From Terebella lapidaria (Eukaryota; Annelida; Polychaeta; Terebellida; Terebellidae): a stretch of 64,000 bases of DNA. Below the pieces are notes generated by a model. The model saw only the letters and a list, made by a program, of their open reading frames with translations. It was not told the origin of the DNA and searched no databases. The translations under genes were made by a program, and so were the position numbers. The stretch's first letter is position 1; each line of letters starts with the position of its first letter. Shown here one piece after another: positions 1-64,000 of this stretch. Where the stretch lies: the NCBI GenBank assembly GCA_949152475.1, contig OX424562.1, positions 868,001 through 932,000 of the forward strand, written 5' to 3'.

Positions 1-1213
1 CACGGTGCAGACCGTCCGGAATCCGGGCGAGGGACTCTGGCGGAAGTCCACCCGGCCGGAGTAGGCATTCCGTATTGCCGGTCTACGCGTCCGGAGGTAC
101 TCGCGCCGGCGTTCACTCGATCTCGGACATCCGGAGATGCCCCCTGAAAGAGTGTCGCCTGCCACGACCCGCGTCCGGACATAGGTGCGCGCGGCATGGG
201 GCCGTTCCCGGCTCCACCGACCGCGCCTACATCACCGGAGCCAAGCTCATGCAGCAACCTCTGTTGCGGCCCCACAGGGCTCGACTCAACGTCCTGAGAC
301 GGAGTCAAGGGTGCCGGAGTCAACTGTGCTGGTTGGACCGTGTCCGAAGACGGGGTCTGGTTGGCGGAGGGCTCCGCGCTCCCTTCTCTATCACCGGAGC
401 CGCCCGAAGGCTGCTCACGGCCGTCGCGCGACCGGGTATGGTCCGCAACACTGCCTCCCTTTCCCTTCCCTTTTTGCTTACTCGCCATTATTTCTCTTTC
501 TAGATAGTCCTGGAGGAACGGACGGTCCCCAGGGACGAAGGGGCAAAGGAACTGTGACGATAGGCTGCAATGGAACACCATCCGGCTGATCCTGGTCACT
601 CAGCACCACTGTAAAGTTCGGCGGGCGCCCACTACAGGGCGTCCGGCACTACTCTACGGAATACTTCTACCAGGTAGTCAGCCCGGAACGATTCCGGCCG
701 TCATACACTACGACATAACACATGCATCTCACCAACTCCTTAACTACAACATGCATATTACATAGTTATGGTAATGTAGCCGTATGTAGAGCCCGAGATG
801 CCATGGGAGCGGCATCACGGAACCGGTACACGTGGGCATGTTGCTGGCCGGCCTCGCCGAAGGCACCGTCACAGAGATGGAACTCTGAGCCAGCCCGACG
901 GTCTGCCAGAGCCTGTGTCACACCACCCCGGGTGAAGAAGAGAACTGGCGATCCACAGGGCTTGCGCCCCCGAGTCAGCAACTGTCTCTACCCCAGCCCG
1001 GGGCCCCCAATGTAAATCGTCCCCAGGGCCCGCGAGGGCCTTACCCAAGACACAGGGACGTAAAGCTCATGGCGAGCCTCTCGTCCTGCCTCTCGGCTTG
1101 CTCTGGGACAATCTCACAGACCAAGCCAAATTCTCGCGTATATATCGAACCGAGAGGCCAGAGGAGAAACTAGGTCACCACTTGTTATAGTTTACTGGGC
1201 GCGATTAGGTACA
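1..1213 (-). mobile_element. 5' end of an LTR retroelement, cut by the window edge
   Basis: Read on the minus strand, a short stretch of about 200 bp (1011-1213) begins TGTA and ends TACA, carries a TATA-like motif near 1136-1150, and is followed at once by TTGGGGGCCCCGGG (997-1010). This looks like a primer-binding site; its first bases fit those used with tRNA-Pro. Beyond it to base 1 the DNA is much richer in GC than the next few kilobases, as an internal retroelement region would be. I see no recognisable gag or pol domain in the visible part. It is a fossil, truncated by the window, and looks broken. The LTR assignment rests on end motifs and primer site only; a GC-rich host or other repeat is the alternative. 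Confidence 0.4.
1011..1213 (-). repeat. Candidate short LTR of the left-edge element
   Basis: About 203 bp with TGTA/TACA ends and a TATA-like box, directly abutting a primer-binding-like sequence. Its partner LTR would lie left of the window, so the pair cannot be compared here. Confidence 0.35.
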
Positions 1214-2030
1214 GTGCATTGCTAGGCAGCGCACGCTCGGAACTCGACCGGTCTAAAGATAGGCCACAATACTTGCTAGTGTTTTGACTCCTGCCGTGTG
1301 CTTTGGGCAAAATCACCACATATACATTGACTTTGCCTTCAAACTCCAAAATCAGCTCAACATGTTCATTCTGTACGTACGCCAGTACGTGCATAAACAC
1401 GATGAAAGCCCCGAATTTGTTCGAATTTATTTAATCCCATTCTGGACTGAAATTCAACATTGGGGTAGATTGCGCTCGAAATACGGTTCTCGTCACGAAA
1501 GGAAATCAAATAGGACATCATCCCGATTGTTTCACTGTTAGATCTAGATAGTATTCTTCATTAAAACTTTTTTGCTTCGAATTCGATCGTAAAATACCAA
1601 TTACAGTTAGTTTTGCCGAAGTTCGCCAGGAGGGGCAAAAATAGTAAATAATCATGTTGTTTCTTTCAACTGCTAGGGCGCGCCACCACTCACACATTTG
1701 CACAATCAATCAGAATTTGCATGACGATCTGTTTCCATGTAGGCGAGCGGGGCTGCCATAGTTCAGTGGTTTTTTTTACTCATATTTCATGAGAAGCATG
1801 CAGAATACATAGGATGCCAGCCAAGAAGAAAATTAAATTGCCTTAAGGCAAAATTCGGGATATTTTCAGCAAGGTAACTGAGCAATGGAAATAATAATTA
1901 TAATTGTTAATTCATATCAACTAATCAAGTAAAAAATATAATAAATAGATTCCAGATATATTTTACACAGCATATACGGATTGATATTTTGATATTTATA
2001 GTTATCAATGGATTTGAGATCGTGTCAATA
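1214..2030. other. AT-rich interval without recognised gene
   Basis: No coding region or complete repeat is recognised. Around 1436-1470 there is a short stretch (CATTGGGGTAGATTG and neighbours) resembling the inner arms of the foldback element at 4891-5458, so an old relative of that family probably lies here. Confidence 0.4.
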
Positions 2031-2119
2031 ATAACAAACGAATGTGTTATGTCCCATTGAACCTTGGAATGTCCCATTGCTTTGAATGTCAAGGAGCCAA
2101 CTGACCCACTGTTCAAATG

Positions 2120-2710
2120 CTCTAGCCCTCTCCCTGGATTCCTAAGCTGTAAAGTCGATAATAAGCGAGACATTAGCCATTTTGTCCTATGACCTTGAAA
2201 ATGAGGTCAAAGGTCAAATTCAAGGTCACGATAATATTCAGAATATATCATTTCCTATATGCTGACAATTGATTCCTAAGCTGTAAAGTCGATAAAAAGG
2301 GAGATATAAGCCATTTTGTGCTCTGACCTTGAAAATTAGGTCAAAGGTCAAATTCAAGGTCACGAGAATACTCAGCATATATGATTTCATATATGTGCAC
2401 AATTGATTCCTAATGTCTAATCCCAATATTAAATGAGATATTAGAAGGAATGTGTCCCCATTATAAAGCATAGGCTAATTTAACATGGGGAAGTCCTATC
2501 TGGGACACGTCGAAAAAATCAAAATGGCTGCCACCCGCAGACCGACGATTCAAGGGCAACGAAACCTATACACAGCACAAAGGTATATCAGAGGAATCTT
2601 TTGAAACAAAAACCTCAAAACTGATCAGACAGTTTTTGAGAAAATGGCCGCCAAAAATCCAAAATTGGCCATTTTTTTTTTTTTTTCCATTTTGGAAAAA
2701 ATTCATACTA
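2120..2710 (+). repeat. Partial copy of the minisatellite-cored element
   Basis: About two and a half units of the ~134-bp core (TTCCTAAGCTGTAAAGTCG then GGTCAAAGGTCAAATTCAAG) are followed by the family's unique tail, recognised by TTCAAGGGCAACGAAAC near 2550 and AAATGGCCGCC near 2642. The copy stops before the palindromic end seen in the other copies, so it is truncated on the right. It is the same family as 3715-4454, 27450-28863 and 51855-54660. Confidence 0.75.
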
Positions 2711-2769
2711 AAGACGAATCGAATTTTGTAAATATTTGAAAATACGGTAGCAGATTATGTTTAGTTTCT

Positions 2770-3070
2770 CGCTCGTTCTGGACGAGGAGAATTACCCTGT
2801 GCTAAATTGCGTGTAGTAATCCTCGTAAAATAAATTACGTTTAAATAAAAAAAAAAAACATGCAGATTGAACCCATTCATCAGATACTTTAGATCATTAT
2901 CAAGTATATTCCGAAATTTAGCACCCTGATAATTGAATGAGTTCAAACCATATGTCACAGTAGTATACTTAGGCAGTATTAAATAGTTTCTCATGGCATG
3001 ATGTGTAGATAAAAAAAATACGAGTTAAGAGTTCATGCATATAGCCTGGACCAAGCTGAACTACGAACGT
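2770..3070 (-). pseudogene. LINE reverse-transcriptase C-terminal fragment
   Basis: On the minus strand a frame reads HHAMRNYLILPKYTTVTYGL, followed by NSFNYQGAKFRNILDNDLKYL. This matches the pattern near the C-terminus of many invertebrate non-LTR reverse transcriptases: a VP/LPK..TVTYG..SF.Y.GAK.WN.L motif just after the thumb region. Upstream, in a different frame, a stretch ending LGPGYMHELLTRI resembles the preceding conserved segment, so at least one frameshift separates the two. No palm motif (FADD) is present; this is only the 3' end of an old insertion. The call is family-level, by motif shape alone. Confidence 0.45.
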
Positions 3071-3129
3071 ATGGACTTCAATCAGGACAACTCCACCGAA
3101 CACACTCAAGCGCTTTCCAAGACAATTCT

Positions 3130-3714
3130 CACAACCTAAATAGTTGGACTAGAAATCCTCAAAAATGCACCTGCGTGTCTTTTCACGTATTTTTTCCCCA
3201 ATAGGAGTGTTATTTGTTACTTGCCGGAATCTGGTTCGTTCGTGGATTTGTTTGTTTGTGTGTTTCTTTACAGCCTAGCGTCCACAGTTCTTATCTGATT
3301 TCATGCAAACCTGGTGTACATAATCTCTAGAATACTGGGCAGAAAACGTCCTTTTTTGGTGTGTCTAGGTCAAAGGTCAAGGTCAACGTCACACAAAACG
3401 TCAAAAACACGTAAGTGGCCATAACTGCGATTCTAATCGTCCTAGAGACTTCAAACCAAGTTCATATTGTAGAGAAACTCGAGTTCTATCTTCCATGACC
3501 CTGACCTCGACATTTGACCTTGCCAAATTCGCCTGAGGTCGAATATTTGACCTTAAAGGTCACCACCTCCGATTTTCGATCTGATGCTTGGAAATGACAT
3601 TGGACTGGTACCTTGTGCTCAATGTCAATTTTTAGCCCGATCGGCTTATTCGTTATGACGTAATTGACGTTTCCATGGCAACGAGAACGGTCCCATTATA
3701 GCCGAAATTGCATT
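3130..3714. repeat. Probable dispersed repeat, unclassified
   Basis: This AT-rich stretch has low-complexity GT runs near 3246-3266 and repeated short AGGTCAAAGGTCAAGGTCA-type motifs (3369-3388) like those in the neighbouring minisatellite core. It reads straight into the core units at about 3715, so it may be the 5' part of that element copy. A degenerate GTTACTTGCCGGA at 3217-3229 could be its worn left end. No gene is seen. Confidence 0.35.
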
Positions 3715-4454
3715 TCCGAAGCTGTAAAGTCGATAATAAGCGATATATTGGCCATTTTTACCCGTGATCTTGAAAATTAGGTCAAATATCAAGTTCAAGG
3801 TCATGACAATATTCAGAATACATCATTTCCTATATGTTCACAATTGATTCCTAAGCTGTAAAGTTGATAATAAGCGAAATATTAGCCCTTTTGTCCTTTG
3901 ACCTTGAAAATAAGGTCAAAAGTCAAATTCAAGGTCACAAGAATATTCAGCATATATCATTTCCTATATGTTCATAATTGATTCTTAATCTCCAATCTCC
4001 ATATTAAGTGAGATATTAGCAATAATGTGTTGCGTAAAAATGCATAGGCGAATATAACATGGGGAAGTGCTATTTGGGACCCGTCGAAAAATCGAAATGG
4101 CTGCCACACGCAGACCGGCGATTCAAGGGCAACGAAACTTATACACAACATAAAGGTATATTAGAGGAATCTTTTGAAACAAAAACCTGAAATCTGATCT
4201 GAAAGTTTTTGAGAAAACGACCGTCAAAGTCCAAAAATAGCCGTTCTTCGACAAGAATGGCCGCCATTTTAGAAAAAATGAGAAAATAAAAAAACTTTAA
4301 AATACCTTCCTCTCGAAATATTTTAGGCATTTCTGTGCAAAATTTCGGGAAGATTCGATCCTAAACTTTAAAGATATTAATGTTGACCGACGACGACGGA
4401 CGACGGACGCAACGCCATGGCAATAGGTTTATCGGACCAAAGGTCCGGTAACCT
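3715..4454 (+). mobile_element. Minisatellite-cored non-autonomous element with intact right end
   Basis: Two core units (AAGCTGTAAAGTCGATAATA and AAGGTCAAATTCAAGG types) are followed by the complete family tail. The tail has CGACGACGGACGACGGACGC (near 4391-4411), then ACGCCATGGCAATAGG and a terminal palindrome in which ACCAAAGGTCCGGTAACCT closes the element at 4454. The left end is not clear. No coding capacity is seen; short ORFs in the tail are not conserved between copies. Tandem core plus an ACGG-rich tract plus a unique tail is reminiscent of pearl/CvA-type elements described in bivalves, but the inverted GGTTACCGGA ends in other copies point to a TIR-type element. Confidence 0.65.
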
Positions 4455-4888
4455 AAAAATCGCAAGAATCATTGCGTTTATCAAAGATTATTTCTCCCAT
4501 GATTTATGTACTTTTCCATGGTTAATTCCCAACCATTTGATAAAATCCCGTTTTTCGCCCAGGTCAGAAATGTAAGGCTCATCAGTTTTGACTTTAGTAA
4601 CTAAATCTGAAGGGGCGAGGGTCTGCAATCTCTGATTGTCTCGTTTGTTTTGTGACCTAGTTCAAACATAGCGAATAAGCTGAAATCGCCTTGCAACAAA
4701 AGATACAAAGCACTGAGATTGGCGGTAATGTCAACAAATTCAAACGGTCTCAACCCGAAACTCACTCGCAATGAAATCCACGAGAAAGGGTCACATATTG
4801 TACAAATTTCAAGTGCATATGTTCGTGTTTTCTTCCTACTGTCATAAATGTTCGATCACTTTCTGCCGATGCACGTCCATAAAGTATG
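4455..4888. other. Interval without recognised gene
   Basis: Between the minisatellite-cored element and the foldback MITE I see no supported gene, RNA or repeat family. Confidence 0.5.
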
Positions 4889-4890
4889 TA

Positions 4891-5458
4891 TACTCTGATT
4901 TTTCTAACTTGTTTACACTGGTTTTTGGCGATATTTCTGCGATGCTAAAAGTTATCGTTCCATAACTTAGCATACTTCACCTGGGAGCCAAACGGCAATT
5001 TGCTACCAAATTTCAGACTGCTATCGCAAAAATTGAAGAAGTTGGCTATCTACCCCAATGTTAAATGTCAACCCAGAATGGGATCTCGAGAATCTGAGCA
5101 TATTAGAGAATTTCGTCTTGTTTACATTAATCGCGATTTGAAATATAATTGTAATTTTGGACAAGAAGACACAATGAGGTGTATTCTAGACAAACGTGTT
5201 GATTTCGAAAGATTACACAGCTACAAAACCGAGTAAATGCACAAAATTGTGTGCGGACCCAGAATTTGAATGACAGGGCTAAATTTAACATTGGGGTAGA
5301 TTGCTAACTTTCTCAATTTTCGCAATAAAAGTCTGAAATTCGGTAGAAAATTGCCGTTTGACTCCCAGGTGAAGTATGCCAAGTTATAGAATGATACTAT
5401 TTAGCATCACGGAAATGTCAGCGAAAAACAGTGTAAACGAGTTAGAAAAATCAGAGTA
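4891..5458. mobile_element. Foldback MITE with TA target-site duplication
   Basis: Terminal inverted arms of about 180 bp each (4891-5068 and 5282-5458) pair nearly throughout. Both begin TACTCTGATTTTTCTAAC and include CATACTTCACCTGGGAG and ATCTACCCCAATGTTAAAT. They flank a spacer of roughly 210 bp. TA dinucleotides at 4889-4890 and 5459-5460 look like the target-site duplication expected for Tc1/mariner-type transposases. The element has no gene; small ORFs across the arms are chance. The good arm match suggests moderate age. Confidence 0.8.
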
Positions 5459-5701
5459 TAGCTGACGCGATCACTGGCTGGCTTACTCCAGTAATAGATG
5501 TCATTCGTTGATAGTTCAGTGAACTCATTCAGTAATACAAATCTGTTCTGCATGATATCATTACCTCTATACTTCTGAACACATCCAGTGTCATTTGTTT
5601 CCAAATTACAACCAACTGGATTATCACAAATCTCAAACAGGATAATACGCTATTGTTGTGATAAGTTAACTTGTTATCTAACCAATCTCAGCAAGAACAA
5701 C

Positions 5702-5709
5702 GAGTTTCA
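5702..5709 (+). repeat. Left 8-bp target-site duplication of the OTU element
   Basis: GAGTTTCA lies immediately left of the terminal GGTATATG. The identical eight bases lie immediately right of the opposite terminus at 18043-18050. Confidence 0.85.
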
Positions 5710-5763
5710 GGTATATGTTCCATGGTAACGCCTATGAAACTTTTAAAATGATAAGAGATATGC
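5710..5763 (+). repeat. Left terminal inverted repeat
   Basis: Begins GGTATATGTTCCATGGTAAC and pairs with the reverse complement of 17991-18042, with a few mismatches and a 2-bp length difference. Confidence 0.85.
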
Positions 5764-5817
5764 ATCAAACAAGGGTATTTTCATGGGTTTTATTAGTGAT
5801 GTTCATGGCATACATGG

Positions 5818-8800
5818 CATATGTCGTAATGCCACGAGACCACGTCCATGGTCCATGGTCCGCACAGTCTACCCAATGTGACAATAGTGACATGCATGGC
5901 ACCAGAAAGCCAGAGAGGGCTATTTTCAATGCCACCAATGCCATCATATGTCACAATGTCACGAGACGTCCACGACTGTACCATCATGGCATATTAGCTG
6001 TCACCATCCGAACAGCATGTCCAGCCTGACATGATGACACCAGAACCCCAAAGAGGGCTATTTTCTATGCCACCAATGTCATCATATGTCACAAAGCCAC
6101 GAGACGTCCACGACTGTGCCATCATGGTATATTACCTGCCACCATCCGCACAGCATGTCCAGCCTGACAGGATGACACCAGAGCCCCAGAGAGGGCTATT
6201 TTCAATGCCACCAATGTCATCATATGTCACAATGTCACGAGACCCCACGACTGTGCCATCATGGCATATTATCTGCCACCATCCGCACAGCATGTCCAGC
6301 CTGACATGATGACACCAGGACCCCAAAGAGGGCTATTTTCTATGCCACCAATGTCATCATATGTCACAATGCCACGAGACGTCCACGACTGTGCCATCAT
6401 GGCATATTATCTGCCACCATCCGCACAGCATGTCCAGCCTGACATGATGACACCAGGACCCAAAAGAGGGCTATTTTCTATGCCACCAATGTCATCATTT
6501 GTCACAATGCCACGAGACGTCCACGACTGTGCCATTATGGCATATTACCTGCCACCATCCGCACAGAATGTCCAGCCTGACATGCATGGCACCAGAACCG
6601 CAGAGAAGGCTATTTTCTATGCCACCAATGTCATCATATGTCACAATGCCACGAGACGTCCACGACTGTGCCATCATGGTATATTACCTGCCACCATCCG
6701 CACAGCATGTCCAGCCTGACATGATGACACCAGAACCCCAGAGAGGGCTATTTTCTATGCCACCAATGTCATCATATGTCACAATGCCACGAGACGTCCA
6801 CGACTGTGGCATCATGGCATATTACCTGCCACGATCCGCACAGCATGTCCAGCCTGACATGCGTGGCACCAGAACCCCAGAGAGGGCTATTTTCTATGCC
6901 ACCAATGTCATCATATGTCACAATGCCACGAGACGTCCACGACTGTGCCATCATGGCATATTAGCTGCCACCATCCGCACAGCATGTCCAGCCTGACATG
7001 ATGACACCAGAACCCCAAAGAGGGCTATTTTCTATGCCACCAATGTCATCATATGTCACAGTGCCACGAGACGTTCACGACTGTGCCATCATGGCATATT
7101 ACCTGCCACCATCCGCACAGAATGTCCAGCCTGACATGCATGGCACCAGAACCCCAGAGAGGGCTATTTTCTATGCCACCAATGTCATCATATGTCACAA
7201 TGCCACGAGACGTCCACGACTGTGCCATCATGGTATATTACCTGCCACCATCCGCACAGCATGTCCAGCCTGACATGATGACACCAGAACCCCAGAGAGG
7301 GCTATTTTCAAAGCCACCAATGTCATCATATGTCAAAATGTCACAAGACACGCACGACTGTGCCATCATGGCATATTACCTGCCACCATCCGCACAGCAT
7401 CTCCAGCCTGACATGATGACACCAGAACCCCAAAGAGGGCTACTTTCTATGCCACCAATGTCATCATATGTCACAATGCCACTAGACGTCCACGACTGTG
7501 CCATTATGGCATATTAGCTGCCACCATCCGCACAGCATGTCCAGCCTGACATGATGACACAAGGACCCCAGAGAGAGCTATTTTCTATGCCACCAATGTC
7601 ATCATATGTCACAGTGCCACGAGACGTCCACGACTGTGCCATCATGGCATATTAACTGCCACCATCTGCACAGAATGTCCATCCTGACATGCATGGCACC
7701 AGAACCCCAGAGAGTGCTATTTTCTATGCCACCAATGTCATCATATGTCACAATGCCACGAGACGTCCACGACTGTGGCATCATGGCATATTACCTGCCA
7801 CCATCCGCACAGCATGTCCAGCCTGACATGCATGGCACCAGAACCGCAGAGAGGGCTATTTTCAAAGCCACCAATGTCATCATATGTCAAAAAATGTCAC
7901 GACACCCACGACTGTGCCATAATGGCATATAACCTGCCACGATCCGCACAGCATGTCAAGCCTGGCATGCATGTCACCAGACCCCCAGGGAAGGCTATTT
8001 TCAATGCCACCAATGTCATCATATGTCACAATGTCACGAGACGCCCACGACTGTGGCATCATGGCATATTACCTGCCACCATCCGCACAGCATGTCCAGC
8101 CTGACATGATGACACCAGAACCCCAAAGAGGGCTACTTTCTATGCCACCAATGTCATCATATGTCACAATGCCACGAGACGTCCACGACTGTGCCATTAT
8201 GGCATATTAGCTGTCACCATCCGCACAGCATGTCCAGCCTGACATGATGACACAAGGACCCCAGAGAGAGCTATTTTCTATGCCACCAATGTCATCATAT
8301 GTCACAGTGCCACGAGACGTCCACGACTGTGCCATCATGGCATATTACCTGCCACCATCCGCACAGAATGTCCAGCCTGACATGCATGGCACCAGAACCC
8401 CAGAGAGTGCTATTTTCTATGCCACCAATGTCATCATATGTCACAATGCCATGAGACGTCCACGACTGTGGCATCATGGCATATTACCTGCCACCATCCG
8501 CACAGCATGTCCAGCCTGACATGCATGGCACCAGAACCCCAGAGAGGGCTATTTTCAAAGCCACCAATGTCATCATATGTCAAAAAAATGTCACGACACC
8601 CACGACTGTGCCATAATGGCATATAACCTGCCACGATCCGCACAGCATGTCCAGCCTGGCATGCATGGCACCAGACCCCCAGGGAGGGCTATTTTCAATG
8701 CCACCAATGTCATCATATGTCACAATGTCACGAGACGCCCACGACTGTGGCATCATGGCATATTACCTGCCACCATCCGCACAGCATGTCCAGCCTGACA

Positions 8801-11800
8801 TGATGACACAAGGACCCCAGAGAGAGCTATTTTCTATGCCACCAATGTCATCATATGTCACAATGCCACGAGACGTCCACGACTGTGCCATAATGGCATA
8901 TTACCTGCCTCGATCCGCACAGTATGTCCAGCCTGACATGCATGGCACCAGAACCCCAGAGAGGGCTATTTTCTATGCCACCAATGTCATCATATGTCAC
9001 AATGCCACGAGACGTCCACGACTGTGCCATCATGGCATATTAGCTGCCACCATCCGCTCAGCATGTCCAGCCTGACATGCATGGCACCAGAACCGCAGAG
9101 AGGGCTATTTTCAATGCCACCAATGTCATCATATGTCACAGTGCCACGAGACGTCCACGACTGTGCCATCATGGCATATTAGCTGCCACCATCCGCACAG
9201 AATGTCCAGCCTGACATGCATGGCACCAGAACCCCAGAGAGGGCTATTTTCTATGCCACCAATGTCATCATATGTCACAATGCCACGAGACGTCCACGAC
9301 TGTGCCATCATGGCATATTACCTGCCACCATCCGCACAGCATGTCCAGCCTGACATGATGACACCAGAACCCCAGAGAGGGCTATTTTCAAAGCCACCAA
9401 TGTCATCATATGTCAAAATGTCACAAGACACGCACGACTGTGCCATAATGGCATATTACCTGCCACGATCCGCACAGTATGTCCAGCCTGACATACATGG
9501 CACCAGAACCCCAGAGAGGGCTATTTTCAATGCCACCAATGTCATCATATGTCACAATGCCACGAGACACCACGACTGTGCCATAATGGCATATTACCTG
9601 CCACGACCCGCACAGTATGTCCAGCCTGACATGCATGGCACCAGAACCCCAGAGAGGGCTATTTTCAATGCCACCAATTTCATCATATGTCACAGTGCCA
9701 CGAGACGTTCACGACTGTGGCATCATGGCATATTACCTGCCACCATCCACACAGCATGTCCAGCCTGGCAGGCATGGCACCAGACCCCCAGGGAGGGCTA
9801 TTTTCAATGCCACCAATGTCATCATATGTCACAGTGCCACGAGACGTCCACGACTGTGGCATCATGGCATATTACCTGCCACGATCCGCACAATATGTCC
9901 AGCCTGACATGCATGGCACCAGAACCCCAGAGAGGGCTATTTTCAATGCCACCAATGTCATCATATGTCACAATGTCACGAAACGCCCACGACCGTGACA
10001 TCGTGGAATATTACCTGCCACTATCCACACAGTGTGTCCAGCCTGACATGCATGGCACCAGAACCCCAGAGAGGGCTATTTTCAATGCCACCAATGTCAT
10101 CATATGTCACAATGCCACGAGACGTCCACGACTGTGCCATCATGGCATATTATCTGCCACCATCCGCACAGCATGTCCAGCCTGACATGATGACACCAGG
10201 ACCCAAAAGAGGGCTATTTTCTATGCCACCAATGTCATCATTTGTCACAATGCCACGAGACGTCCACGACTGTGCCATTATGGCATATTACCTGCCACCA
10301 TCCGCACAGAATGTCCAGCCTGACATGCATGGCACCAGAACCGCAGAGAAGGCTATTTTCTATGCCACCAATGTCATCATATGTCACAATGCCACGAGAC
10401 GTCCACGACTGTGCCATCATGGTATATTACCTGCCACCATCCGCACAGCATGTCCAGCCTGACATGATGACACCAGAACCCCAGAGAGGGCTATTTTCTA
10501 TGCCACCAATGTCATCATATGTCACAATGCCACGAGACGTCCACGACTGTGGCATCATGGCATATTACCTGCCACGATCCGCACAGCATGTCCAGCCTGA
10601 CATGCGTGGCACCAGAACCCCAGAGAGGGCTATTTTCTATGCCACCAATGTCATCATATGTCACAATGCCACGAGACGTCCACGACTGTGCCATCATGGC
10701 ATATTAGCTGCCACCATCCGCACAGCATGTCCAGCCTGACATGATGACACCAGAACCCCAAAGAGGGCTATTTTCTATGCCACCAATGTCATCATATGTC
10801 ACAGTGCCACGAGACGTTCACGACTGTGCCATCATGGCATATTACCTGCCACCATCCGCACAGAATGTCCAGCCTGACATGCATGGCACCAGAACCCCAG
10901 AGAGGGCTATTTTCTATGCCACCAATGTCATCATATGTCACAATGCCACGAGACGTCCACGACTGTGCCATCATGGTATATTACCTGCCACCATCCGCAC
11001 AGCATGTCCAGCCTGACATGATGACACCAGAACCCCAGAGAGGGCTATTTTCAAAGCCACCAATGTCATCATATGTCAAAATGTCACAAGACACGCACGA
11101 CTGTGCCATCATGGCATATTACCTGCCACCATCCGCACAGCATCTCCAGCCTGACATGATGACACCAGAACCCCAAAGAGGGCTACTTTCTATGCCACCA
11201 ATGTCATCATATGTCACAATGCCACTAGACGTCCACGACTGTGCCATTATGGCATATTAGCTGCCACCATCCGCACAGCATGTCCAGCCTGACATGATGA
11301 CACAAGGACCCCAGAGAGAGCTATTTTCTATGCCACCAATGTCATCATATGTCACAGTGCCACGAGACGTCCACGACTGTGCCATCATGGCATATTAACT
11401 GCCACCATCTGCACAGAATGTCCATCCTGACATGCATGGCACCAGAACCCCAGAGAGTGCTATTTTCTATGCCACCAATGTCATCATATGTCACAATGCC
11501 ACGAGACGTCCACGACTGTGGCATCATGGCATATTACCTGCCACCATCCGCACAGCATGTCCAGCCTGACATGCATGGCACCAGAACCGCAGAGAGGGCT
11601 ATTTTCAAAGCCACCAATGTCATCATATGTCAAAAAATGTCACGACACCCACGACTGTGCCATAATGGCATATAACCTGCCACGATCCGCACAGCATGTC
11701 AAGCCTGGCATGCATGTCACCAGACCCCCAGGGAAGGCTATTTTCAATGCCACCAATGTCATCATATGTCACAATGTCACGAGACGCCCACGACTGTGGC

Positions 11801-13907
11801 ATCATGGCATATTACCTGCCACCATCCGCACAGCATGTCCAGCCTGACATGATGACACCAGAACCCCAAAGAGGGCTACTTTCTATGCCACCAATGTCAT
11901 CATATGTCACAATGCCACGAGACGTCCACGACTGTGCCATTATGGCATATTAGCTGTCACCATCCGCACAGCATGTCCAGCCTGACATGATGACACAAGG
12001 ACCCCAGAGAGAGCTATTTTCTATGCCACCAATGTCATCATATGTCACAGTGCCACGAGACGTCCACGACTGTGCCATCATGGCATATTACCTGCCACCA
12101 TCCGCACAGAATGTCCAGCCTGACATGCATGGCACCAGAACCCCAGAGAGTGCTATTTTCTATGCCACCAATGTCATCATATGTCACAATGCCATGAGAC
12201 GTCCACGACTGTGGCATCATGGCATATTACCTGCCACCATCCGCACAGCATGTCCAGCCTGACATGCATGGCACCAGAACCCCAGAGAGGGCTATTTTCA
12301 AAGCCACCAATGTCATCATATGTCAAAAAAATGTCACGACACCCACGACTGTGCCATAATGGCATATAACCTGCCACGATCCGCACAGCATGTCCAGCCT
12401 GGCATGCATGGCACCAGACCCCCAGGGAGGGCTATTTTCAATGCCACCAATGTCATCATATGTCACAATGTCACGAGACGCCCACGACTGTGGCATCATG
12501 GCATATTACCTGCCACCATCCGCACAGCATGTCCAGCCTGACATGATGACACAAGGACCCCAGAGAGAGCTATTTTCTATGCCACCAATGTCATCATATG
12601 TCACAATGCCACGAGACGTCCACGACTGTGCCATAATGGCATATTACCTGCCTCGATCCGCACAGTATGTCCAGCCTGACATGCATGGCACCAGAACCCC
12701 AGAGAGGGCTATTTTCTATGCCACCAATGTCATCATATGTCACAATGCCACGAGACGTCCACGACTGTGCCATCATGGCATATTAGCTGCCACCATCCGC
12801 TCAGCATGTCCAGCCTGACATGCATGGCACCAGAACCGCAGAGAGGGCTATTTTCAATGCCACCAATGTCATCATATGTCACAGTGCCACGAGACGTCCA
12901 CGACTGTGCCATCATGGCATATTAGCTGCCACCATCCGCACAGAATGTCCAGCCTGACATGCATGGCACCAGAACCCCAGAGAGGGCTATTTTCTATGCC
13001 ACCAATGTCATCATATGTCACAATGCCACGAGACGTCCACGACTGTGCCATCATGGCATATTACCTGCCACCATCCGCACAGCATGTCCAGCCTGACATG
13101 ATGACACCAGAACCCCAGAGAGGGCTATTTTCAAAGCCACCAATGTCATCATATGTCAAAATGTCACAAGACACGCACGACTGTGCCATAATGGCATATT
13201 ACCTGCCACGATCCGCACAGTATGTCCAGCCTGACATACATGGCACCAGAACCCCAGAGAGGGCTATTTTCAATGCCACCAATGTCATCATATGTCACAA
13301 TGCCACGAGACACCACGACTGTGCCATAATGGCATATTACCTGCCACGACCCGCACAGTATGTCCAGCCTGACATGCATGGCACCAGAACCCCAGAGAGG
13401 GCTATTTTCAATGCCACCAATTTCATCATATGTCACAGTGCCACGAGACGTTCACGACTGTGGCATCATGGCATATTACCTGCCACCATCCACACAGCAT
13501 GTCCAGCCTGGCAGGCATGGCACCAGACCCCCAGGGAGGGCTATTTTCAATGCCACCAATGTCATCATATGTCACAGTGCCACGAGACGTCCACGACTGT
13601 GGCATCATGGCATATTACCTGCCACGATCCGCACAATATGTCCAGCCTGACATGCATGGCACCAGAACCCCAGAGAGGGCTATTTTCAATGCCACCAATG
13701 TCATCATATGTCACAATGTCACGAAACGCCCACGACCGTGACATCGTGGAATATTACCTGCCACTATCCACACAGTGTGTCCAGCCTGACATGCATGGCA
13801 CCAGAACCCCAGAGAGGGCTATTTTCAATGCCACCAATGTCATCATATGTCACAATGTCACGAGACTTCCACGACCGTGACATTGTGGCATATTACCTGC
13901 CACGAGC
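5818..13907 (+). repeat. 139-bp satellite array, left arm
   Basis: Roughly 58 tandem copies of a 139-bp unit. Landmarks per unit are GTCATCATATGTCACAATG, CCACGAGACGTCCACGACTG, the short palindrome TGCCATCATGGCA, CATCCGCACAGCATGTCCAG and GAGAGGGCTATTTTC. Units alternate between variants (for example ATGATGACACCAG or ATGCATGGCACCAG after CAGCCTGAC). Near 7.89, 8.58, 11.63 and 12.32 kb some carry a few extra A residues. The first and last units are the most diverged, as is common at array edges. Because 139 = 3x46+1, the frame rotates from unit to unit and long chance ORFs arise in both directions; none is considered a gene. Confidence 0.95.
6347..13850 (+). repeat. Higher-order duplication of 3,743 bp within the satellite
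   Basis: The block at about 6.35-10.09 kb recurs at about 10.09-13.85 kb with a constant offset of 3,743 bp (27 units). Every variant and private change I compared in the first block is found at +3,743, including all translated segments. The copies are nearly or fully identical, so the event is recent or an assembly duplication. Confidence 0.9.
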
Positions 13908-14387
13908 CGCACAGTATATCCATCCTTATATATATAAATGTACATGATAAACAGTTCAATACCAATATATTTTGTTTTATTAAGTTCGAAATTCATGCAC
14001 AATGTATGCGAATACATGTGTATATATAACAGCTTATAGTTGACTATGAACAAAAAAATTTATACACATACATGTTATGAGACACATATACAATATCTAA
14101 CATGTTATAATGAAATGAAGGTTGCATGTGCCTCTTTGAGTCATATGAATTGTGCATCAATGATATGTACATAGATCTATAAAATATATAAGAAACAATA
14201 GATCTACCTGATCGCGGAAATAAGCCACAAAGAAGGTTCACGCTATCCAAAGAAAATATTTAATTAGAATCAGAATATTGTAAAAACACCAACACCCACT
14301 AGCTTATTGGATCACATACCACACATACTTGCATGATAGAAAATGACAGAGGGACGACGTGAAGTCGATGGGTACGTTTTACAGTAA
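13908..14387. other. AT-rich spacer between left array and OTU gene
   Basis: No gene is recognised. It lies at the 3' side of the minus-strand OTU gene and so probably contains its 3' UTR and polyadenylation region. Confidence 0.5.
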
Positions 14388-15743
14388 TCAATTAAGTCTT
14401 TTCTTCACAATTGTCAGTACCTTATCAAATGTTAACTGTACCAAAGTCATGTGTATCTCCTCGAAATATTCAATAATTGTGTTAAATGCAACCATAACTG
14501 TGTTTGCCAGCTTTCTGATATCAGTTATTTCAGGATAATATTGACCTATCAGTGCATGTAGTACTAACAGAGAAAACGAATTGGCTCTGTTTGAATCAAC
14601 TTCAGCTCTTTCTTGACTGTTCAGGAAGTAATTGTCCAAGTTCGACAGGTCCATTCTCAACGAGCTGTACGAATTCTTTTTTCGTTTCTTCCGTGAATGC
14701 ACCATATTCGCACATGTATGTGCCTTTGCTTTCTCCCTTATTCCATATGGGTTTGAACAAGACACACATTTGCATAATGCTGTACAGCTTCGTTTAGATT
14801 TCAAACATGGACATCGAGACACCCTTGGCTTTGCATGTAATGACGATGAACGACATATGTCAATACAGCTTACCAAATTTGTTTTTTTATATTCACCACA
14901 CCTACATTTATGTGCTGATTCATTGGGATCAGACATAGACACATGTGAACTGCCAGTATCTCCTGGTACAGTCTGAAGTTCTGTTTCTGTGTTGTTCAAA
15001 CTTGATCCTTGATTGGGAATTAATACATCATAATGACCACTACCAACGTGGTTGTACGCGAGGGTAACAACACACTCTGAGTGTTCTGGAACCGACATAT
15101 CGTGTGGCAATACGTTCACGACAGGCACCGTTTGTAAACTTGTCAGGAATATTAATGGCAACCTCAAGACATTGGCCATGGCCAGGGGCATTGCATCGCC
15201 TAGCTCTGTATCATGAACACCAGAATGGATGAATTGGGAAGCTATCTCTGTGATATGGGTTTCACCGTGCATAAATGGCTGGTACCTATCAAAGTTTGTT
15301 ATCCATTCATCAACGACCAATCGACGCAGGAGGAGAGCCATTTCATTCAGTGGCATGGTCCCATCAATGCCGAGGTGTATTAAATGAGTTCTTGTCATTG
15401 CTGTGGCACTAGAATCTTATGCTTGTGTACTTGCCATCATTCTTCGTAAATGCCAGGACACCGCTGTGAAGAAGCAATTACCGTCACCCATACATACATA
15501 CATACATACATACAGTGCTGGGCCAATGCCAATCGTTGCTAAATCCACAAATGAAATTGACTGTGGAAAGTAACTTTTCAATGCATAGTTCAATAGCCAC
15601 AATCTGACAGAAGTGCCTACTATTTCCCCCATGTTCTGTTCATTAAGTGTATCCTTGGAATCGCCATGATGGCACAGTCGTGGATGGTGGCAGGTAATAT
15701 GCCATGATGGCACAGCCGTGGAAGTCTCGTGGCACTGTGACAT
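14388..15743 (-). CDS. OTU-domain cysteine protease with CXC cysteine-rich region (cargo of the 12.3-kb element)
   Basis: OTU proteases usually remove ubiquitin from proteins. Within one frame on the minus strand, GDGNCFFTAVS (coding near 15455-15488) supplies the catalytic Asp/Cys signature. About 150 codons later, SGHYDVLI (His near 15033) supplies the catalytic His; spacing and order fit an OTU domain. After it come HKCRCGEYKK and CPCLKSKRSCTALCKCVSC, matching the Tesmin/TSO1-like CXC pattern, then a basic KKRKK tract (possible nuclear signal) and a helical C-terminus. One in-frame TAA (15417-15419) falls between the Cys and His parts; it could be a real nonsense change, a sequencing error, or lie in an unseen intron, though GT-AG pairs around it would give only ~22-31 nt. 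The first ~26 residues are translated satellite, and a TGTA microsatellite encodes YVCMYVCM just before the active site, so the true start is uncertain. No promoter was identified. Confidence 0.7.
15490..15515. repeat. Short CATA/TGTA microsatellite in the OTU gene
   Basis: About six CATA units lie immediately upstream (coding sense) of the OTU active-site codons. They are either translated as alternating Tyr-Val-Cys-Met or lie in an unrecognised intron. Confidence 0.8.
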
Positions 15744-17860
15744 ATGATGACATTGGTGGCATTGAAAATAGCACTCTCTGGGGTTCTGGTGCCATGCATG
15801 TCAGGCTGGAAATACTATGCGGATGGTGGCAGGTAATATGCCATGATGGCACAGTCGTGGACGTCTCGTGGCACTGTGACATATGATGACATTGGTGGCA
15901 TTGAAAATAGCCCTCCCTGGGGTTCTGGTGCCATCCATGTCAGGCTGGACATGCTGTGCGGATGGTGGCAGGTAATATGCCATGATGCCACAGTCGTGGG
16001 CGTCTCGTGACATTGTGACATATGATGACATTGGTGGCATTGAAAATAGCCCTCCCTGGGCTTCTGGTGCCATCCATGTCAGGCTGGACATGCTGTGTGG
16101 ATGGTGGCAGATAATGTGCCATGATGGCACAGTCGTGGGGTCTCGTGGCACTGTGACATATGATGACATTGGTGGCATTGAAAATAGCCCTCCCTGGGGT
16201 TCTGGTGCCATGCATGTCAGGCTGGACATGCTGTGCGTATCATGGCAGGTAATATGCCATAATGGCACAGTCGTGGACGTCTCGTGGCACTGTGACATAT
16301 GATGACATTGGTGGCATTGAAAATAGCCCTCCCTGGGGTTCTGGTGCCATGCATGTCAGGCTGGACATGCTGTGTGGATGGTGGCAGGTAATATGCCATG
16401 ATGGCACAGTCGTGGAAATCTCGTGGCACTGTGACATATGATGACATTGGTGGCATTGAAAATAGCCCTCTCTGGGGTTCTGGTGCCATGCATGTCAGGC
16501 TGGACATACTCTGTGGATGGTGGCAGGTAATATGCCATGATGTCACAGTCGTGGACGTCTCGTGGCACTGTGACATATGATGACATTGGTGGCATTGAAA
16601 ATAGCCCTCCCTGGGGTTCTGGTGCCATCCATGTCAGGTTGGACATGCTGTGCGGATGGTGGCAGGTAATATGCCATGATGCCACAGTCGTGGGCGTCTC
16701 GTGACATTGTGACATATGATGACATTGGTGGCATTGAAAATAGCCCTCCCTGGGGCTCTGGTGCCATGCATGTCAGGCTGGACATGCTGTGCGGATGGTG
16801 GCAGATAATGTGCCATGATGGCACAGTCGTGGGGTCTCGTGACATTGTGACATATGATGACATTGGTGGCATTGAAAATAGCCCTCTCTGGGGTTCTGGT
16901 GCCATGCATGTCAGGCTGGACATGCTGTGCGTATCATGGCAGGTAATATGCCATAATGGCACAATCGTGGACGTCTCGTGGCACTGTGACATATGATGAC
17001 ATTGGTGGCATTGAAAATAGCCCTCTCTGGGGTTCTGGTGCCATGTATGTCAGGCTGGACATGCTGTGCGGATGGTGGCAGGTAATATGCCATGATGGCA
17101 CAGTCGTGGAAATCTCGTGGCACTGTGACATATGATGACATTGGTGGCATTGAAAATAGCCCTCTCTGGGGTTCTGGTGCCATGCATGTCAGGCTGGACA
17201 TGCTGTGCGGATGGTGGCAGGTAATATGCCATGATGCCACAGTCGTGGACGTCTCGTGGCACTGTGACATATGATGACATTGGTGGCATTGAAAAATAGC
17301 TCTCCCGGGGGGTCTGGTGCCATGCATGCCAGGCTGGACATGCTGTGCGGATCGTGGCAGGTAATATGCCATGATGGCACAGTCGTGGACGTCTCGTGGC
17401 ACTGTGACATATGATGACATTGGTGGCATTGAAAATAGCCCTCCCTGGGGGTCTGGTGCCATGCATGCCAGGCTGGACATATACTGTGCGGATCGTGGCA
17501 GGTAATATGCCATGATGGCACAGTCGTGGATGGTGGCAGGTAATATGCCATGATGGCACAGTCGTGGAAGTCTCGTGGCACTGTGACATATGATGACATT
17601 GGTGGCATAGAAAATAGCTCTCTCTGGGGTCCTGGTGTCATCATGTCAGGCTGGACATGCTGTGCGGATGGTGGCAGCTAATATGCCATTATGGCACAGT
17701 CGTGGACGTCTCGTGACATTGTGACATATGATGACATTGGTGTCATAGAAAATAGCCCTCTCTGGGGTTCTGGTGCCATGCATGTCAGGCTGGACATGGT
17801 TCGGTTCGTGGCAGGTAATATATGCCATGACGTCTTGTGACATTGTGATGTATGATGACA
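15661..17860 (-). repeat. 139-bp satellite array, right arm (inverted)
   Basis: About 16 copies of the same 139-bp unit as the left arm, in reverse orientation (GACATATGATGACATTGG, GGCATTGAAAATAGCC, GCCATGATGGCACAGTCGTGG). Short ~40-bp internal duplications (GTGGATGGTGGCAGGTAATA) mark both ends, near 15.68 and 17.53 kb. Units near 17.8 kb are degenerate and lead to the terminal inverted repeat. With the left arm this forms an inverted repeat of up to ~2.2 kb around the OTU gene. Confidence 0.95.
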
Positions 17861-17990
17861 GTGCATGACATTGTGACGTATGGTGACATTAGATCTACAT
17901 GTCATGTCAGGATGGATGGATATATCCATGATGGTACAGTCGGGTTGAATTCCAATGCCACCAATGCACTGGTGCTATGGATTATGCCAG

Positions 17991-18042
17991 GCATATCTCT
18001 CATCATTCCAAGTTTCATGGGCGTTACCATGAACCATATACC
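17991..18042 (-). repeat. Right terminal inverted repeat
   Basis: The reverse complement begins GGTATATGGTTCATGGTAAC and aligns with the left terminus. Confidence 0.85.
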
Positions 18043-18050
18043 GAGTTTCA
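18043..18050 (+). repeat. Right 8-bp target-site duplication
   Basis: GAGTTTCA, identical to 5702-5709, directly abuts the end of the inverted repeat. Confidence 0.85.
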
Positions 18051-18666
18051 TGTCTGAGCATACCTCAACATACCACTTCAATACAGCAACGAACCCTGTA
18101 AAATTTGACTCCTAGAGCGCTTACTATCCACGTGTGTGAAAGGATTTATTTCTTCTCAAAATGTGTTGCTATGACTGTCGCGGTGTTACCATAATATGTG
18201 TTTATACAGAAACCATGAAATCGAATGAGAAACGCTTTACATATATATAGCGCTCACAAGAATGTGTCGGCGTCGGACACCAGTCACCGAAATTTGTTCG
18301 GAACATAATTCAAGGCCATGTTGTACCATGTGCTGTCGCGTAGCGAGTGATGTGTTTTGGAGTAGGCTTCTGTTCGCCTCTTGTGCTACATACATGTGTC
18401 TATATCATAATTCATAATATAGATGCTTTGCTGTGACGTCACACTGGACGGGAAAATAAGTGTACAACGTCTACTGTTTGTTGGTTATATTGTGATTTCA
18501 CTGGGAATTTGCCGTCCAATATGGCTTCATAAACAGAGAAGAAATACGTCATGACGTCACTTGCAAACCATCTACATTTTATTATGGCTTAATGGAAGTT
18601 GTTATTCTGAGTAAAACGTTTTTTGATGGAAATGTACATGCCAAATAATACCAAAGTTCTACCAAC
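18051..18666. other. Putative intron sequence of the transporter gene
   Basis: This stretch lies downstream (minus strand) of transporter exon 2. It has no transporter-like exon that I can read on the minus strand and no recognised repeat. Confidence 0.45.
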
Positions 18667-19168
18667 CAGAGAGTATGCCGAATGTCATGACTAGGTGGTA
18701 CATCTTCGTACTGAAAGCGCTCAGGCTCACCCCACAGCCAGCAATACACCCTCCTATAATTGCTACAGGTCGGTGACCGTAGCGGGAAATTAACACTCCT
18801 GCTAGCGGCCCTGTGAAATCAGAACAATAATTATACCATATCTACATTATCATGAAAAACGGAATACATTTAACCAGTGTAATAATTGAAATGCGTTATC
18901 AATGATGTATGTAATCTATGCGTGAACAAATGTGAAACTCACCTAAGCCGTAGGCACATGCTGCTGATATACTGCAGACCAGCGACAGCATACTGCTATT
19001 GCTGTCCAAGATCTCACGGAATATTTCGTAAAATATACCGGAGGAAAATATTATTCCGTATATTAGAGTCTGTGCACATAGAGATGCAAGTGTGATAAGC
19101 AAGCCACACGGTCCGTCCACAGTGCCCGAGTATTTGTCAGTATATTTCACATTAGTATCGGAATCCAT
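18667..19168 (-). CDS. Monocarboxylate-transporter-like protein (SLC16/MFS), first two coding exons only
   Basis: SLC16 proteins carry monocarboxylates and related solutes across membranes by the major-facilitator mechanism. Exon 1 (19168 down to 18943) starts at ATG and encodes a short hydrophilic leader, then DGPCGLLITLASLCAQTLIY and GIIFSSGIFYEIFREIL, matching the family's DGGWGW..-type start of transmembrane segment 1 and its S.GVFY..F motif. It ends GGCTTAG followed by GTGAGT. Exon 2 (18810 down to 18667, 144 bp) follows TTTCACAG. In the phase set by exon 1 it reads GPLAGVLISRYGHRPVAIIG then GCIAGCGVSLSAFSTKMYHL, the G-P-(L/I)-x(4)-x-R-(Y/F)-G-x-R-P-V loop of MCTs and the next membrane segment. 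It ends at a weaker donor, GTTGGT. Later exons are not found; they should lie at lower coordinates beyond or within the repeat-filled region, or the gene is a remnant. Confidence 0.8.
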
Positions 19169-19438
19169 GGCTCATCAGCACGACTCGTGCTTCATAAAAT
19201 ATCTCATGTGCATGCAATCAAAACATACAAACAAGGAACGTCTGAGAAATATTATGAACTAATACATGTAATGACGAGCTCACATGGTGGTCCAAACAAT
19301 GGAGACAATATTGACCTACAGTTGCTATCAATGATGATATTTGGTTTACAAATGAATGACACGGAAAGACATAGAGGACAAAGTGTTGTCACTTGGCTGT
19401 AAATACCCATCAGAGTCCAACTCAAGTCAGGACATATG
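19169..19438. promoter_or_regulatory. Remaining upstream region of the transporter gene
   Basis: Only about 270 bp separate the transporter start codon from the LTR element. A 5' UTR or proximal promoter should be here, but I see no clear TATA box or other defined site. If a 5' non-coding exon exists, the LTR element may lie in its intron. Confidence 0.3.
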
Positions 19439-19833
19439 TGTAGAATATTTATGACTGTTAGCGGCCCGAAACCCTCCCTTACACTTTATCCCACTCGATA
19501 TACACGGCACAGATTCATCACATGACTTCGTACTCATGAGAACCGACGAGTTTGAGAGATTTAGAGAGTGAGGACGTGTCTCTAAAATATTGAAGAAGTT
19601 AAAGAAGATTATAAACGAGATATCTGTGATATAACATTCCACGTGTCGGACTATTAATCGGACTATTTCGGGAGGTGTGAAAGAGGCCGTGATCGTGCCA
19701 TTGGACTTATCATCCTAATAAACTTGGATTAATCGAATTCGGACTGGTTTGTGATATTTCAAGCACAATGCTACGAACACTATACGCTAGTAAAAGGGCT
19801 GATGGGACCCTGAAGAATCCCGATTTTGTAACA
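19439..19833 (+). repeat. Left LTR
   Basis: 395 bp, starting TGTAGAATATTTATGACTG and ending TTTTGTAACA. It matches the right LTR apart from a 192-bp segment present only on the right. Confidence 0.85.
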
Positions 19834-19850
19834 TTGGTGCCGTGACCAGG
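19834..19850 (+). promoter_or_regulatory. Primer-binding site
   Basis: TTGGTGCCGTGACCAGG directly follows the left LTR; the TGG start fits pairing with a tRNA 3' CCA. The tRNA species is not assigned. Confidence 0.6.
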
Positions 19851-20016
19851 ATATCGAAAGCCAGTCTCGGCTTAGAAACTGTTAACGTCAATGCCGGATA
19901 CACGAGCGAAAACCTATAGCCAGCCGAATTCCCGTGAGGAGTCACGGACGACAGACGGAGCGACCGCCAAACCGGTCCCGCTAAGCCAGCGACCGTCGCG
20001 ACCCTGATCAGTAGCG

Positions 20017-22600
20017 ATGAGTGACACGTTAAGTCTGTCACACGTGCAACCGCCCGACAAACTGTATCAGATATCGGAATACTGTGATCGTACTGGTTCG
20101 TCATTGTCAGAAGAAGATTACGGACCGAACCTCTTCGCTGATGAAGAGTACATGAACGAACTGTTCTTACACGAAGATCCGTCATCGCCCCGTCACACGA
20201 TGGGTGAGATCTTGGATGCTCACGACAAGTCGTATCGGCTTACATTTGCCGGACCGTCTCGCTCGCTAGCCGACGATCGAAGACGAGCGAACTCTGTGCC
20301 TGCAAGACAGAGACCGGACACTGACACGTTGTCACAACCGGTGAGCGTACAACCAGTGAACATTAACACTTCCATGGTGACGCAACTGCCCAGCCGATTG
20401 CGAATTTGTCGGTGGTTGGACGATTCGGACAGTGCTAATGAGTTCGGACCAAGCCGTGACCAACCAACGTCACGACCCTTGACGGCCACCCTGACGCGTC
20501 ATGAGCGTAACACGCCAGTCCAGTCGAGATTGCCGACCGACCCGATCGTGACCGGAGTCCTGCCCGAGGGGTTCCAGCCGAACCGGAGACGTCCCGCTAC
20601 AGAGAGTACTCCAGCGCCTGCTGCCGACCGGACCCATACACGACCGACCTTCACCGCGATTAACTCCCGCGGACCAGTGAACAACCTGCCATGGCGATCA
20701 CACGACATCGGAGTTCCGATCTCGGACACGAGCGCTCGCACACGCAACGAGCGTCAGCCGCCGCCGATGACCATCGTCGGACCCGAGCTCCCTGTCGAGC
20801 CCGCGGATCAAGCGATATCAGTTGCTCCTGATGGATATCACCATGTTGCTCCTGGCGGATATCATAATGTTGTTCCTGATGGATATCACCATGTTGCTCC
20901 TGGCGGATATCGTAATGTTGTTCCTGACGGATATCACAATGTTGTTCCCGATGGATACAAACCGCCGTATCCCGGAGTGGTACCTTGTCGCGGTGGTATT
21001 GTGCCATACCCCGGAATAGCAGATCAGTACCCCGGAATAGCAGATCAATACCCCGGAATAGCAGTACGCCCGAGTGTGTTTGTTAACCCCAGATCTTACA
21101 GTCTGTCGCCGCCGTACCCTCCTCACTCGGAAGGTGTACTGCAGGTGACTCAATCGTACGGGCTCGCCTCGCAGGCCGCGCCTGTGTCAAGTTGTGTCGG
21201 ATACTCACCAGCGGTTCACAACGTGACCTCGGAAACGCAGTCACCGTTACGACCGCCGTTTCCCCAGCGGAAGCTGCTACGGCTGTGCCCGATGGATCGC
21301 CAGCGAACATCGGTACTCTGATCTCAACAACAGCAAACATCAGTACTCCAATCACTACGACACCCAACAATGGTACTTCGCACTTTACGACATCGAATGT
21401 CGGTGCTCCGATCTCAACGACATCCAACATCGGTGCTCCGATCAGTACGACATCCAATAACAGTACTTCGAACTCTACGACATCGAACATCGGTACTCCG
21501 ATCTCACTGCCGGTGTAATCTACGACCGGACCGCCATCATTAGCAACCGGCAAGACCGCCCAGTGGCGCGCCATCTTCAAGGAAGGCAACCTGGTACAAT
21601 ACCTGCGCAGCTACGAGCAGCTACGTCCGCCTTCACGTATACAGACTTGAACAAGACCACGATTTTCCGCAGTACGCTGGGAGGCCGTGCTGAGGCATTC
21701 GCCTTACACATTCCCGTCGACACCCCGTGGGAAGAGTTCCAACGTCGCCTGCTGGAGGGATGGGAGCCCACACCCCGCCGTCAAGGAAAGCGCGACGACT
21801 TTCAGTTTATGAAACGGGAACGGAAAGAGGCCGCAGAACATTACCTTGAGCGGTGTTCGATGATGTGACCCCGGAATCTCAGCAAAGAACTGTGATTTCG
21901 CAATTCATTAACGGCCAGCCGGACTATATTGCGGATAGACTATGTGTGCTGACGTTTGGTTCATATAGTGAAGCACTCACGGCTGTTCTAAAAGCGGAAA
22001 GCCGACAGCAAAGAACGAAATGAGAACGACAACATGGTGCTCGTCGGACTAAAACTGTTGGTTATGCCGAGGATAATGATACGGACTCAGAAATGTTGTG
22101 CGCTATCGGACAGATTGACACTGGGGAAAAGCTAACTCCCGAACAGATAGCCGCGTACTACGATCCAGCCGACAGCGACACGACCGGACTTGAAGGTTGT
22201 GCCGAACATTCAATGCCGGCCTGTTATGTGAATGGGTAGTGGACGCATTTCAGTGCGCTATCAGCAATGAAGCCGGACAGTATGGTGAGGACGCATTGTA
22301 CTCTGTGTTACGAGCTACGGCTCAGGCCCGAGGGGACCGTCCTACACTAGCGGGTCGAACTGAAATCTGTTTCTTCTGTAAGAAACCCGGACATCGGTGG
22401 ATACGGTGTTTCCGACTGAAGGATATTCTGGTACGGAATGGTATGAAGCCGTTCGCACCCAGACCGGGTGTCACAGGGAACACTGATTGGACTAATAAGG
22501 CTATGCCTAATGCCAAACCTACCAACGTACCGCCACCCCAGGCCAGTCAAGTACCTGAGAGCAAACCGTCAAACTAGAGGAGGAAGGAACTATGGAGCAA
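20017..22600 (+). other. Gag-like region of the LTR element
   Basis: The region begins with an acidic then proline- and serine-rich leader with short internal peptide repeats: VAPDGYHH/VVPDGYHN-type 8-mers near 20.82-20.96 kb and QYPGIAD 7-mers near 21.0 kb. Next comes a Ser/Thr-rich repeat (TTSNIGAPIS type, ~21.35-21.5 kb), a capsid-like segment (AFTYTDLNKTTIF, TPWEEFQRRLLEGWEP) and a zinc knuckle CFFCKKPGHRWIRC near 22.37-22.41 kb of CX2CX4HX4C form. This order resembles retrotransposon Gag. Treated as a fossil; the region is interrupted. Confidence 0.65.
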
Positions 22601-22992
22601 GGACATATAACAATAACACGAGCAAAGCTCCCAGCTCCAAAACAGTAATCGTACCGGCGGCCATAACCATCTTGCCGGTCAAATCGGCGCTACCGCCATC
22701 GGCAGCTAAGCTTCATGAAGGGAGGTGCGCTAAATGCGCGGATAACACCTATCTGTGGATATTAGAGCGGAATTTACTTGACTGTTGCAAGGATTATTCA
22801 AAGCGGATATCTAAGCAAAGTTTGTGCATTTGTGATATAGACGCACTGTGTACGGACTGTGGAATAAGTTCCTGTCGGGATAAGAAGTTTGATGCAAACT
22901 TTTGATCGGAATACGGAGTAACAATCTGTGGTGGCGGACGGAGTATTCGGTTGTTGCTGATGGATATTACCCGAACTGGGCCAGACTAGTGA

Positions 22993-25344
22993 GTGTGTCG
23001 GACTTGTGCCTGGAGGTTTCTGTGGCACACGTCAGTGTCACTGCGGCCGGGCATGTCGTCCAAGGATGAGAAAGAAGGCGGACTTTCACCGGCTCGTGCT
23101 GAGAGCCCTATCGTTGTCGAGAATGAATCGGACACGCCCGTACCATCACCAGCTCCCGTCGTCATCAACGATGAGTGTATAGCCGTTGAGGTTATAGAAC
23201 AGAGGGACGTCCGTGAGCATCCGATCGAGATTATGGACGCGGACACCGTCAGAGAGCGTCCCGGAACAGCCCCGAGGAGCGGAAGCCCAAGGAGCCGAAC
23301 CCCCGCTCACCCTGCAGCAGCGCGTCATCCGCAACTTACAGCTGCGAGGGAGACGACATACGCCAAGTCTGCCACCAGATCAGTTAGCAGACTTAAGCGA
23401 CCCGCGACTGGAACAGCTCCAGGAAGGAAGCCGGATTGTGGAGTGCGCCCTGGCTGCACAGCGACAGTCACCAGTCAAGGTCGCTGCCTCTTCCGCCACC
23501 TTCGCCGCTATCGCCGCCCCACCGGCGATCGTATCGACGCCCGCTACGACGGCGCCGGTACTCGTACCCGCCACACGACCTGTCGCATCTCCAGCACAGC
23601 CCTCAGGGCTGCCACCTGCAGCAGGACCATCAGCGCCAGCTCCGAACCCGGATCGGGGACCCGGGATTACTCCGTTCCGACGTCAAGTAAACGAGCTGAT
23701 GGCGCTTGTCCCAGCACCCATTACGCCGATCGAAACCCGCACCATCCGTTGGGACGAAGTCCCGATTAGTCAGCACACGCGACTCGCCGGATACGGGCCG
23801 GAACATGATTACGCAGTCCTGTTGACTCTGTCCAAGGTTCAGATTATGACCTTACGCGGAATCCGCCTAGACAACAGGCGGTATGACTGCCCCTTCTGCT
23901 CTGGAACAGAAGAGCCCGCGGATCTTTGTTGTGGCCAACCTTGAGTCGCCGCGGACCATTCCGTACGCCCCAGGAATTGGACGTGCATGTCCTGGCGTAC
24001 CACTTCCCGTTCATCAGGTTTTACATCTGCCCGGCGAACGACGGATTCATGACTCTCACCCAGGCCGACATGGTGCGCCACTTGTCCACACCTACGGATG
24101 AGCACATCTTGCGTTTTCCGCTATTCAAACGCGGACGTCTGACGGCGACCCCACAGATTGTGAGGAGGTTTACCGCGAGGTGCCACGTGGATATGCAGCC
24201 GAATCCGCACTATCGGCCGCCGTGCGTACCCGCTCACCTCGTTATCTTCCGCCGGACCCCGACGTCTGTTTTGACCTTCGGCATTTGGCTGATGGCCCCG
24301 GAATTAATGGAACAGTATCCGCCGAACCTTGTGCCACACGTCATGCTGGTGCTCCAACGGATTGAGGCCCCGAACATAAACACCAGGAAGGGCGAAGTCC
24401 GTCTTGCTAACACGGTCGGCGAAATCCAGACCATCAATCCACAGGTGCGATACCGCCGACCTGGAGCCTTCTTGTTCCCGCGGCCGATCACCTATCAGAC
24501 CTCGCCATGAAGGCGCCTGAGGCGCGCCGACCAGCGCCTGCGCAACCACGAACGAACTATCGGCCGCCGTGCGTACCCGCTCACCTCGTTATCTTCCGCC
24601 GGACCCCGACGTCTGTTTTGACCTTCGGCATTTGGCTGATGGCCCCGGAATTAATGGAACAGTATCCGCCGAACCTTGTGCCACACGTCATGCTGGTGCT
24701 CCAACGGATTGAGGCCCCGAACATAGACACCAGGGAGGGCGAAGTCCGTCTTGCTAACACGGTCGGCGAAATCCAGACCATCAATCCACAGGTGCGATAC
24801 CGCCGACCTGGAGCCTTCTTGTTCCCGCGGCCGATCACCTATCATACCTCGGCCATGAAGGCGCCTGAGGCGCGCCGACCAGCGCCTGCGCAACCACGAA
24901 CGAACGGGTCGCCAACGCGGACCCGACCTTCGGAATCAGACCGTACTAAGCCTGTGGTGCAACGACCCACAGCTTCTAATGTGACGGACTACCGGGTCCG
25001 GGAGGGCCTAGTGCCACCCCCGGAGGAGTACTCGCCTCTTCCCAGCCGACCATCCATGTCTCCGGACGGAGGAACGCCGCCAACTCCAGGAGCAGCTTCA
25101 GCGCTTGGACACTGCTCGTGCAGAACTACAGCGCGAAGTGAACCAGCTCCGTACCCAGATCGCCCAGACTCCCGCACCGCAGCCGGAAGCCACTGGGGAG
25201 GCCGCGAGTCTTCCCAGCGAACTGGTCTCAACCATTGTTCGAGTTCTACCGCACTTGCCCCATGAGGAGGTGCTTGAACTCATGGCGCACACTTCTCCCG
25301 CCACACCAGCTCGGACTCAGAGGAGGCGCGATCAGCCTAAGTAG
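22993..25344 (+). other. Unidentified protein-like region in the pol position of the LTR element
   Basis: GC-rich, coding-like sequence occupies the place where pol would be. Visible traits are a Pro/Ala-rich stretch, a Cys pair in YDCPFC near 23.88 kb and another possible metal-binding stretch FYICPANDGF..VRH near 24.02-24.08 kb. A duplicated 347-bp block and a C-terminal helix with coiled-coil character (LQREVNQLRTQI) near 25.13 kb follow. None of the known pol domains is seen. It may be a captured or novel gene of the element; function unknown. Fossil, interrupted. Confidence 0.45.
24211..24904 (+). repeat. 347-bp tandem duplication inside the LTR element
   Basis: 24211-24557 and 24558-24904 are direct copies differing at only a handful of bases, both starting TATCGGCCGCCGTGCGTACC. 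The duplication is recent relative to the element. Confidence 0.9.
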
Positions 25345-26003
25345 GTAGTGACGTCGGACGGACTACGTGATAAGTGAACTCTAAGGGGGTCATCCCCTAG
25401 AGTTATGTGTCGGACTATCGGATTAACAAGCATTGTGTCGGATTAACAAGCATTGTGTCAGAATAGCCTGATGGACTCGAAGAGGGTCATCCTCTCGAGT
25501 CATGACTCGTACCTGTCGGATAAACACATATAAACGGAATATTCACTGTGTGATGCATGTCATATATGTATGTGGTGTGTTTTCGTATTCCATTCATAAG
25601 ATAATATGTCGTATCCATGGTAACTTGTGTGCTATGTCGAACTCTGGCCTGATTCATTCAGGTACAAACTTCAAGTACATTCCGTTCCATTCTGGGACGT
25701 CGAGGACAGTTTCCTTTATTCTGTGATTTTATATGTCGTTGCTCATATATGTGTTGATTTGTGTCGTTGATTCCTCATCTGTCGTTGTGATGCATGTATT
25801 TGTCCTATGTGTTCATATAATCCTAGTGACTGCTGACGGACTGACTGATGACTTTATTTCGACAGTTAGAACTTTTATTGTACTCAGTGTGTCTCGCGCG
25901 GTGTGTGTGTTTCCCTCTAGGACTTTTAGCTTATTATGTTTAGATTTTTGGACTGTGAGGTTTCGGGAAGGGTAAATTCCCAGGGGGTAATTGGACGAAG
26001 GGG

Positions 26004-26596
26004 TGTTATGTAGAATATTTATGACTGTTAGCGCCCAGAAACCCTCCCTTACACTTTATCTCACTCGACATACACGGCACAGATTCATCACATGACTTCG
26101 TACTCATGAGAACCGACGCACACCGTCCAAGACATGTAAACAACTCCACAGATGACGTCATGCAGAACACACCACCAATCACAATATTTTCAGACACCTA
26201 ACCACGCCCACACAGACGTTACCTCACATTCAGCAACTCACATGAACTCCTGTTCCACGACGCGGGAAAAACCAGACACCCATGAAAAAGTCCCCGCGCT
26301 TTTCGGAGTCGAGTTTGAGAGATTTAGAGAGTGAGGATGTGTCTCTAAAATATTGAAGAAGTTAAAGAAGATTATAAACGAGATATCTGTGATATAACAT
26401 TCCGCGTGTCGGATTATTAATCGGACTATTTCGGGAGGTGTGAAAGAGGCCGTGATCGTGCCATCGGACTTATCATCCTAATAAACTTGGATTAATCGAA
26501 TTCGGACTGGTTTGTGATATTTCAAGCACAACGCTACGAACACTATACGCTAGTAAAAGGGCTAATCGGACCCTGAAGAATCCCGATTTTGTAACA
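26004..26596 (+). repeat. Right LTR, with an extra 192-bp segment
   Basis: It corresponds to the left LTR but carries 26119-26310 between ACCGACG and GAGTTTGAGAG. The segment is either an insertion on this side or a deletion from the left LTR. The start is 26004 (TGTTATG, abutting the purine tract) or 26009 (TGTAGAAT, matching the left LTR start). Confidence 0.85.
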
Positions 26597-26814
26597 TATG
26601 CAACAATTGAAAGATTTTATCCAGTGGAGTAGTTTAGTTTTATAGAATGTCAATATCAATTATTTGTGACATCATGTTAACTTATGCTAAAAGTCGTCAC
26701 AGTGAGGAAAACGTCACAAGGGTCTATCCAAAAAATAATCAAGCTAATTAAACCTTTATTTCAACAAACACGACTCCACAATTGTTCTGCAGTCTGCATG
26801 TAATCAATGCAACA

Positions 26815-27000
26815 CTGAATGAATAATCACAATACTGACTAGAAGAATACTGTAAGTTAAATCAAAACATACACTGACAGAATAATCACAACACATACTG
26901 ACTAGAAAAATAAGTTAAATCAAAACATACACTGACAGAATAATCACAACACATACTGACGAGAAGAATAAGTTGAATCAAAACATACATTGACAAAATT
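26815..27000. repeat. 58-bp short tandem repeat
   Basis: About three copies of a unit containing ATCAAAACATACACTGACAG and AATAATCACAACACATACTG, spaced 58 bp (26861, 26919, 26977), with a worn fourth after 27030. Function unknown. Confidence 0.8.
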
Positions 27001-27099
27001 GTATGAAGAAATTTAACTAATGACCTGAGGAAATGAATCAATTGAATCAAAACATACACTGATGTAACAAAATCCGTACACCATGTACACGTACACTTA

Positions 27100-27449
27100 C
27101 GCAATAAATGTACACATATAATGACGAAGGATCATTTATCCAAACGGTATAGGTACAATCGGCCTAGAGACAATCAATTGTCGTTCAGAGGTGACCAAGA
27201 CGGATTATAAAGTTGCATATCTCATGCAGAGTATGCATTCATACGTCTTTTGATAAAAGAAGAAACAGAATCATATGGTGCCGTTGAAAACGACTGCACA
27301 AAATATCGGTGAAACGCGCACTACGGAAATCCCATTCTTCTGCTTCTGAGCATACAAAGTCGTGTGTGAGCGTCTCGTTTTGTCATTGTGGGCTTCAGAA
27401 CAGATGTCGCATTCGGGACAACGGATGCTGAATCATCACGACTGTTTTT
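27100..27449. other. Interval with only a weak coding hint
   Basis: On the minus strand 27432-27271 reads FSIRCPECDICSEAHNDKTR and on to RSHTTLY before a stop. It loosely resembles the second half of a B-box zinc finger, as in TRIM proteins. It is too short and isolated to call a gene. Confidence 0.2.
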
Positions 27450-28863
27450 AGGTTACCGCACCTTTGGTCAGATAAGCTATTGGCATGGCGTTGCGTCCGT
27501 CGTCCGTCCGTCCGTCCATCGTCCATAAACAATTTTATCTTTAAAAGTTTACGGTCGAATCTTTCTGAAATTTTGCACAACAATGCCTAAAAATATTTCA
27601 AGAAGGAGGTATTTTTAAGTTTTTTGATTTTCGCAATTATTTCAAAATGGCAGCCATTTTCGACAAAAAAAACCCAGCTAATTTTGGACTTTGACGGTTG
27701 TTTTCTCCAAATCTGTTCAATAACTTTTTTTTCTTATTGAAGCATAACACTTCTCACATGTACCCCTGTGACGTGTATAAGTTTCGGTGCTTTTGAATCG
27801 CTCGAAGTGGGCCATTTTGGGCCCAAATTCGGCCCAATTGGGACTTTCCCATGTTAAATTCTGTTATGCTTAATAATGGGACACATTATGCCTAATATCT
27901 CACTTCGTATTGAGGTTATAGACTAGGAATAAATTGTAAACATATAGGAAATGATATATGCTGAATATTATCGTGACATTGAATTTGACCTTTGACCTCA
28001 TTTTCAAGGTCACAAGTTAGAATGGCTAATATCTCGCTTATTATCGACTTTACAGCTTAGGAATCAATTGTGAACATATGGGAAATGATATATACGGAAT
28101 ATTTTCGTGACCTTGAGTTTGACCTTTGACATCATTTTCAAGGTCACAGGACAAAATGGCCAATATCTTGCTTTTTATCGACTTATGAGCATATAGGAAA
28201 TGATATATGCTGAATATTCACGTGACCTTGAATTCGACCTTTGACCTCATTTTCAAGGTCACAGGACAAAATAGCTAATATCCTGCTTATTATCGATTTT
28301 ACTGCTTAGGAATCAACTGTGAACATATAGGAAATGGTATATTATGAATATTCTCATGACCTTGAATTTGACCTTTGACATAAATTTCAAGATCAGTCAT
28401 CTTATTTTCAAGGTCAGAATACAAAATGGTTTATATCTCGCTTATTATCGAATTTACAGCTTCGAAGTCTATAGTAAACATATAGGAAATGATGTATGTT
28501 GAATATTTTGGTGATCTAGAATTTGACCTTTGATCCCATTTTCAAGGTCAGAGAACCAAATGGCTAATATCTCGCTTATTATCGACTTTACAGCTTAGGA
28601 ATCAATTGCGAATATAGAGGAAATGATATAATTATGCTGAATATGAACCTCATATGCTGAAAATGAACCTCATTTTCAAGGTCACATCACAGAATGGCTA
28701 ATATCTCACTTATTATCGACTTTACAGCTTAGGAATCTAATGTGGACATACTAGAAGTGATATATTTGTTGAATATTTCATGACATTGAATTCATTAATG
28801 ACTTTATTTTCAAGGTGACTGGACAAAAGGCTAATATATAAAATGTATATTGTCCGGTAACCT
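27450..28863 (-). mobile_element. Minisatellite-cored element, complete, inverted
   Basis: Read on the plus strand it starts AGGTTACCGCACC and ends TGTCCGGTAACCT, so both ends are inverted copies of AGGTTACCGGA. The tail comes first here (TTGGCATGGCGTTGCGTCCG, then CGTCC repeats at 27498-27520), followed by about seven ~134-bp core units (AAGGTCAAATTCAAGG type, reversed). 1,414 bp in total. No target-site duplication is obvious. Several core units are diverged, so it is older than the 51855-54660 copy. Confidence 0.75.
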
Positions 28864-30351
28864 CTCTTAACCCTTGGGCTATTTTTTTTTATTTTGACCC
28901 ACACATCACGTCGACTAAAATATTGGCTACTTCAACCAACCCCATTTTAATTCAGTTTTTCTGTTGCTGTCGGTATCTATCTGTGATTTAGCAATTATTT
29001 TAGGGTATTTACCGATTATTCGTCTTAGTCCTATAATGGAGGTAGGAAAACTGCATAAGTGTTGATAATTACCATATAGCATACCATAATCATAACGTCA
29101 CCATGGTAAACACAATCCAACAATCGGCTGATGTACCTACAGGTGTTGCGCGGCCTACGGCCGTACTATTGTATCACAGAACGGAATACCCATTCCGCTT
29201 TTGTCCAAGCAATTCAGACTTCCGGGCAGTGGGTGCACCGGAATGAACACTGTTTTACAGCGATCTTTAATCGTGGTCCCACGTGAGAGGAAAATTATCA
29301 AGCGTGTTAGGATTTGAAATACGAAATTAGTTATTATATGTACCGTTAGTATATCATGAACGTGTTCACGTGTGTGAAAAATAACTAGTATTCTACATAT
29401 ATTTTCGAGAACCATTCGGTTCAGTGTTCATGGCGCGAATTCGTGTGAACTTGGGAAAACCTATGGAGCACTTAAAAAACACTTAAAAATCATAAATCTC
29501 CAATCGTAATTTGAATTCTGTCATCCAAGAACTGTTGTCTATTGTGAGTTGTTCATTTCTGCCGCACATTCTACTCAACAATCAAACAACAGTATTGCTT
29601 GTTAGGGTTGATATTAGTGAGCGCACCAGTGGGGAACAGAATGTCCTTGATCTATCAGCAGGGACCCTAGTTGTTTGCCGTCATCGTGGGAAGCCAGTAC
29701 GGAACATATAATTAGGACGATTTTTAAAAAGAAAATATAATCATACATCCATAGTCTATTTCCATGTCAGTTAGTATCACAGCTATTACTGTCATGGTGA
29801 CATTTGATATCAATTCACACAAACATATTTATTTATTTGTTCCTTCGAGAACAACGTATATCTGGAAAGCACACGATACACTAAATGTGTGAAAATATTG
29901 GGTTGTCTGACAGACCTTTTCCATTGATTACTAGTGAGGTAGCCAGTGTGTGAGACAAGGGAAACCAACATGTGGTCTCTGCCGATTGTCGTTGTGTGTC
30001 AGGCTGTTAAATATAATCAATTGGCCAGCTTCAACACCAAGAAACAAATTACAAACATGTGAAAACTTCCAGAAGAAGGAAATAAATGCAATATATTCCC
30101 AATGCATCCCTACTTCAGCTATTAACAAATACCAATAATCCTTAGTGTTTCTGTAAATACTACTCTCTCATGGAGCCTCGATCCATTGTGACTCAAGGAA
30201 TATGATAAGCCGAGACTATGTGATGAAATGCCATGTCATGCTTTACATTCTTATGAGCCAGTATCCCTATGTATATCCTTAACTATATCATCAAAAAATC
30301 ACATTCCATATCCAAATTAGGAGCAGTCGGCGACGGATCCAAGTGAAGAAA
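28864..30351. other. 1.5 kb without recognised gene
   Basis: Ordinary AT-rich sequence. Short open frames exist on both strands (such as 29155-29415 minus and 29511-29711 plus), but none shows a domain, splice-site context or repeat relation that I can support. Confidence 0.45.
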
Positions 30352-33300
30352 AGTGACTACAGTCATAGGTAATATATGTGGTCTGTCTGACTCAGAAAGC
30401 AGACAGTGACTACAGTCATAGGTGTTATATGTGGTCTGTCTGACTCAGAAAGCAGACAGTGGCTACAGTCATATGTGTTATATGTGGTCTGTCTGACTCA
30501 GAAAGCAGACAGTGACTACAGTCATAGGTGTTATATGTGGTCTGTCTGACCCAGAAAGCAGACAGTGGCTACAGTCATATGTGTTATATGTGGTCTGTCT
30601 GACTCAGAAAGCAGACAGTGACTACAGTCATAGGTGTTATAGGTGGTCTGTCTGACTCAGAAAGCAGACAGTGTCTACAGTCATAAGTGTTATATGTGGT
30701 CTCTCTGACTCAGAAAGCAGACAGTGGCTACAGTCATAGGTGTTATATGTGGTCTGTCTGACCCAGAAAGTAGACAGTGGCTACAGTCGTAGGTGTTATA
30801 TGTGGTCTCTCTGACTCAGAAAGCAGACAGTGGCTACAGTCATAGGTGTTATATGTGGTCTGTCTGACTCTGAAAGCAGACAGTGGCTACAGTCATAGGT
30901 GTTATATGTGGTCTGTCTGACTCAGAAAGCAGACAGTGACTACAGTCATAGGTGTTATATGTGGTCTGCCTGACTGAGAAAGCAGACAGTGACTACAGTC
31001 ATAAGTGTTATATGTGGTCTCTCTGACTCAGAAAGCAGACAGTGGCTACAGTCATAGGTGTTATATGTGGTCTGTCTGACCCAGAAAGTAGACAGTGGCT
31101 ACAGTCATAGGTGTTATATGTGGTCTGTCTGACTCAGAAAGTAGACAGTGACTACAGTCATAAGTGATATATGTGGTCTGTCTGACTCAGAAAGCAGACA
31201 GTTACTACATTCATAAGTGTTATATGTGGTCTGTCTGACTCAGAAAGTAGACAGTGACTACAGTCATAGGTGTTATATGTGGTCTGTCTGACTCAGAAAG
31301 CAGACAGTGGCTACAGTCATAAGTGTTATTTGTGGTCTGTCTGACTCAGAAAGCAGACAGTGGCTACAGTCATAGGTGTTATATGTTGTCTGTCTGACTC
31401 AGAAAGCAGACAGTGGCTACAGTCATAGGTGTTATATGTGGTCTGTCTGACTCAGAAAGCAGACAGTGACTACAGTCATAGGTGTTATATGTGGTCTGTC
31501 TGACCCAGAAAGTAGACAGTGACTACATTCATAGGTGTTATATGTTGTCTGCCTGACTCAGAAAGTAGACAGTGACTACAGTCATAGGTGTTATATGTGG
31601 TCTGTCTGACTCAGAAAGTAGACAGTGACTACAGTCATAGGTGTTATATGTGGTCTGTCTGACTCTGAAAGCAGACAGGGGCTACAGTCATAGGTGTTAT
31701 ATGTGGTCTGTCTGACTCAGAAAGCAGACAGTGACTACAGTCATAGGTGTTATATGTGGTCTGTCTGACTCAAAAAGCAGACAGTGACTACAGTCATAGG
31801 TGTTATATGTGGTCTGTCTGACTCAGAAAGCAGACGGTGACTACAGTCATAGGTGTTATATGTGGTCTGTCTGACTCAGAAAGCAGACAGTGGCTACAGT
31901 CATAGGTGTTATATGTTGTCTGTCTGACTCAGAAAGCAGACAGTGACTACAGTCATAGGTGTTATATGTGGTCTGTCTGATTCAGAAAGCAGACAGTGGC
32001 TACAGTCATAGGTGTTATATGTGGTCTGTCTGACTCTGAAAGCAGACAGTGGCTACAGTCATAAGTGTTATATGTGGTCTGTCTGACTCAGAAAGCAGAC
32101 AGTGGCTACAGTCATAGGTGTTATATGTGGTCTGTCTGACTCAGAAAGCAGACAGTGGCTACAGTCATAGGTGTTATATGTGGTCTGTCTGACTCAGAAA
32201 GCAGACAGTGACTACAGTCATAGGTGTTATATGTGGTCTGTCTGACTCAGAAAGCAGACAGTGACTACAGTCATAGGTGTTATATGTGGTCTGTCTGACA
32301 CAGAAAGTAGACAGTGATTCCAGTCATAGGTGTTATATGTGGTCTGTCTGACTCAGAAAGGAGACAGTGGCTACAGTCATAAGTGTTATATGTGGTCTGT
32401 CTGACTCAGAAAGTAGACAGTGACTACAGTCATAGGTGTTATATGTGGTCTGTCTGACTCAGAAAGTAGACAGTGACTACAGTCATAGGTGTTATATGTG
32501 GTCTGTCTGACTCAGAAAGCAGACAGTGGCTACAGTCATAGGTGTTATATGTGGTCTGTCTGACTCAGAAAGCAGACACTCGCTACAGTCATAGGTGTTA
32601 TATGTGGTCTGTCTGACTCAGAAAGCAGAGAGTGCCTACAGTCATAGGTGTTATATGTGGTCTGTCTGACTCAGAAAGCAGACAGTGACTACAGTCATAG
32701 GTGTTATATGTGGTCTGACTGACTCAGAAAGCAGACAGGGACTACAGTCATAGGTGTTATATGTGGTCTGTCTGACTCAGAAAGCAGACAGTGACTACAG
32801 TCATAGGTGTTATATGTGGTATGTCTGACTCAGAAAGCAGACAGTGACTACAGTCATACGTGTTATATGTGGTCTGTCTGACTCAGAAAGTAAACAGTGA
32901 CTACAGTCATAGGTGTTATATGTGGTATGTCTGACTCAGAAAGCAGACAGTGGCTACAGTCATAGGTGTTATATGTGGTCTGTCTGACTCAGAAAGTAGA
33001 CAGTGACTACAGTCATAGGTGTTATATGTGGTCTGTCTGACTCAGAAAGTAGACAGTGACTACAGTCATAGGTGTTATATGTGGTCTGTCTGACTCAGAA
33101 AGCAGACAGTGGCTACAGTCATAGGTGTTATATGTGGTCTGTCTGACTCAGAAAGCAGACACTCGCTACAGTCATAGGTGTTATATGTGGTCTGTCTGAC
33201 TCAGAAAGCAGACAGTGCCTACAGTCATAGGTGTTATATGTGGTCTGTTTGACTCAGAAAGCAGACAGGGGCTACAGTCATAGGTGTTATATGTGGTCTG

Positions 33301-36300
33301 TCTGACCCAGAAAGCAGACAGTGACTACAGTCATAGGTGTTATATGTGGTCTGTCTGACTCAGAAAGCAGGCAGTGACTACAGTCATAGGTGTTATATGT
33401 GGTCTGTCTGACTCAGAAAATAGACAGTGACTACAGTCATAGGTGTTACATGTGGTCTGTCTGACTCAGAAAGCAGACAGTTTCTACAGTCATAGGTGTT
33501 ATATGTGGTCTGTCTGACTCAGAAAGCAGACAGTGGCTACAGTCATAGGTGTTATATGTTGTCTGTCTGACTCAGAAAGCAGACAGTGACTACAGTCATA
33601 GGTGTTATATGTGGTCTGTCTGACTCAGAAAGCATACAGTGACTACAGTCATAGGTGTTATATATGTTCTGTCTGACTCAGAAAGTAGACAGTTACTACA
33701 GTCATAGGTGTTATATGTGGTCTGTCTGACTCAGAAAGCAGACAGTGGCTACAGTCATAGGTGTTATATGTTGTCTGTCTGACTCAGAAAGCAGACAGTG
33801 ACTACAGTCATAGGTGTTATATGTGGTCTGTCTGACTCAGAAAGCAGACAGTGGCTACAGTGATAGGTGTTATATGTGGTCTGTCTGACTCAGAAAGCAG
33901 ACAGTGGCTACAGTCATAGGTGTTATATGTGGTCTGTCTGACTCAGAAAGCAGACAGTGCCTACAGTCATAGGTGTTATATGTGGTCTGTCTGACTCAGA
34001 AAGCAGACAGGGGCTATAGTCATAGGTGTTATATGTGGTCTGTCTGACTCAGAAAGCAGACAGGGGCTATAGTCATAGGTGTTATATGTGGTCTGTCTGA
34101 CTCAGAAAGCAGACAGTGACTACAGTCATAGGTGTTATATGTGGTCTGTTTGACTCAGAAAGCAGACAGGGGCTACAGTCATAGGTGTTATATGTGGTCT
34201 GTCTGACCCAGAAAGCAGACAGTGACTACAGTCATAGGTGTTATATGTGGTCTGTCTGACTCAGAAAGCAGACAGTGACTACAGTCATAGGTGTTATATG
34301 CGGTCTGCCTGACTCAGAAAGTAGACAGTGACTACAGTCATAGGTGTTATATGCGGTCTGTCTGACTCAGAAAGCAGACAGTGACTACAGTCATAGGTGT
34401 TATATGCGGTCTGCCTGACTCAGAAAGTAGACAGTGACTACAGTCATAGGTGTTATATGTGGTCTATCTGACTCAGAAAGCAGACAGTGACTACAGTCAT
34501 AGGTGTTATATGTGGTCTGTCTGACCCAGAAAGCAGACAGTGGCTACAGTCACAGGTGTTATATGTGGTCTGTCTGACTCAGAAAGTAGACAGGGACTAC
34601 AGTCATAGGTGTTATATGTGGTCTGTCTGACTCAGAAAGTAGACAGGGACTACAGTCATAGGTGTTAGATGTGGTCTGTCTGACTCAGAAAGCAGACAGT
34701 GGCTACAGTCATAGGTGTTATATGTGGTCTGTCTGACTCAGAAAGTAGACAGTGGCTACAGTCATAGGTGTTATATGTGGTTTGTATGACTCAGAAAGCA
34801 GACAGTGGCTACAGTCATAGGTGTTATATGTGGTCTGTCTGGCTCAGAAAGCAGACAGTGACTACAGTCATAGGTGTTATATGTGGTCTGTCTGACTCAG
34901 AAATTAGACAGTGGCTACAGTCATAGGTGTTATATGTGGTCTGTTTGACTCAGAAAGCAGAGAGTGCCTACAGTCATAGGTGTTATATGTGGTCTGTCTG
35001 ACTCAGAAAGCAGACAGTGGCTACAGTCATAGGTGTTATATGTGCTGTCTGACTCAGAAAGCAGACACTAACTACAGTCATAGGTGTTATATGTGTTCTG
35101 TCTGACTCAGAAAGCAGACAGTGACTACAGTCATGGGTGCTATATGTGGTCTGTCTGACTCAGAAAGCAGACTGTGGCTACAGCCATAGGTGTTATATGT
35201 GGTGTGTCTGACTCAGAAAGTAGACAGTGACTGCAGTCATAGGTGTTATATGTGGTCTGTCTGAGCAGACACTGACTCAGAAAGGAGACATTGACTACAG
35301 TCATAGGTGTTATATGTGGTGTGTCTGACTCAGAAAGTAGACAGTGACTACAGTCATAGGTGTTATATGTGGTCTGTCTGACTCAGAAAGCAGACAGTGA
35401 CTACAGTCATAGGTGTTATATGTGGTCTGTCTGACTCAGAAAGCAGACAGTGACTGCAGTCATAGGTGTTATATGTGGTCTGGCTGACCCAGAAAGCAGA
35501 CAGTGGCTACAGTCATAGGTGTTATATGTGGTCTTTCTGACTCAGAAAGCAGACAGTGGCAACAGTCATAGGTGTTATATGTGGTCTTTCTGACTCAGAA
35601 TGCAGACATTGACTACAGTCATAGGTGTTATATGCGGTCTGTCTGACCCAGAAAGTAGAGAGTGACTACAGTCATAGGTGTTATATGTGGTCTGTCTGAC
35701 TCAGAAAGCAGACAGTGGCTACAGTCATGGGTGTTATATGTGGTCTGTCTGACCCAGAAAGCAGACAGTGGCTACAGTCATAGGTGTTATATGTGGTCTG
35801 TCTGACCCAGAAAGCAGACAGTGGCTACAGTCATAGGTGTTATATGTGGTCTGTCTGACCCAGAAAGCAGACAGTGGCTACAGTCATAGGTGTTTAATGT
35901 GGTCTGTCTGACTCAGAAAGTAGACAGTGACTACAGTCATAGGTGTTATATGTGGTCTGTCTGACTCAGAAAGCAGACAGTGGCTACAGTCATAGGTGTT
36001 ATATGTGGTCTGTCTGACTCAGAAAGTAGACAGTGACTACAGTCATAGGTGTTATATGTGGTCTGTCTGACTCAGAAAGTAGACAGTGACTACAGTCATA
36101 GGTGTTATATGTGGTCTGTCTGACTCAGAAAGCAGACAGTGGCTACAGTCATAGGTGTTATATGTGGTCTGTCTGACTCAGAAAGCAGACACTCGCTACA
36201 GTCATAGGTGTTATATGTGGTCTGTCTGACTCAGAAAGCAGAGAGTGCCTACAGTCATAGGTGTTATATGTGGTCTGCCTGACTCAGAAAGCAGACAGTG

Positions 36301-39300
36301 GCTACAGTCATAGGTGTTATATGTGCTGTCTGACTCAGAAAGCAGACACTGACTACAGTCATAGATGTTATATGTGGTCTGTCTGACTCAAAAAGCAGAC
36401 AGTGACTACAGTCATAGGTGTTATATGTGGTCTGTCTGACTCAGAAAGCAGACAGAGGCTACAGTCATAGGTGTTATATGTGGTCTGTCTGACTCAGAAA
36501 GCAGACAGTGACTACAGTCATAGGTGATATATGTGGTCTGTCTGACTCAGAAAGCAGACAGTGACTACAGTCATAGGTCTTATATGTGGTCTGTCTGACT
36601 CAGAAAGCAGACAGTGACTACAGTCATAGGTGTTATATGCGGTCTGCCTGACTCAGAAAGTAGACAGTGACTACAGTCATAGGTGTTATATGTGGTCTGT
36701 CTGACTCAGAAAGCAGACAGTGACTACAGTCATAGGTGTTATATGTGGTCTGTCTGACCCAGAAAGCAGACAGTGGCTACAGTCACAGGTGTTATATGTG
36801 GTCTGTCTGACTCATAAAGTAGACAGGGACTACAGTCATAGGTGTTATATGTGGTCTGTCTGACTCAGAAAGTAGACAGGGACTACAGTCATAGGTGTTA
36901 TATGTGGTCTGTCTGACTCAGAATGCAGACAGTGGCTACAGTCATAGGTGTTATATGTGGTTTGTATGACTCAGAAAGCAGACAGTGGCTACAGTCATAG
37001 GTGTTATATGTGGTCTGTCTGACTCAGAAAGCAGACAGTGACTACAGTCATAGGTGTTATATGTGTTCTGTCTGACTCAGAAAGCAGACAGTGACTACAG
37101 TCATGGGTGCTATATGTGGTCTGTCTGACTCAGAAAGCAGACAGTGACTACAATCATAGGTGTTATATGTGGTCTGTCTGACCCAGAAAGCAGACAGTGG
37201 CTACAGTCATAGGTGTTATATGTGCTGTCTGACTCAGAAAGCAGACACTAACTACAGTCATAGGTGTTATATGTGTTCTGTCTGACTCAGAAAGCAGACA
37301 GTGACTACAGTCATGGGTGCTACATGTGGTCTGTCTGACTCAGAAAGTAGACAGTGGCTACAGTCATAGGTGTTATATGTGGTCTGTCTGACCCAGAAAG
37401 CAGACAGTGGCTACAGTCATAGGTGTTATATGTGGTCTCTCTGACTCAGAAAGCAGACAGTGGCTACAGTCATAGGTATTATATGTGGTCTGTCTGACTC
37501 AGAAAGTAGACAGTGACTACAGTCATAGGTGTTATATGTGGTGTGTCTGACTCAGAAAGTAGACAGTGACTACAGTCATAGGTGTTATATGTGGTCTGTC
37601 TGACTCAGAAAGCAGACAGTGGCTACAATCATAGGTGTTATATGTGGTCTCTCTGACTCAGAAAGCAGACAGTGGCTACAGTCATAGGTGTTATATGTGG
37701 TGTGTCTGACTCAGAAAGTAGACAGTGACTACAGTCATAGGTGTTATATGTGGTCTCTCTGACTCAGAAAGCAGACAGTGGCTACAGTCATAGGTATTAT
37801 ATGTGGTCTGTCTGACTCAGAAAGTAGACAGTGACTACAGCCATAGGTGTTATATGTGGTGTGTCTGACTCAGAAAGCAGACAGTGGCTACAGTCATAGG
37901 TGTTATATGTGGTGTGTCTGACTCAGAAAGTAGACAGTGACTACAGTCATAGGTGTTATATGTGGTCTGTCTGACTCAGAAAGCAGACAGTGACTGCAGT
38001 CATAGGTGTTATATGTGGTCTGTCTGACCCAGAAAGCAGACAGTGGCTACAGTCATAGGTGTTATATGTGGTCTTTCTGACTCAGAAAGCAGACAGTGGC
38101 AACAGTCATAGGTGTTATATGTGGTCTTTCTGACTCAGAATGCAGACATTGACTACAGTCATAGGTGTTATATGCGGTCTGTCTGACCCAGAAAGTAGAC
38201 AGTGGCTACAGTCATAGGTGTTATATGTGGTCTTTCTGACTCAGAAAGCAGACAGTGGCAACAGTCATAGGTGTTATATGTGGTCTTTCTGACTCAGAAT
38301 GCAGACATTGACTACAGTCATAGGTGTTATATGTGGTCTGCCTGACTCAGAAAGCAGACAGTGACTACAGTCATAGGTCTTATATGTGGTCTGTCTGACT
38401 CAGAAAGCAGACAGTGACTACAGTCATAGGTGTTATATGCGGTCTGCCTGACTCAGAAAGTAGACAGTGACTACAGTCATAGGTGTTATATGTGGTCTGT
38501 CTGACTCAGAAAGCAGACAGTGACTACAGTCATAGGTGTTATATGTGGTCTGTCTGATCCAGAAAGCAGACAGTGGCTACAGTCACAGGTGTTATATGTG
38601 GTCTGTCTGACTCATAAAGTAGACAGGGACTACAGTCATAGGTGTTATATGTGGTCTGTCTGACTCAGAAAGTAGACAGGGACTACAGTCATAGGTGTTA
38701 TATGTGGTCTGTCTGACTCAGAAAGCAGACAGTGGCTACAGTCATAGGTGTTATATGTGGTTTGTATGACTCAGAAAGCAGACAGTGGCTACAGTCATAG
38801 GTGTTATATGTGGTCTGTCTGACTCAGAAAGCAGACAGTGACTACAGTCATAGGTGTTATATGTGTTCTGTCTGACTCAGAAAGCAGACAGTGACTACAG
38901 TCATGGGTGCTATATGTGGTCTGTCTGACTCAGAAAGCAGACAGTGACTACAATCATAGGTGTTATATGTGGTCTGTCTGACCCAGAAAGCAGACAGTGG
39001 CTACAGTCATAGGTGTTATATGTGCTGTCTGACTCAGAAAGCAGACACTAACTACAGTCATAGGTGTTATATGTGTTCTGTCTGACTCAGAAAGCAGACA
39101 GTGACTACAGTCATGGGTGCTACATGTGGTCTGTCTGACTCAGAACGTAGACAGTGGCTACAGTCATAGGTGTTATATGTGGTCTGTCTGACCCAGAAAG
39201 CAGACAGTGGCTACAGTCATAGGTGTTATATGTGGTCTCTCTGACTCAGAAAGCAGACAGTGGCTACAGTCATAGGTATTATATGTGGTCTGTCTGACTC

Positions 39301-42300
39301 AGAAAGTAGACAGTGACTACAGTCATAGGTGTTATATGTGGTGTGTCTGACTCAGAAAGTAGACAGTGACTACAGTCATAGGTGTTATATGTGGTCTGTC
39401 TGACTCAGAAAGCAGACAGTGGCTACAATCATAGGTGTTATATGTGGTCTCTCTGACTCAGAAAGCAGACAGTGGCTACAGTCATAGGTGTTATATGTGG
39501 TGTGTCTGACTCAGAAAGTAGACAGTGACTACAGTCATAGGTGTTATATGTGGTCTCTCTGACTCAGAAAGCAGACAGTGGCTACAGTCATAGGTATTAT
39601 ATGTGGTCTGTCTGACTCAGAAAGTAGACAGTGACTACAGCCATAGGTGTTATATGTGGTGTGTCTGACTCAGAAAGCAGACAGTGGCTACAGTCATAGG
39701 TGTTATATGTGGTGTGTCTGACTCAGAAAGTAGACAGTGACTACAGTCATAGGTGTTATATGTGGTCTGTCTGACTCAGAAAGCAGACAGTGACTGCAGT
39801 CATAGGTGTTATATGTGGTCTGTCTGACCCAGAAAGCAGACAGTGGCTACAGTCATAGGTGTTATATGTGGTCTTTCTGACTCAGAAAGCAGACAGTGGC
39901 AACAGTCATAGGTGTTATATGTGGTCTTTCTGACTCAGAATGCAGACATTGACTACAGTCATAGGTGTTATATGCGGTCTGTCTGACCCAGAAAGTAGAC
40001 AGTGGCTACAGTCATAGGTGTTATATGTGGTCTTTCTGACTCAGAAAGCAGACAGTGGCAACAGTCATAGGTGTTATATGTGGTCTTTCTGACTCAGAAT
40101 GCAGACATTGACTACAGTCATAGGTGTTATATGTGGTCTGCCTGACTCAGAAAGTAGACAGTGACTACAGTCATAGGTGTTGTATGTGGTCTGTCTGACT
40201 CAGAAAGCAGACTGTGACTACAGTCATAGGTGTTATATGTGGTCTGTCTGACCCAGAAAGCAGACAGTGGCTACAGTCATAGGTGTTATATGTGGTCTGT
40301 CTGACTCAGAAAGTAGACAGTGACTACAGTCATAGGTGTTATATGTGGTCTGTCTGACTCAGAAAGCAGACAGTGGCTACAGTCATAGGTGTTATATGTG
40401 GTCTGTCTGACTCAGAAAGTAGACAGTGACTACAGTCATAGGTGTTATATGTGGTCTGTCTGACTCAGAAAGTAGACAGTGACTACAGTCATAGGTGTTA
40501 TATGTGGTCTGTCTGACTCAGAAAGCAGACAGTGGCTACAGTCATAGGTGTTATATGTGGTCTGTCTGACTCAGAAAGCAGACACTCGCTACAGTCATAG
40601 GTGTTATATGTGGTCTGTCTGACTCAGAAAGCAGAGAGTGCCTACAGTCATAGGTGTTATATGTGGTCTGCCTGACTCAGAAAACAGACCGTGACTACAG
40701 TCATAGGTGTTATATGTGGTCTGTCTGACTCAAAAAGCAGACAGTGACTACAGTCATAGGTGATATATGTGGTCTGTCTGACCCAGAAAGCAGACAGTGG
40801 CTACAGTCATAGGTGTTATATGTGGTATGTCTGACTCAGAAAGCAGACAGTGGCTACAGTCATAGGTGTTATATGTGGTCTGTCTGACTCAGAAAGCAGA
40901 CAGTGACTACAGTCATAGGTGTTATATGTGGTCTGTCTGACTCAGAAAGCAGACAGTGACTACAGTCATAGGTGTTATATGTGGTCTGTCTGACTCAGAA
41001 AGCAGACAGTGACTACAGTCATAGGTGTTATATGTGGTCTGTCTGACTCAGAAAGCAGACAGTGACTACAGTCATAGGTGTTATATGTGGTATGTCTGAC
41101 TCAGAAAGCAGACAGTGACTACAGTCATATGTGTTATATGTGGTCTGTCTGACTCAGAAAGTAGACAGTGACTACAGTCATAGGTGTTATATGTGGTCTG
41201 TCTGACTCAGAAAGTAGACAGTGACTACAGTCATAGGTGTTATATGTGGTATGTCTGACTCAGAAAGCAGACAGTGGCTACAGTCATAGGTGTTATATGT
41301 GGTCTGTCTGACTCAGAAAGTAGACAGTGACTACAGTCATAGGTGTTATATGTGGTCTGTTTGACTCAGAAAGTAGACAGTGACTACAGTCATTGGTGTT
41401 ATATGTGGTCTGTCTGACTCAGAAAGCAGACAGTGACTACAGTCATAGGTGTTATATGTGGTCTGTCTGACTCAGAAAGCAGACACTCGCTACAGTCATA
41501 GGTGTTATATGTGGTCTGTCTGACTCAGAAAGTAGACAGTGACTACAGTCATAGGTGTTATATGTGGTCTGTCTGACTCAGAAAGTAGACAGTGAATACA
41601 GCCATAGGTGTTATATGTGGTCTGTCTGACTCAGAAAGCAGACAGTGACTACAGTCATAGGTGTTATATGTGGTCTGTCTGACTCAGAAAGCAGACAGTG
41701 GCTACAGTCATAGGTGTTATATGTGGTCTGTCTGACTCAGAAAGCAGACAGTGACTACAGTCATAGGTGTTATATGTGGTCTGTCTGACTCAGAAAGTAG
41801 ACAGTGACTACAGTCATAGGTGTTATATGTGGTCTGTCTGACTCAGAAAGTAGACAGTGACTACAGTCATAGGTGTTATATGTGGTCTGTCTGACTCAGA
41901 AAGCAGACAGTGGCTACAGTCATAGGTGTTATATGTGGTCTGTCTGACTCAGAAAGCAGACACTCGCTACAGTCATAGGTGTTATATGTGGTCTGTCTGA
42001 CTCAGAAAGCAGACAGTGCCTACAGTCATAGGTGTTATATGTGGTCTGTTTGACTCAGAAAGCAGACAGGGGCTACAGTCATAGGTGTTATATGTGGTCT
42101 GTCTGACCCAGAAAGCAGACAGTGACTACAGTCATAGGTGTTATATGTGGTCTGTCTGACTCAGAAAGCAGACAGTGACTACAGTCATAGGTGTTATATG
42201 TGGTCTGTCTGACTCAGAAAATAGACAGTGACTACAGTCAAAGGTGTTACATGTGGTCTGTCTGACTCAGAAAGAAGACAGTTTCTACAGTCATAGGTGT

Positions 42301-45300
42301 TATATGTGGCCTGTCTGACTCAGAAAGTAGACAGTGACTACAGTCATAGGTGTTATATGTGGTCTGTCTGACTCAGAAATCAGACAGTGACTACAGTCAT
42401 AGGTGTTATATATGTTCTGTCTGACTCAGAAAGTAGACAGTTACTACAGTCATAGGTGTTATATGTGGTCTGTCTGACTCAGAAAGCAGACAGTGGCTAC
42501 AGTCATGGGTGTTATATGTTGTCTGTCTGACTCAGAAAGCAGACAGTGACTACAGTCATAGGTGTTATATGTGGTCTGTCTGACTCAGAAAGCAGACAGT
42601 GTCTACAGTGATAGGTGTTATATGTGGTCTGTCTGACTCAGAAAGCAGACAGTGGCTACAGTCATAGGTGTTATATGTGGTCTGTCTGACTCAGAAAGCA
42701 GACACTCGCTACAGTCATAGGTGTTATATGTGGTCTGTCTGACTCAGAAAGCAGACAGTGCCTACAGTCATAGGTGTTATATGTGGTCTGTCTGACTCAG
42801 AAAATAGACAGTGACTACAGTCATAGGTGTTATATGTGGTCTGTCTGACTCAGAAAGCAGACATTTTCTACAGTCATAGGTGTTATATGTGGTCTGTCTG
42901 ACTCAGAAAGTAGACAGTGACTACAGTCATAGGTGTTATATGTGGTCTGTCTGACTCAGAAAGCAGACAGTGACTACAGTCATAGGTTTTATATATGTTC
43001 TGTCTGACTCAGAAAGTAGACAGTTACTACAGTCATAGGTGTTATATGTGGTCTGTCTGACTCAGAAAGCAGACAGTGGCTACAGTCATAGGTGTTATAT
43101 GTTGTCTGTCTGACTCAGAAAGCAGACAGTGACTACAGTCATAGGTGTTATATGTGGTCTGTCTGACTCAGAAAGCAGACACTCGCTACAGTCATAGGTG
43201 TTATATGTGGTCTGACTGACTCAGAAAGCAGACAGTGGCTACAGTCATAGGTGTTATATGTTGTCTGTCTGACTCAGAAAGCAGACAGTGACTACAGTCA
43301 TAGGTGTTATATGTGGTCTGTCTGACTCAGAAAGCAGACAGTGGCTACAGTGATAGGTGTTATATGTGGTATGTCTGACTCAGAAAGCAGACACTCGCTA
43401 CAGTCATAGGTGTTATATGTGGTCTGTCTGACTCAGAAAGCAGACACTCGCTACAGTCATAGGTGTTATATGTGGTCTGTCTGACTCAGAAAGCAGACAA
43501 TGCCTACAGTCATAGGTGTTATATGTGGTCTGTCTGACTCAGAAAGCAGACAGGGGCTATAGTCATAGGTGTTATATGTGGTCTGTCTGACTCAGAAAGC
43601 AGACAGTGACTACAGTCATAGGTGTTATATGTGGTCTGTTTGACTCAGAAAGCAGACAGTCACTACAGTCATAGGTGTTACACGTGGTCTGTCTGACTCA
43701 GAAAATAGACAGTGACTACAGTCATAGGTGTTATATGTGGTCTGTCTGACTCAGAAAGCAGACAGTTTCTACAGTCATAGGTGTTATATGTGGTCTGTCT
43801 GACTCAGAAAGCAGACAGTGCCTACAGTCATAGGTGTTATATGTGGTCTGTCTGACTCAGAAAGCAGACAGTTTCTACAGTCATAGGTGTTATATGTGGT
43901 CTGTCTGACTCAGAAAGCAGACAGTGCCTACAGTCATAGGTGTTATATGTGGTCTGTCTGACTCAGAAAGCAGACAGTGCCTACAGTCATAGGTGTTATA
44001 TGTGGTCTGTCTGACTCAGAAAATATACAGTGACTACAGTCATAGGTGTTATATGTGGTCTGTCTGACTCAGAAAGCAGACAGTTTCTACAGTCATAGGT
44101 GTTATATGTGGTCTGTCTGACTCAGAAAGCAGACAGTGCCTACAGTCATAGGTGTTATATGTGGTCTGTCTGACTCAGAAAGCAGACAGTGCCTACAGTC
44201 ATAGGTGTTATATGTGGTCTGTCTGACTCAGAAAATAGACAGTGACTACAGTCATAGGTGTTATATGTGGTCTGTCTGACTCAGAAAGCAGACAGGGGCT
44301 ATAGTCATAGGTGTTATATGTGGTCTGTCTGACTCAGAAAGCAGACAGTGACTACAGTCATAGGTGTTATATATGTTCTGTCTGACTCAGAAAGTAGACA
44401 GTTACTACAGTCATAGGTGTTATATGTGGTCTGACTGACTCAGAAAGCAGACAGTGGCTACAGTCATAGGTGTTATATGTTGTCTGTCTGACTCAGAAAG
44501 CAGACAGGGACTACAGTCATAGGTGTTATATGTGGTCTGTCTGACTCAGAAAGCAGACAGTGGCTACAGTGATAGGTGTTATATGTGGTATGTCTGACTC
44601 AGAAAGCAGACACTCGCTACAGTCATAGGTGTTATATGTGGTCTGTCTGACTCAGAAAGCAGACACTCGCTACAGTCATAGGTGTTATATGTGGTCTGTC
44701 TGACTCAGAAAGCAGACAGTGCCTACAGTCATAGGTGTTATATGTGGTCTGTCTGACTCAGAAAGCAGACATGGGCTATAGTCATAGGTGTTATATGTGG
44801 TCTGTCTGACTCAGAAAGCAGACAGTGACTACAGTCATAGGTGTTATATGTGGTCTGTTTGACTCAGAAAGTAGACAGTGACTACAGTCATAGGTGTTAT
44901 ATGTGGTCTGTCTGACTCAGAAAGCAGACAGTGGCTACAGTGATAGGTGTTATATGTGGTCTGTCTGACTCAGAAAGCAGACACTCGCTACAGTCATAGG
45001 TGTTATATGTGGTCTGTCGGACTCAGAAAGCAGACACTCGCTACAGTCATAGGTGTTATATGTGGTCTGTCTGACTCAGAAAGCAGACAGTGCCTACAGT
45101 CATAGGTGTTATATGTGGTCTGTCTGACTCAGAAAGCAGACAGGGGCTATAGTCATAGGTGTTATATGTGGTCTGTCTGACTCAGAAAGCAGACAGTGAC
45201 TACAGTCATAGGTGTTATATGTGGTCTGTTTGACTCAGAAAGCAAACAGGGGCTACAGTCATAGGTGTTATATGTGGTCTGTCTGAATCAGAAAGCAGAC

Positions 45301-48300
45301 AGTGACTACAGTCATAGGAGTTATATGTGGTCTGTCTGACTCAGAAAGCAGACAGTCACTACAGTCATAGGTGTTATATGTGGTCTGTCTGACTCAGAAA
45401 ATAGACAGTGACTACAGTCATAGGTGTTATATGTGGTCTGTCTGACTCAGAAAGCAGACAGTTTCTACAGTCATAGGTGTTATATGTGGTCTGTCTGACT
45501 CAGAAAGTAGACAGTGACTACAGTCATAGGTGTTATATGTGGTCTGTCTGACTCAGAAAGCAGACAGTGACTACAGTCATAGGTGTTATATATGTTCTGT
45601 CTGACTCAGAAAGTAGACAGTTACTAGTCATAGGTGTTATATGTGGTCTGTCTGATTCAGAAAGCAGACAGTGGCTACAGTCATAGGTGTTATATGTTGT
45701 CTGTCTGACTCAGAAAGCAGACAGTGACTACAGTCATAGGTGTTATATGTGGTCTGTCTGACCCAGAAAGCAGACAGTGACTACAGTCATAGGTGGTATT
45801 TGTGGTCTGTCTGACTCATAAAGCAGACAGTGACTACAGTCATAGGTGTTATATGTGGTCTGTCTGACTCAGAAAATAGACAGTGACTACAGTCATAGGT
45901 GTTATATGTGGTCTGTCTGACTCAGAAAGCTGACAGTTTCTACAGTCATAGGTGTTATATGTGGTCTGTCTGACTCAGAAAGCAGACAGGGGCTATAGTC
46001 ATAGGTGTTATATGTGGTCTGTCTGACTCAGAAAGCAGACAGTGAATACAGTCATAGGTGTTATATGTGGTCTGTATGACTCAGAAAGCGGACAGTGACT
46101 ACAGTCATAGGTGTTATATGTGGTCTGTCTGACTCAGAAAGCAGACAGTGGCTACAGTGATAGGTGTTATATGTGGTCTGTCTGACTCAGAAAGCAGACA
46201 GTGGCTACAGTCATAGGTGTTATATGTGGTCTGTCTGACTCAGAAAGCAGACAGTGGCTACAGTCATAGGTGTTATATGTGGTCTGTCTGACCGAGAAAG
46301 CAGACAGTGGCTACAGTCATAGGTGTTATATGTGGTCTGTCTGACTCAGAAAACAGACAGTGGCTACAGTCATAGGTGTTATATGTGGTCTGTCTGACTC
46401 AGAAAGTAGACGGTGACTACAGTTATAGGTGTTATATGTGGTCTGTCTGACTTAGAAAGCAGACAGTGGCTACAGTCATATGTGTTATATGTGGTCTGTC
46501 TGACTCATAAAGCAGACAGTGACTACAGTCATAGGTGTTATATGTGGTCTGTCTGACTCAGAAAGCAGACAGTGGCTACAGTCATAGGTGTTATATGTGG
46601 TCTGTCTGACCGAGAAAGCAGACAGTGGCTACAGTCATAGGTGTTATATGTGGTCTGTCTGACTCAGAAAACAGACCGTGACTACAGTCATAGGTGTTAT
46701 ATGTGGTCTGCCTGACTCAGAAAACAGACCGTGACTACAGTCATAGGTGTTATATGTGGTCTGTCTGACTCAGAAAGCTGACAGTTTCTACAGTCATAGG
46801 TGTTATATGTGATCTGTCTGACTCAGAAAACAGACAAGGGCTATAGTCATAGGTGTTATATGTGGTCTGTCTGATTCAGAAAGCAGACAGTGACTACAGT
46901 CATAGGTGTTATATGTGGTCTGTCTGACTCAGAAAGCAGACAGTGGCTACAGTCATAGGTGTTATATGTGGTCTGTCTGACTCAGAAAGCGGACAGTGAC
47001 TACAGTCATAGGTGTTATATGTGGTCTGTCTGACTCAGAAAGCAGACAGTGGCTACAGTGATAGGTGTTATATGTGGTCTGTCTGACTCAGAAAGCAGAC
47101 AGTGGCTACAGTCATAGGTGTTATATGTGGTCTGTCTGACTCAGAAAGCAGACAGTGGCTACAGTCATAGGTGTTATATGTGGTCTGTCTGACTGAGAAA
47201 GCAGACAGTGGCTACAGTCATAGGTGTTATATGTGGTCTGTCTGACTCAGAAAACAGACAAGGGCTACAGTCATAGGTGTTATATGTGGTCTGTCTGACC
47301 GAGAAAGCAGACAGTGGCTACAGTCATAGGTGTTATATGTGGTCTGTCTGACTCAGAAAGTAGACAGTGACTACAGTTATAGGTGTTATATGTGGTCTGT
47401 CTGACTCAGAAAGCAGACAGTGGCTACAGTCATATGTGTTATATGTGGTCTGTCTGACTCATAAAGCAGACAGTGACTACAGTCATAGGTGTTATATGTG
47501 GTCTGTCTGACTCAGAAAGCAGACAGTGGCTACAGTCATAGGTGTTATATGTGGTCTGTCTGACCGAGAAAGCAGACAGTGGCTACAGTCATAGGTGTTA
47601 TATGTGGTCTGTCTGACTCAGAAAACAGACCGTGACTACAGTCATAGGTGTTATATGTGGTCTGCCTGACTCAGAAAACAGACCGTGACTACAGTCATAG
47701 GTGTTATATGTGGTCTGTCTGACTCAGAAAGCAGACAGTGGCTACAGTCATAGGTGTTATATGTCGTCTGTCTGACTCAGAAAGCAGACAGTGGCTACAG
47801 TCATAGGTGTTATATGTCGTCTGTCTGACTCAGAAAGCAGACAGTGACTACAGTCATAGGTGTTATATGTGGTCTGTCTGACTCAGAAAACAGACAGTGA
47901 CTACAGTCATAGGTGTTATATGTGGTATGTCTGACTCAGAAAGTAGACAGTGACTACAGTCATAGGTGTTATATGTGGTCTGTCTGACTCAGAAAGCAGA
48001 CAGTGACTACAGTCATAGGTGTTATATGTGGTCTGTCTGACTCAGAAAGTAGACAGTGACTACAGTCATAGGTGTTATATGTGGTCTGTCTGACTCAGAA
48101 AGCAGACAGTGACTACAGTCATAGGTGTTATATGTGGTCTGTCTGACTCAGAAAACAGACAGTGACTACAGTCATAGGTGTTATATGTGGTCTGTCTGAC
48201 TCAGAAAACAGACAGTGACTACAGTCATAGGTGTTATATGTGGTCTGTCTGACTCAGAAAGCAGACAGTGACTATAGTCATAGGTGTTATATGTGGTCTG

Positions 48301-49446
48301 TCTGACCCAGAAAGTAGACAGTGGCTACAGTCATAGGTGTTATATGTGGTCTGTCTGACTCAAAAAGTAGACAGTGGCTACAGTCATAGGTGTTATATGT
48401 GGTCTGTCTGACTCAGAAAGTAGACAGTGGCTACAGTCATAGGTGTTATATGTGGTCTGTCTGACTCAGAAAACAGACAGTGACTACAGTCATAGGTGTT
48501 ATATGTGGTCTGTCTGACTCAGAAAGCAGACAGTGACTACAGTCATAGGTGTTATATATGGTCTGTCTGACCCAGAAAGTAGACAGTGGCTACAGTCATA
48601 GGTGTTATATGTGGTCTGTCTGACTCAAAAAGTAGACAGTGGCTACAGTCATAGGTGTTATATGTGGTCTGTCTGACTCAGAAAGTAGACAGTGGCTACA
48701 CTCATAGGTGTTATATGTGGTCTGTCTGACTCAGAAAGCAGACAGTGACTACAGTCATAGGTGTTATATGTGGTCTGTCTGACTCAGAAAGCAGACAGTG
48801 ACTACAGTCATAGGTGTTATATGTGGTCTGTCTGACTCATAAAACAGACAGTGACTACAGTCGTAAGTGTTATATGTGGTCTGTCTGACTCAGAAAGCAG
48901 ACAATGACTACAGTCATTGGTGATATATGTGGTCTGTCTGACTCATAAAGCAGACAGTGACTACAGTCATAGGTGTCATATGTGGTCTGTCTGACTCAGA
49001 AAGTAGACAGTGACTACAGTTATAGGTGTTATATGTGGTCTGTCTGACTCAGAAAGTAGACAGTGGCTACAGTCATAGGTGTTATATGTGGTCTGTCTGA
49101 CCCTGAAAGTAGACAGTGACTACAGTCATAGGTGTTATATGTGGTCTGTCTGACCCAGAAAGCAGACAGTGACTACAGTCATAGGTGTTATATGTGGTCT
49201 GTCTGACCCAGAAAGTAGAGAGTGGTTACAGTCATAAGTGTTATATGTGGTCTGTCTGACTCAGAAAGCAGACAGTGGCTACAGTCATAGGTGTTATATG
49301 TGGTCTGTCTGACTGAGAAAGTAGACAGTGACTACAGTCATAGGTGTTATATGTGGTCTGTCTGACTCAGAAAGCAGACAGTGACTACAGTCATATGTGT
49401 TATATGTGGTCTGTCTGACTCAGAAAGGAGACAGTGACTACAGTCA
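30352..49446 (+). repeat. 53-bp minisatellite array, about 19.1 kb
   Basis: About 360 tandem copies of a 53-bp unit: AGTGACTACAGTCATAGGTG, then TTATATGTGGTCTGTCTGAC, then TCAGAAAGCAGAC. Common variants are GTAGACAG for GCAGACAG, GGCTACAG for GACTACAG, ACACTCGCTACAG, GACCCAG for GACTCAG, and a 2-bp-shorter TGTGCTGTCTG form. Each consensus unit can form a hairpin, CTGTCTG pairing with CAGACAG across a 10-base loop; the GTAGACAG variant weakens it. Variants run in blocks, showing local higher-order duplication. Stops occur in all frames and no gene is present. Confidence 0.97.
36542..40141 (+). repeat. 1,800-bp higher-order repeat inside the 53-bp array
   Basis: 36542-38341 and 38342-40141 match at a constant offset of 1,800 bp, including private variants such as CATAAAGTAGACAGGGAC, GGTTTGTATGAC, TCATGGGTGCTA and the shortened TGTGCTGTCTG units. 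Only scattered differences are seen. Confidence 0.85.
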
Positions 49447-49670
49447 TATTATGTTGCGCTACTGTATGCTTATGTATGTCGGTAAAACATGATCCAAAAG
49501 CAGGTTCAGCGATGAAAAGAACCTGTCACTAATGGGACCCGGGTCCTGTTGGGTACGTATACAGTGGGATCCACCTCTTCCGGAAGAAATCGATTATTAT
49601 CGCACTTTGAAAGGCCTTAGTATCAATGGCCGATTATGGCACCAGTGGGCTTCCTTCAACTAACATAATA
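49447..49670. other. Junction between the two arrays
   Basis: Mostly unique DNA. Degenerate copies of the next array's unit (ACTAATGGGACCC, ACAGTGGGATCCACC, CACCAGTGGGC) become visible from about 49530, the worn edge of the 38-bp array. Confidence 0.6.
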
Positions 49671-51278
49671 TATTGATACCAGTGGGCTCTTATCACACAG
49701 AGAGGAAGGTACGGTACTAGTGGGATCCCCTCACACAGAAAGGACGGCATGGCACTAGTGGGATCCCCTCACACAGAAAGGACGGCATGGCACTAGTGGG
49801 ATCCCCTCACACAGAGAGGAGGGCATGTTACTAGTGGGATCTTCTTACACATAGAGGAGGGTATGTTACTAGTGGGATCCCCTCACACACAGAGGAAGCT
49901 ATGTTACTAGTGGGATCCCCTCACACAGAGAGGAAGCTATGTTACTAGTGGGATCTTCTTACACATAGAGGAGGGTATGTTACTAGTGGGATCCCCTCAC
50001 ACACAGAGGAAGCTATGTTACTAGTGGGATCTTCTTACACATAGAGGAGGGTATGTTACTAGTGGGATCCCCTCACACAGAGAGAAAGGGCATGTTACTA
50101 GTGGGATCCCCTCACACAGAGAGTAAGGTATGGCACTAGTGGGATCCCCTCACACAGAAAGAAGATATGTTACTAGTGGGATCCCGTCACACAGAGAGGA
50201 GGGTATGGCACTAGTGGGATCCCGTCACACAAAGAAGAGGGTATGGCACTAGTGGGATCCCCTCACACAGAGAGGAAGGTATGTTACTAGTAGGATCCCC
50301 TCACACAGAGTGGAAGGCGTGGCACTAGTGGGATCTTCTCACGCAGGGCGGAAGTTAGGACAGTAATGGGATCCCCTCACACAGAGAGGAGGGTGTGTTA
50401 CTAGTGGGATCCCCTCACACAGAGAGGAGGGTATGGCGCTAGTGGGATCCCCTCACACAAAGAGGAGGGCATGTTACTAGTGGGATCCCCTCACACAAAT
50501 AGGAAGGCATGTTACTAGTGGGATCCCCTCACATAGAGAGGAAGGTATGTTACTAGTGGGATCCTCTCACACAGAGAGGAGGGTATGGCACTAGTGGGAT
50601 CCCCTCACACAACGAGGAAGGTATGTTAATAGTGGGATCCCCTCACACAAAGATGAGGGCATGTTACTAGTGGGATCCCCTCACACAGACAGGAAGGCAT
50701 GTTACTAGTGGGACCCCCTCACACAGAGAGGAGGGTATGGCACTAGTGGGATCCCCTCTCACAGAGAGGAAGCTATGTTACTAGTGGGATCTCCTTACAC
50801 ATAGAGGAGGGTATGTTACTAGTGGGATCCCCTCACACAGAGAGAAAGGACATGTTACTAGTGGGATCCCCTCACACAGAGAGAAAGGACATGTTACTAG
50901 TGGGATCCCCTCACACAGAGAGTAAGGTATGGCACTAATGGGATCCCCTCACACAGAGAGAAAGGACATGTTACTAGTGAGATCCCCTCACACAGAGAGA
51001 AAGGACATGTTACTAGTGGGATCCCCTCACACAGAGAGAAAGGTATGGCACTAGTGGGATCCCTTTATATAGAGAGGAGGGCATGTTACTAGTGGGATCC
51101 CCTCACACAGAGAGGAAGCTATCTTACTACTGGGATCCCCTCACACAGAGAGGAAGCTATCTTACTAGTGGGATCCTCTCACATAGAGAGGAAGGTATGT
51201 TACTAGTGGGATCCCCTCACACAGAGAGGAAGGTATGTTACTAGTGGGATCCCCTCACACATAGGGGAGGGCATGTTA
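49671..51278 (+). repeat. 38-bp minisatellite array
   Basis: About 42 copies of a 38-bp unit containing TTACTAGTGGGATCCCCTCA then CACAGAGAGGAAGGTATG. Variants alternate GTATGTTACTAGT and GTATGGCACTAGT, and CCCCTCACACAG and CTTCTTACACAT. Each unit carries the palindrome GGGATCCC. No coding potential. It is unrelated in sequence to the adjoining 53-bp array. Confidence 0.95.
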
Positions 51279-51459
51279 CTATAGCCGAGTGGCCAAAGTC
51301 AGATATATGCCATATTTAACGAGTTTAATGGACCTGAGCGTTACATGGATAAACAATACACCATTTGAAAGGTAGAAACCCACTCTTTTCCGTGATGCCT
51401 GCTGTGGAGCAATGCGAGAGCCTGCTGTGGAGTGACTTTTTCTGTAATTTGGCCGTTTC

Positions 51460-54400
51460 CATGGGAACCACTAGATATTATACAAATTACATTAATAGAA
51501 TGATTTGGCCGTATTTTTACCATAAATCGAACTAATTACCACGATTGAGCACATAAATGTTACTTTCGATAATATTCAGTCTACGGAAGTGATATTTAAC
51601 ACAAACGTCATTTTTTTAACCATGGCAACGGAATAAGTGTAAAAATTGTGGAAAATGTGTTCAATATATGAACATATATATGTTTACTGTCTGGTATTGT
51701 GCTATTGAGTACACAGTTTTTATGAAAGATCATCTGATATCAACATGCATTACCTAGTGTTACACATTCTTCAATTTGTTATATAATATCTCAAGCAGAA
51801 GTCCTCCAGTATTTTCGTAAAACTTTATGAAAAAATTAGCCCAATGGGCTAGAAAGTTTACCGGAGAAATATACAGAGTTAAGCCGAGAAAGTTGAAGGT
51901 CAAATTCAAGGTGACCACTGAAATCGCCATATCTCTAACCTTGAAAATGGGATCAAAGGGGAAATTCTAGATCACCAAACTATTCAGCTTACATCATTTC
52001 CTATATGTTCACTATGGACCCCTAAGCTGTAAATTTGATAATAAGCGAGATATAAGCCATTTTGTAATCTGACTTTGAAAATAAAATGACTGACCTTGAA
52101 ATTTAGGTCAAAGGTCAAACTCAATATCATTAAAATATTCAGAATATCTAATTTCCTATATGTTCACAATTGATTCCTAAGCTGTAAAGTCGATAATAAG
52201 CAAGATATTAGCCATTTTGTCATGTTGAGCTTGAAAATGAGGTCAAAAGTCAAATTCAAGGTCACTAGAATATTCAGCATATATCATTTCCTATATGTTC
52301 ACAATTGATTCCTAAACTGTAAAGTCGCTAATAAGCAAGATATTGGCCATTTTGTCCTGTGACCTTGAAAATGAGGTCAAAGGTCAAATTCAAGGTCACG
52401 AGAATATTCAGCATATATCATTTTCTATATGTTCACAATTGATTCCTAAGCTGTAAAGTCGATAATAAGCGATATATTAGCAATTTTGTCCTGTGACCTT
52501 GGAAATGAGGTCAAAGGTCAAATTCAAGGTCACGAGAATATTCAGCATATATCATTTCCTATATGTTCACAATTGATTCCTAAGCTGTAAAGTCGATAAT
52601 AAGCGAGATATTAGCAATTTTGTCCTGTGACCTTGGAAATGAGGTCAAAGGTCAAATTCAAGGTCATTAGAATAACCAGCATATATCATTTCCTATATGT
52701 TCACAATTGATTCCTAAGCTGTAAAGTCGATAATAAGCGAGATATTAGCCATTTTGTCATGTAACCTTGAAAATGAGGTCAAGGGTCAAATTCAAGGTCA
52801 TGAGAATTTTCAGCATATATCATTTCCTATATGTTCACAATTGATTCCTAAGCTGTAAAGTCGCTAATAAGCAAGATATTGGCCATTTTGTCCTGTTGAC
52901 TTTGAAAATGAGGTCAAAAGTCAAATTCAAGGTCAGTAGAATATTCAGCATATATCATTTCCTATATGTTCACAATTGATTCCTAAGCTGTAAAGTCGCT
53001 AATAAGCAAGATATTGGCCATTTTGTCCTGTGACCATGAAAATGAGGTCAAAGGTCAACTTCAAGGTCACGAGAATATTCAGCATATATCATTTCCTATA
53101 TGTTCACAATTGATTCCTAAGCTGTAAAGTCGATAAAAAGCAAGATATTAGCAATTTTGTCCTGTGACCTTGAAAATGAGGTCAAAGGTCAAATTCAAAG
53201 TCATGAGAATATTCAGCTTATATCATTTCCTATATGTTCACAATTGATTCCTAAGCTGTAAAGTCGATAATAAGCAAGATATTAGCCATTTTGTCATGTG
53301 ACCTTGAAAATGAGGTCAAAGGTCAAATTCAGGGTCATGAGAATTTTCAGCATATATCATTTCCTATATGTTCACAATTGATTCCTAAGCTGTAAAGTCG
53401 ATAATAAGCGAGATATTAGCCATTTTGTCATGTGACCTTGAAAATGAGGTCAAAAGTCAAATTCAAGGTCATGAGAATTTTCAGCATATATCATTTCCTA
53501 TATGTTCACAATTGTTTCCTAAGCTGTAAAGTAGCTAATAAGCAAGATATTGGCAATTTTGTCCTGTGACCTTGAAAATGAGGTCAAACGTCAAATTCAA
53601 GGTCATGAGAATTTTCAGCATATATCATTTCCTATATGTTCACAATTGATTCCTAAGCTGTAAAGTCGCTAATAAGCAAGATATTGGCCATTTTGTCCTG
53701 TGACCTTGAAAATGAGGTCAAAGGTCAAATTCAAGGTCACGAGAATATTCAGCATATATCATTTCCTATATGTTCACAATTGATTTCTAAGCTGTAAAGT
53801 CGATAATAAGCGAGATATTAGCAATTTTGTCCTGTGACCTTGGAAATGAGGTCAAAAGTCAAATTCAAGGTCACTAGAATATTCAGCATATATCATTTCC
53901 TATATGTTCACAATTGATTCCTAAGCTGTAAAGTCGATAATAAGCGAGATATTAGTCATTTTGTCCTGTGACCTTGAAAATGAGGTCAAAGGTCAATTTC
54001 AAGGTCACGAGAATATTCAGCATATATCATTTCCTATAAGCCAACAATTCATTCCTAGTCTCTAATTTCAATATTAAGTGAGATATTAGGCTTAATGTGT
54101 CCCATTATAAAGCATAGGAAAATTTAACAAGTCACATTTGGGCCGAGTTTGGGCCACTTCAAGCGATTCAAGGGCAACGAAATTTATACACATCATGGAG
54201 GAAATAATAAGGCATCCTTGTGCAAAAAAATAAAAAAAGTTACTGAACAGATTTTGAGAAAATGGCCGCGAAAGCCCAAAATTGACCGGTTTTCGACGAA
54301 AATGACAAATTCAAAATGGCCGCCACACGCAGACCAGCGAATTAAGGGCAACGAAACTTATACACATTATGAAGGACATAATAAGGCATCCTTGTGCAAA

Positions 54401-55955
54401 AAAAAAAAAAGTTACTGAACAGATTTTCAGAAAAGGGCCGCCAAAGTCCAAAATTGGCCGATTTTCGACGAAAACGGCCGCCATTTTGAAAATATTGTGA
54501 AAATCAGAAAACCTCCTTCTTGAATTATTTTTGTGCATTTTTGTGCAAAATTTCGGAAAGATTGGTCTGTAAACAAAAAAGATAAAAATGTGAACGCCGA
54601 CGCCGGACGCCGGACGCAACGCCATGCCAATAGGTTATCGGACCATAGGTCCGGTAACCTAATAAGCATGAAAAATTTCAAGCCGCCATTACTGCAATTT
54701 CTATATTTGGCAATATCTTGATAACTATTCATCCAATCACAATGAACAAAGTGTCTAATATACTTATGTTTGTATGGTCAAGGAACATATTTATGCCATT
54801 TGAAAGTGCATTTTATGCAAATTCAATTCGCAATCGTCATTTTGGTATCCATGACAACGGTACATTTGTCAAAATTGTGAAAAATGTAATTATATTTACT
54901 CTCTGGTATTGTGCCACTGAGTATACAGTTTTTATGAGATGTCGTCATATATTAAAAACCACCATTCAGTATTACAAATTCTTCAACCTGATACATAATA
55001 TCTAAAACAGAAATATTTCAGTTTTTCCTTGAAGCGTCATAAAATTTTGCCTAGAAATTTCAAGCCGCCATTAATGCAATTTTGGTGTTTGAAAATAGCT
55101 TAACAATGTAGGTATCAATCCACCACCACAAACACAGCACTAATTCTCCAGTGACAATAAACAAAGTATCTATATCAATGTTTTCATGGTCAAGGAACAT
55201 GTATATAATATTTGTAAGTGCAGTTAATGTAAATTCACTTTGCAAACGTCATTTTGGTATCCATGACAACGGTATAATTGTCAAAATTGTGAAATATGTA
55301 ATCATATTCACTCTCTGGTATTGTGCTACTGAGTACATAGTTCTTATGAATTGTCATAAGATATCAAATACCATCAATCAGTATTGCATATCCTTCAATC
55401 ATAATATCTAAAATTGAAGTCTTTAAGTTTTTCCTTAAAACGTCATAAAATTTAGCCTGGAATATTTTAAGCCGCCATTAATGCAATTTCGGTGTGTGGC
55501 AATATCCTGACAACTAATCGTCCAATCACAATAATCAAAGCGTCTATACCTATGTTTTTCATGGTCAAAGAACATGCATATGGCATTAGAAAGTGAGAAT
55601 TCACTTCGAAATCGCCATTTTTGTATCCGTGACAACGGAATAATTGTCAATATTGTGAAAAATGAAATCATATTTATTGTCTGGTATTGTGCCATTGATC
55701 ACAAAGTTAGTCATTAGATATCAATCTCAATTAATTGACAGTTCATGTGTGTCCTTCAATGGGATATAAAATATCGAAAACAGATGTCTTTTAGTACTCC
55801 CCCCCCTCCCCCCCCCCACATAAAAAATAATGAAAATTAATAATGTGGCAATTCTAGCCATCATTTCTGAAATTTATGTGTATGGAAATCTAGCACTAGT
55901 CATCCACTCAAAATGAAGGAAGTGTCCAGTGTTTCCATGATCAATGATTATGTAC
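51460..55955 (+). repeat. ~390-bp tandem repeat interrupted by another element
   Basis: Copies start near 54682, 55064, 55471 and 55857 (spacing 382, 407 and 386 bp), each beginning AGCCGCCATTA-like and containing CCATGACAACGGTA, CTCTGGTATTGTGC and TACAGTTTTTATGA-type motifs. A further copy at about 51460-51854 has the same motifs (CCATGGCAACGGAAT, TGTCTGGTATTGTGCTATTG). The 2.8-kb element at 51855-54660 separates it from the others. The last copy is partial. A C-rich tract lies at 55800-55817. No gene; short ORFs recur only because the repeat does. Confidence 0.8.
51855..54660 (+). mobile_element. Large minisatellite-cored element, complete
   Basis: The ends are inverted: AGTTTACCGGA at 51855-51865 against TCCGGTAACCT at 54650-54660 (10 of 11). 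Inside are about 16 core units of ~134 bp (TTCCTAAGCTGTAAAGTCG at 52174, 52309, 52443, 52577 and onward), highly similar to each other. Then comes the family tail, in which the CGAATT/CGATTCAAGGGCAACGAA segment is itself duplicated (near 54168 and 54340). It ends with CGCCGGACGC repeats, GCAACGCCATGCCAATAGG and a palindrome GGACCATAGGTCC. No coding capacity is seen. The element lies within the ~390-bp tandem repeat. Confidence 0.8.
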
Positions 55956-56870
55956 AGGGTGGGCTATAAAAAAGGGTACTAAAACAATATACATACTAGT
56001 CTAGATAGTATCAAGAGATCAAATGGAATTTAAATTTAATACTAATGTGAATATAGTTTAGATCATGGCTTATTACAGAGTAGGGTGAATGCGTCGAATG
56101 TCGGGCAGGCTTACAATGTCGGGCAAAACACATCATGTATTTTATTTTTTAATAAAATGCCATTTCTACCGATGTAAATGTGTTCCCTGTGTCTTTTTTT
56201 TAAAAAACATCCATCTTTGGGTGAATGAATTGCGAAAAACTTATTGCACAACACCTATGACGTCAACGCTGGAATCCCCGTTGTCAGGGAGAATCTCTGA
56301 GCGCGCGCAGTTTCCACAACACAGATTTATAATCTCGCGGGAAATTCAAATTTCGGCGTGGGATATCTCCAGTGACGTTTTGCTCTAGAAAGGTGATTGT
56401 CAATGGGTCGATGATGCTTTTCCTTAGCCCAGAGCAACATTGCGTCCTATAAAACAATAAAACAATATCATTTAGTGCTATATTTTCTAAATGTGTGCTA
56501 AGAGTCAATAAAAACGACGTGCCCGATATTACACGCCCCCGTTTAAAAGACTTTGTACACGTGCTCCAATGTTTACAAAATTTATTGGGAATTCCCTTGT
56601 GACATCCGGGGGTTTTAAGGGCATAAAGGACCTATCATTTGTTTTCAATGAAGGGGGGGGGGGGGTCGGGGCGGCAAGTATTTAATTTAGCTGATATACA
56701 TTATAATATTACATTTATTTATGCTCCCATGGGTCCTGTATAACGATTCTAGATGAGACCATAATTAGTGATGTATGATTAGTTTGAGAGGAAGCCAAAA
56801 TAAATTTGAGCATTAATCATCATTTATTTTCGTCATTAGTTTAACACTTTGCCTTCTTGTGTATGGATAG
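55956..56870. other. Upstream region of the pogo-type gene
   Basis: It contains GTCGGGCA-type motifs near 56100-56123 and an inverted counterpart near 56519-56530 (TGCCCGATATTACA), and a G-run at 56647-56657. One of these may be the 5' terminal repeat of the transposon, but I could not find its mate after 59134. No gene is seen. Confidence 0.4.
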
Positions 56871-59133
56871 ATGCCAGGACGATACAGAAAAAAAAATCTT
56901 GTCCGAAAGTGGACGACAGCAGACCTGGAGAAGGCTATGAGAGAAGTTAGAGAAGGGAGTCTTTCTACAAGGGCTGCGGCCAAAAGATATAATATTCCCA
57001 AATCCACTATGCAAGATTATGTCAAAGGTGAACTACTGCACCAGTACCATGCACGTATAAGAAAAACAAGTAGACTCTAGTACTCGCTGTCCTATTATTC
57101 CAACAAATTTCATTATTGCCAAAAAAAATTCAGTTCATTTCACGTAATTTTATAACTAAGGAACTCTGAATTGACTCTATATAGATGTTGTTTATCAAAC
57201 ATACCTGTAGGATCCAGTGATGTAGGCTGTTCGCTGGGACGCCCGCCGGCACTCCCTCAGCACCTGGAGGGCGAGATAATCAAGCAGGCTCAGGATGCTG
57301 CAGAGCAGGGTTTTGGTGTCAGTCGAGTGCAGTTGATGTCGAAAACAGGTTATTTCATGCTCCAGTACTTCCACATTTTTTTTTTATCATCTGGGTACCT
57401 GTTGTTCCTAATATTCTGAGAGATGTTTTGACAGTCAGATATTCCACTGCAGGCAAGGTGGTTCGCAATTTGAAGCTAAAGACACCTTTCAAGAATGACA
57501 CACCAGGGAAGGAGTGGTTCAAAGGCCTCAAAAAGCGCCACCCAGACCTCACCCTCAAAAAGCCGGAGGCGAGTTCAACTTTGCGTTTGAGAGCAATGAA
57601 CCGGGATGTTGTATCCGATTATTTTTCTAAACTAAATAATGTCTTGTCAGAGCTGGGCCTGAAAGATCGGCCAAACCTTATCTGGAACGCAGATGAAACA
57701 GGTGTACAATTTCAGCACAAACCTATTCATGTGTGTGCCAGAAAGGGGGCTAAGGTGATTCCTGGTAGGACTTCGCAGTCTAAGGAATCTGTCAGTGTGA
57801 TGGCGTGTGGTAACGCTGCAGGGGTGGCAATGCCACCAATGATAGTGGTCAGGGGGAAAACGTACAAGTCCCTCAATGCTTGGTCCGTCCGAGAGGCGCC
57901 TACAGGTAGTCTTTGGACGTTTCAGGACAAAGGGTGGATGGTGGATGTTTTGGGGGTGGAGTGGTTCAGGAAGTGTTTCCTGAAGCACTGTGGTCCAGCA
58001 CGGCCACAGTTGCTCATTCTCGATGGCCACAGCAGTCACGAATCACTAGAGCTGCTGGAAGCTGCCAAGAATGAAATATTCACTTGCTGTCACTCCCCCC
58101 TCATACCACCCACCGTCTTCAACCCTTTGATGTCAGTGTGTTTGCCCCTTTCAAAAAATTGTATCACACCGGATGTTCCGATTATATGGTACAGAATCCT
58201 GGCAAGACGATCGACAAAACTTCTTGGCCAGGCATCTTTAAGGTCGCATTTAACCGTGCTCTATGTTGTGGTAATTTGGTTAGTGGGTTCAGAGCCTGTG
58301 GAATATATCCGTTTAACCCGCAAGTCATCTCCGATGAGCTGTTCGCTCCTTCCCAGGCCTTGAATGTCCCGTTGGTGTCCTCAGAGATCAGCTGCGTATC
58401 CGAGACAGCAAACCACCAGCCCACTTGTGATTCACGAGAAATTGTTGTCGAGGTGCCCGTGGTTCAGTCAGTCACGGGTGATGCATGCGTGATAGCTACG
58501 GGGGCAGGTGACTCCGAAACTGTAACAATTGCAGCCGACGTTCATGCCACACAATGCACAACAAGCTCGGCACTGGACATCCTCAATGCAATCAATCGTC
58601 CATCCAGATCGGAGATGACGATGGAATGTGACCCACAGACGGATGGCTTTGACGAAATCACGTTCCTGGATGTCTCACATGTAGAGTCGCAAGTGTCCTC
58701 GGTTTTTTCTGTTCCATCTCAGAAGTCTAAACCAGCAACGAACCCGGACAAGCCTGTGACAGCCCCTACAGCTAGCTCGAGGCTGTTGACCAGCGATGAG
58801 GTAATTGCGGCCAAAAAACAGCGAGTTCAAACCAAACTAAACAAGGAGAAAGAAAAACAAGAAAGAATGAGTGTCCGAGCCGAAAAACGCAAAGAAAAGG
58901 AGAGGACTTCACTCATCAAGAAGCTGAAGAAAGGCCTCCAGAAGCAAAAAAAATCTCCCTCTTGTCCTGTTTGTCACGCAGTGTACGGAGCTGAAGGCGA
59001 GAGACTGTGGGTTCAATGTGACACATGTGATATTTGGATGTGTGTCCCTTGCATCCCACAAGGTGTCGATACATCTGGAGTCGACGACGAGTCGAAACTT
59101 TTCGTCTGTCACATGTGTAATCCAATAAGTTAA
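56871..59133 (+). CDS. pogo/Tigger-type transposase with C-terminal PHD-like finger, three exons, one frameshift
   Basis: DNA transposase of the pogo branch of Tc1/mariner, acting on its own inverted repeats in the nucleus. Exon 1 (56871-57027) encodes a psq/CENPB-type helix-turn-helix (KWTTADLEKAMREV, STRAAAKRYNIPKSTMQDYV) and ends at AAAG|GTGAAC. Exon 2 (57211-57348) follows CCTGTAG and reads GRPPALPQHLEGEIIKQAQD. Exon 3 starts at 57435 after TTTTGACAG; both introns are phase 1. Exon 3 holds FKGLKKRHPDL and the DDD catalytic triad: LIWNADETG, LLILDGHSSH and LQPFDVSVF. A 1-base frameshift near 58075, between the second and third Asp, moves the rest to another frame. Beyond the catalytic domain are a long acidic linker, a Lys/Glu-rich coiled coil (near 58.80-58.96 kb) and CPVC..WVQCDTCDIWMCVPC..FVCHMC, a PHD-like finger with Cys where His is usual. 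Near-complete, probably recently inactivated, or frameshifted by a sequencing error. Confidence 0.85.
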
Positions 59134-59250
59134 ACATAAATCAAAGTCATATCTTCTCCACATGCAATCCCTTATAGGCACACTATATCCCAACAACATA
59201 ATTCAAATAACACAGTGACAAATATGTTTCCCCGTGTTTGGTGTACATAT

Positions 59251-59323
59251 TTCTTGGCAGGGTACTGTAGTAATCAGAAATAAAGAATCTTTATTCAGGA
59301 TTACTACAGTACCCCGCCAAGAA
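59251..59323. terminator. Long hairpin with polyadenylation signals on both strands
   Basis: 25-bp arms 59251-59275 and 59299-59323 pair at 24 of 25 positions (GGTACTGTAGTAATC is common to both). The 23-bp spacer is itself partly self-complementary (AATAAAG/CTTTATT). It therefore carries AATAAA on the plus strand and again on the minus strand. It lies about 120 bp past the pogo-type gene stop codon, so the plus-strand signal is a plausible poly(A) signal for it. It could instead be a small foldback element. Confidence 0.65.
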
Positions 59324-59670
59324 ATTATTAAAGATAATTACGCTGCAAAGTCCTCTTCATGTACATTACAACGAATAAATAAGTATGCGCAAATGCACAT
59401 GTATGCTACAAACTGTGATGTAGCGCAAAAAGGAGCTCGATGACCTATATTTATTTTCACAGTTTTGTAACAAAAAAAACTCCTTGAATTTCAACACACA
59501 AAATTATAGAAATTTGGCATGACTTTCATTATACCTAGCTATCAATTGAACCTAAACCTCCTATATGTATTATACATCTGGATAAAGGCGAAAATAGACT
59601 TACATTGAAACAATTTTCAATCAAACGATGAAGACCGAAAATGTCTTGTGAATGATTTATCAATCACCAT
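59324..59670. other. Interval without recognised gene
   Basis: AT-rich DNA between the hairpin and the DIRS-like element; nothing is recognised. Confidence 0.5.
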
Positions 59671-59849
59671 TTGTTATGCTAAGCGATACTTACCTCTGAC
59701 TCTGGGTCGTGTAATTGGCGAGCCCTCATTCGCCAACCACACATGAAATATGGGTGAAAAAGCTAAACGAAAGTTAGCCGGTCCGTTTAGACCCTGCGTT
59801 AGTAATGGTAGTTACCTGAGCAGTTCACCCTCCGTGTGGTAGCATAATC

Positions 59850-62447
59850 GTGCCGGTCCACTGCCTCCCAGTTCACTTTTGTTTTTGGCGAGCTCCTGTC
59901 AACAACAACTTTGCGTCGCTCGCGATTGCCCCTTTGAAGTTTGGATTTTGGAACTTAGCTGTTTCTACGATGGAATCGTCTTCTGTCAGGAGATGTACCA
60001 AGTGTGGACACTTCTTGGTTCCTCTCGATCTCGATCCTCACGATCGCTGTCCGTCTTGCAGACCGTTTGTTTGCTGTGCGTCTCAGCGCTGTCAGATCTG
60101 CGAATCTTGGCCCGATGACAGATTCGACAGGATAGATCAGCGTAGGATCGACAGGGAGAAGAAGAGGTCGCGTTCTGCTGATCGACGATCTCTGGATTCC
60201 TCTTCCTCCTCTCGTCTTGATTCCCTCGAACAGACGGTTGGGAATTTGCAGACATCCACTGCGTCCATGTCGGCGATGTTGTCGTCCCTGGTTGGGAAAG
60301 GAGTTGCGACACCGGCCACCCCCACGGTGGATGAAGTTCCGACGCCGCTTCTCTCTGGTGACCCGTTCGTCGGCGGCAACCCCCCGAGCCACAGTCCAGC
60401 TGACCAGCCTTCGTGTTCCTGGGGTTTGCCTTCGTTGGACCCGATCTTCTCGGAGCCAGTTGACTCGGCCACGGTGGATTCCCGTTCCCAGGCTGCCGAG
60501 ACCTGCGAGTCGGTCTCGGAGGAACAGTCAGGTGAAGGCAGGGGCCCCGTTGGTCGTGCCAAGTGTGCCCCCCCCGACTACTCCACCGTCCAGCTCTCCG
60601 ACGGCCCTGTTGATGTGCTTGTGGTGGACAAGTCTCTCGCTGGTAGCCCGGGCCGTGTTCAGCACCGTGACGCCTCTTCAGCCCAGGGTACCTCTTCTCC
60701 AGCCGCAGCGGTGCCGCGCGGGTGCTTACCCGACCGTGACCGTGATCAGCAGCCACCGGTGGTCAGCCTGGGGGTTTCTCAGCCCAGTGTTCTGCCCCGC
60801 GATCTTCCACCGTCCGTCAGTCGATGCGCGGACAGCCGGTCGTCTTCCTCCAGTGTTCTTCCAGCGATGGGCCGCCCGTCCTCGCCTGACCGCCGCCACC
60901 GTCCAGCTCGGCCTGTGGATCAACACCGTTCCGGCGATTGGGATCGTCCGTCCTCCAGCCGCGCGGATCGGTTCCGTGATTGGGTTTATGATCATCGTCG
61001 TGAATATGACTTTGACCGTGCTTACCATGAAGAGTTGGATCGTTACTACCGTTCCGGCCGTTCTCGTGACGATAGGGACTACTACTACCGTCGGGAGCGT
61101 GCGGACCGCAGGGACTACTCCTCCAGGGATTCTCGCGGTAGCCGTGGAGAGAAAAGCTCACGCTCGGACTACGACCGTGTGAGGGAGCCCAAGCGTCCCG
61201 CTTCAGACCACGCCTTAGGTCTGAAGGTGAGCAACACGCGTCCGAGTCATCCTCTGTTGCTGTTTTGGAGCCTCCAGTCTCGTTGCCTCCCCCCCCCGGC
61301 AGACCAGACCTCGGATGAACCTCCAGTCAAGAAGCCGCGGGTGGCTAGCCCGGCTAGGTCTGCCGACTCCTCAGCTACGGCCGGTACCTCCAAGCCTTCC
61401 TCCTCCAAGTCTGACGACGACACCTTTGCCCAGGTCCGCGTTTGGGTTCAGGAGGCCTTCCCTGACGAGATCGAGCTACCTGCAGCCAAGGGGACTTCTT
61501 TTACGTCGGTGGGTGAGTGTGTGCTCCACGCCCGTCAGCAGCAGGAGCCGGACGTGCGCTTCCCGTGGTCCGAGGGTATCTCGTCAGTGCGGACTCTAGT
61601 GGAGAAGATCGTCCCAGTCAATGGACAGCCCCTACGAGCCGGCAAGTTCGCCCCGTGCTTCCAAGGACAGTTAAAGCACTACCAGACTACGGATTGCGGT
61701 AGCACTCTGGAGGCAGCGGCGGTGAATGACGACCTGTCAGTCATCGCCCCTGGGCTCAAGTCCTCGAGTGTTACTGCTACACTTTCGGACTCAGATCTCA
61801 AGACCTGGGAGTCTTACCCGCGTCGGGTACAGCTGGTTGCCAACACCCTCGACTGGCTCTCGGGCCTCCTCAGCGTGCAGGTCGACCGTCTGGCCCCCGG
61901 TTCGGTTCCAGCGGACGCCGATTTGGACACGGATGCCACTGTTCAAGTACCGGTGTCGGAGTTGCTGCGCATCAAGAGGACTCTTTCCTCCGTTAACAAG
62001 TGTGTGGGACAGATTACGAAGGAGTCGCACGTGGAGTGGGCCAACGTTGTTCTCAGGCGACGGGACGCCTTTCTCAAGAGATCTACCTCCAAGCTGTCGG
62101 ACGCCTTCAAGTCCAAGTTACGCACGTCCTCGGTCTTTGGTCCTCACCTCTTTGACCCGGATGTCCTGGCCAAGGCAGGCCAGGCGGTTGCCCAGGAAGC
62201 GGACCTTCTCAGCAAATTTAACTTAGTTAAATTGGTGGAACGCCAGGAGAAGAAGCCTGCGGCATCCTCTTCCTCGTCGTTCAAGATCCCGAAGGTCAAG
62301 GCCACGGAGTCGAAACAGCAGTCTCAGTCGTCTCAGTTTTCTAAGGGCTCCAAGTTTGACAAGAACAAGAAGTCAACTAACTCTTCACGTGAAGGTCGCG
62401 GCGGCAGTGGATCCTCGTCTTCTGCCAAGCCTCAGCCCCGCTCCTGA
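59850..62447 (+). other. Gag-like ORF of the DIRS-like element
   Basis: An ~865-residue frame. Near the N-terminus a Cys-rich module (RRCTKCGHFLVPLDLDPHDR, then CPSCRPFVC..CQIC) has the look of DIRS ORF1 zinc modules. A Ser/Arg/Asp-rich disordered middle follows, then a more compact C-terminal half (DEIELPAAKGTSF, YPRRVQLVANTLDWLSGLLS) and a Lys/Ser-rich tail. It presumably binds the element's RNA. Part of a fossil element. Confidence 0.7.
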
Positions 62448-62550
62448 TGTGTCCCAGACGCTCCCACGGAACCACGATTCGGATGTATCCCCCGTGGGAG
62501 CTCGTCTTCAGGCCTTTTGGCCAGTCTGGGATACGGAATTCGAGGACTGT

Positions 62551-64000
62551 CTAGTAACTACCATACTGCGTCACGGGTATCGGATTCCCTTCAGTCAGGT
62601 GCCTCCTCTCTCCCCTCTACCGATAGCGTTCGCATCCTACGCCCCTGGGTCGGAGAAGTTTGTGGTCCTGGACGCCCTCGTGTCCGAGATGCTCCTCAAG
62701 GAAGCCACGGAGAAGGTGACCCAGAACTCTCCGGGCTTCTACAGTCGTCTGTTTGTCGTCCCCAAGCTCACGGGCGGCTGGCGACTGATAATCGACCTCA
62801 GTCCCCTGAACAAGTTTGTCTCCAAGGAGAAGTTTTCCATGGAGTGCCCACGGACGGTTCTACTGTCTCTGCGCAGCGGGGACTGGATGACGTCCATATA
62901 TCTGAAAGATGCCTACTTTCACATCCCGATTCATCCCTCATCACGGCCCTACCTTCGTTTCCAGTGGGGCAACGTGGTCTACCAGTTCCGTGCTCTGTGT
63001 TTCGGCCTCTCCACCGCCCCATTCCTGTTCACCAGGGTGTTTCAGCCGGTATCGGCGTGGGCGCACCGCAGGGGGATTCGTCTCACGAGATATCTGGACG
63101 ATTGGCTGATTACGGCCACGGACCAGCAGACGGTGGCCGCACACACGGACCAGATCGTTCGGCTTTGTCAGCGAGTCGGTCTCATCATCAATTTCAAGAA
63201 GTCCGACTTGGCTCCTTCCCAGCGTGTCACCTACCTCGGGATGGACATCGACACGCAGTCCTTCCTGACACGTCTGACGGCAGATCGTATTCAACGTTTG
63301 AACGGCGTTCTACGGTCTTTCTCCATCGGGGTTCCCGTCGCGGCGGTGGTGTTCCTGAGGCTCCTAGGTCACATGGTGTCGCTAGAGAAGATCGTCCCTG
63401 GTGCACGGTTGCGCATGCGGTCGATCCAGTTCCACTTGAAGGACCACTGGTCTTCCGAGCAGGACTTGTCAACTCTGGTTCCGGTGGTTTCCGCTCTCCA
63501 GCCAGATCTCCTCTGGTGGTCCGATCCGGTCAACCTGCTACGGGGTCATCCGATTCACGAGTTGGAGCCCGACTTTCTCCTGTTCTCCGACGCGTCTCGT
63601 CAACTAGTAACTACCATACTGCGTCACGGGTATCGGATTCCCTTCAGTCAGGTGCCTCCTCTCTCCCCTCTACCGATAGCGTTCGCATCCTACGCCCCTG
63701 GGTCGGAGAAGTTTGTGGTCCTGGACGCCCTCGTGTCCGAGATGCTCCTCAAGGAAGCCACGGAGAAGGTGACCCAGAACTCTCCGGGCTTCTACAGTCG
63801 TCTGTTTGTCGTCCCCAAGCTCACGGGCGGCTGGCGACTGATAATCGACCTCAGTCCCCTGAACAAGTTTGTCTCCAAGGAGAAGTTTTCCATGGAGTGC
63901 CCACGGACGGTTCTACTGTCTCTGCGCAGCGGGGACTGGATGACGTCCATATATCTGAAAGATGCCTACTTTCACATCCCGATTCATCCCTCATCACGGC
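62551..64000 (+). repeat. 1,053-bp direct repeat inside the DIRS-like element
   Basis: Sequence from 62551 (CTAGTAACTACCATACTGCG) recurs from 63604, with no difference noticed up to the window end. The RT region is therefore at least partly present twice. Either a very recent tandem duplication or an assembly artefact. Confidence 0.85.

What the first reader, a model, noticed from the sequence alone, without database searches (positions are those of the whole stretch)
5702..18050. A 12.3-kb DNA element that packages inverted satellite arrays around an OTU-protease gene
Inverted ends (5710-5763 and 17991-18042) and a perfect 8-bp duplication GAGTTTCA on both flanks are seen directly. They show that a megasatellite pair and a protease gene form one transposed unit. 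Known families with 8-bp duplications (hAT, P, Merlin, Zisupton/KDZ, some MULEs) carry a transposase; none is visible here, and the only gene is OTU plus CXC. I know of no described element with this architecture. The role of the protein in mobility or in countering host ubiquitin-based silencing is inference.
Basis: partly seen in the sequence, partly recalled or inferred. Interest (0 to 1): 0.92.

Follow-up and report, generated by a model that had tools for sequence, protein, structure and literature searches.

The report
Foldback transposon carrying an OTU-protease gene
A piece of DNA, probably from an animal, with matching inverted ends and long mirrored repeat arrays looks like a jumping element of the known "foldback" type, unusual in carrying an interrupted gene for a ubiquitin-protease-like protein rather than a visible enzyme for jumping.

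Summary
A 12,333-bp unit (5710-18042) has inverted ends (85% identical) and GAGTTTCA directly outside both; with satellites masked it is the only such pair in the window, and shuffles gave at best 18 of 24 matching end bases against 21. Inside lie 58 units of a 139-bp satellite, a 1.75-kb core with one minus-strand gene, and 17 inverted units (15 full). The gene encodes an OTU-type cysteine protease plus an MSL2-type CXC domain, interrupted by one in-frame TAA. No transposase family was found in Pfam scans of the gene, 23 of 23 array frames and 26 of 26 other core frames.

The claim of an undescribed architecture is not supported: foldback elements (Tetris, Galileo, Tm1, Muta1) have this plan, and OTU/Ulp1 proteases are known in Ginger1 and Helentrons. 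I file it as a new variant: a foldback element with an OTU-CXC gene, presumably moved in trans, superfamily unresolved. Also new to me: a nearly invariant 21-bp box in the units. An exact 3.74-kb duplication in the left arm is recent or an assembly artefact. Other copies could not be sought.

The parts
5702..5709 (.). left copy of 8-bp target site duplication GAGTTTCA
5710..5763 (+). left terminal inverted repeat
   Evidence: 85% identical to the right end, E about 2e-11 in the window
5764..5887 (+). left subterminal stretch with degenerate unit-like sequence
   Evidence: read by eye; a 23-nt stretch matches many array units at 91%
5888..13926 (+). left arm: 58 units of a 139-bp satellite
6342..13857 (+). 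exact tandem duplication: 6342-10114 is identical, 3773 of 3773 nt, to the stretch 3743 nt further on
14388..15632 (-). OTU-CXC gene (from a possible ATG at 15630-15632 to the stop codon at 14388-14390), with an in-frame TAA at 15417-15419; AATAAA starts at 13981 on the - strand
   Evidence: the 342 open codons exceed the best of 300 shuffles of the core (167)
15474..15476 (-). codon of the predicted catalytic Cys (GDGNC motif); predicted catalytic His codon at 15033-15035
   Evidence: codons checked; the assignment as catalytic is recalled, from the motifs
14745..14921 (-). MSL2-type CXC domain with 10 Cys
   Evidence: Pfam MSL2-CXC E 7e-4, below its curated cut-off; MSL2 chain in PDB E 0.04 and 0.06; Cys positions
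15682..17864 (-). right arm: the same 139-bp satellite, inverted, 15 full units and 2 partial
17865..17990 (-). right subterminal stretch with degenerate unit-like sequence
   Evidence: read by eye
17991..18042 (-). right terminal inverted repeat
18043..18050 (.). right copy of target site duplication GAGTTTCA

Best explanation
It is a cut-and-paste DNA transposon of the foldback architecture: short ends recognised by a transposase, arms made of tandem 139-bp units in mirror orientation, and a cargo gene in the middle. Shown: the ends, the TSD, the arms, the gene and the absence of a recognisable transposase. Inferred: an element elsewhere in the genome supplies the transposase, which binds the TIRs and perhaps the units, as tandem repeats in Galileo TIRs carry extra transposase-binding sites; the arms grew at least partly each on its own, by unequal exchange or slippage; and the OTU-CXC protein, in intact copies if there are any, acts as an accessory protein, tethered to DNA by CXC and removing ubiquitin from proteins that would otherwise be degraded or from chromatin. 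The superfamily of the transposase (MULE, P, KDZ or other) is not determined.
For: Only TSD+TIR pair found, against shuffles; TIR statistics; all 75 unit matches inside the element; one large ORF in the core with C65/OTU and CXC domains; no transposase family in Pfam among the gene, 23 array frames of at least 120 aa and 26 other core frames of at least 35 aa. Precedents: Tetris, Galileo with 7-bp TSD, Tm1 with 9-bp TSD, Muta1 with 8- or 9-bp TSD, called a type 2 foldback TE.
Against: Only one copy is known; no genome, empty site or autonomous relative could be examined. Unlike in Tetris, the units show no similarity to the TIR beyond chance. The arms are very unequal (8.0 and 2.2 kb), and the left one contains an exact duplication that may be an assembly artefact. 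The gene is interrupted, so in this copy an accessory role is not evident.
Confidence: 0.8

Rival explanations
1. A self-protecting element: the OTU-CXC protein binds the arrays through CXC (for example at the nearly invariant 21-bp box) and removes ubiquitin from chromatin or from transposition proteins there, so that the arms are protein landing pads rather than by-products. This is a sharper form of the best explanation, not an exclusive alternative.
For: The 21-bp box CACCAATGTCATCATATGTCA is conserved at 0.997 over 47 distinct units against 0.943 on average; 0 of 5,000 column permutations reach it; the best 23-nt windows of the two arms taken apart overlap at the same place (start 44 and 46 of the unit); 53 exact copies in the left arm and 15 in the right, none elsewhere in the window. 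The CXC domain of MSL2 is described as DNA-binding, and tandem CXC domains of LIN54 as binding specific DNA (PMC3447885 passages). Transposon-encoded deubiquitinases of another family (VTD) are active, and OTU domains occur in some of the same Helitrons.
Against: No binding data; units are related by descent, and homogenisation can also leave conserved blocks; MSL2 alone did not discriminate its target sequence in vitro; the LIN54-type motif TTYRAA (recalled) is nearly absent from the arrays (+ strand of each array: TTTGAA, TTTAAA and TTCGAA 0; TTCAAA 8 in the left, 0 in the right); the CXC match is below its Pfam cut-off; the gene is interrupted in this copy.
Confidence: 0.12
2. The OTU-CXC gene is a passenger, a captured host gene or a piece of another transposon, with no role in mobility, as in Pack-MULEs.
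For: In-frame stop; no transposase; Pack-MULE and Tm1 precedents of acquired sequence.
Against: 342 codons are still open in a 1.75-kb core that holds little else, and OTU/Ulp1 genes recur in unrelated transposons.
Confidence: 0.35
3. Not a transposon: a satellite array split by an inversion, with chance ends.
For: Inverted halves of one satellite are what an inversion would also leave.
Against: TIRs and a perfect 8-bp TSD sit outside the arms; the best of 100 shuffles reached 18 of 24 against 21.
Confidence: 0.03
4. The length of the left arm is partly an assembly artefact.
For: 3773 of 3773 nt identical at an offset of 3743 nt in an array whose units are on average 92% identical.
Against: A recent unequal exchange gives the same picture; two Tetris alleles differ by a duplicated unit.
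Confidence: 0.35

Closest known systems
Tetris, foldback transposon of Drosophila virilis (PMC4079207; passages and section 10 read)
   Same: TIR arms with long tandem units (about 220 bp), 8-9 bp TSDs in the three complete copies, no transposase found, long arrays inside the element that became satellite DNA
   Different: Its units share 37 bp with the outer TIR domain, while here units and TIR share nothing beyond chance; no protein-coding capacity; TIRs up to 1,735 bp
Galileo (P superfamily), Tm1 (MULE/Phantom) and Muta1 (MULE), foldback-like elements (PMC3573991 and PMC5225508: passages; PMC3169594: abstract and two sections, one of them in part)
   Same: Internally repetitive TIRs, TSDs of 7, 9 and 8-9 bp; Galileo and Tm1 also have non-autonomous copies
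   Different: All have a known transposase in at least some copies; the tandem units described are shorter (12-15 bp in Tm1 and Muta1) or fewer (2-3 of about 210 bp in Galileo F); no OTU-CXC gene in what was read
Ginger1 transposons and Helitrons/Helentrons with OTU (PMC2836005, PMC6431247, PMC9741609; passages)
   Same: OTU-type protease carried by a mobile element
   Different: There the OTU is part of the transposase or RepHel protein; no inverted satellite arms in what was read
TET/JBP-carrying DNA transposons of fungi (PMC12730594; passages)
   Same: An epigenetics-related accessory gene carried by DNA transposons; Zisupton and a Dileera family make 8-bp TSDs
   Different: A dioxygenase, carried together with a transposase gene; fungi
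Helentron-borne satellite arrays of oysters (PMC8268682, PMC12628747, PMC11136912; passages)
   Same: Satellite-like arrays carried by mobile elements in molluscs
   Different: Central arrays of Helitron/Helentron elements with subterminal inverted repeats, not mirrored arms with TIR and TSD
KolobokP of bivalves and other animals (PMC9587614; abstract and outline)
   Same: DNA transposon with an extra enzyme
   Different: Long terminal direct, not inverted, repeats; encodes a transposase

Membership tests
Foldback-type elements (architecture) | Long inverted arms with tandem repeats, bounded by short TIRs | tested here: met
Foldback-type elements (architecture) | Target site duplication at the ends | tested here: met
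   8 bp
Foldback-type elements (architecture) | Several copies in the genome with different TSDs | not testable with these tools
   no genome held; one scan of viral contigs for the ends found 0, which says little
Mutator-like (MULE) | 8-10 bp TSD and long TIR (over 100 bp), as given in PMC5225508 | tested here: met
   met only if the arms count as TIR; not specific to MULEs
Mutator-like (MULE) | MULE transposase in the element or its family | tested here: not met
   none in this copy; the family could not be searched
Zisupton/KDZ | 8-bp TSD (Zisupton, as in PMC12730594) | tested here: met
Zisupton/KDZ | KDZ transposase in the element or its family | tested here: not met
   none in this copy; the family could not be searched
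P superfamily (Galileo) | P-type transposase with THAP domain | tested here: not met
   none in this copy; the family could not be searched
Ginger1 | Integrase-type transposase with C-terminal OTU or Ulp1 | tested here: not met
   no integrase domain in the OTU protein
Helentron | RepHel protein; no TIR-type ends with TSD | tested here: not met
   TIR and TSD present, no Rep or helicase; definition partly recalled
OTU cysteine protease | OTU domain with GDGNC Cys and HY His motifs | tested here: met
   Peptidase_C65 25.6 bits against cut-off 24.3, OTU 21.5 against 23.3, both with the in-frame TAA read through; fold not confirmed, model pLDDT 36
CXC domain (MSL2/tesmin) | Nine invariant Cys with conserved spacing | tested here: inconclusive
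   10 Cys present, spacing not compared in full; Pfam 20.2 bits against cut-off 26.7

The most novel reading that the evidence does not exclude
A foldback transposon lineage whose mirrored satellite arms are landing pads for its own OTU-CXC protein: CXC reads the conserved 21-bp box in each unit, OTU strips ubiquitin from chromatin or from the transposition complex, and the satellite is kept and amplified because it serves the element.
Probability: 0.1. Interest if true: 0.85.

Novelty: new variant of a known kind. Interest (0 to 1): 0.45.

Why it matters
Satellite DNA and transposons are often linked, but which protein, if any, makes an array useful to an element is rarely testable. Here arms, a nearly invariant box and a protein with a DNA-binding-type and a deubiquitinase-type domain sit in one bounded unit, so the question can be asked at the bench. 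It would also add a further transposon type to those known to carry ubiquitin or SUMO proteases, which would argue for a recurrent need.

Tried and rejected
Inversion or chance: rejected by the TSD+TIR control. Helentron, Ginger1: rejected by anatomy. An intron removing the in-frame TAA: looked for by eye in the minus-strand sequence; the GT...AG pairs close to it would give introns of only some tens of nt, so none was accepted; no splice-site program was run. Origin of the units from the TIR, as in Tetris: not supported (left TIR 238 and 172, right TIR 269 and 244 of 300 shuffles scored as high). Relatives of the protein: none in viral contigs (12 pattern matches, none confirmed), genome contigs (358 pattern matches, none confirmed) or phages; these are viral and prokaryote collections, so the absence means little; the CXC piece alone was never searched (one search failed). 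NCBIfam and PHROGs: 0 families. Rfam: 0 matches. Structure prediction from one sequence failed (mean pLDDT 36), so no fold search was made. Weak Pfam matches of array and core frames (MEKHLA, PIGA, Guanylin, DUF1441, Zn_ribbon_RRN7, Forkhead_N, DUF2264_C, YMF19_C, Swi5, WaaY, Pertussis_S2S3, TMTC_DUF1736, PUB62-63_C; all below cut-off) are taken as chance. PDB match FtbL (E 0.006 and 0.008) lies over the CXC and C-terminal part without Cys conservation and was set aside as chance; a CTP synthase match (E 1.6) likewise. Eight full-text searches showed no foldback element with an OTU or OTU-CXC gene among the listed titles and abstract beginnings (20 of 241, 10 of 10, 20 of 69, 20 of 195, 16 of 16, 10 of 1,054, 10 of 89 and 10 of 24 papers listed); most subscription papers, and Repbase, are outside that library.
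Full report
Observation. The window carries a bounded unit at 5710-18042. Its two ends are inverted repeats of 54 and 52 nt, 85% identical over 54 columns, with an E-value of about 2e-11 in a self-comparison of the window. A pattern written from both ends matches twice in the window, at the two ends, and never in 100 shuffles. GAGTTTCA stands directly outside each end. A scan of perfect 8-bp repeat pairs 150 to 26,000 nt apart for abutting inverted repeats, satellites masked, gave this pair alone out of 5,192; in 100 shuffles (about 6,161 pairs each) the best match was 18 of 24 against 21 of 24 here. The shuffles were of the unmasked bases put end to end. An earlier scan with fewer satellites masked, for 5-10 bp repeats, listed 15 rows: 2 are this element and most others lie in or beside the 134-bp satellites. 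So the end structure is real and not chance.

Anatomy. Inside lie 58 units of a 139-bp satellite on the + strand (5888-13926), a 1.75-kb core, and 15 full and 2 partial units on the - strand (15682-17864). All 75 matches to the unit in the window (E 1e-3 or better) fall inside the element. Mean identities of full units are 0.920 within the left arm, 0.938 within the right and 0.923 between arms. Nearest neighbours nevertheless lean to the same arm: 37.5 of 47 distinct units (27.5 of 32 left, 10 of 15 right, ties shared) against 26.1 expected, reached by 4 of 2,000 label permutations. The arms thus share an origin but have grown at least partly on their own. In both arms some of the closest pairs lie five units (about 694 nt) apart (read). 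The left arm contains an exact duplication: 3773 nt without a mismatch at an offset of 3743 nt. In an array whose units differ by about 8% this is either very recent or an assembly error; I cannot tell which.

The conserved box. Over 47 distinct units the mean column conservation is 0.943, but CACCAATGTCATCATATGTCA is conserved at 0.997; 0 of 5,000 column permutations reach that for a 21-nt window (10 of 5,000 for 15 nt, 1 of 5,000 each for 23 and 25 nt, 321 of 5,000 for 31 nt). The best 23-nt windows of the two arms taken apart overlap at the same place; exact copies of the box number 53 in the left arm and 15 in the right, none elsewhere in the window. It may be a protein-binding site, but homogenisation can leave the same trace, and units are not independent.

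The gene. The core holds one large frame on the - strand, 342 codons (best of 300 shuffles 167), preceded in the same frame by a piece with the OTU cysteine motif; a TAA at 15417-15419 separates them. With the TAA read through, Pfam finds Peptidase_C65 (E 1e-5, above its cut-off), OTU (E 4e-4, just below), MSL2-CXC (E 7e-4, below) and TCR (0.018, below). Without read-through the OTU evidence is weak: the N-terminal piece gives C65 at 0.056 and the C-terminal piece gives only the CXC matches. The PDB search gives an MSL2 chain at E 0.04 and 0.06. Structure prediction from a single sequence failed. An AATAAA lies downstream. As it stands, this copy cannot make a complete protease unless the stop is bypassed.

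No transposase. The gene, 23 of 23 array frames of at least 120 aa and the 26 of 28 frames of at least 35 aa that are not the gene show no transposase family in Pfam; their few matches are all below cut-off. A transposase in many short exons or too diverged for Pfam is not excluded, but the core offers little space for one beside the gene.

What it is. Mirrored arms of tandem units with short TIRs and a TSD are the plan of foldback elements. Tetris of D. virilis comes closest: TIRs with units of about 220 bp, 8-9 bp TSDs in its three complete copies, no transposase found, two alleles differing in unit number, and long arrays that became satellite DNA (passages and section 10 of PMC4079207). 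Galileo is a P-superfamily element with internally repetitive TIRs and 7-bp TSDs (passages of PMC3573991). Tm1 is a MULE foldback element with 9-bp TSDs and non-autonomous copies carrying other sequence (abstract, section 5 and part 1 of section 11 of PMC3169594). Muta1 is an active MULE, called a type 2 foldback TE, that makes 8- or 9-bp TSDs (passages of PMC5225508). A sea urchin element is cited in PMC4079207 but was not read. These authors say that the foldback form arose repeatedly in different superfamilies, most often in Mutator, so form alone does not give the superfamily here.

The cargo. OTU or Ulp1 proteases occur in Ginger1 transposases (passages of PMC2836005) and OTU in Helentrons (passages of PMC6431247); another deubiquitinase family, VTD, spread through transposons and is enzymatically active, while transposon OTU domains had not been tested (passages of PMC9741609). 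[quoted passage not shown]). An accessory deubiquitinase in a foldback element fits this trend. I saw no OTU-CXC gene in such an element in the listings of eight searches.

How it most likely works. Shown: bounded unit, arms, gene, no recognisable transposase. Inferred: movement by a transposase made elsewhere; arms enlarged by unequal exchange or slippage; OTU-CXC as accessory protein in intact copies. Whether the cargo matters to the element or is a passenger is open; the interrupted frame speaks for decay of this copy, the still-open 342 codons for recent function.

Organism. No genome is held and the species is unknown to me; an animal is likely from the pogo-like and retrotransposon-like frames and the long satellites, which is inference.

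Verdict. It is a new variant of a known kind. The most interesting open point is whether the protein reads the box in its own arms.

Noticed in passing
2137-2413, 3714-4020, 27888-28837 (minus), 52091-54089: A 134-bp satellite with an AAGGTCAAAGGTCAA-like core, each block followed on the same side by related tail sequence (2465-2676, 4088-4459, 27445-27735, 54163-54665), which suggests another repeat-carrying mobile element.
   Followed up: partly
30352-49448 and 49693-51281: A 19-kb array of a 53-bp unit followed by a 1.6-kb array of a 38-bp unit.
   Followed up: no
19439-19834 and 26009-26597: Direct repeats of 96-98% identity (two pieces each) on both sides of frames one of which has a very weak zinc-knuckle match (E 0.19): perhaps an LTR retrotransposon.
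   Followed up: no
4889-5460: An inverted repeat of about 178 nt per arm, 86% identical, just left of the element; perhaps a small TIR element.
   Followed up: partly
57221-59133: A pogo-like DDE_1 transposase frame (57221-58363) overlapped by a second frame with a PHD-like Cys motif seen by eye (58075-59133), in different phases.
   Followed up: no
59820-64000: An 875-aa frame and an exact 397-bp direct repeat (62551-62947 and 63604-64000), perhaps a DIRS-like element (the DIRS label is recalled).
   Followed up: no
24206-24905: A tandem duplication of about 347-353 bp, 98-99% identical, inside the retrotransposon-like region.
   Followed up: no
23279-23373 (minus): ARAGORN calls a tRNA-Tyr inside a stretch with long frames; Rfam gives no match there.
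   Followed up: no
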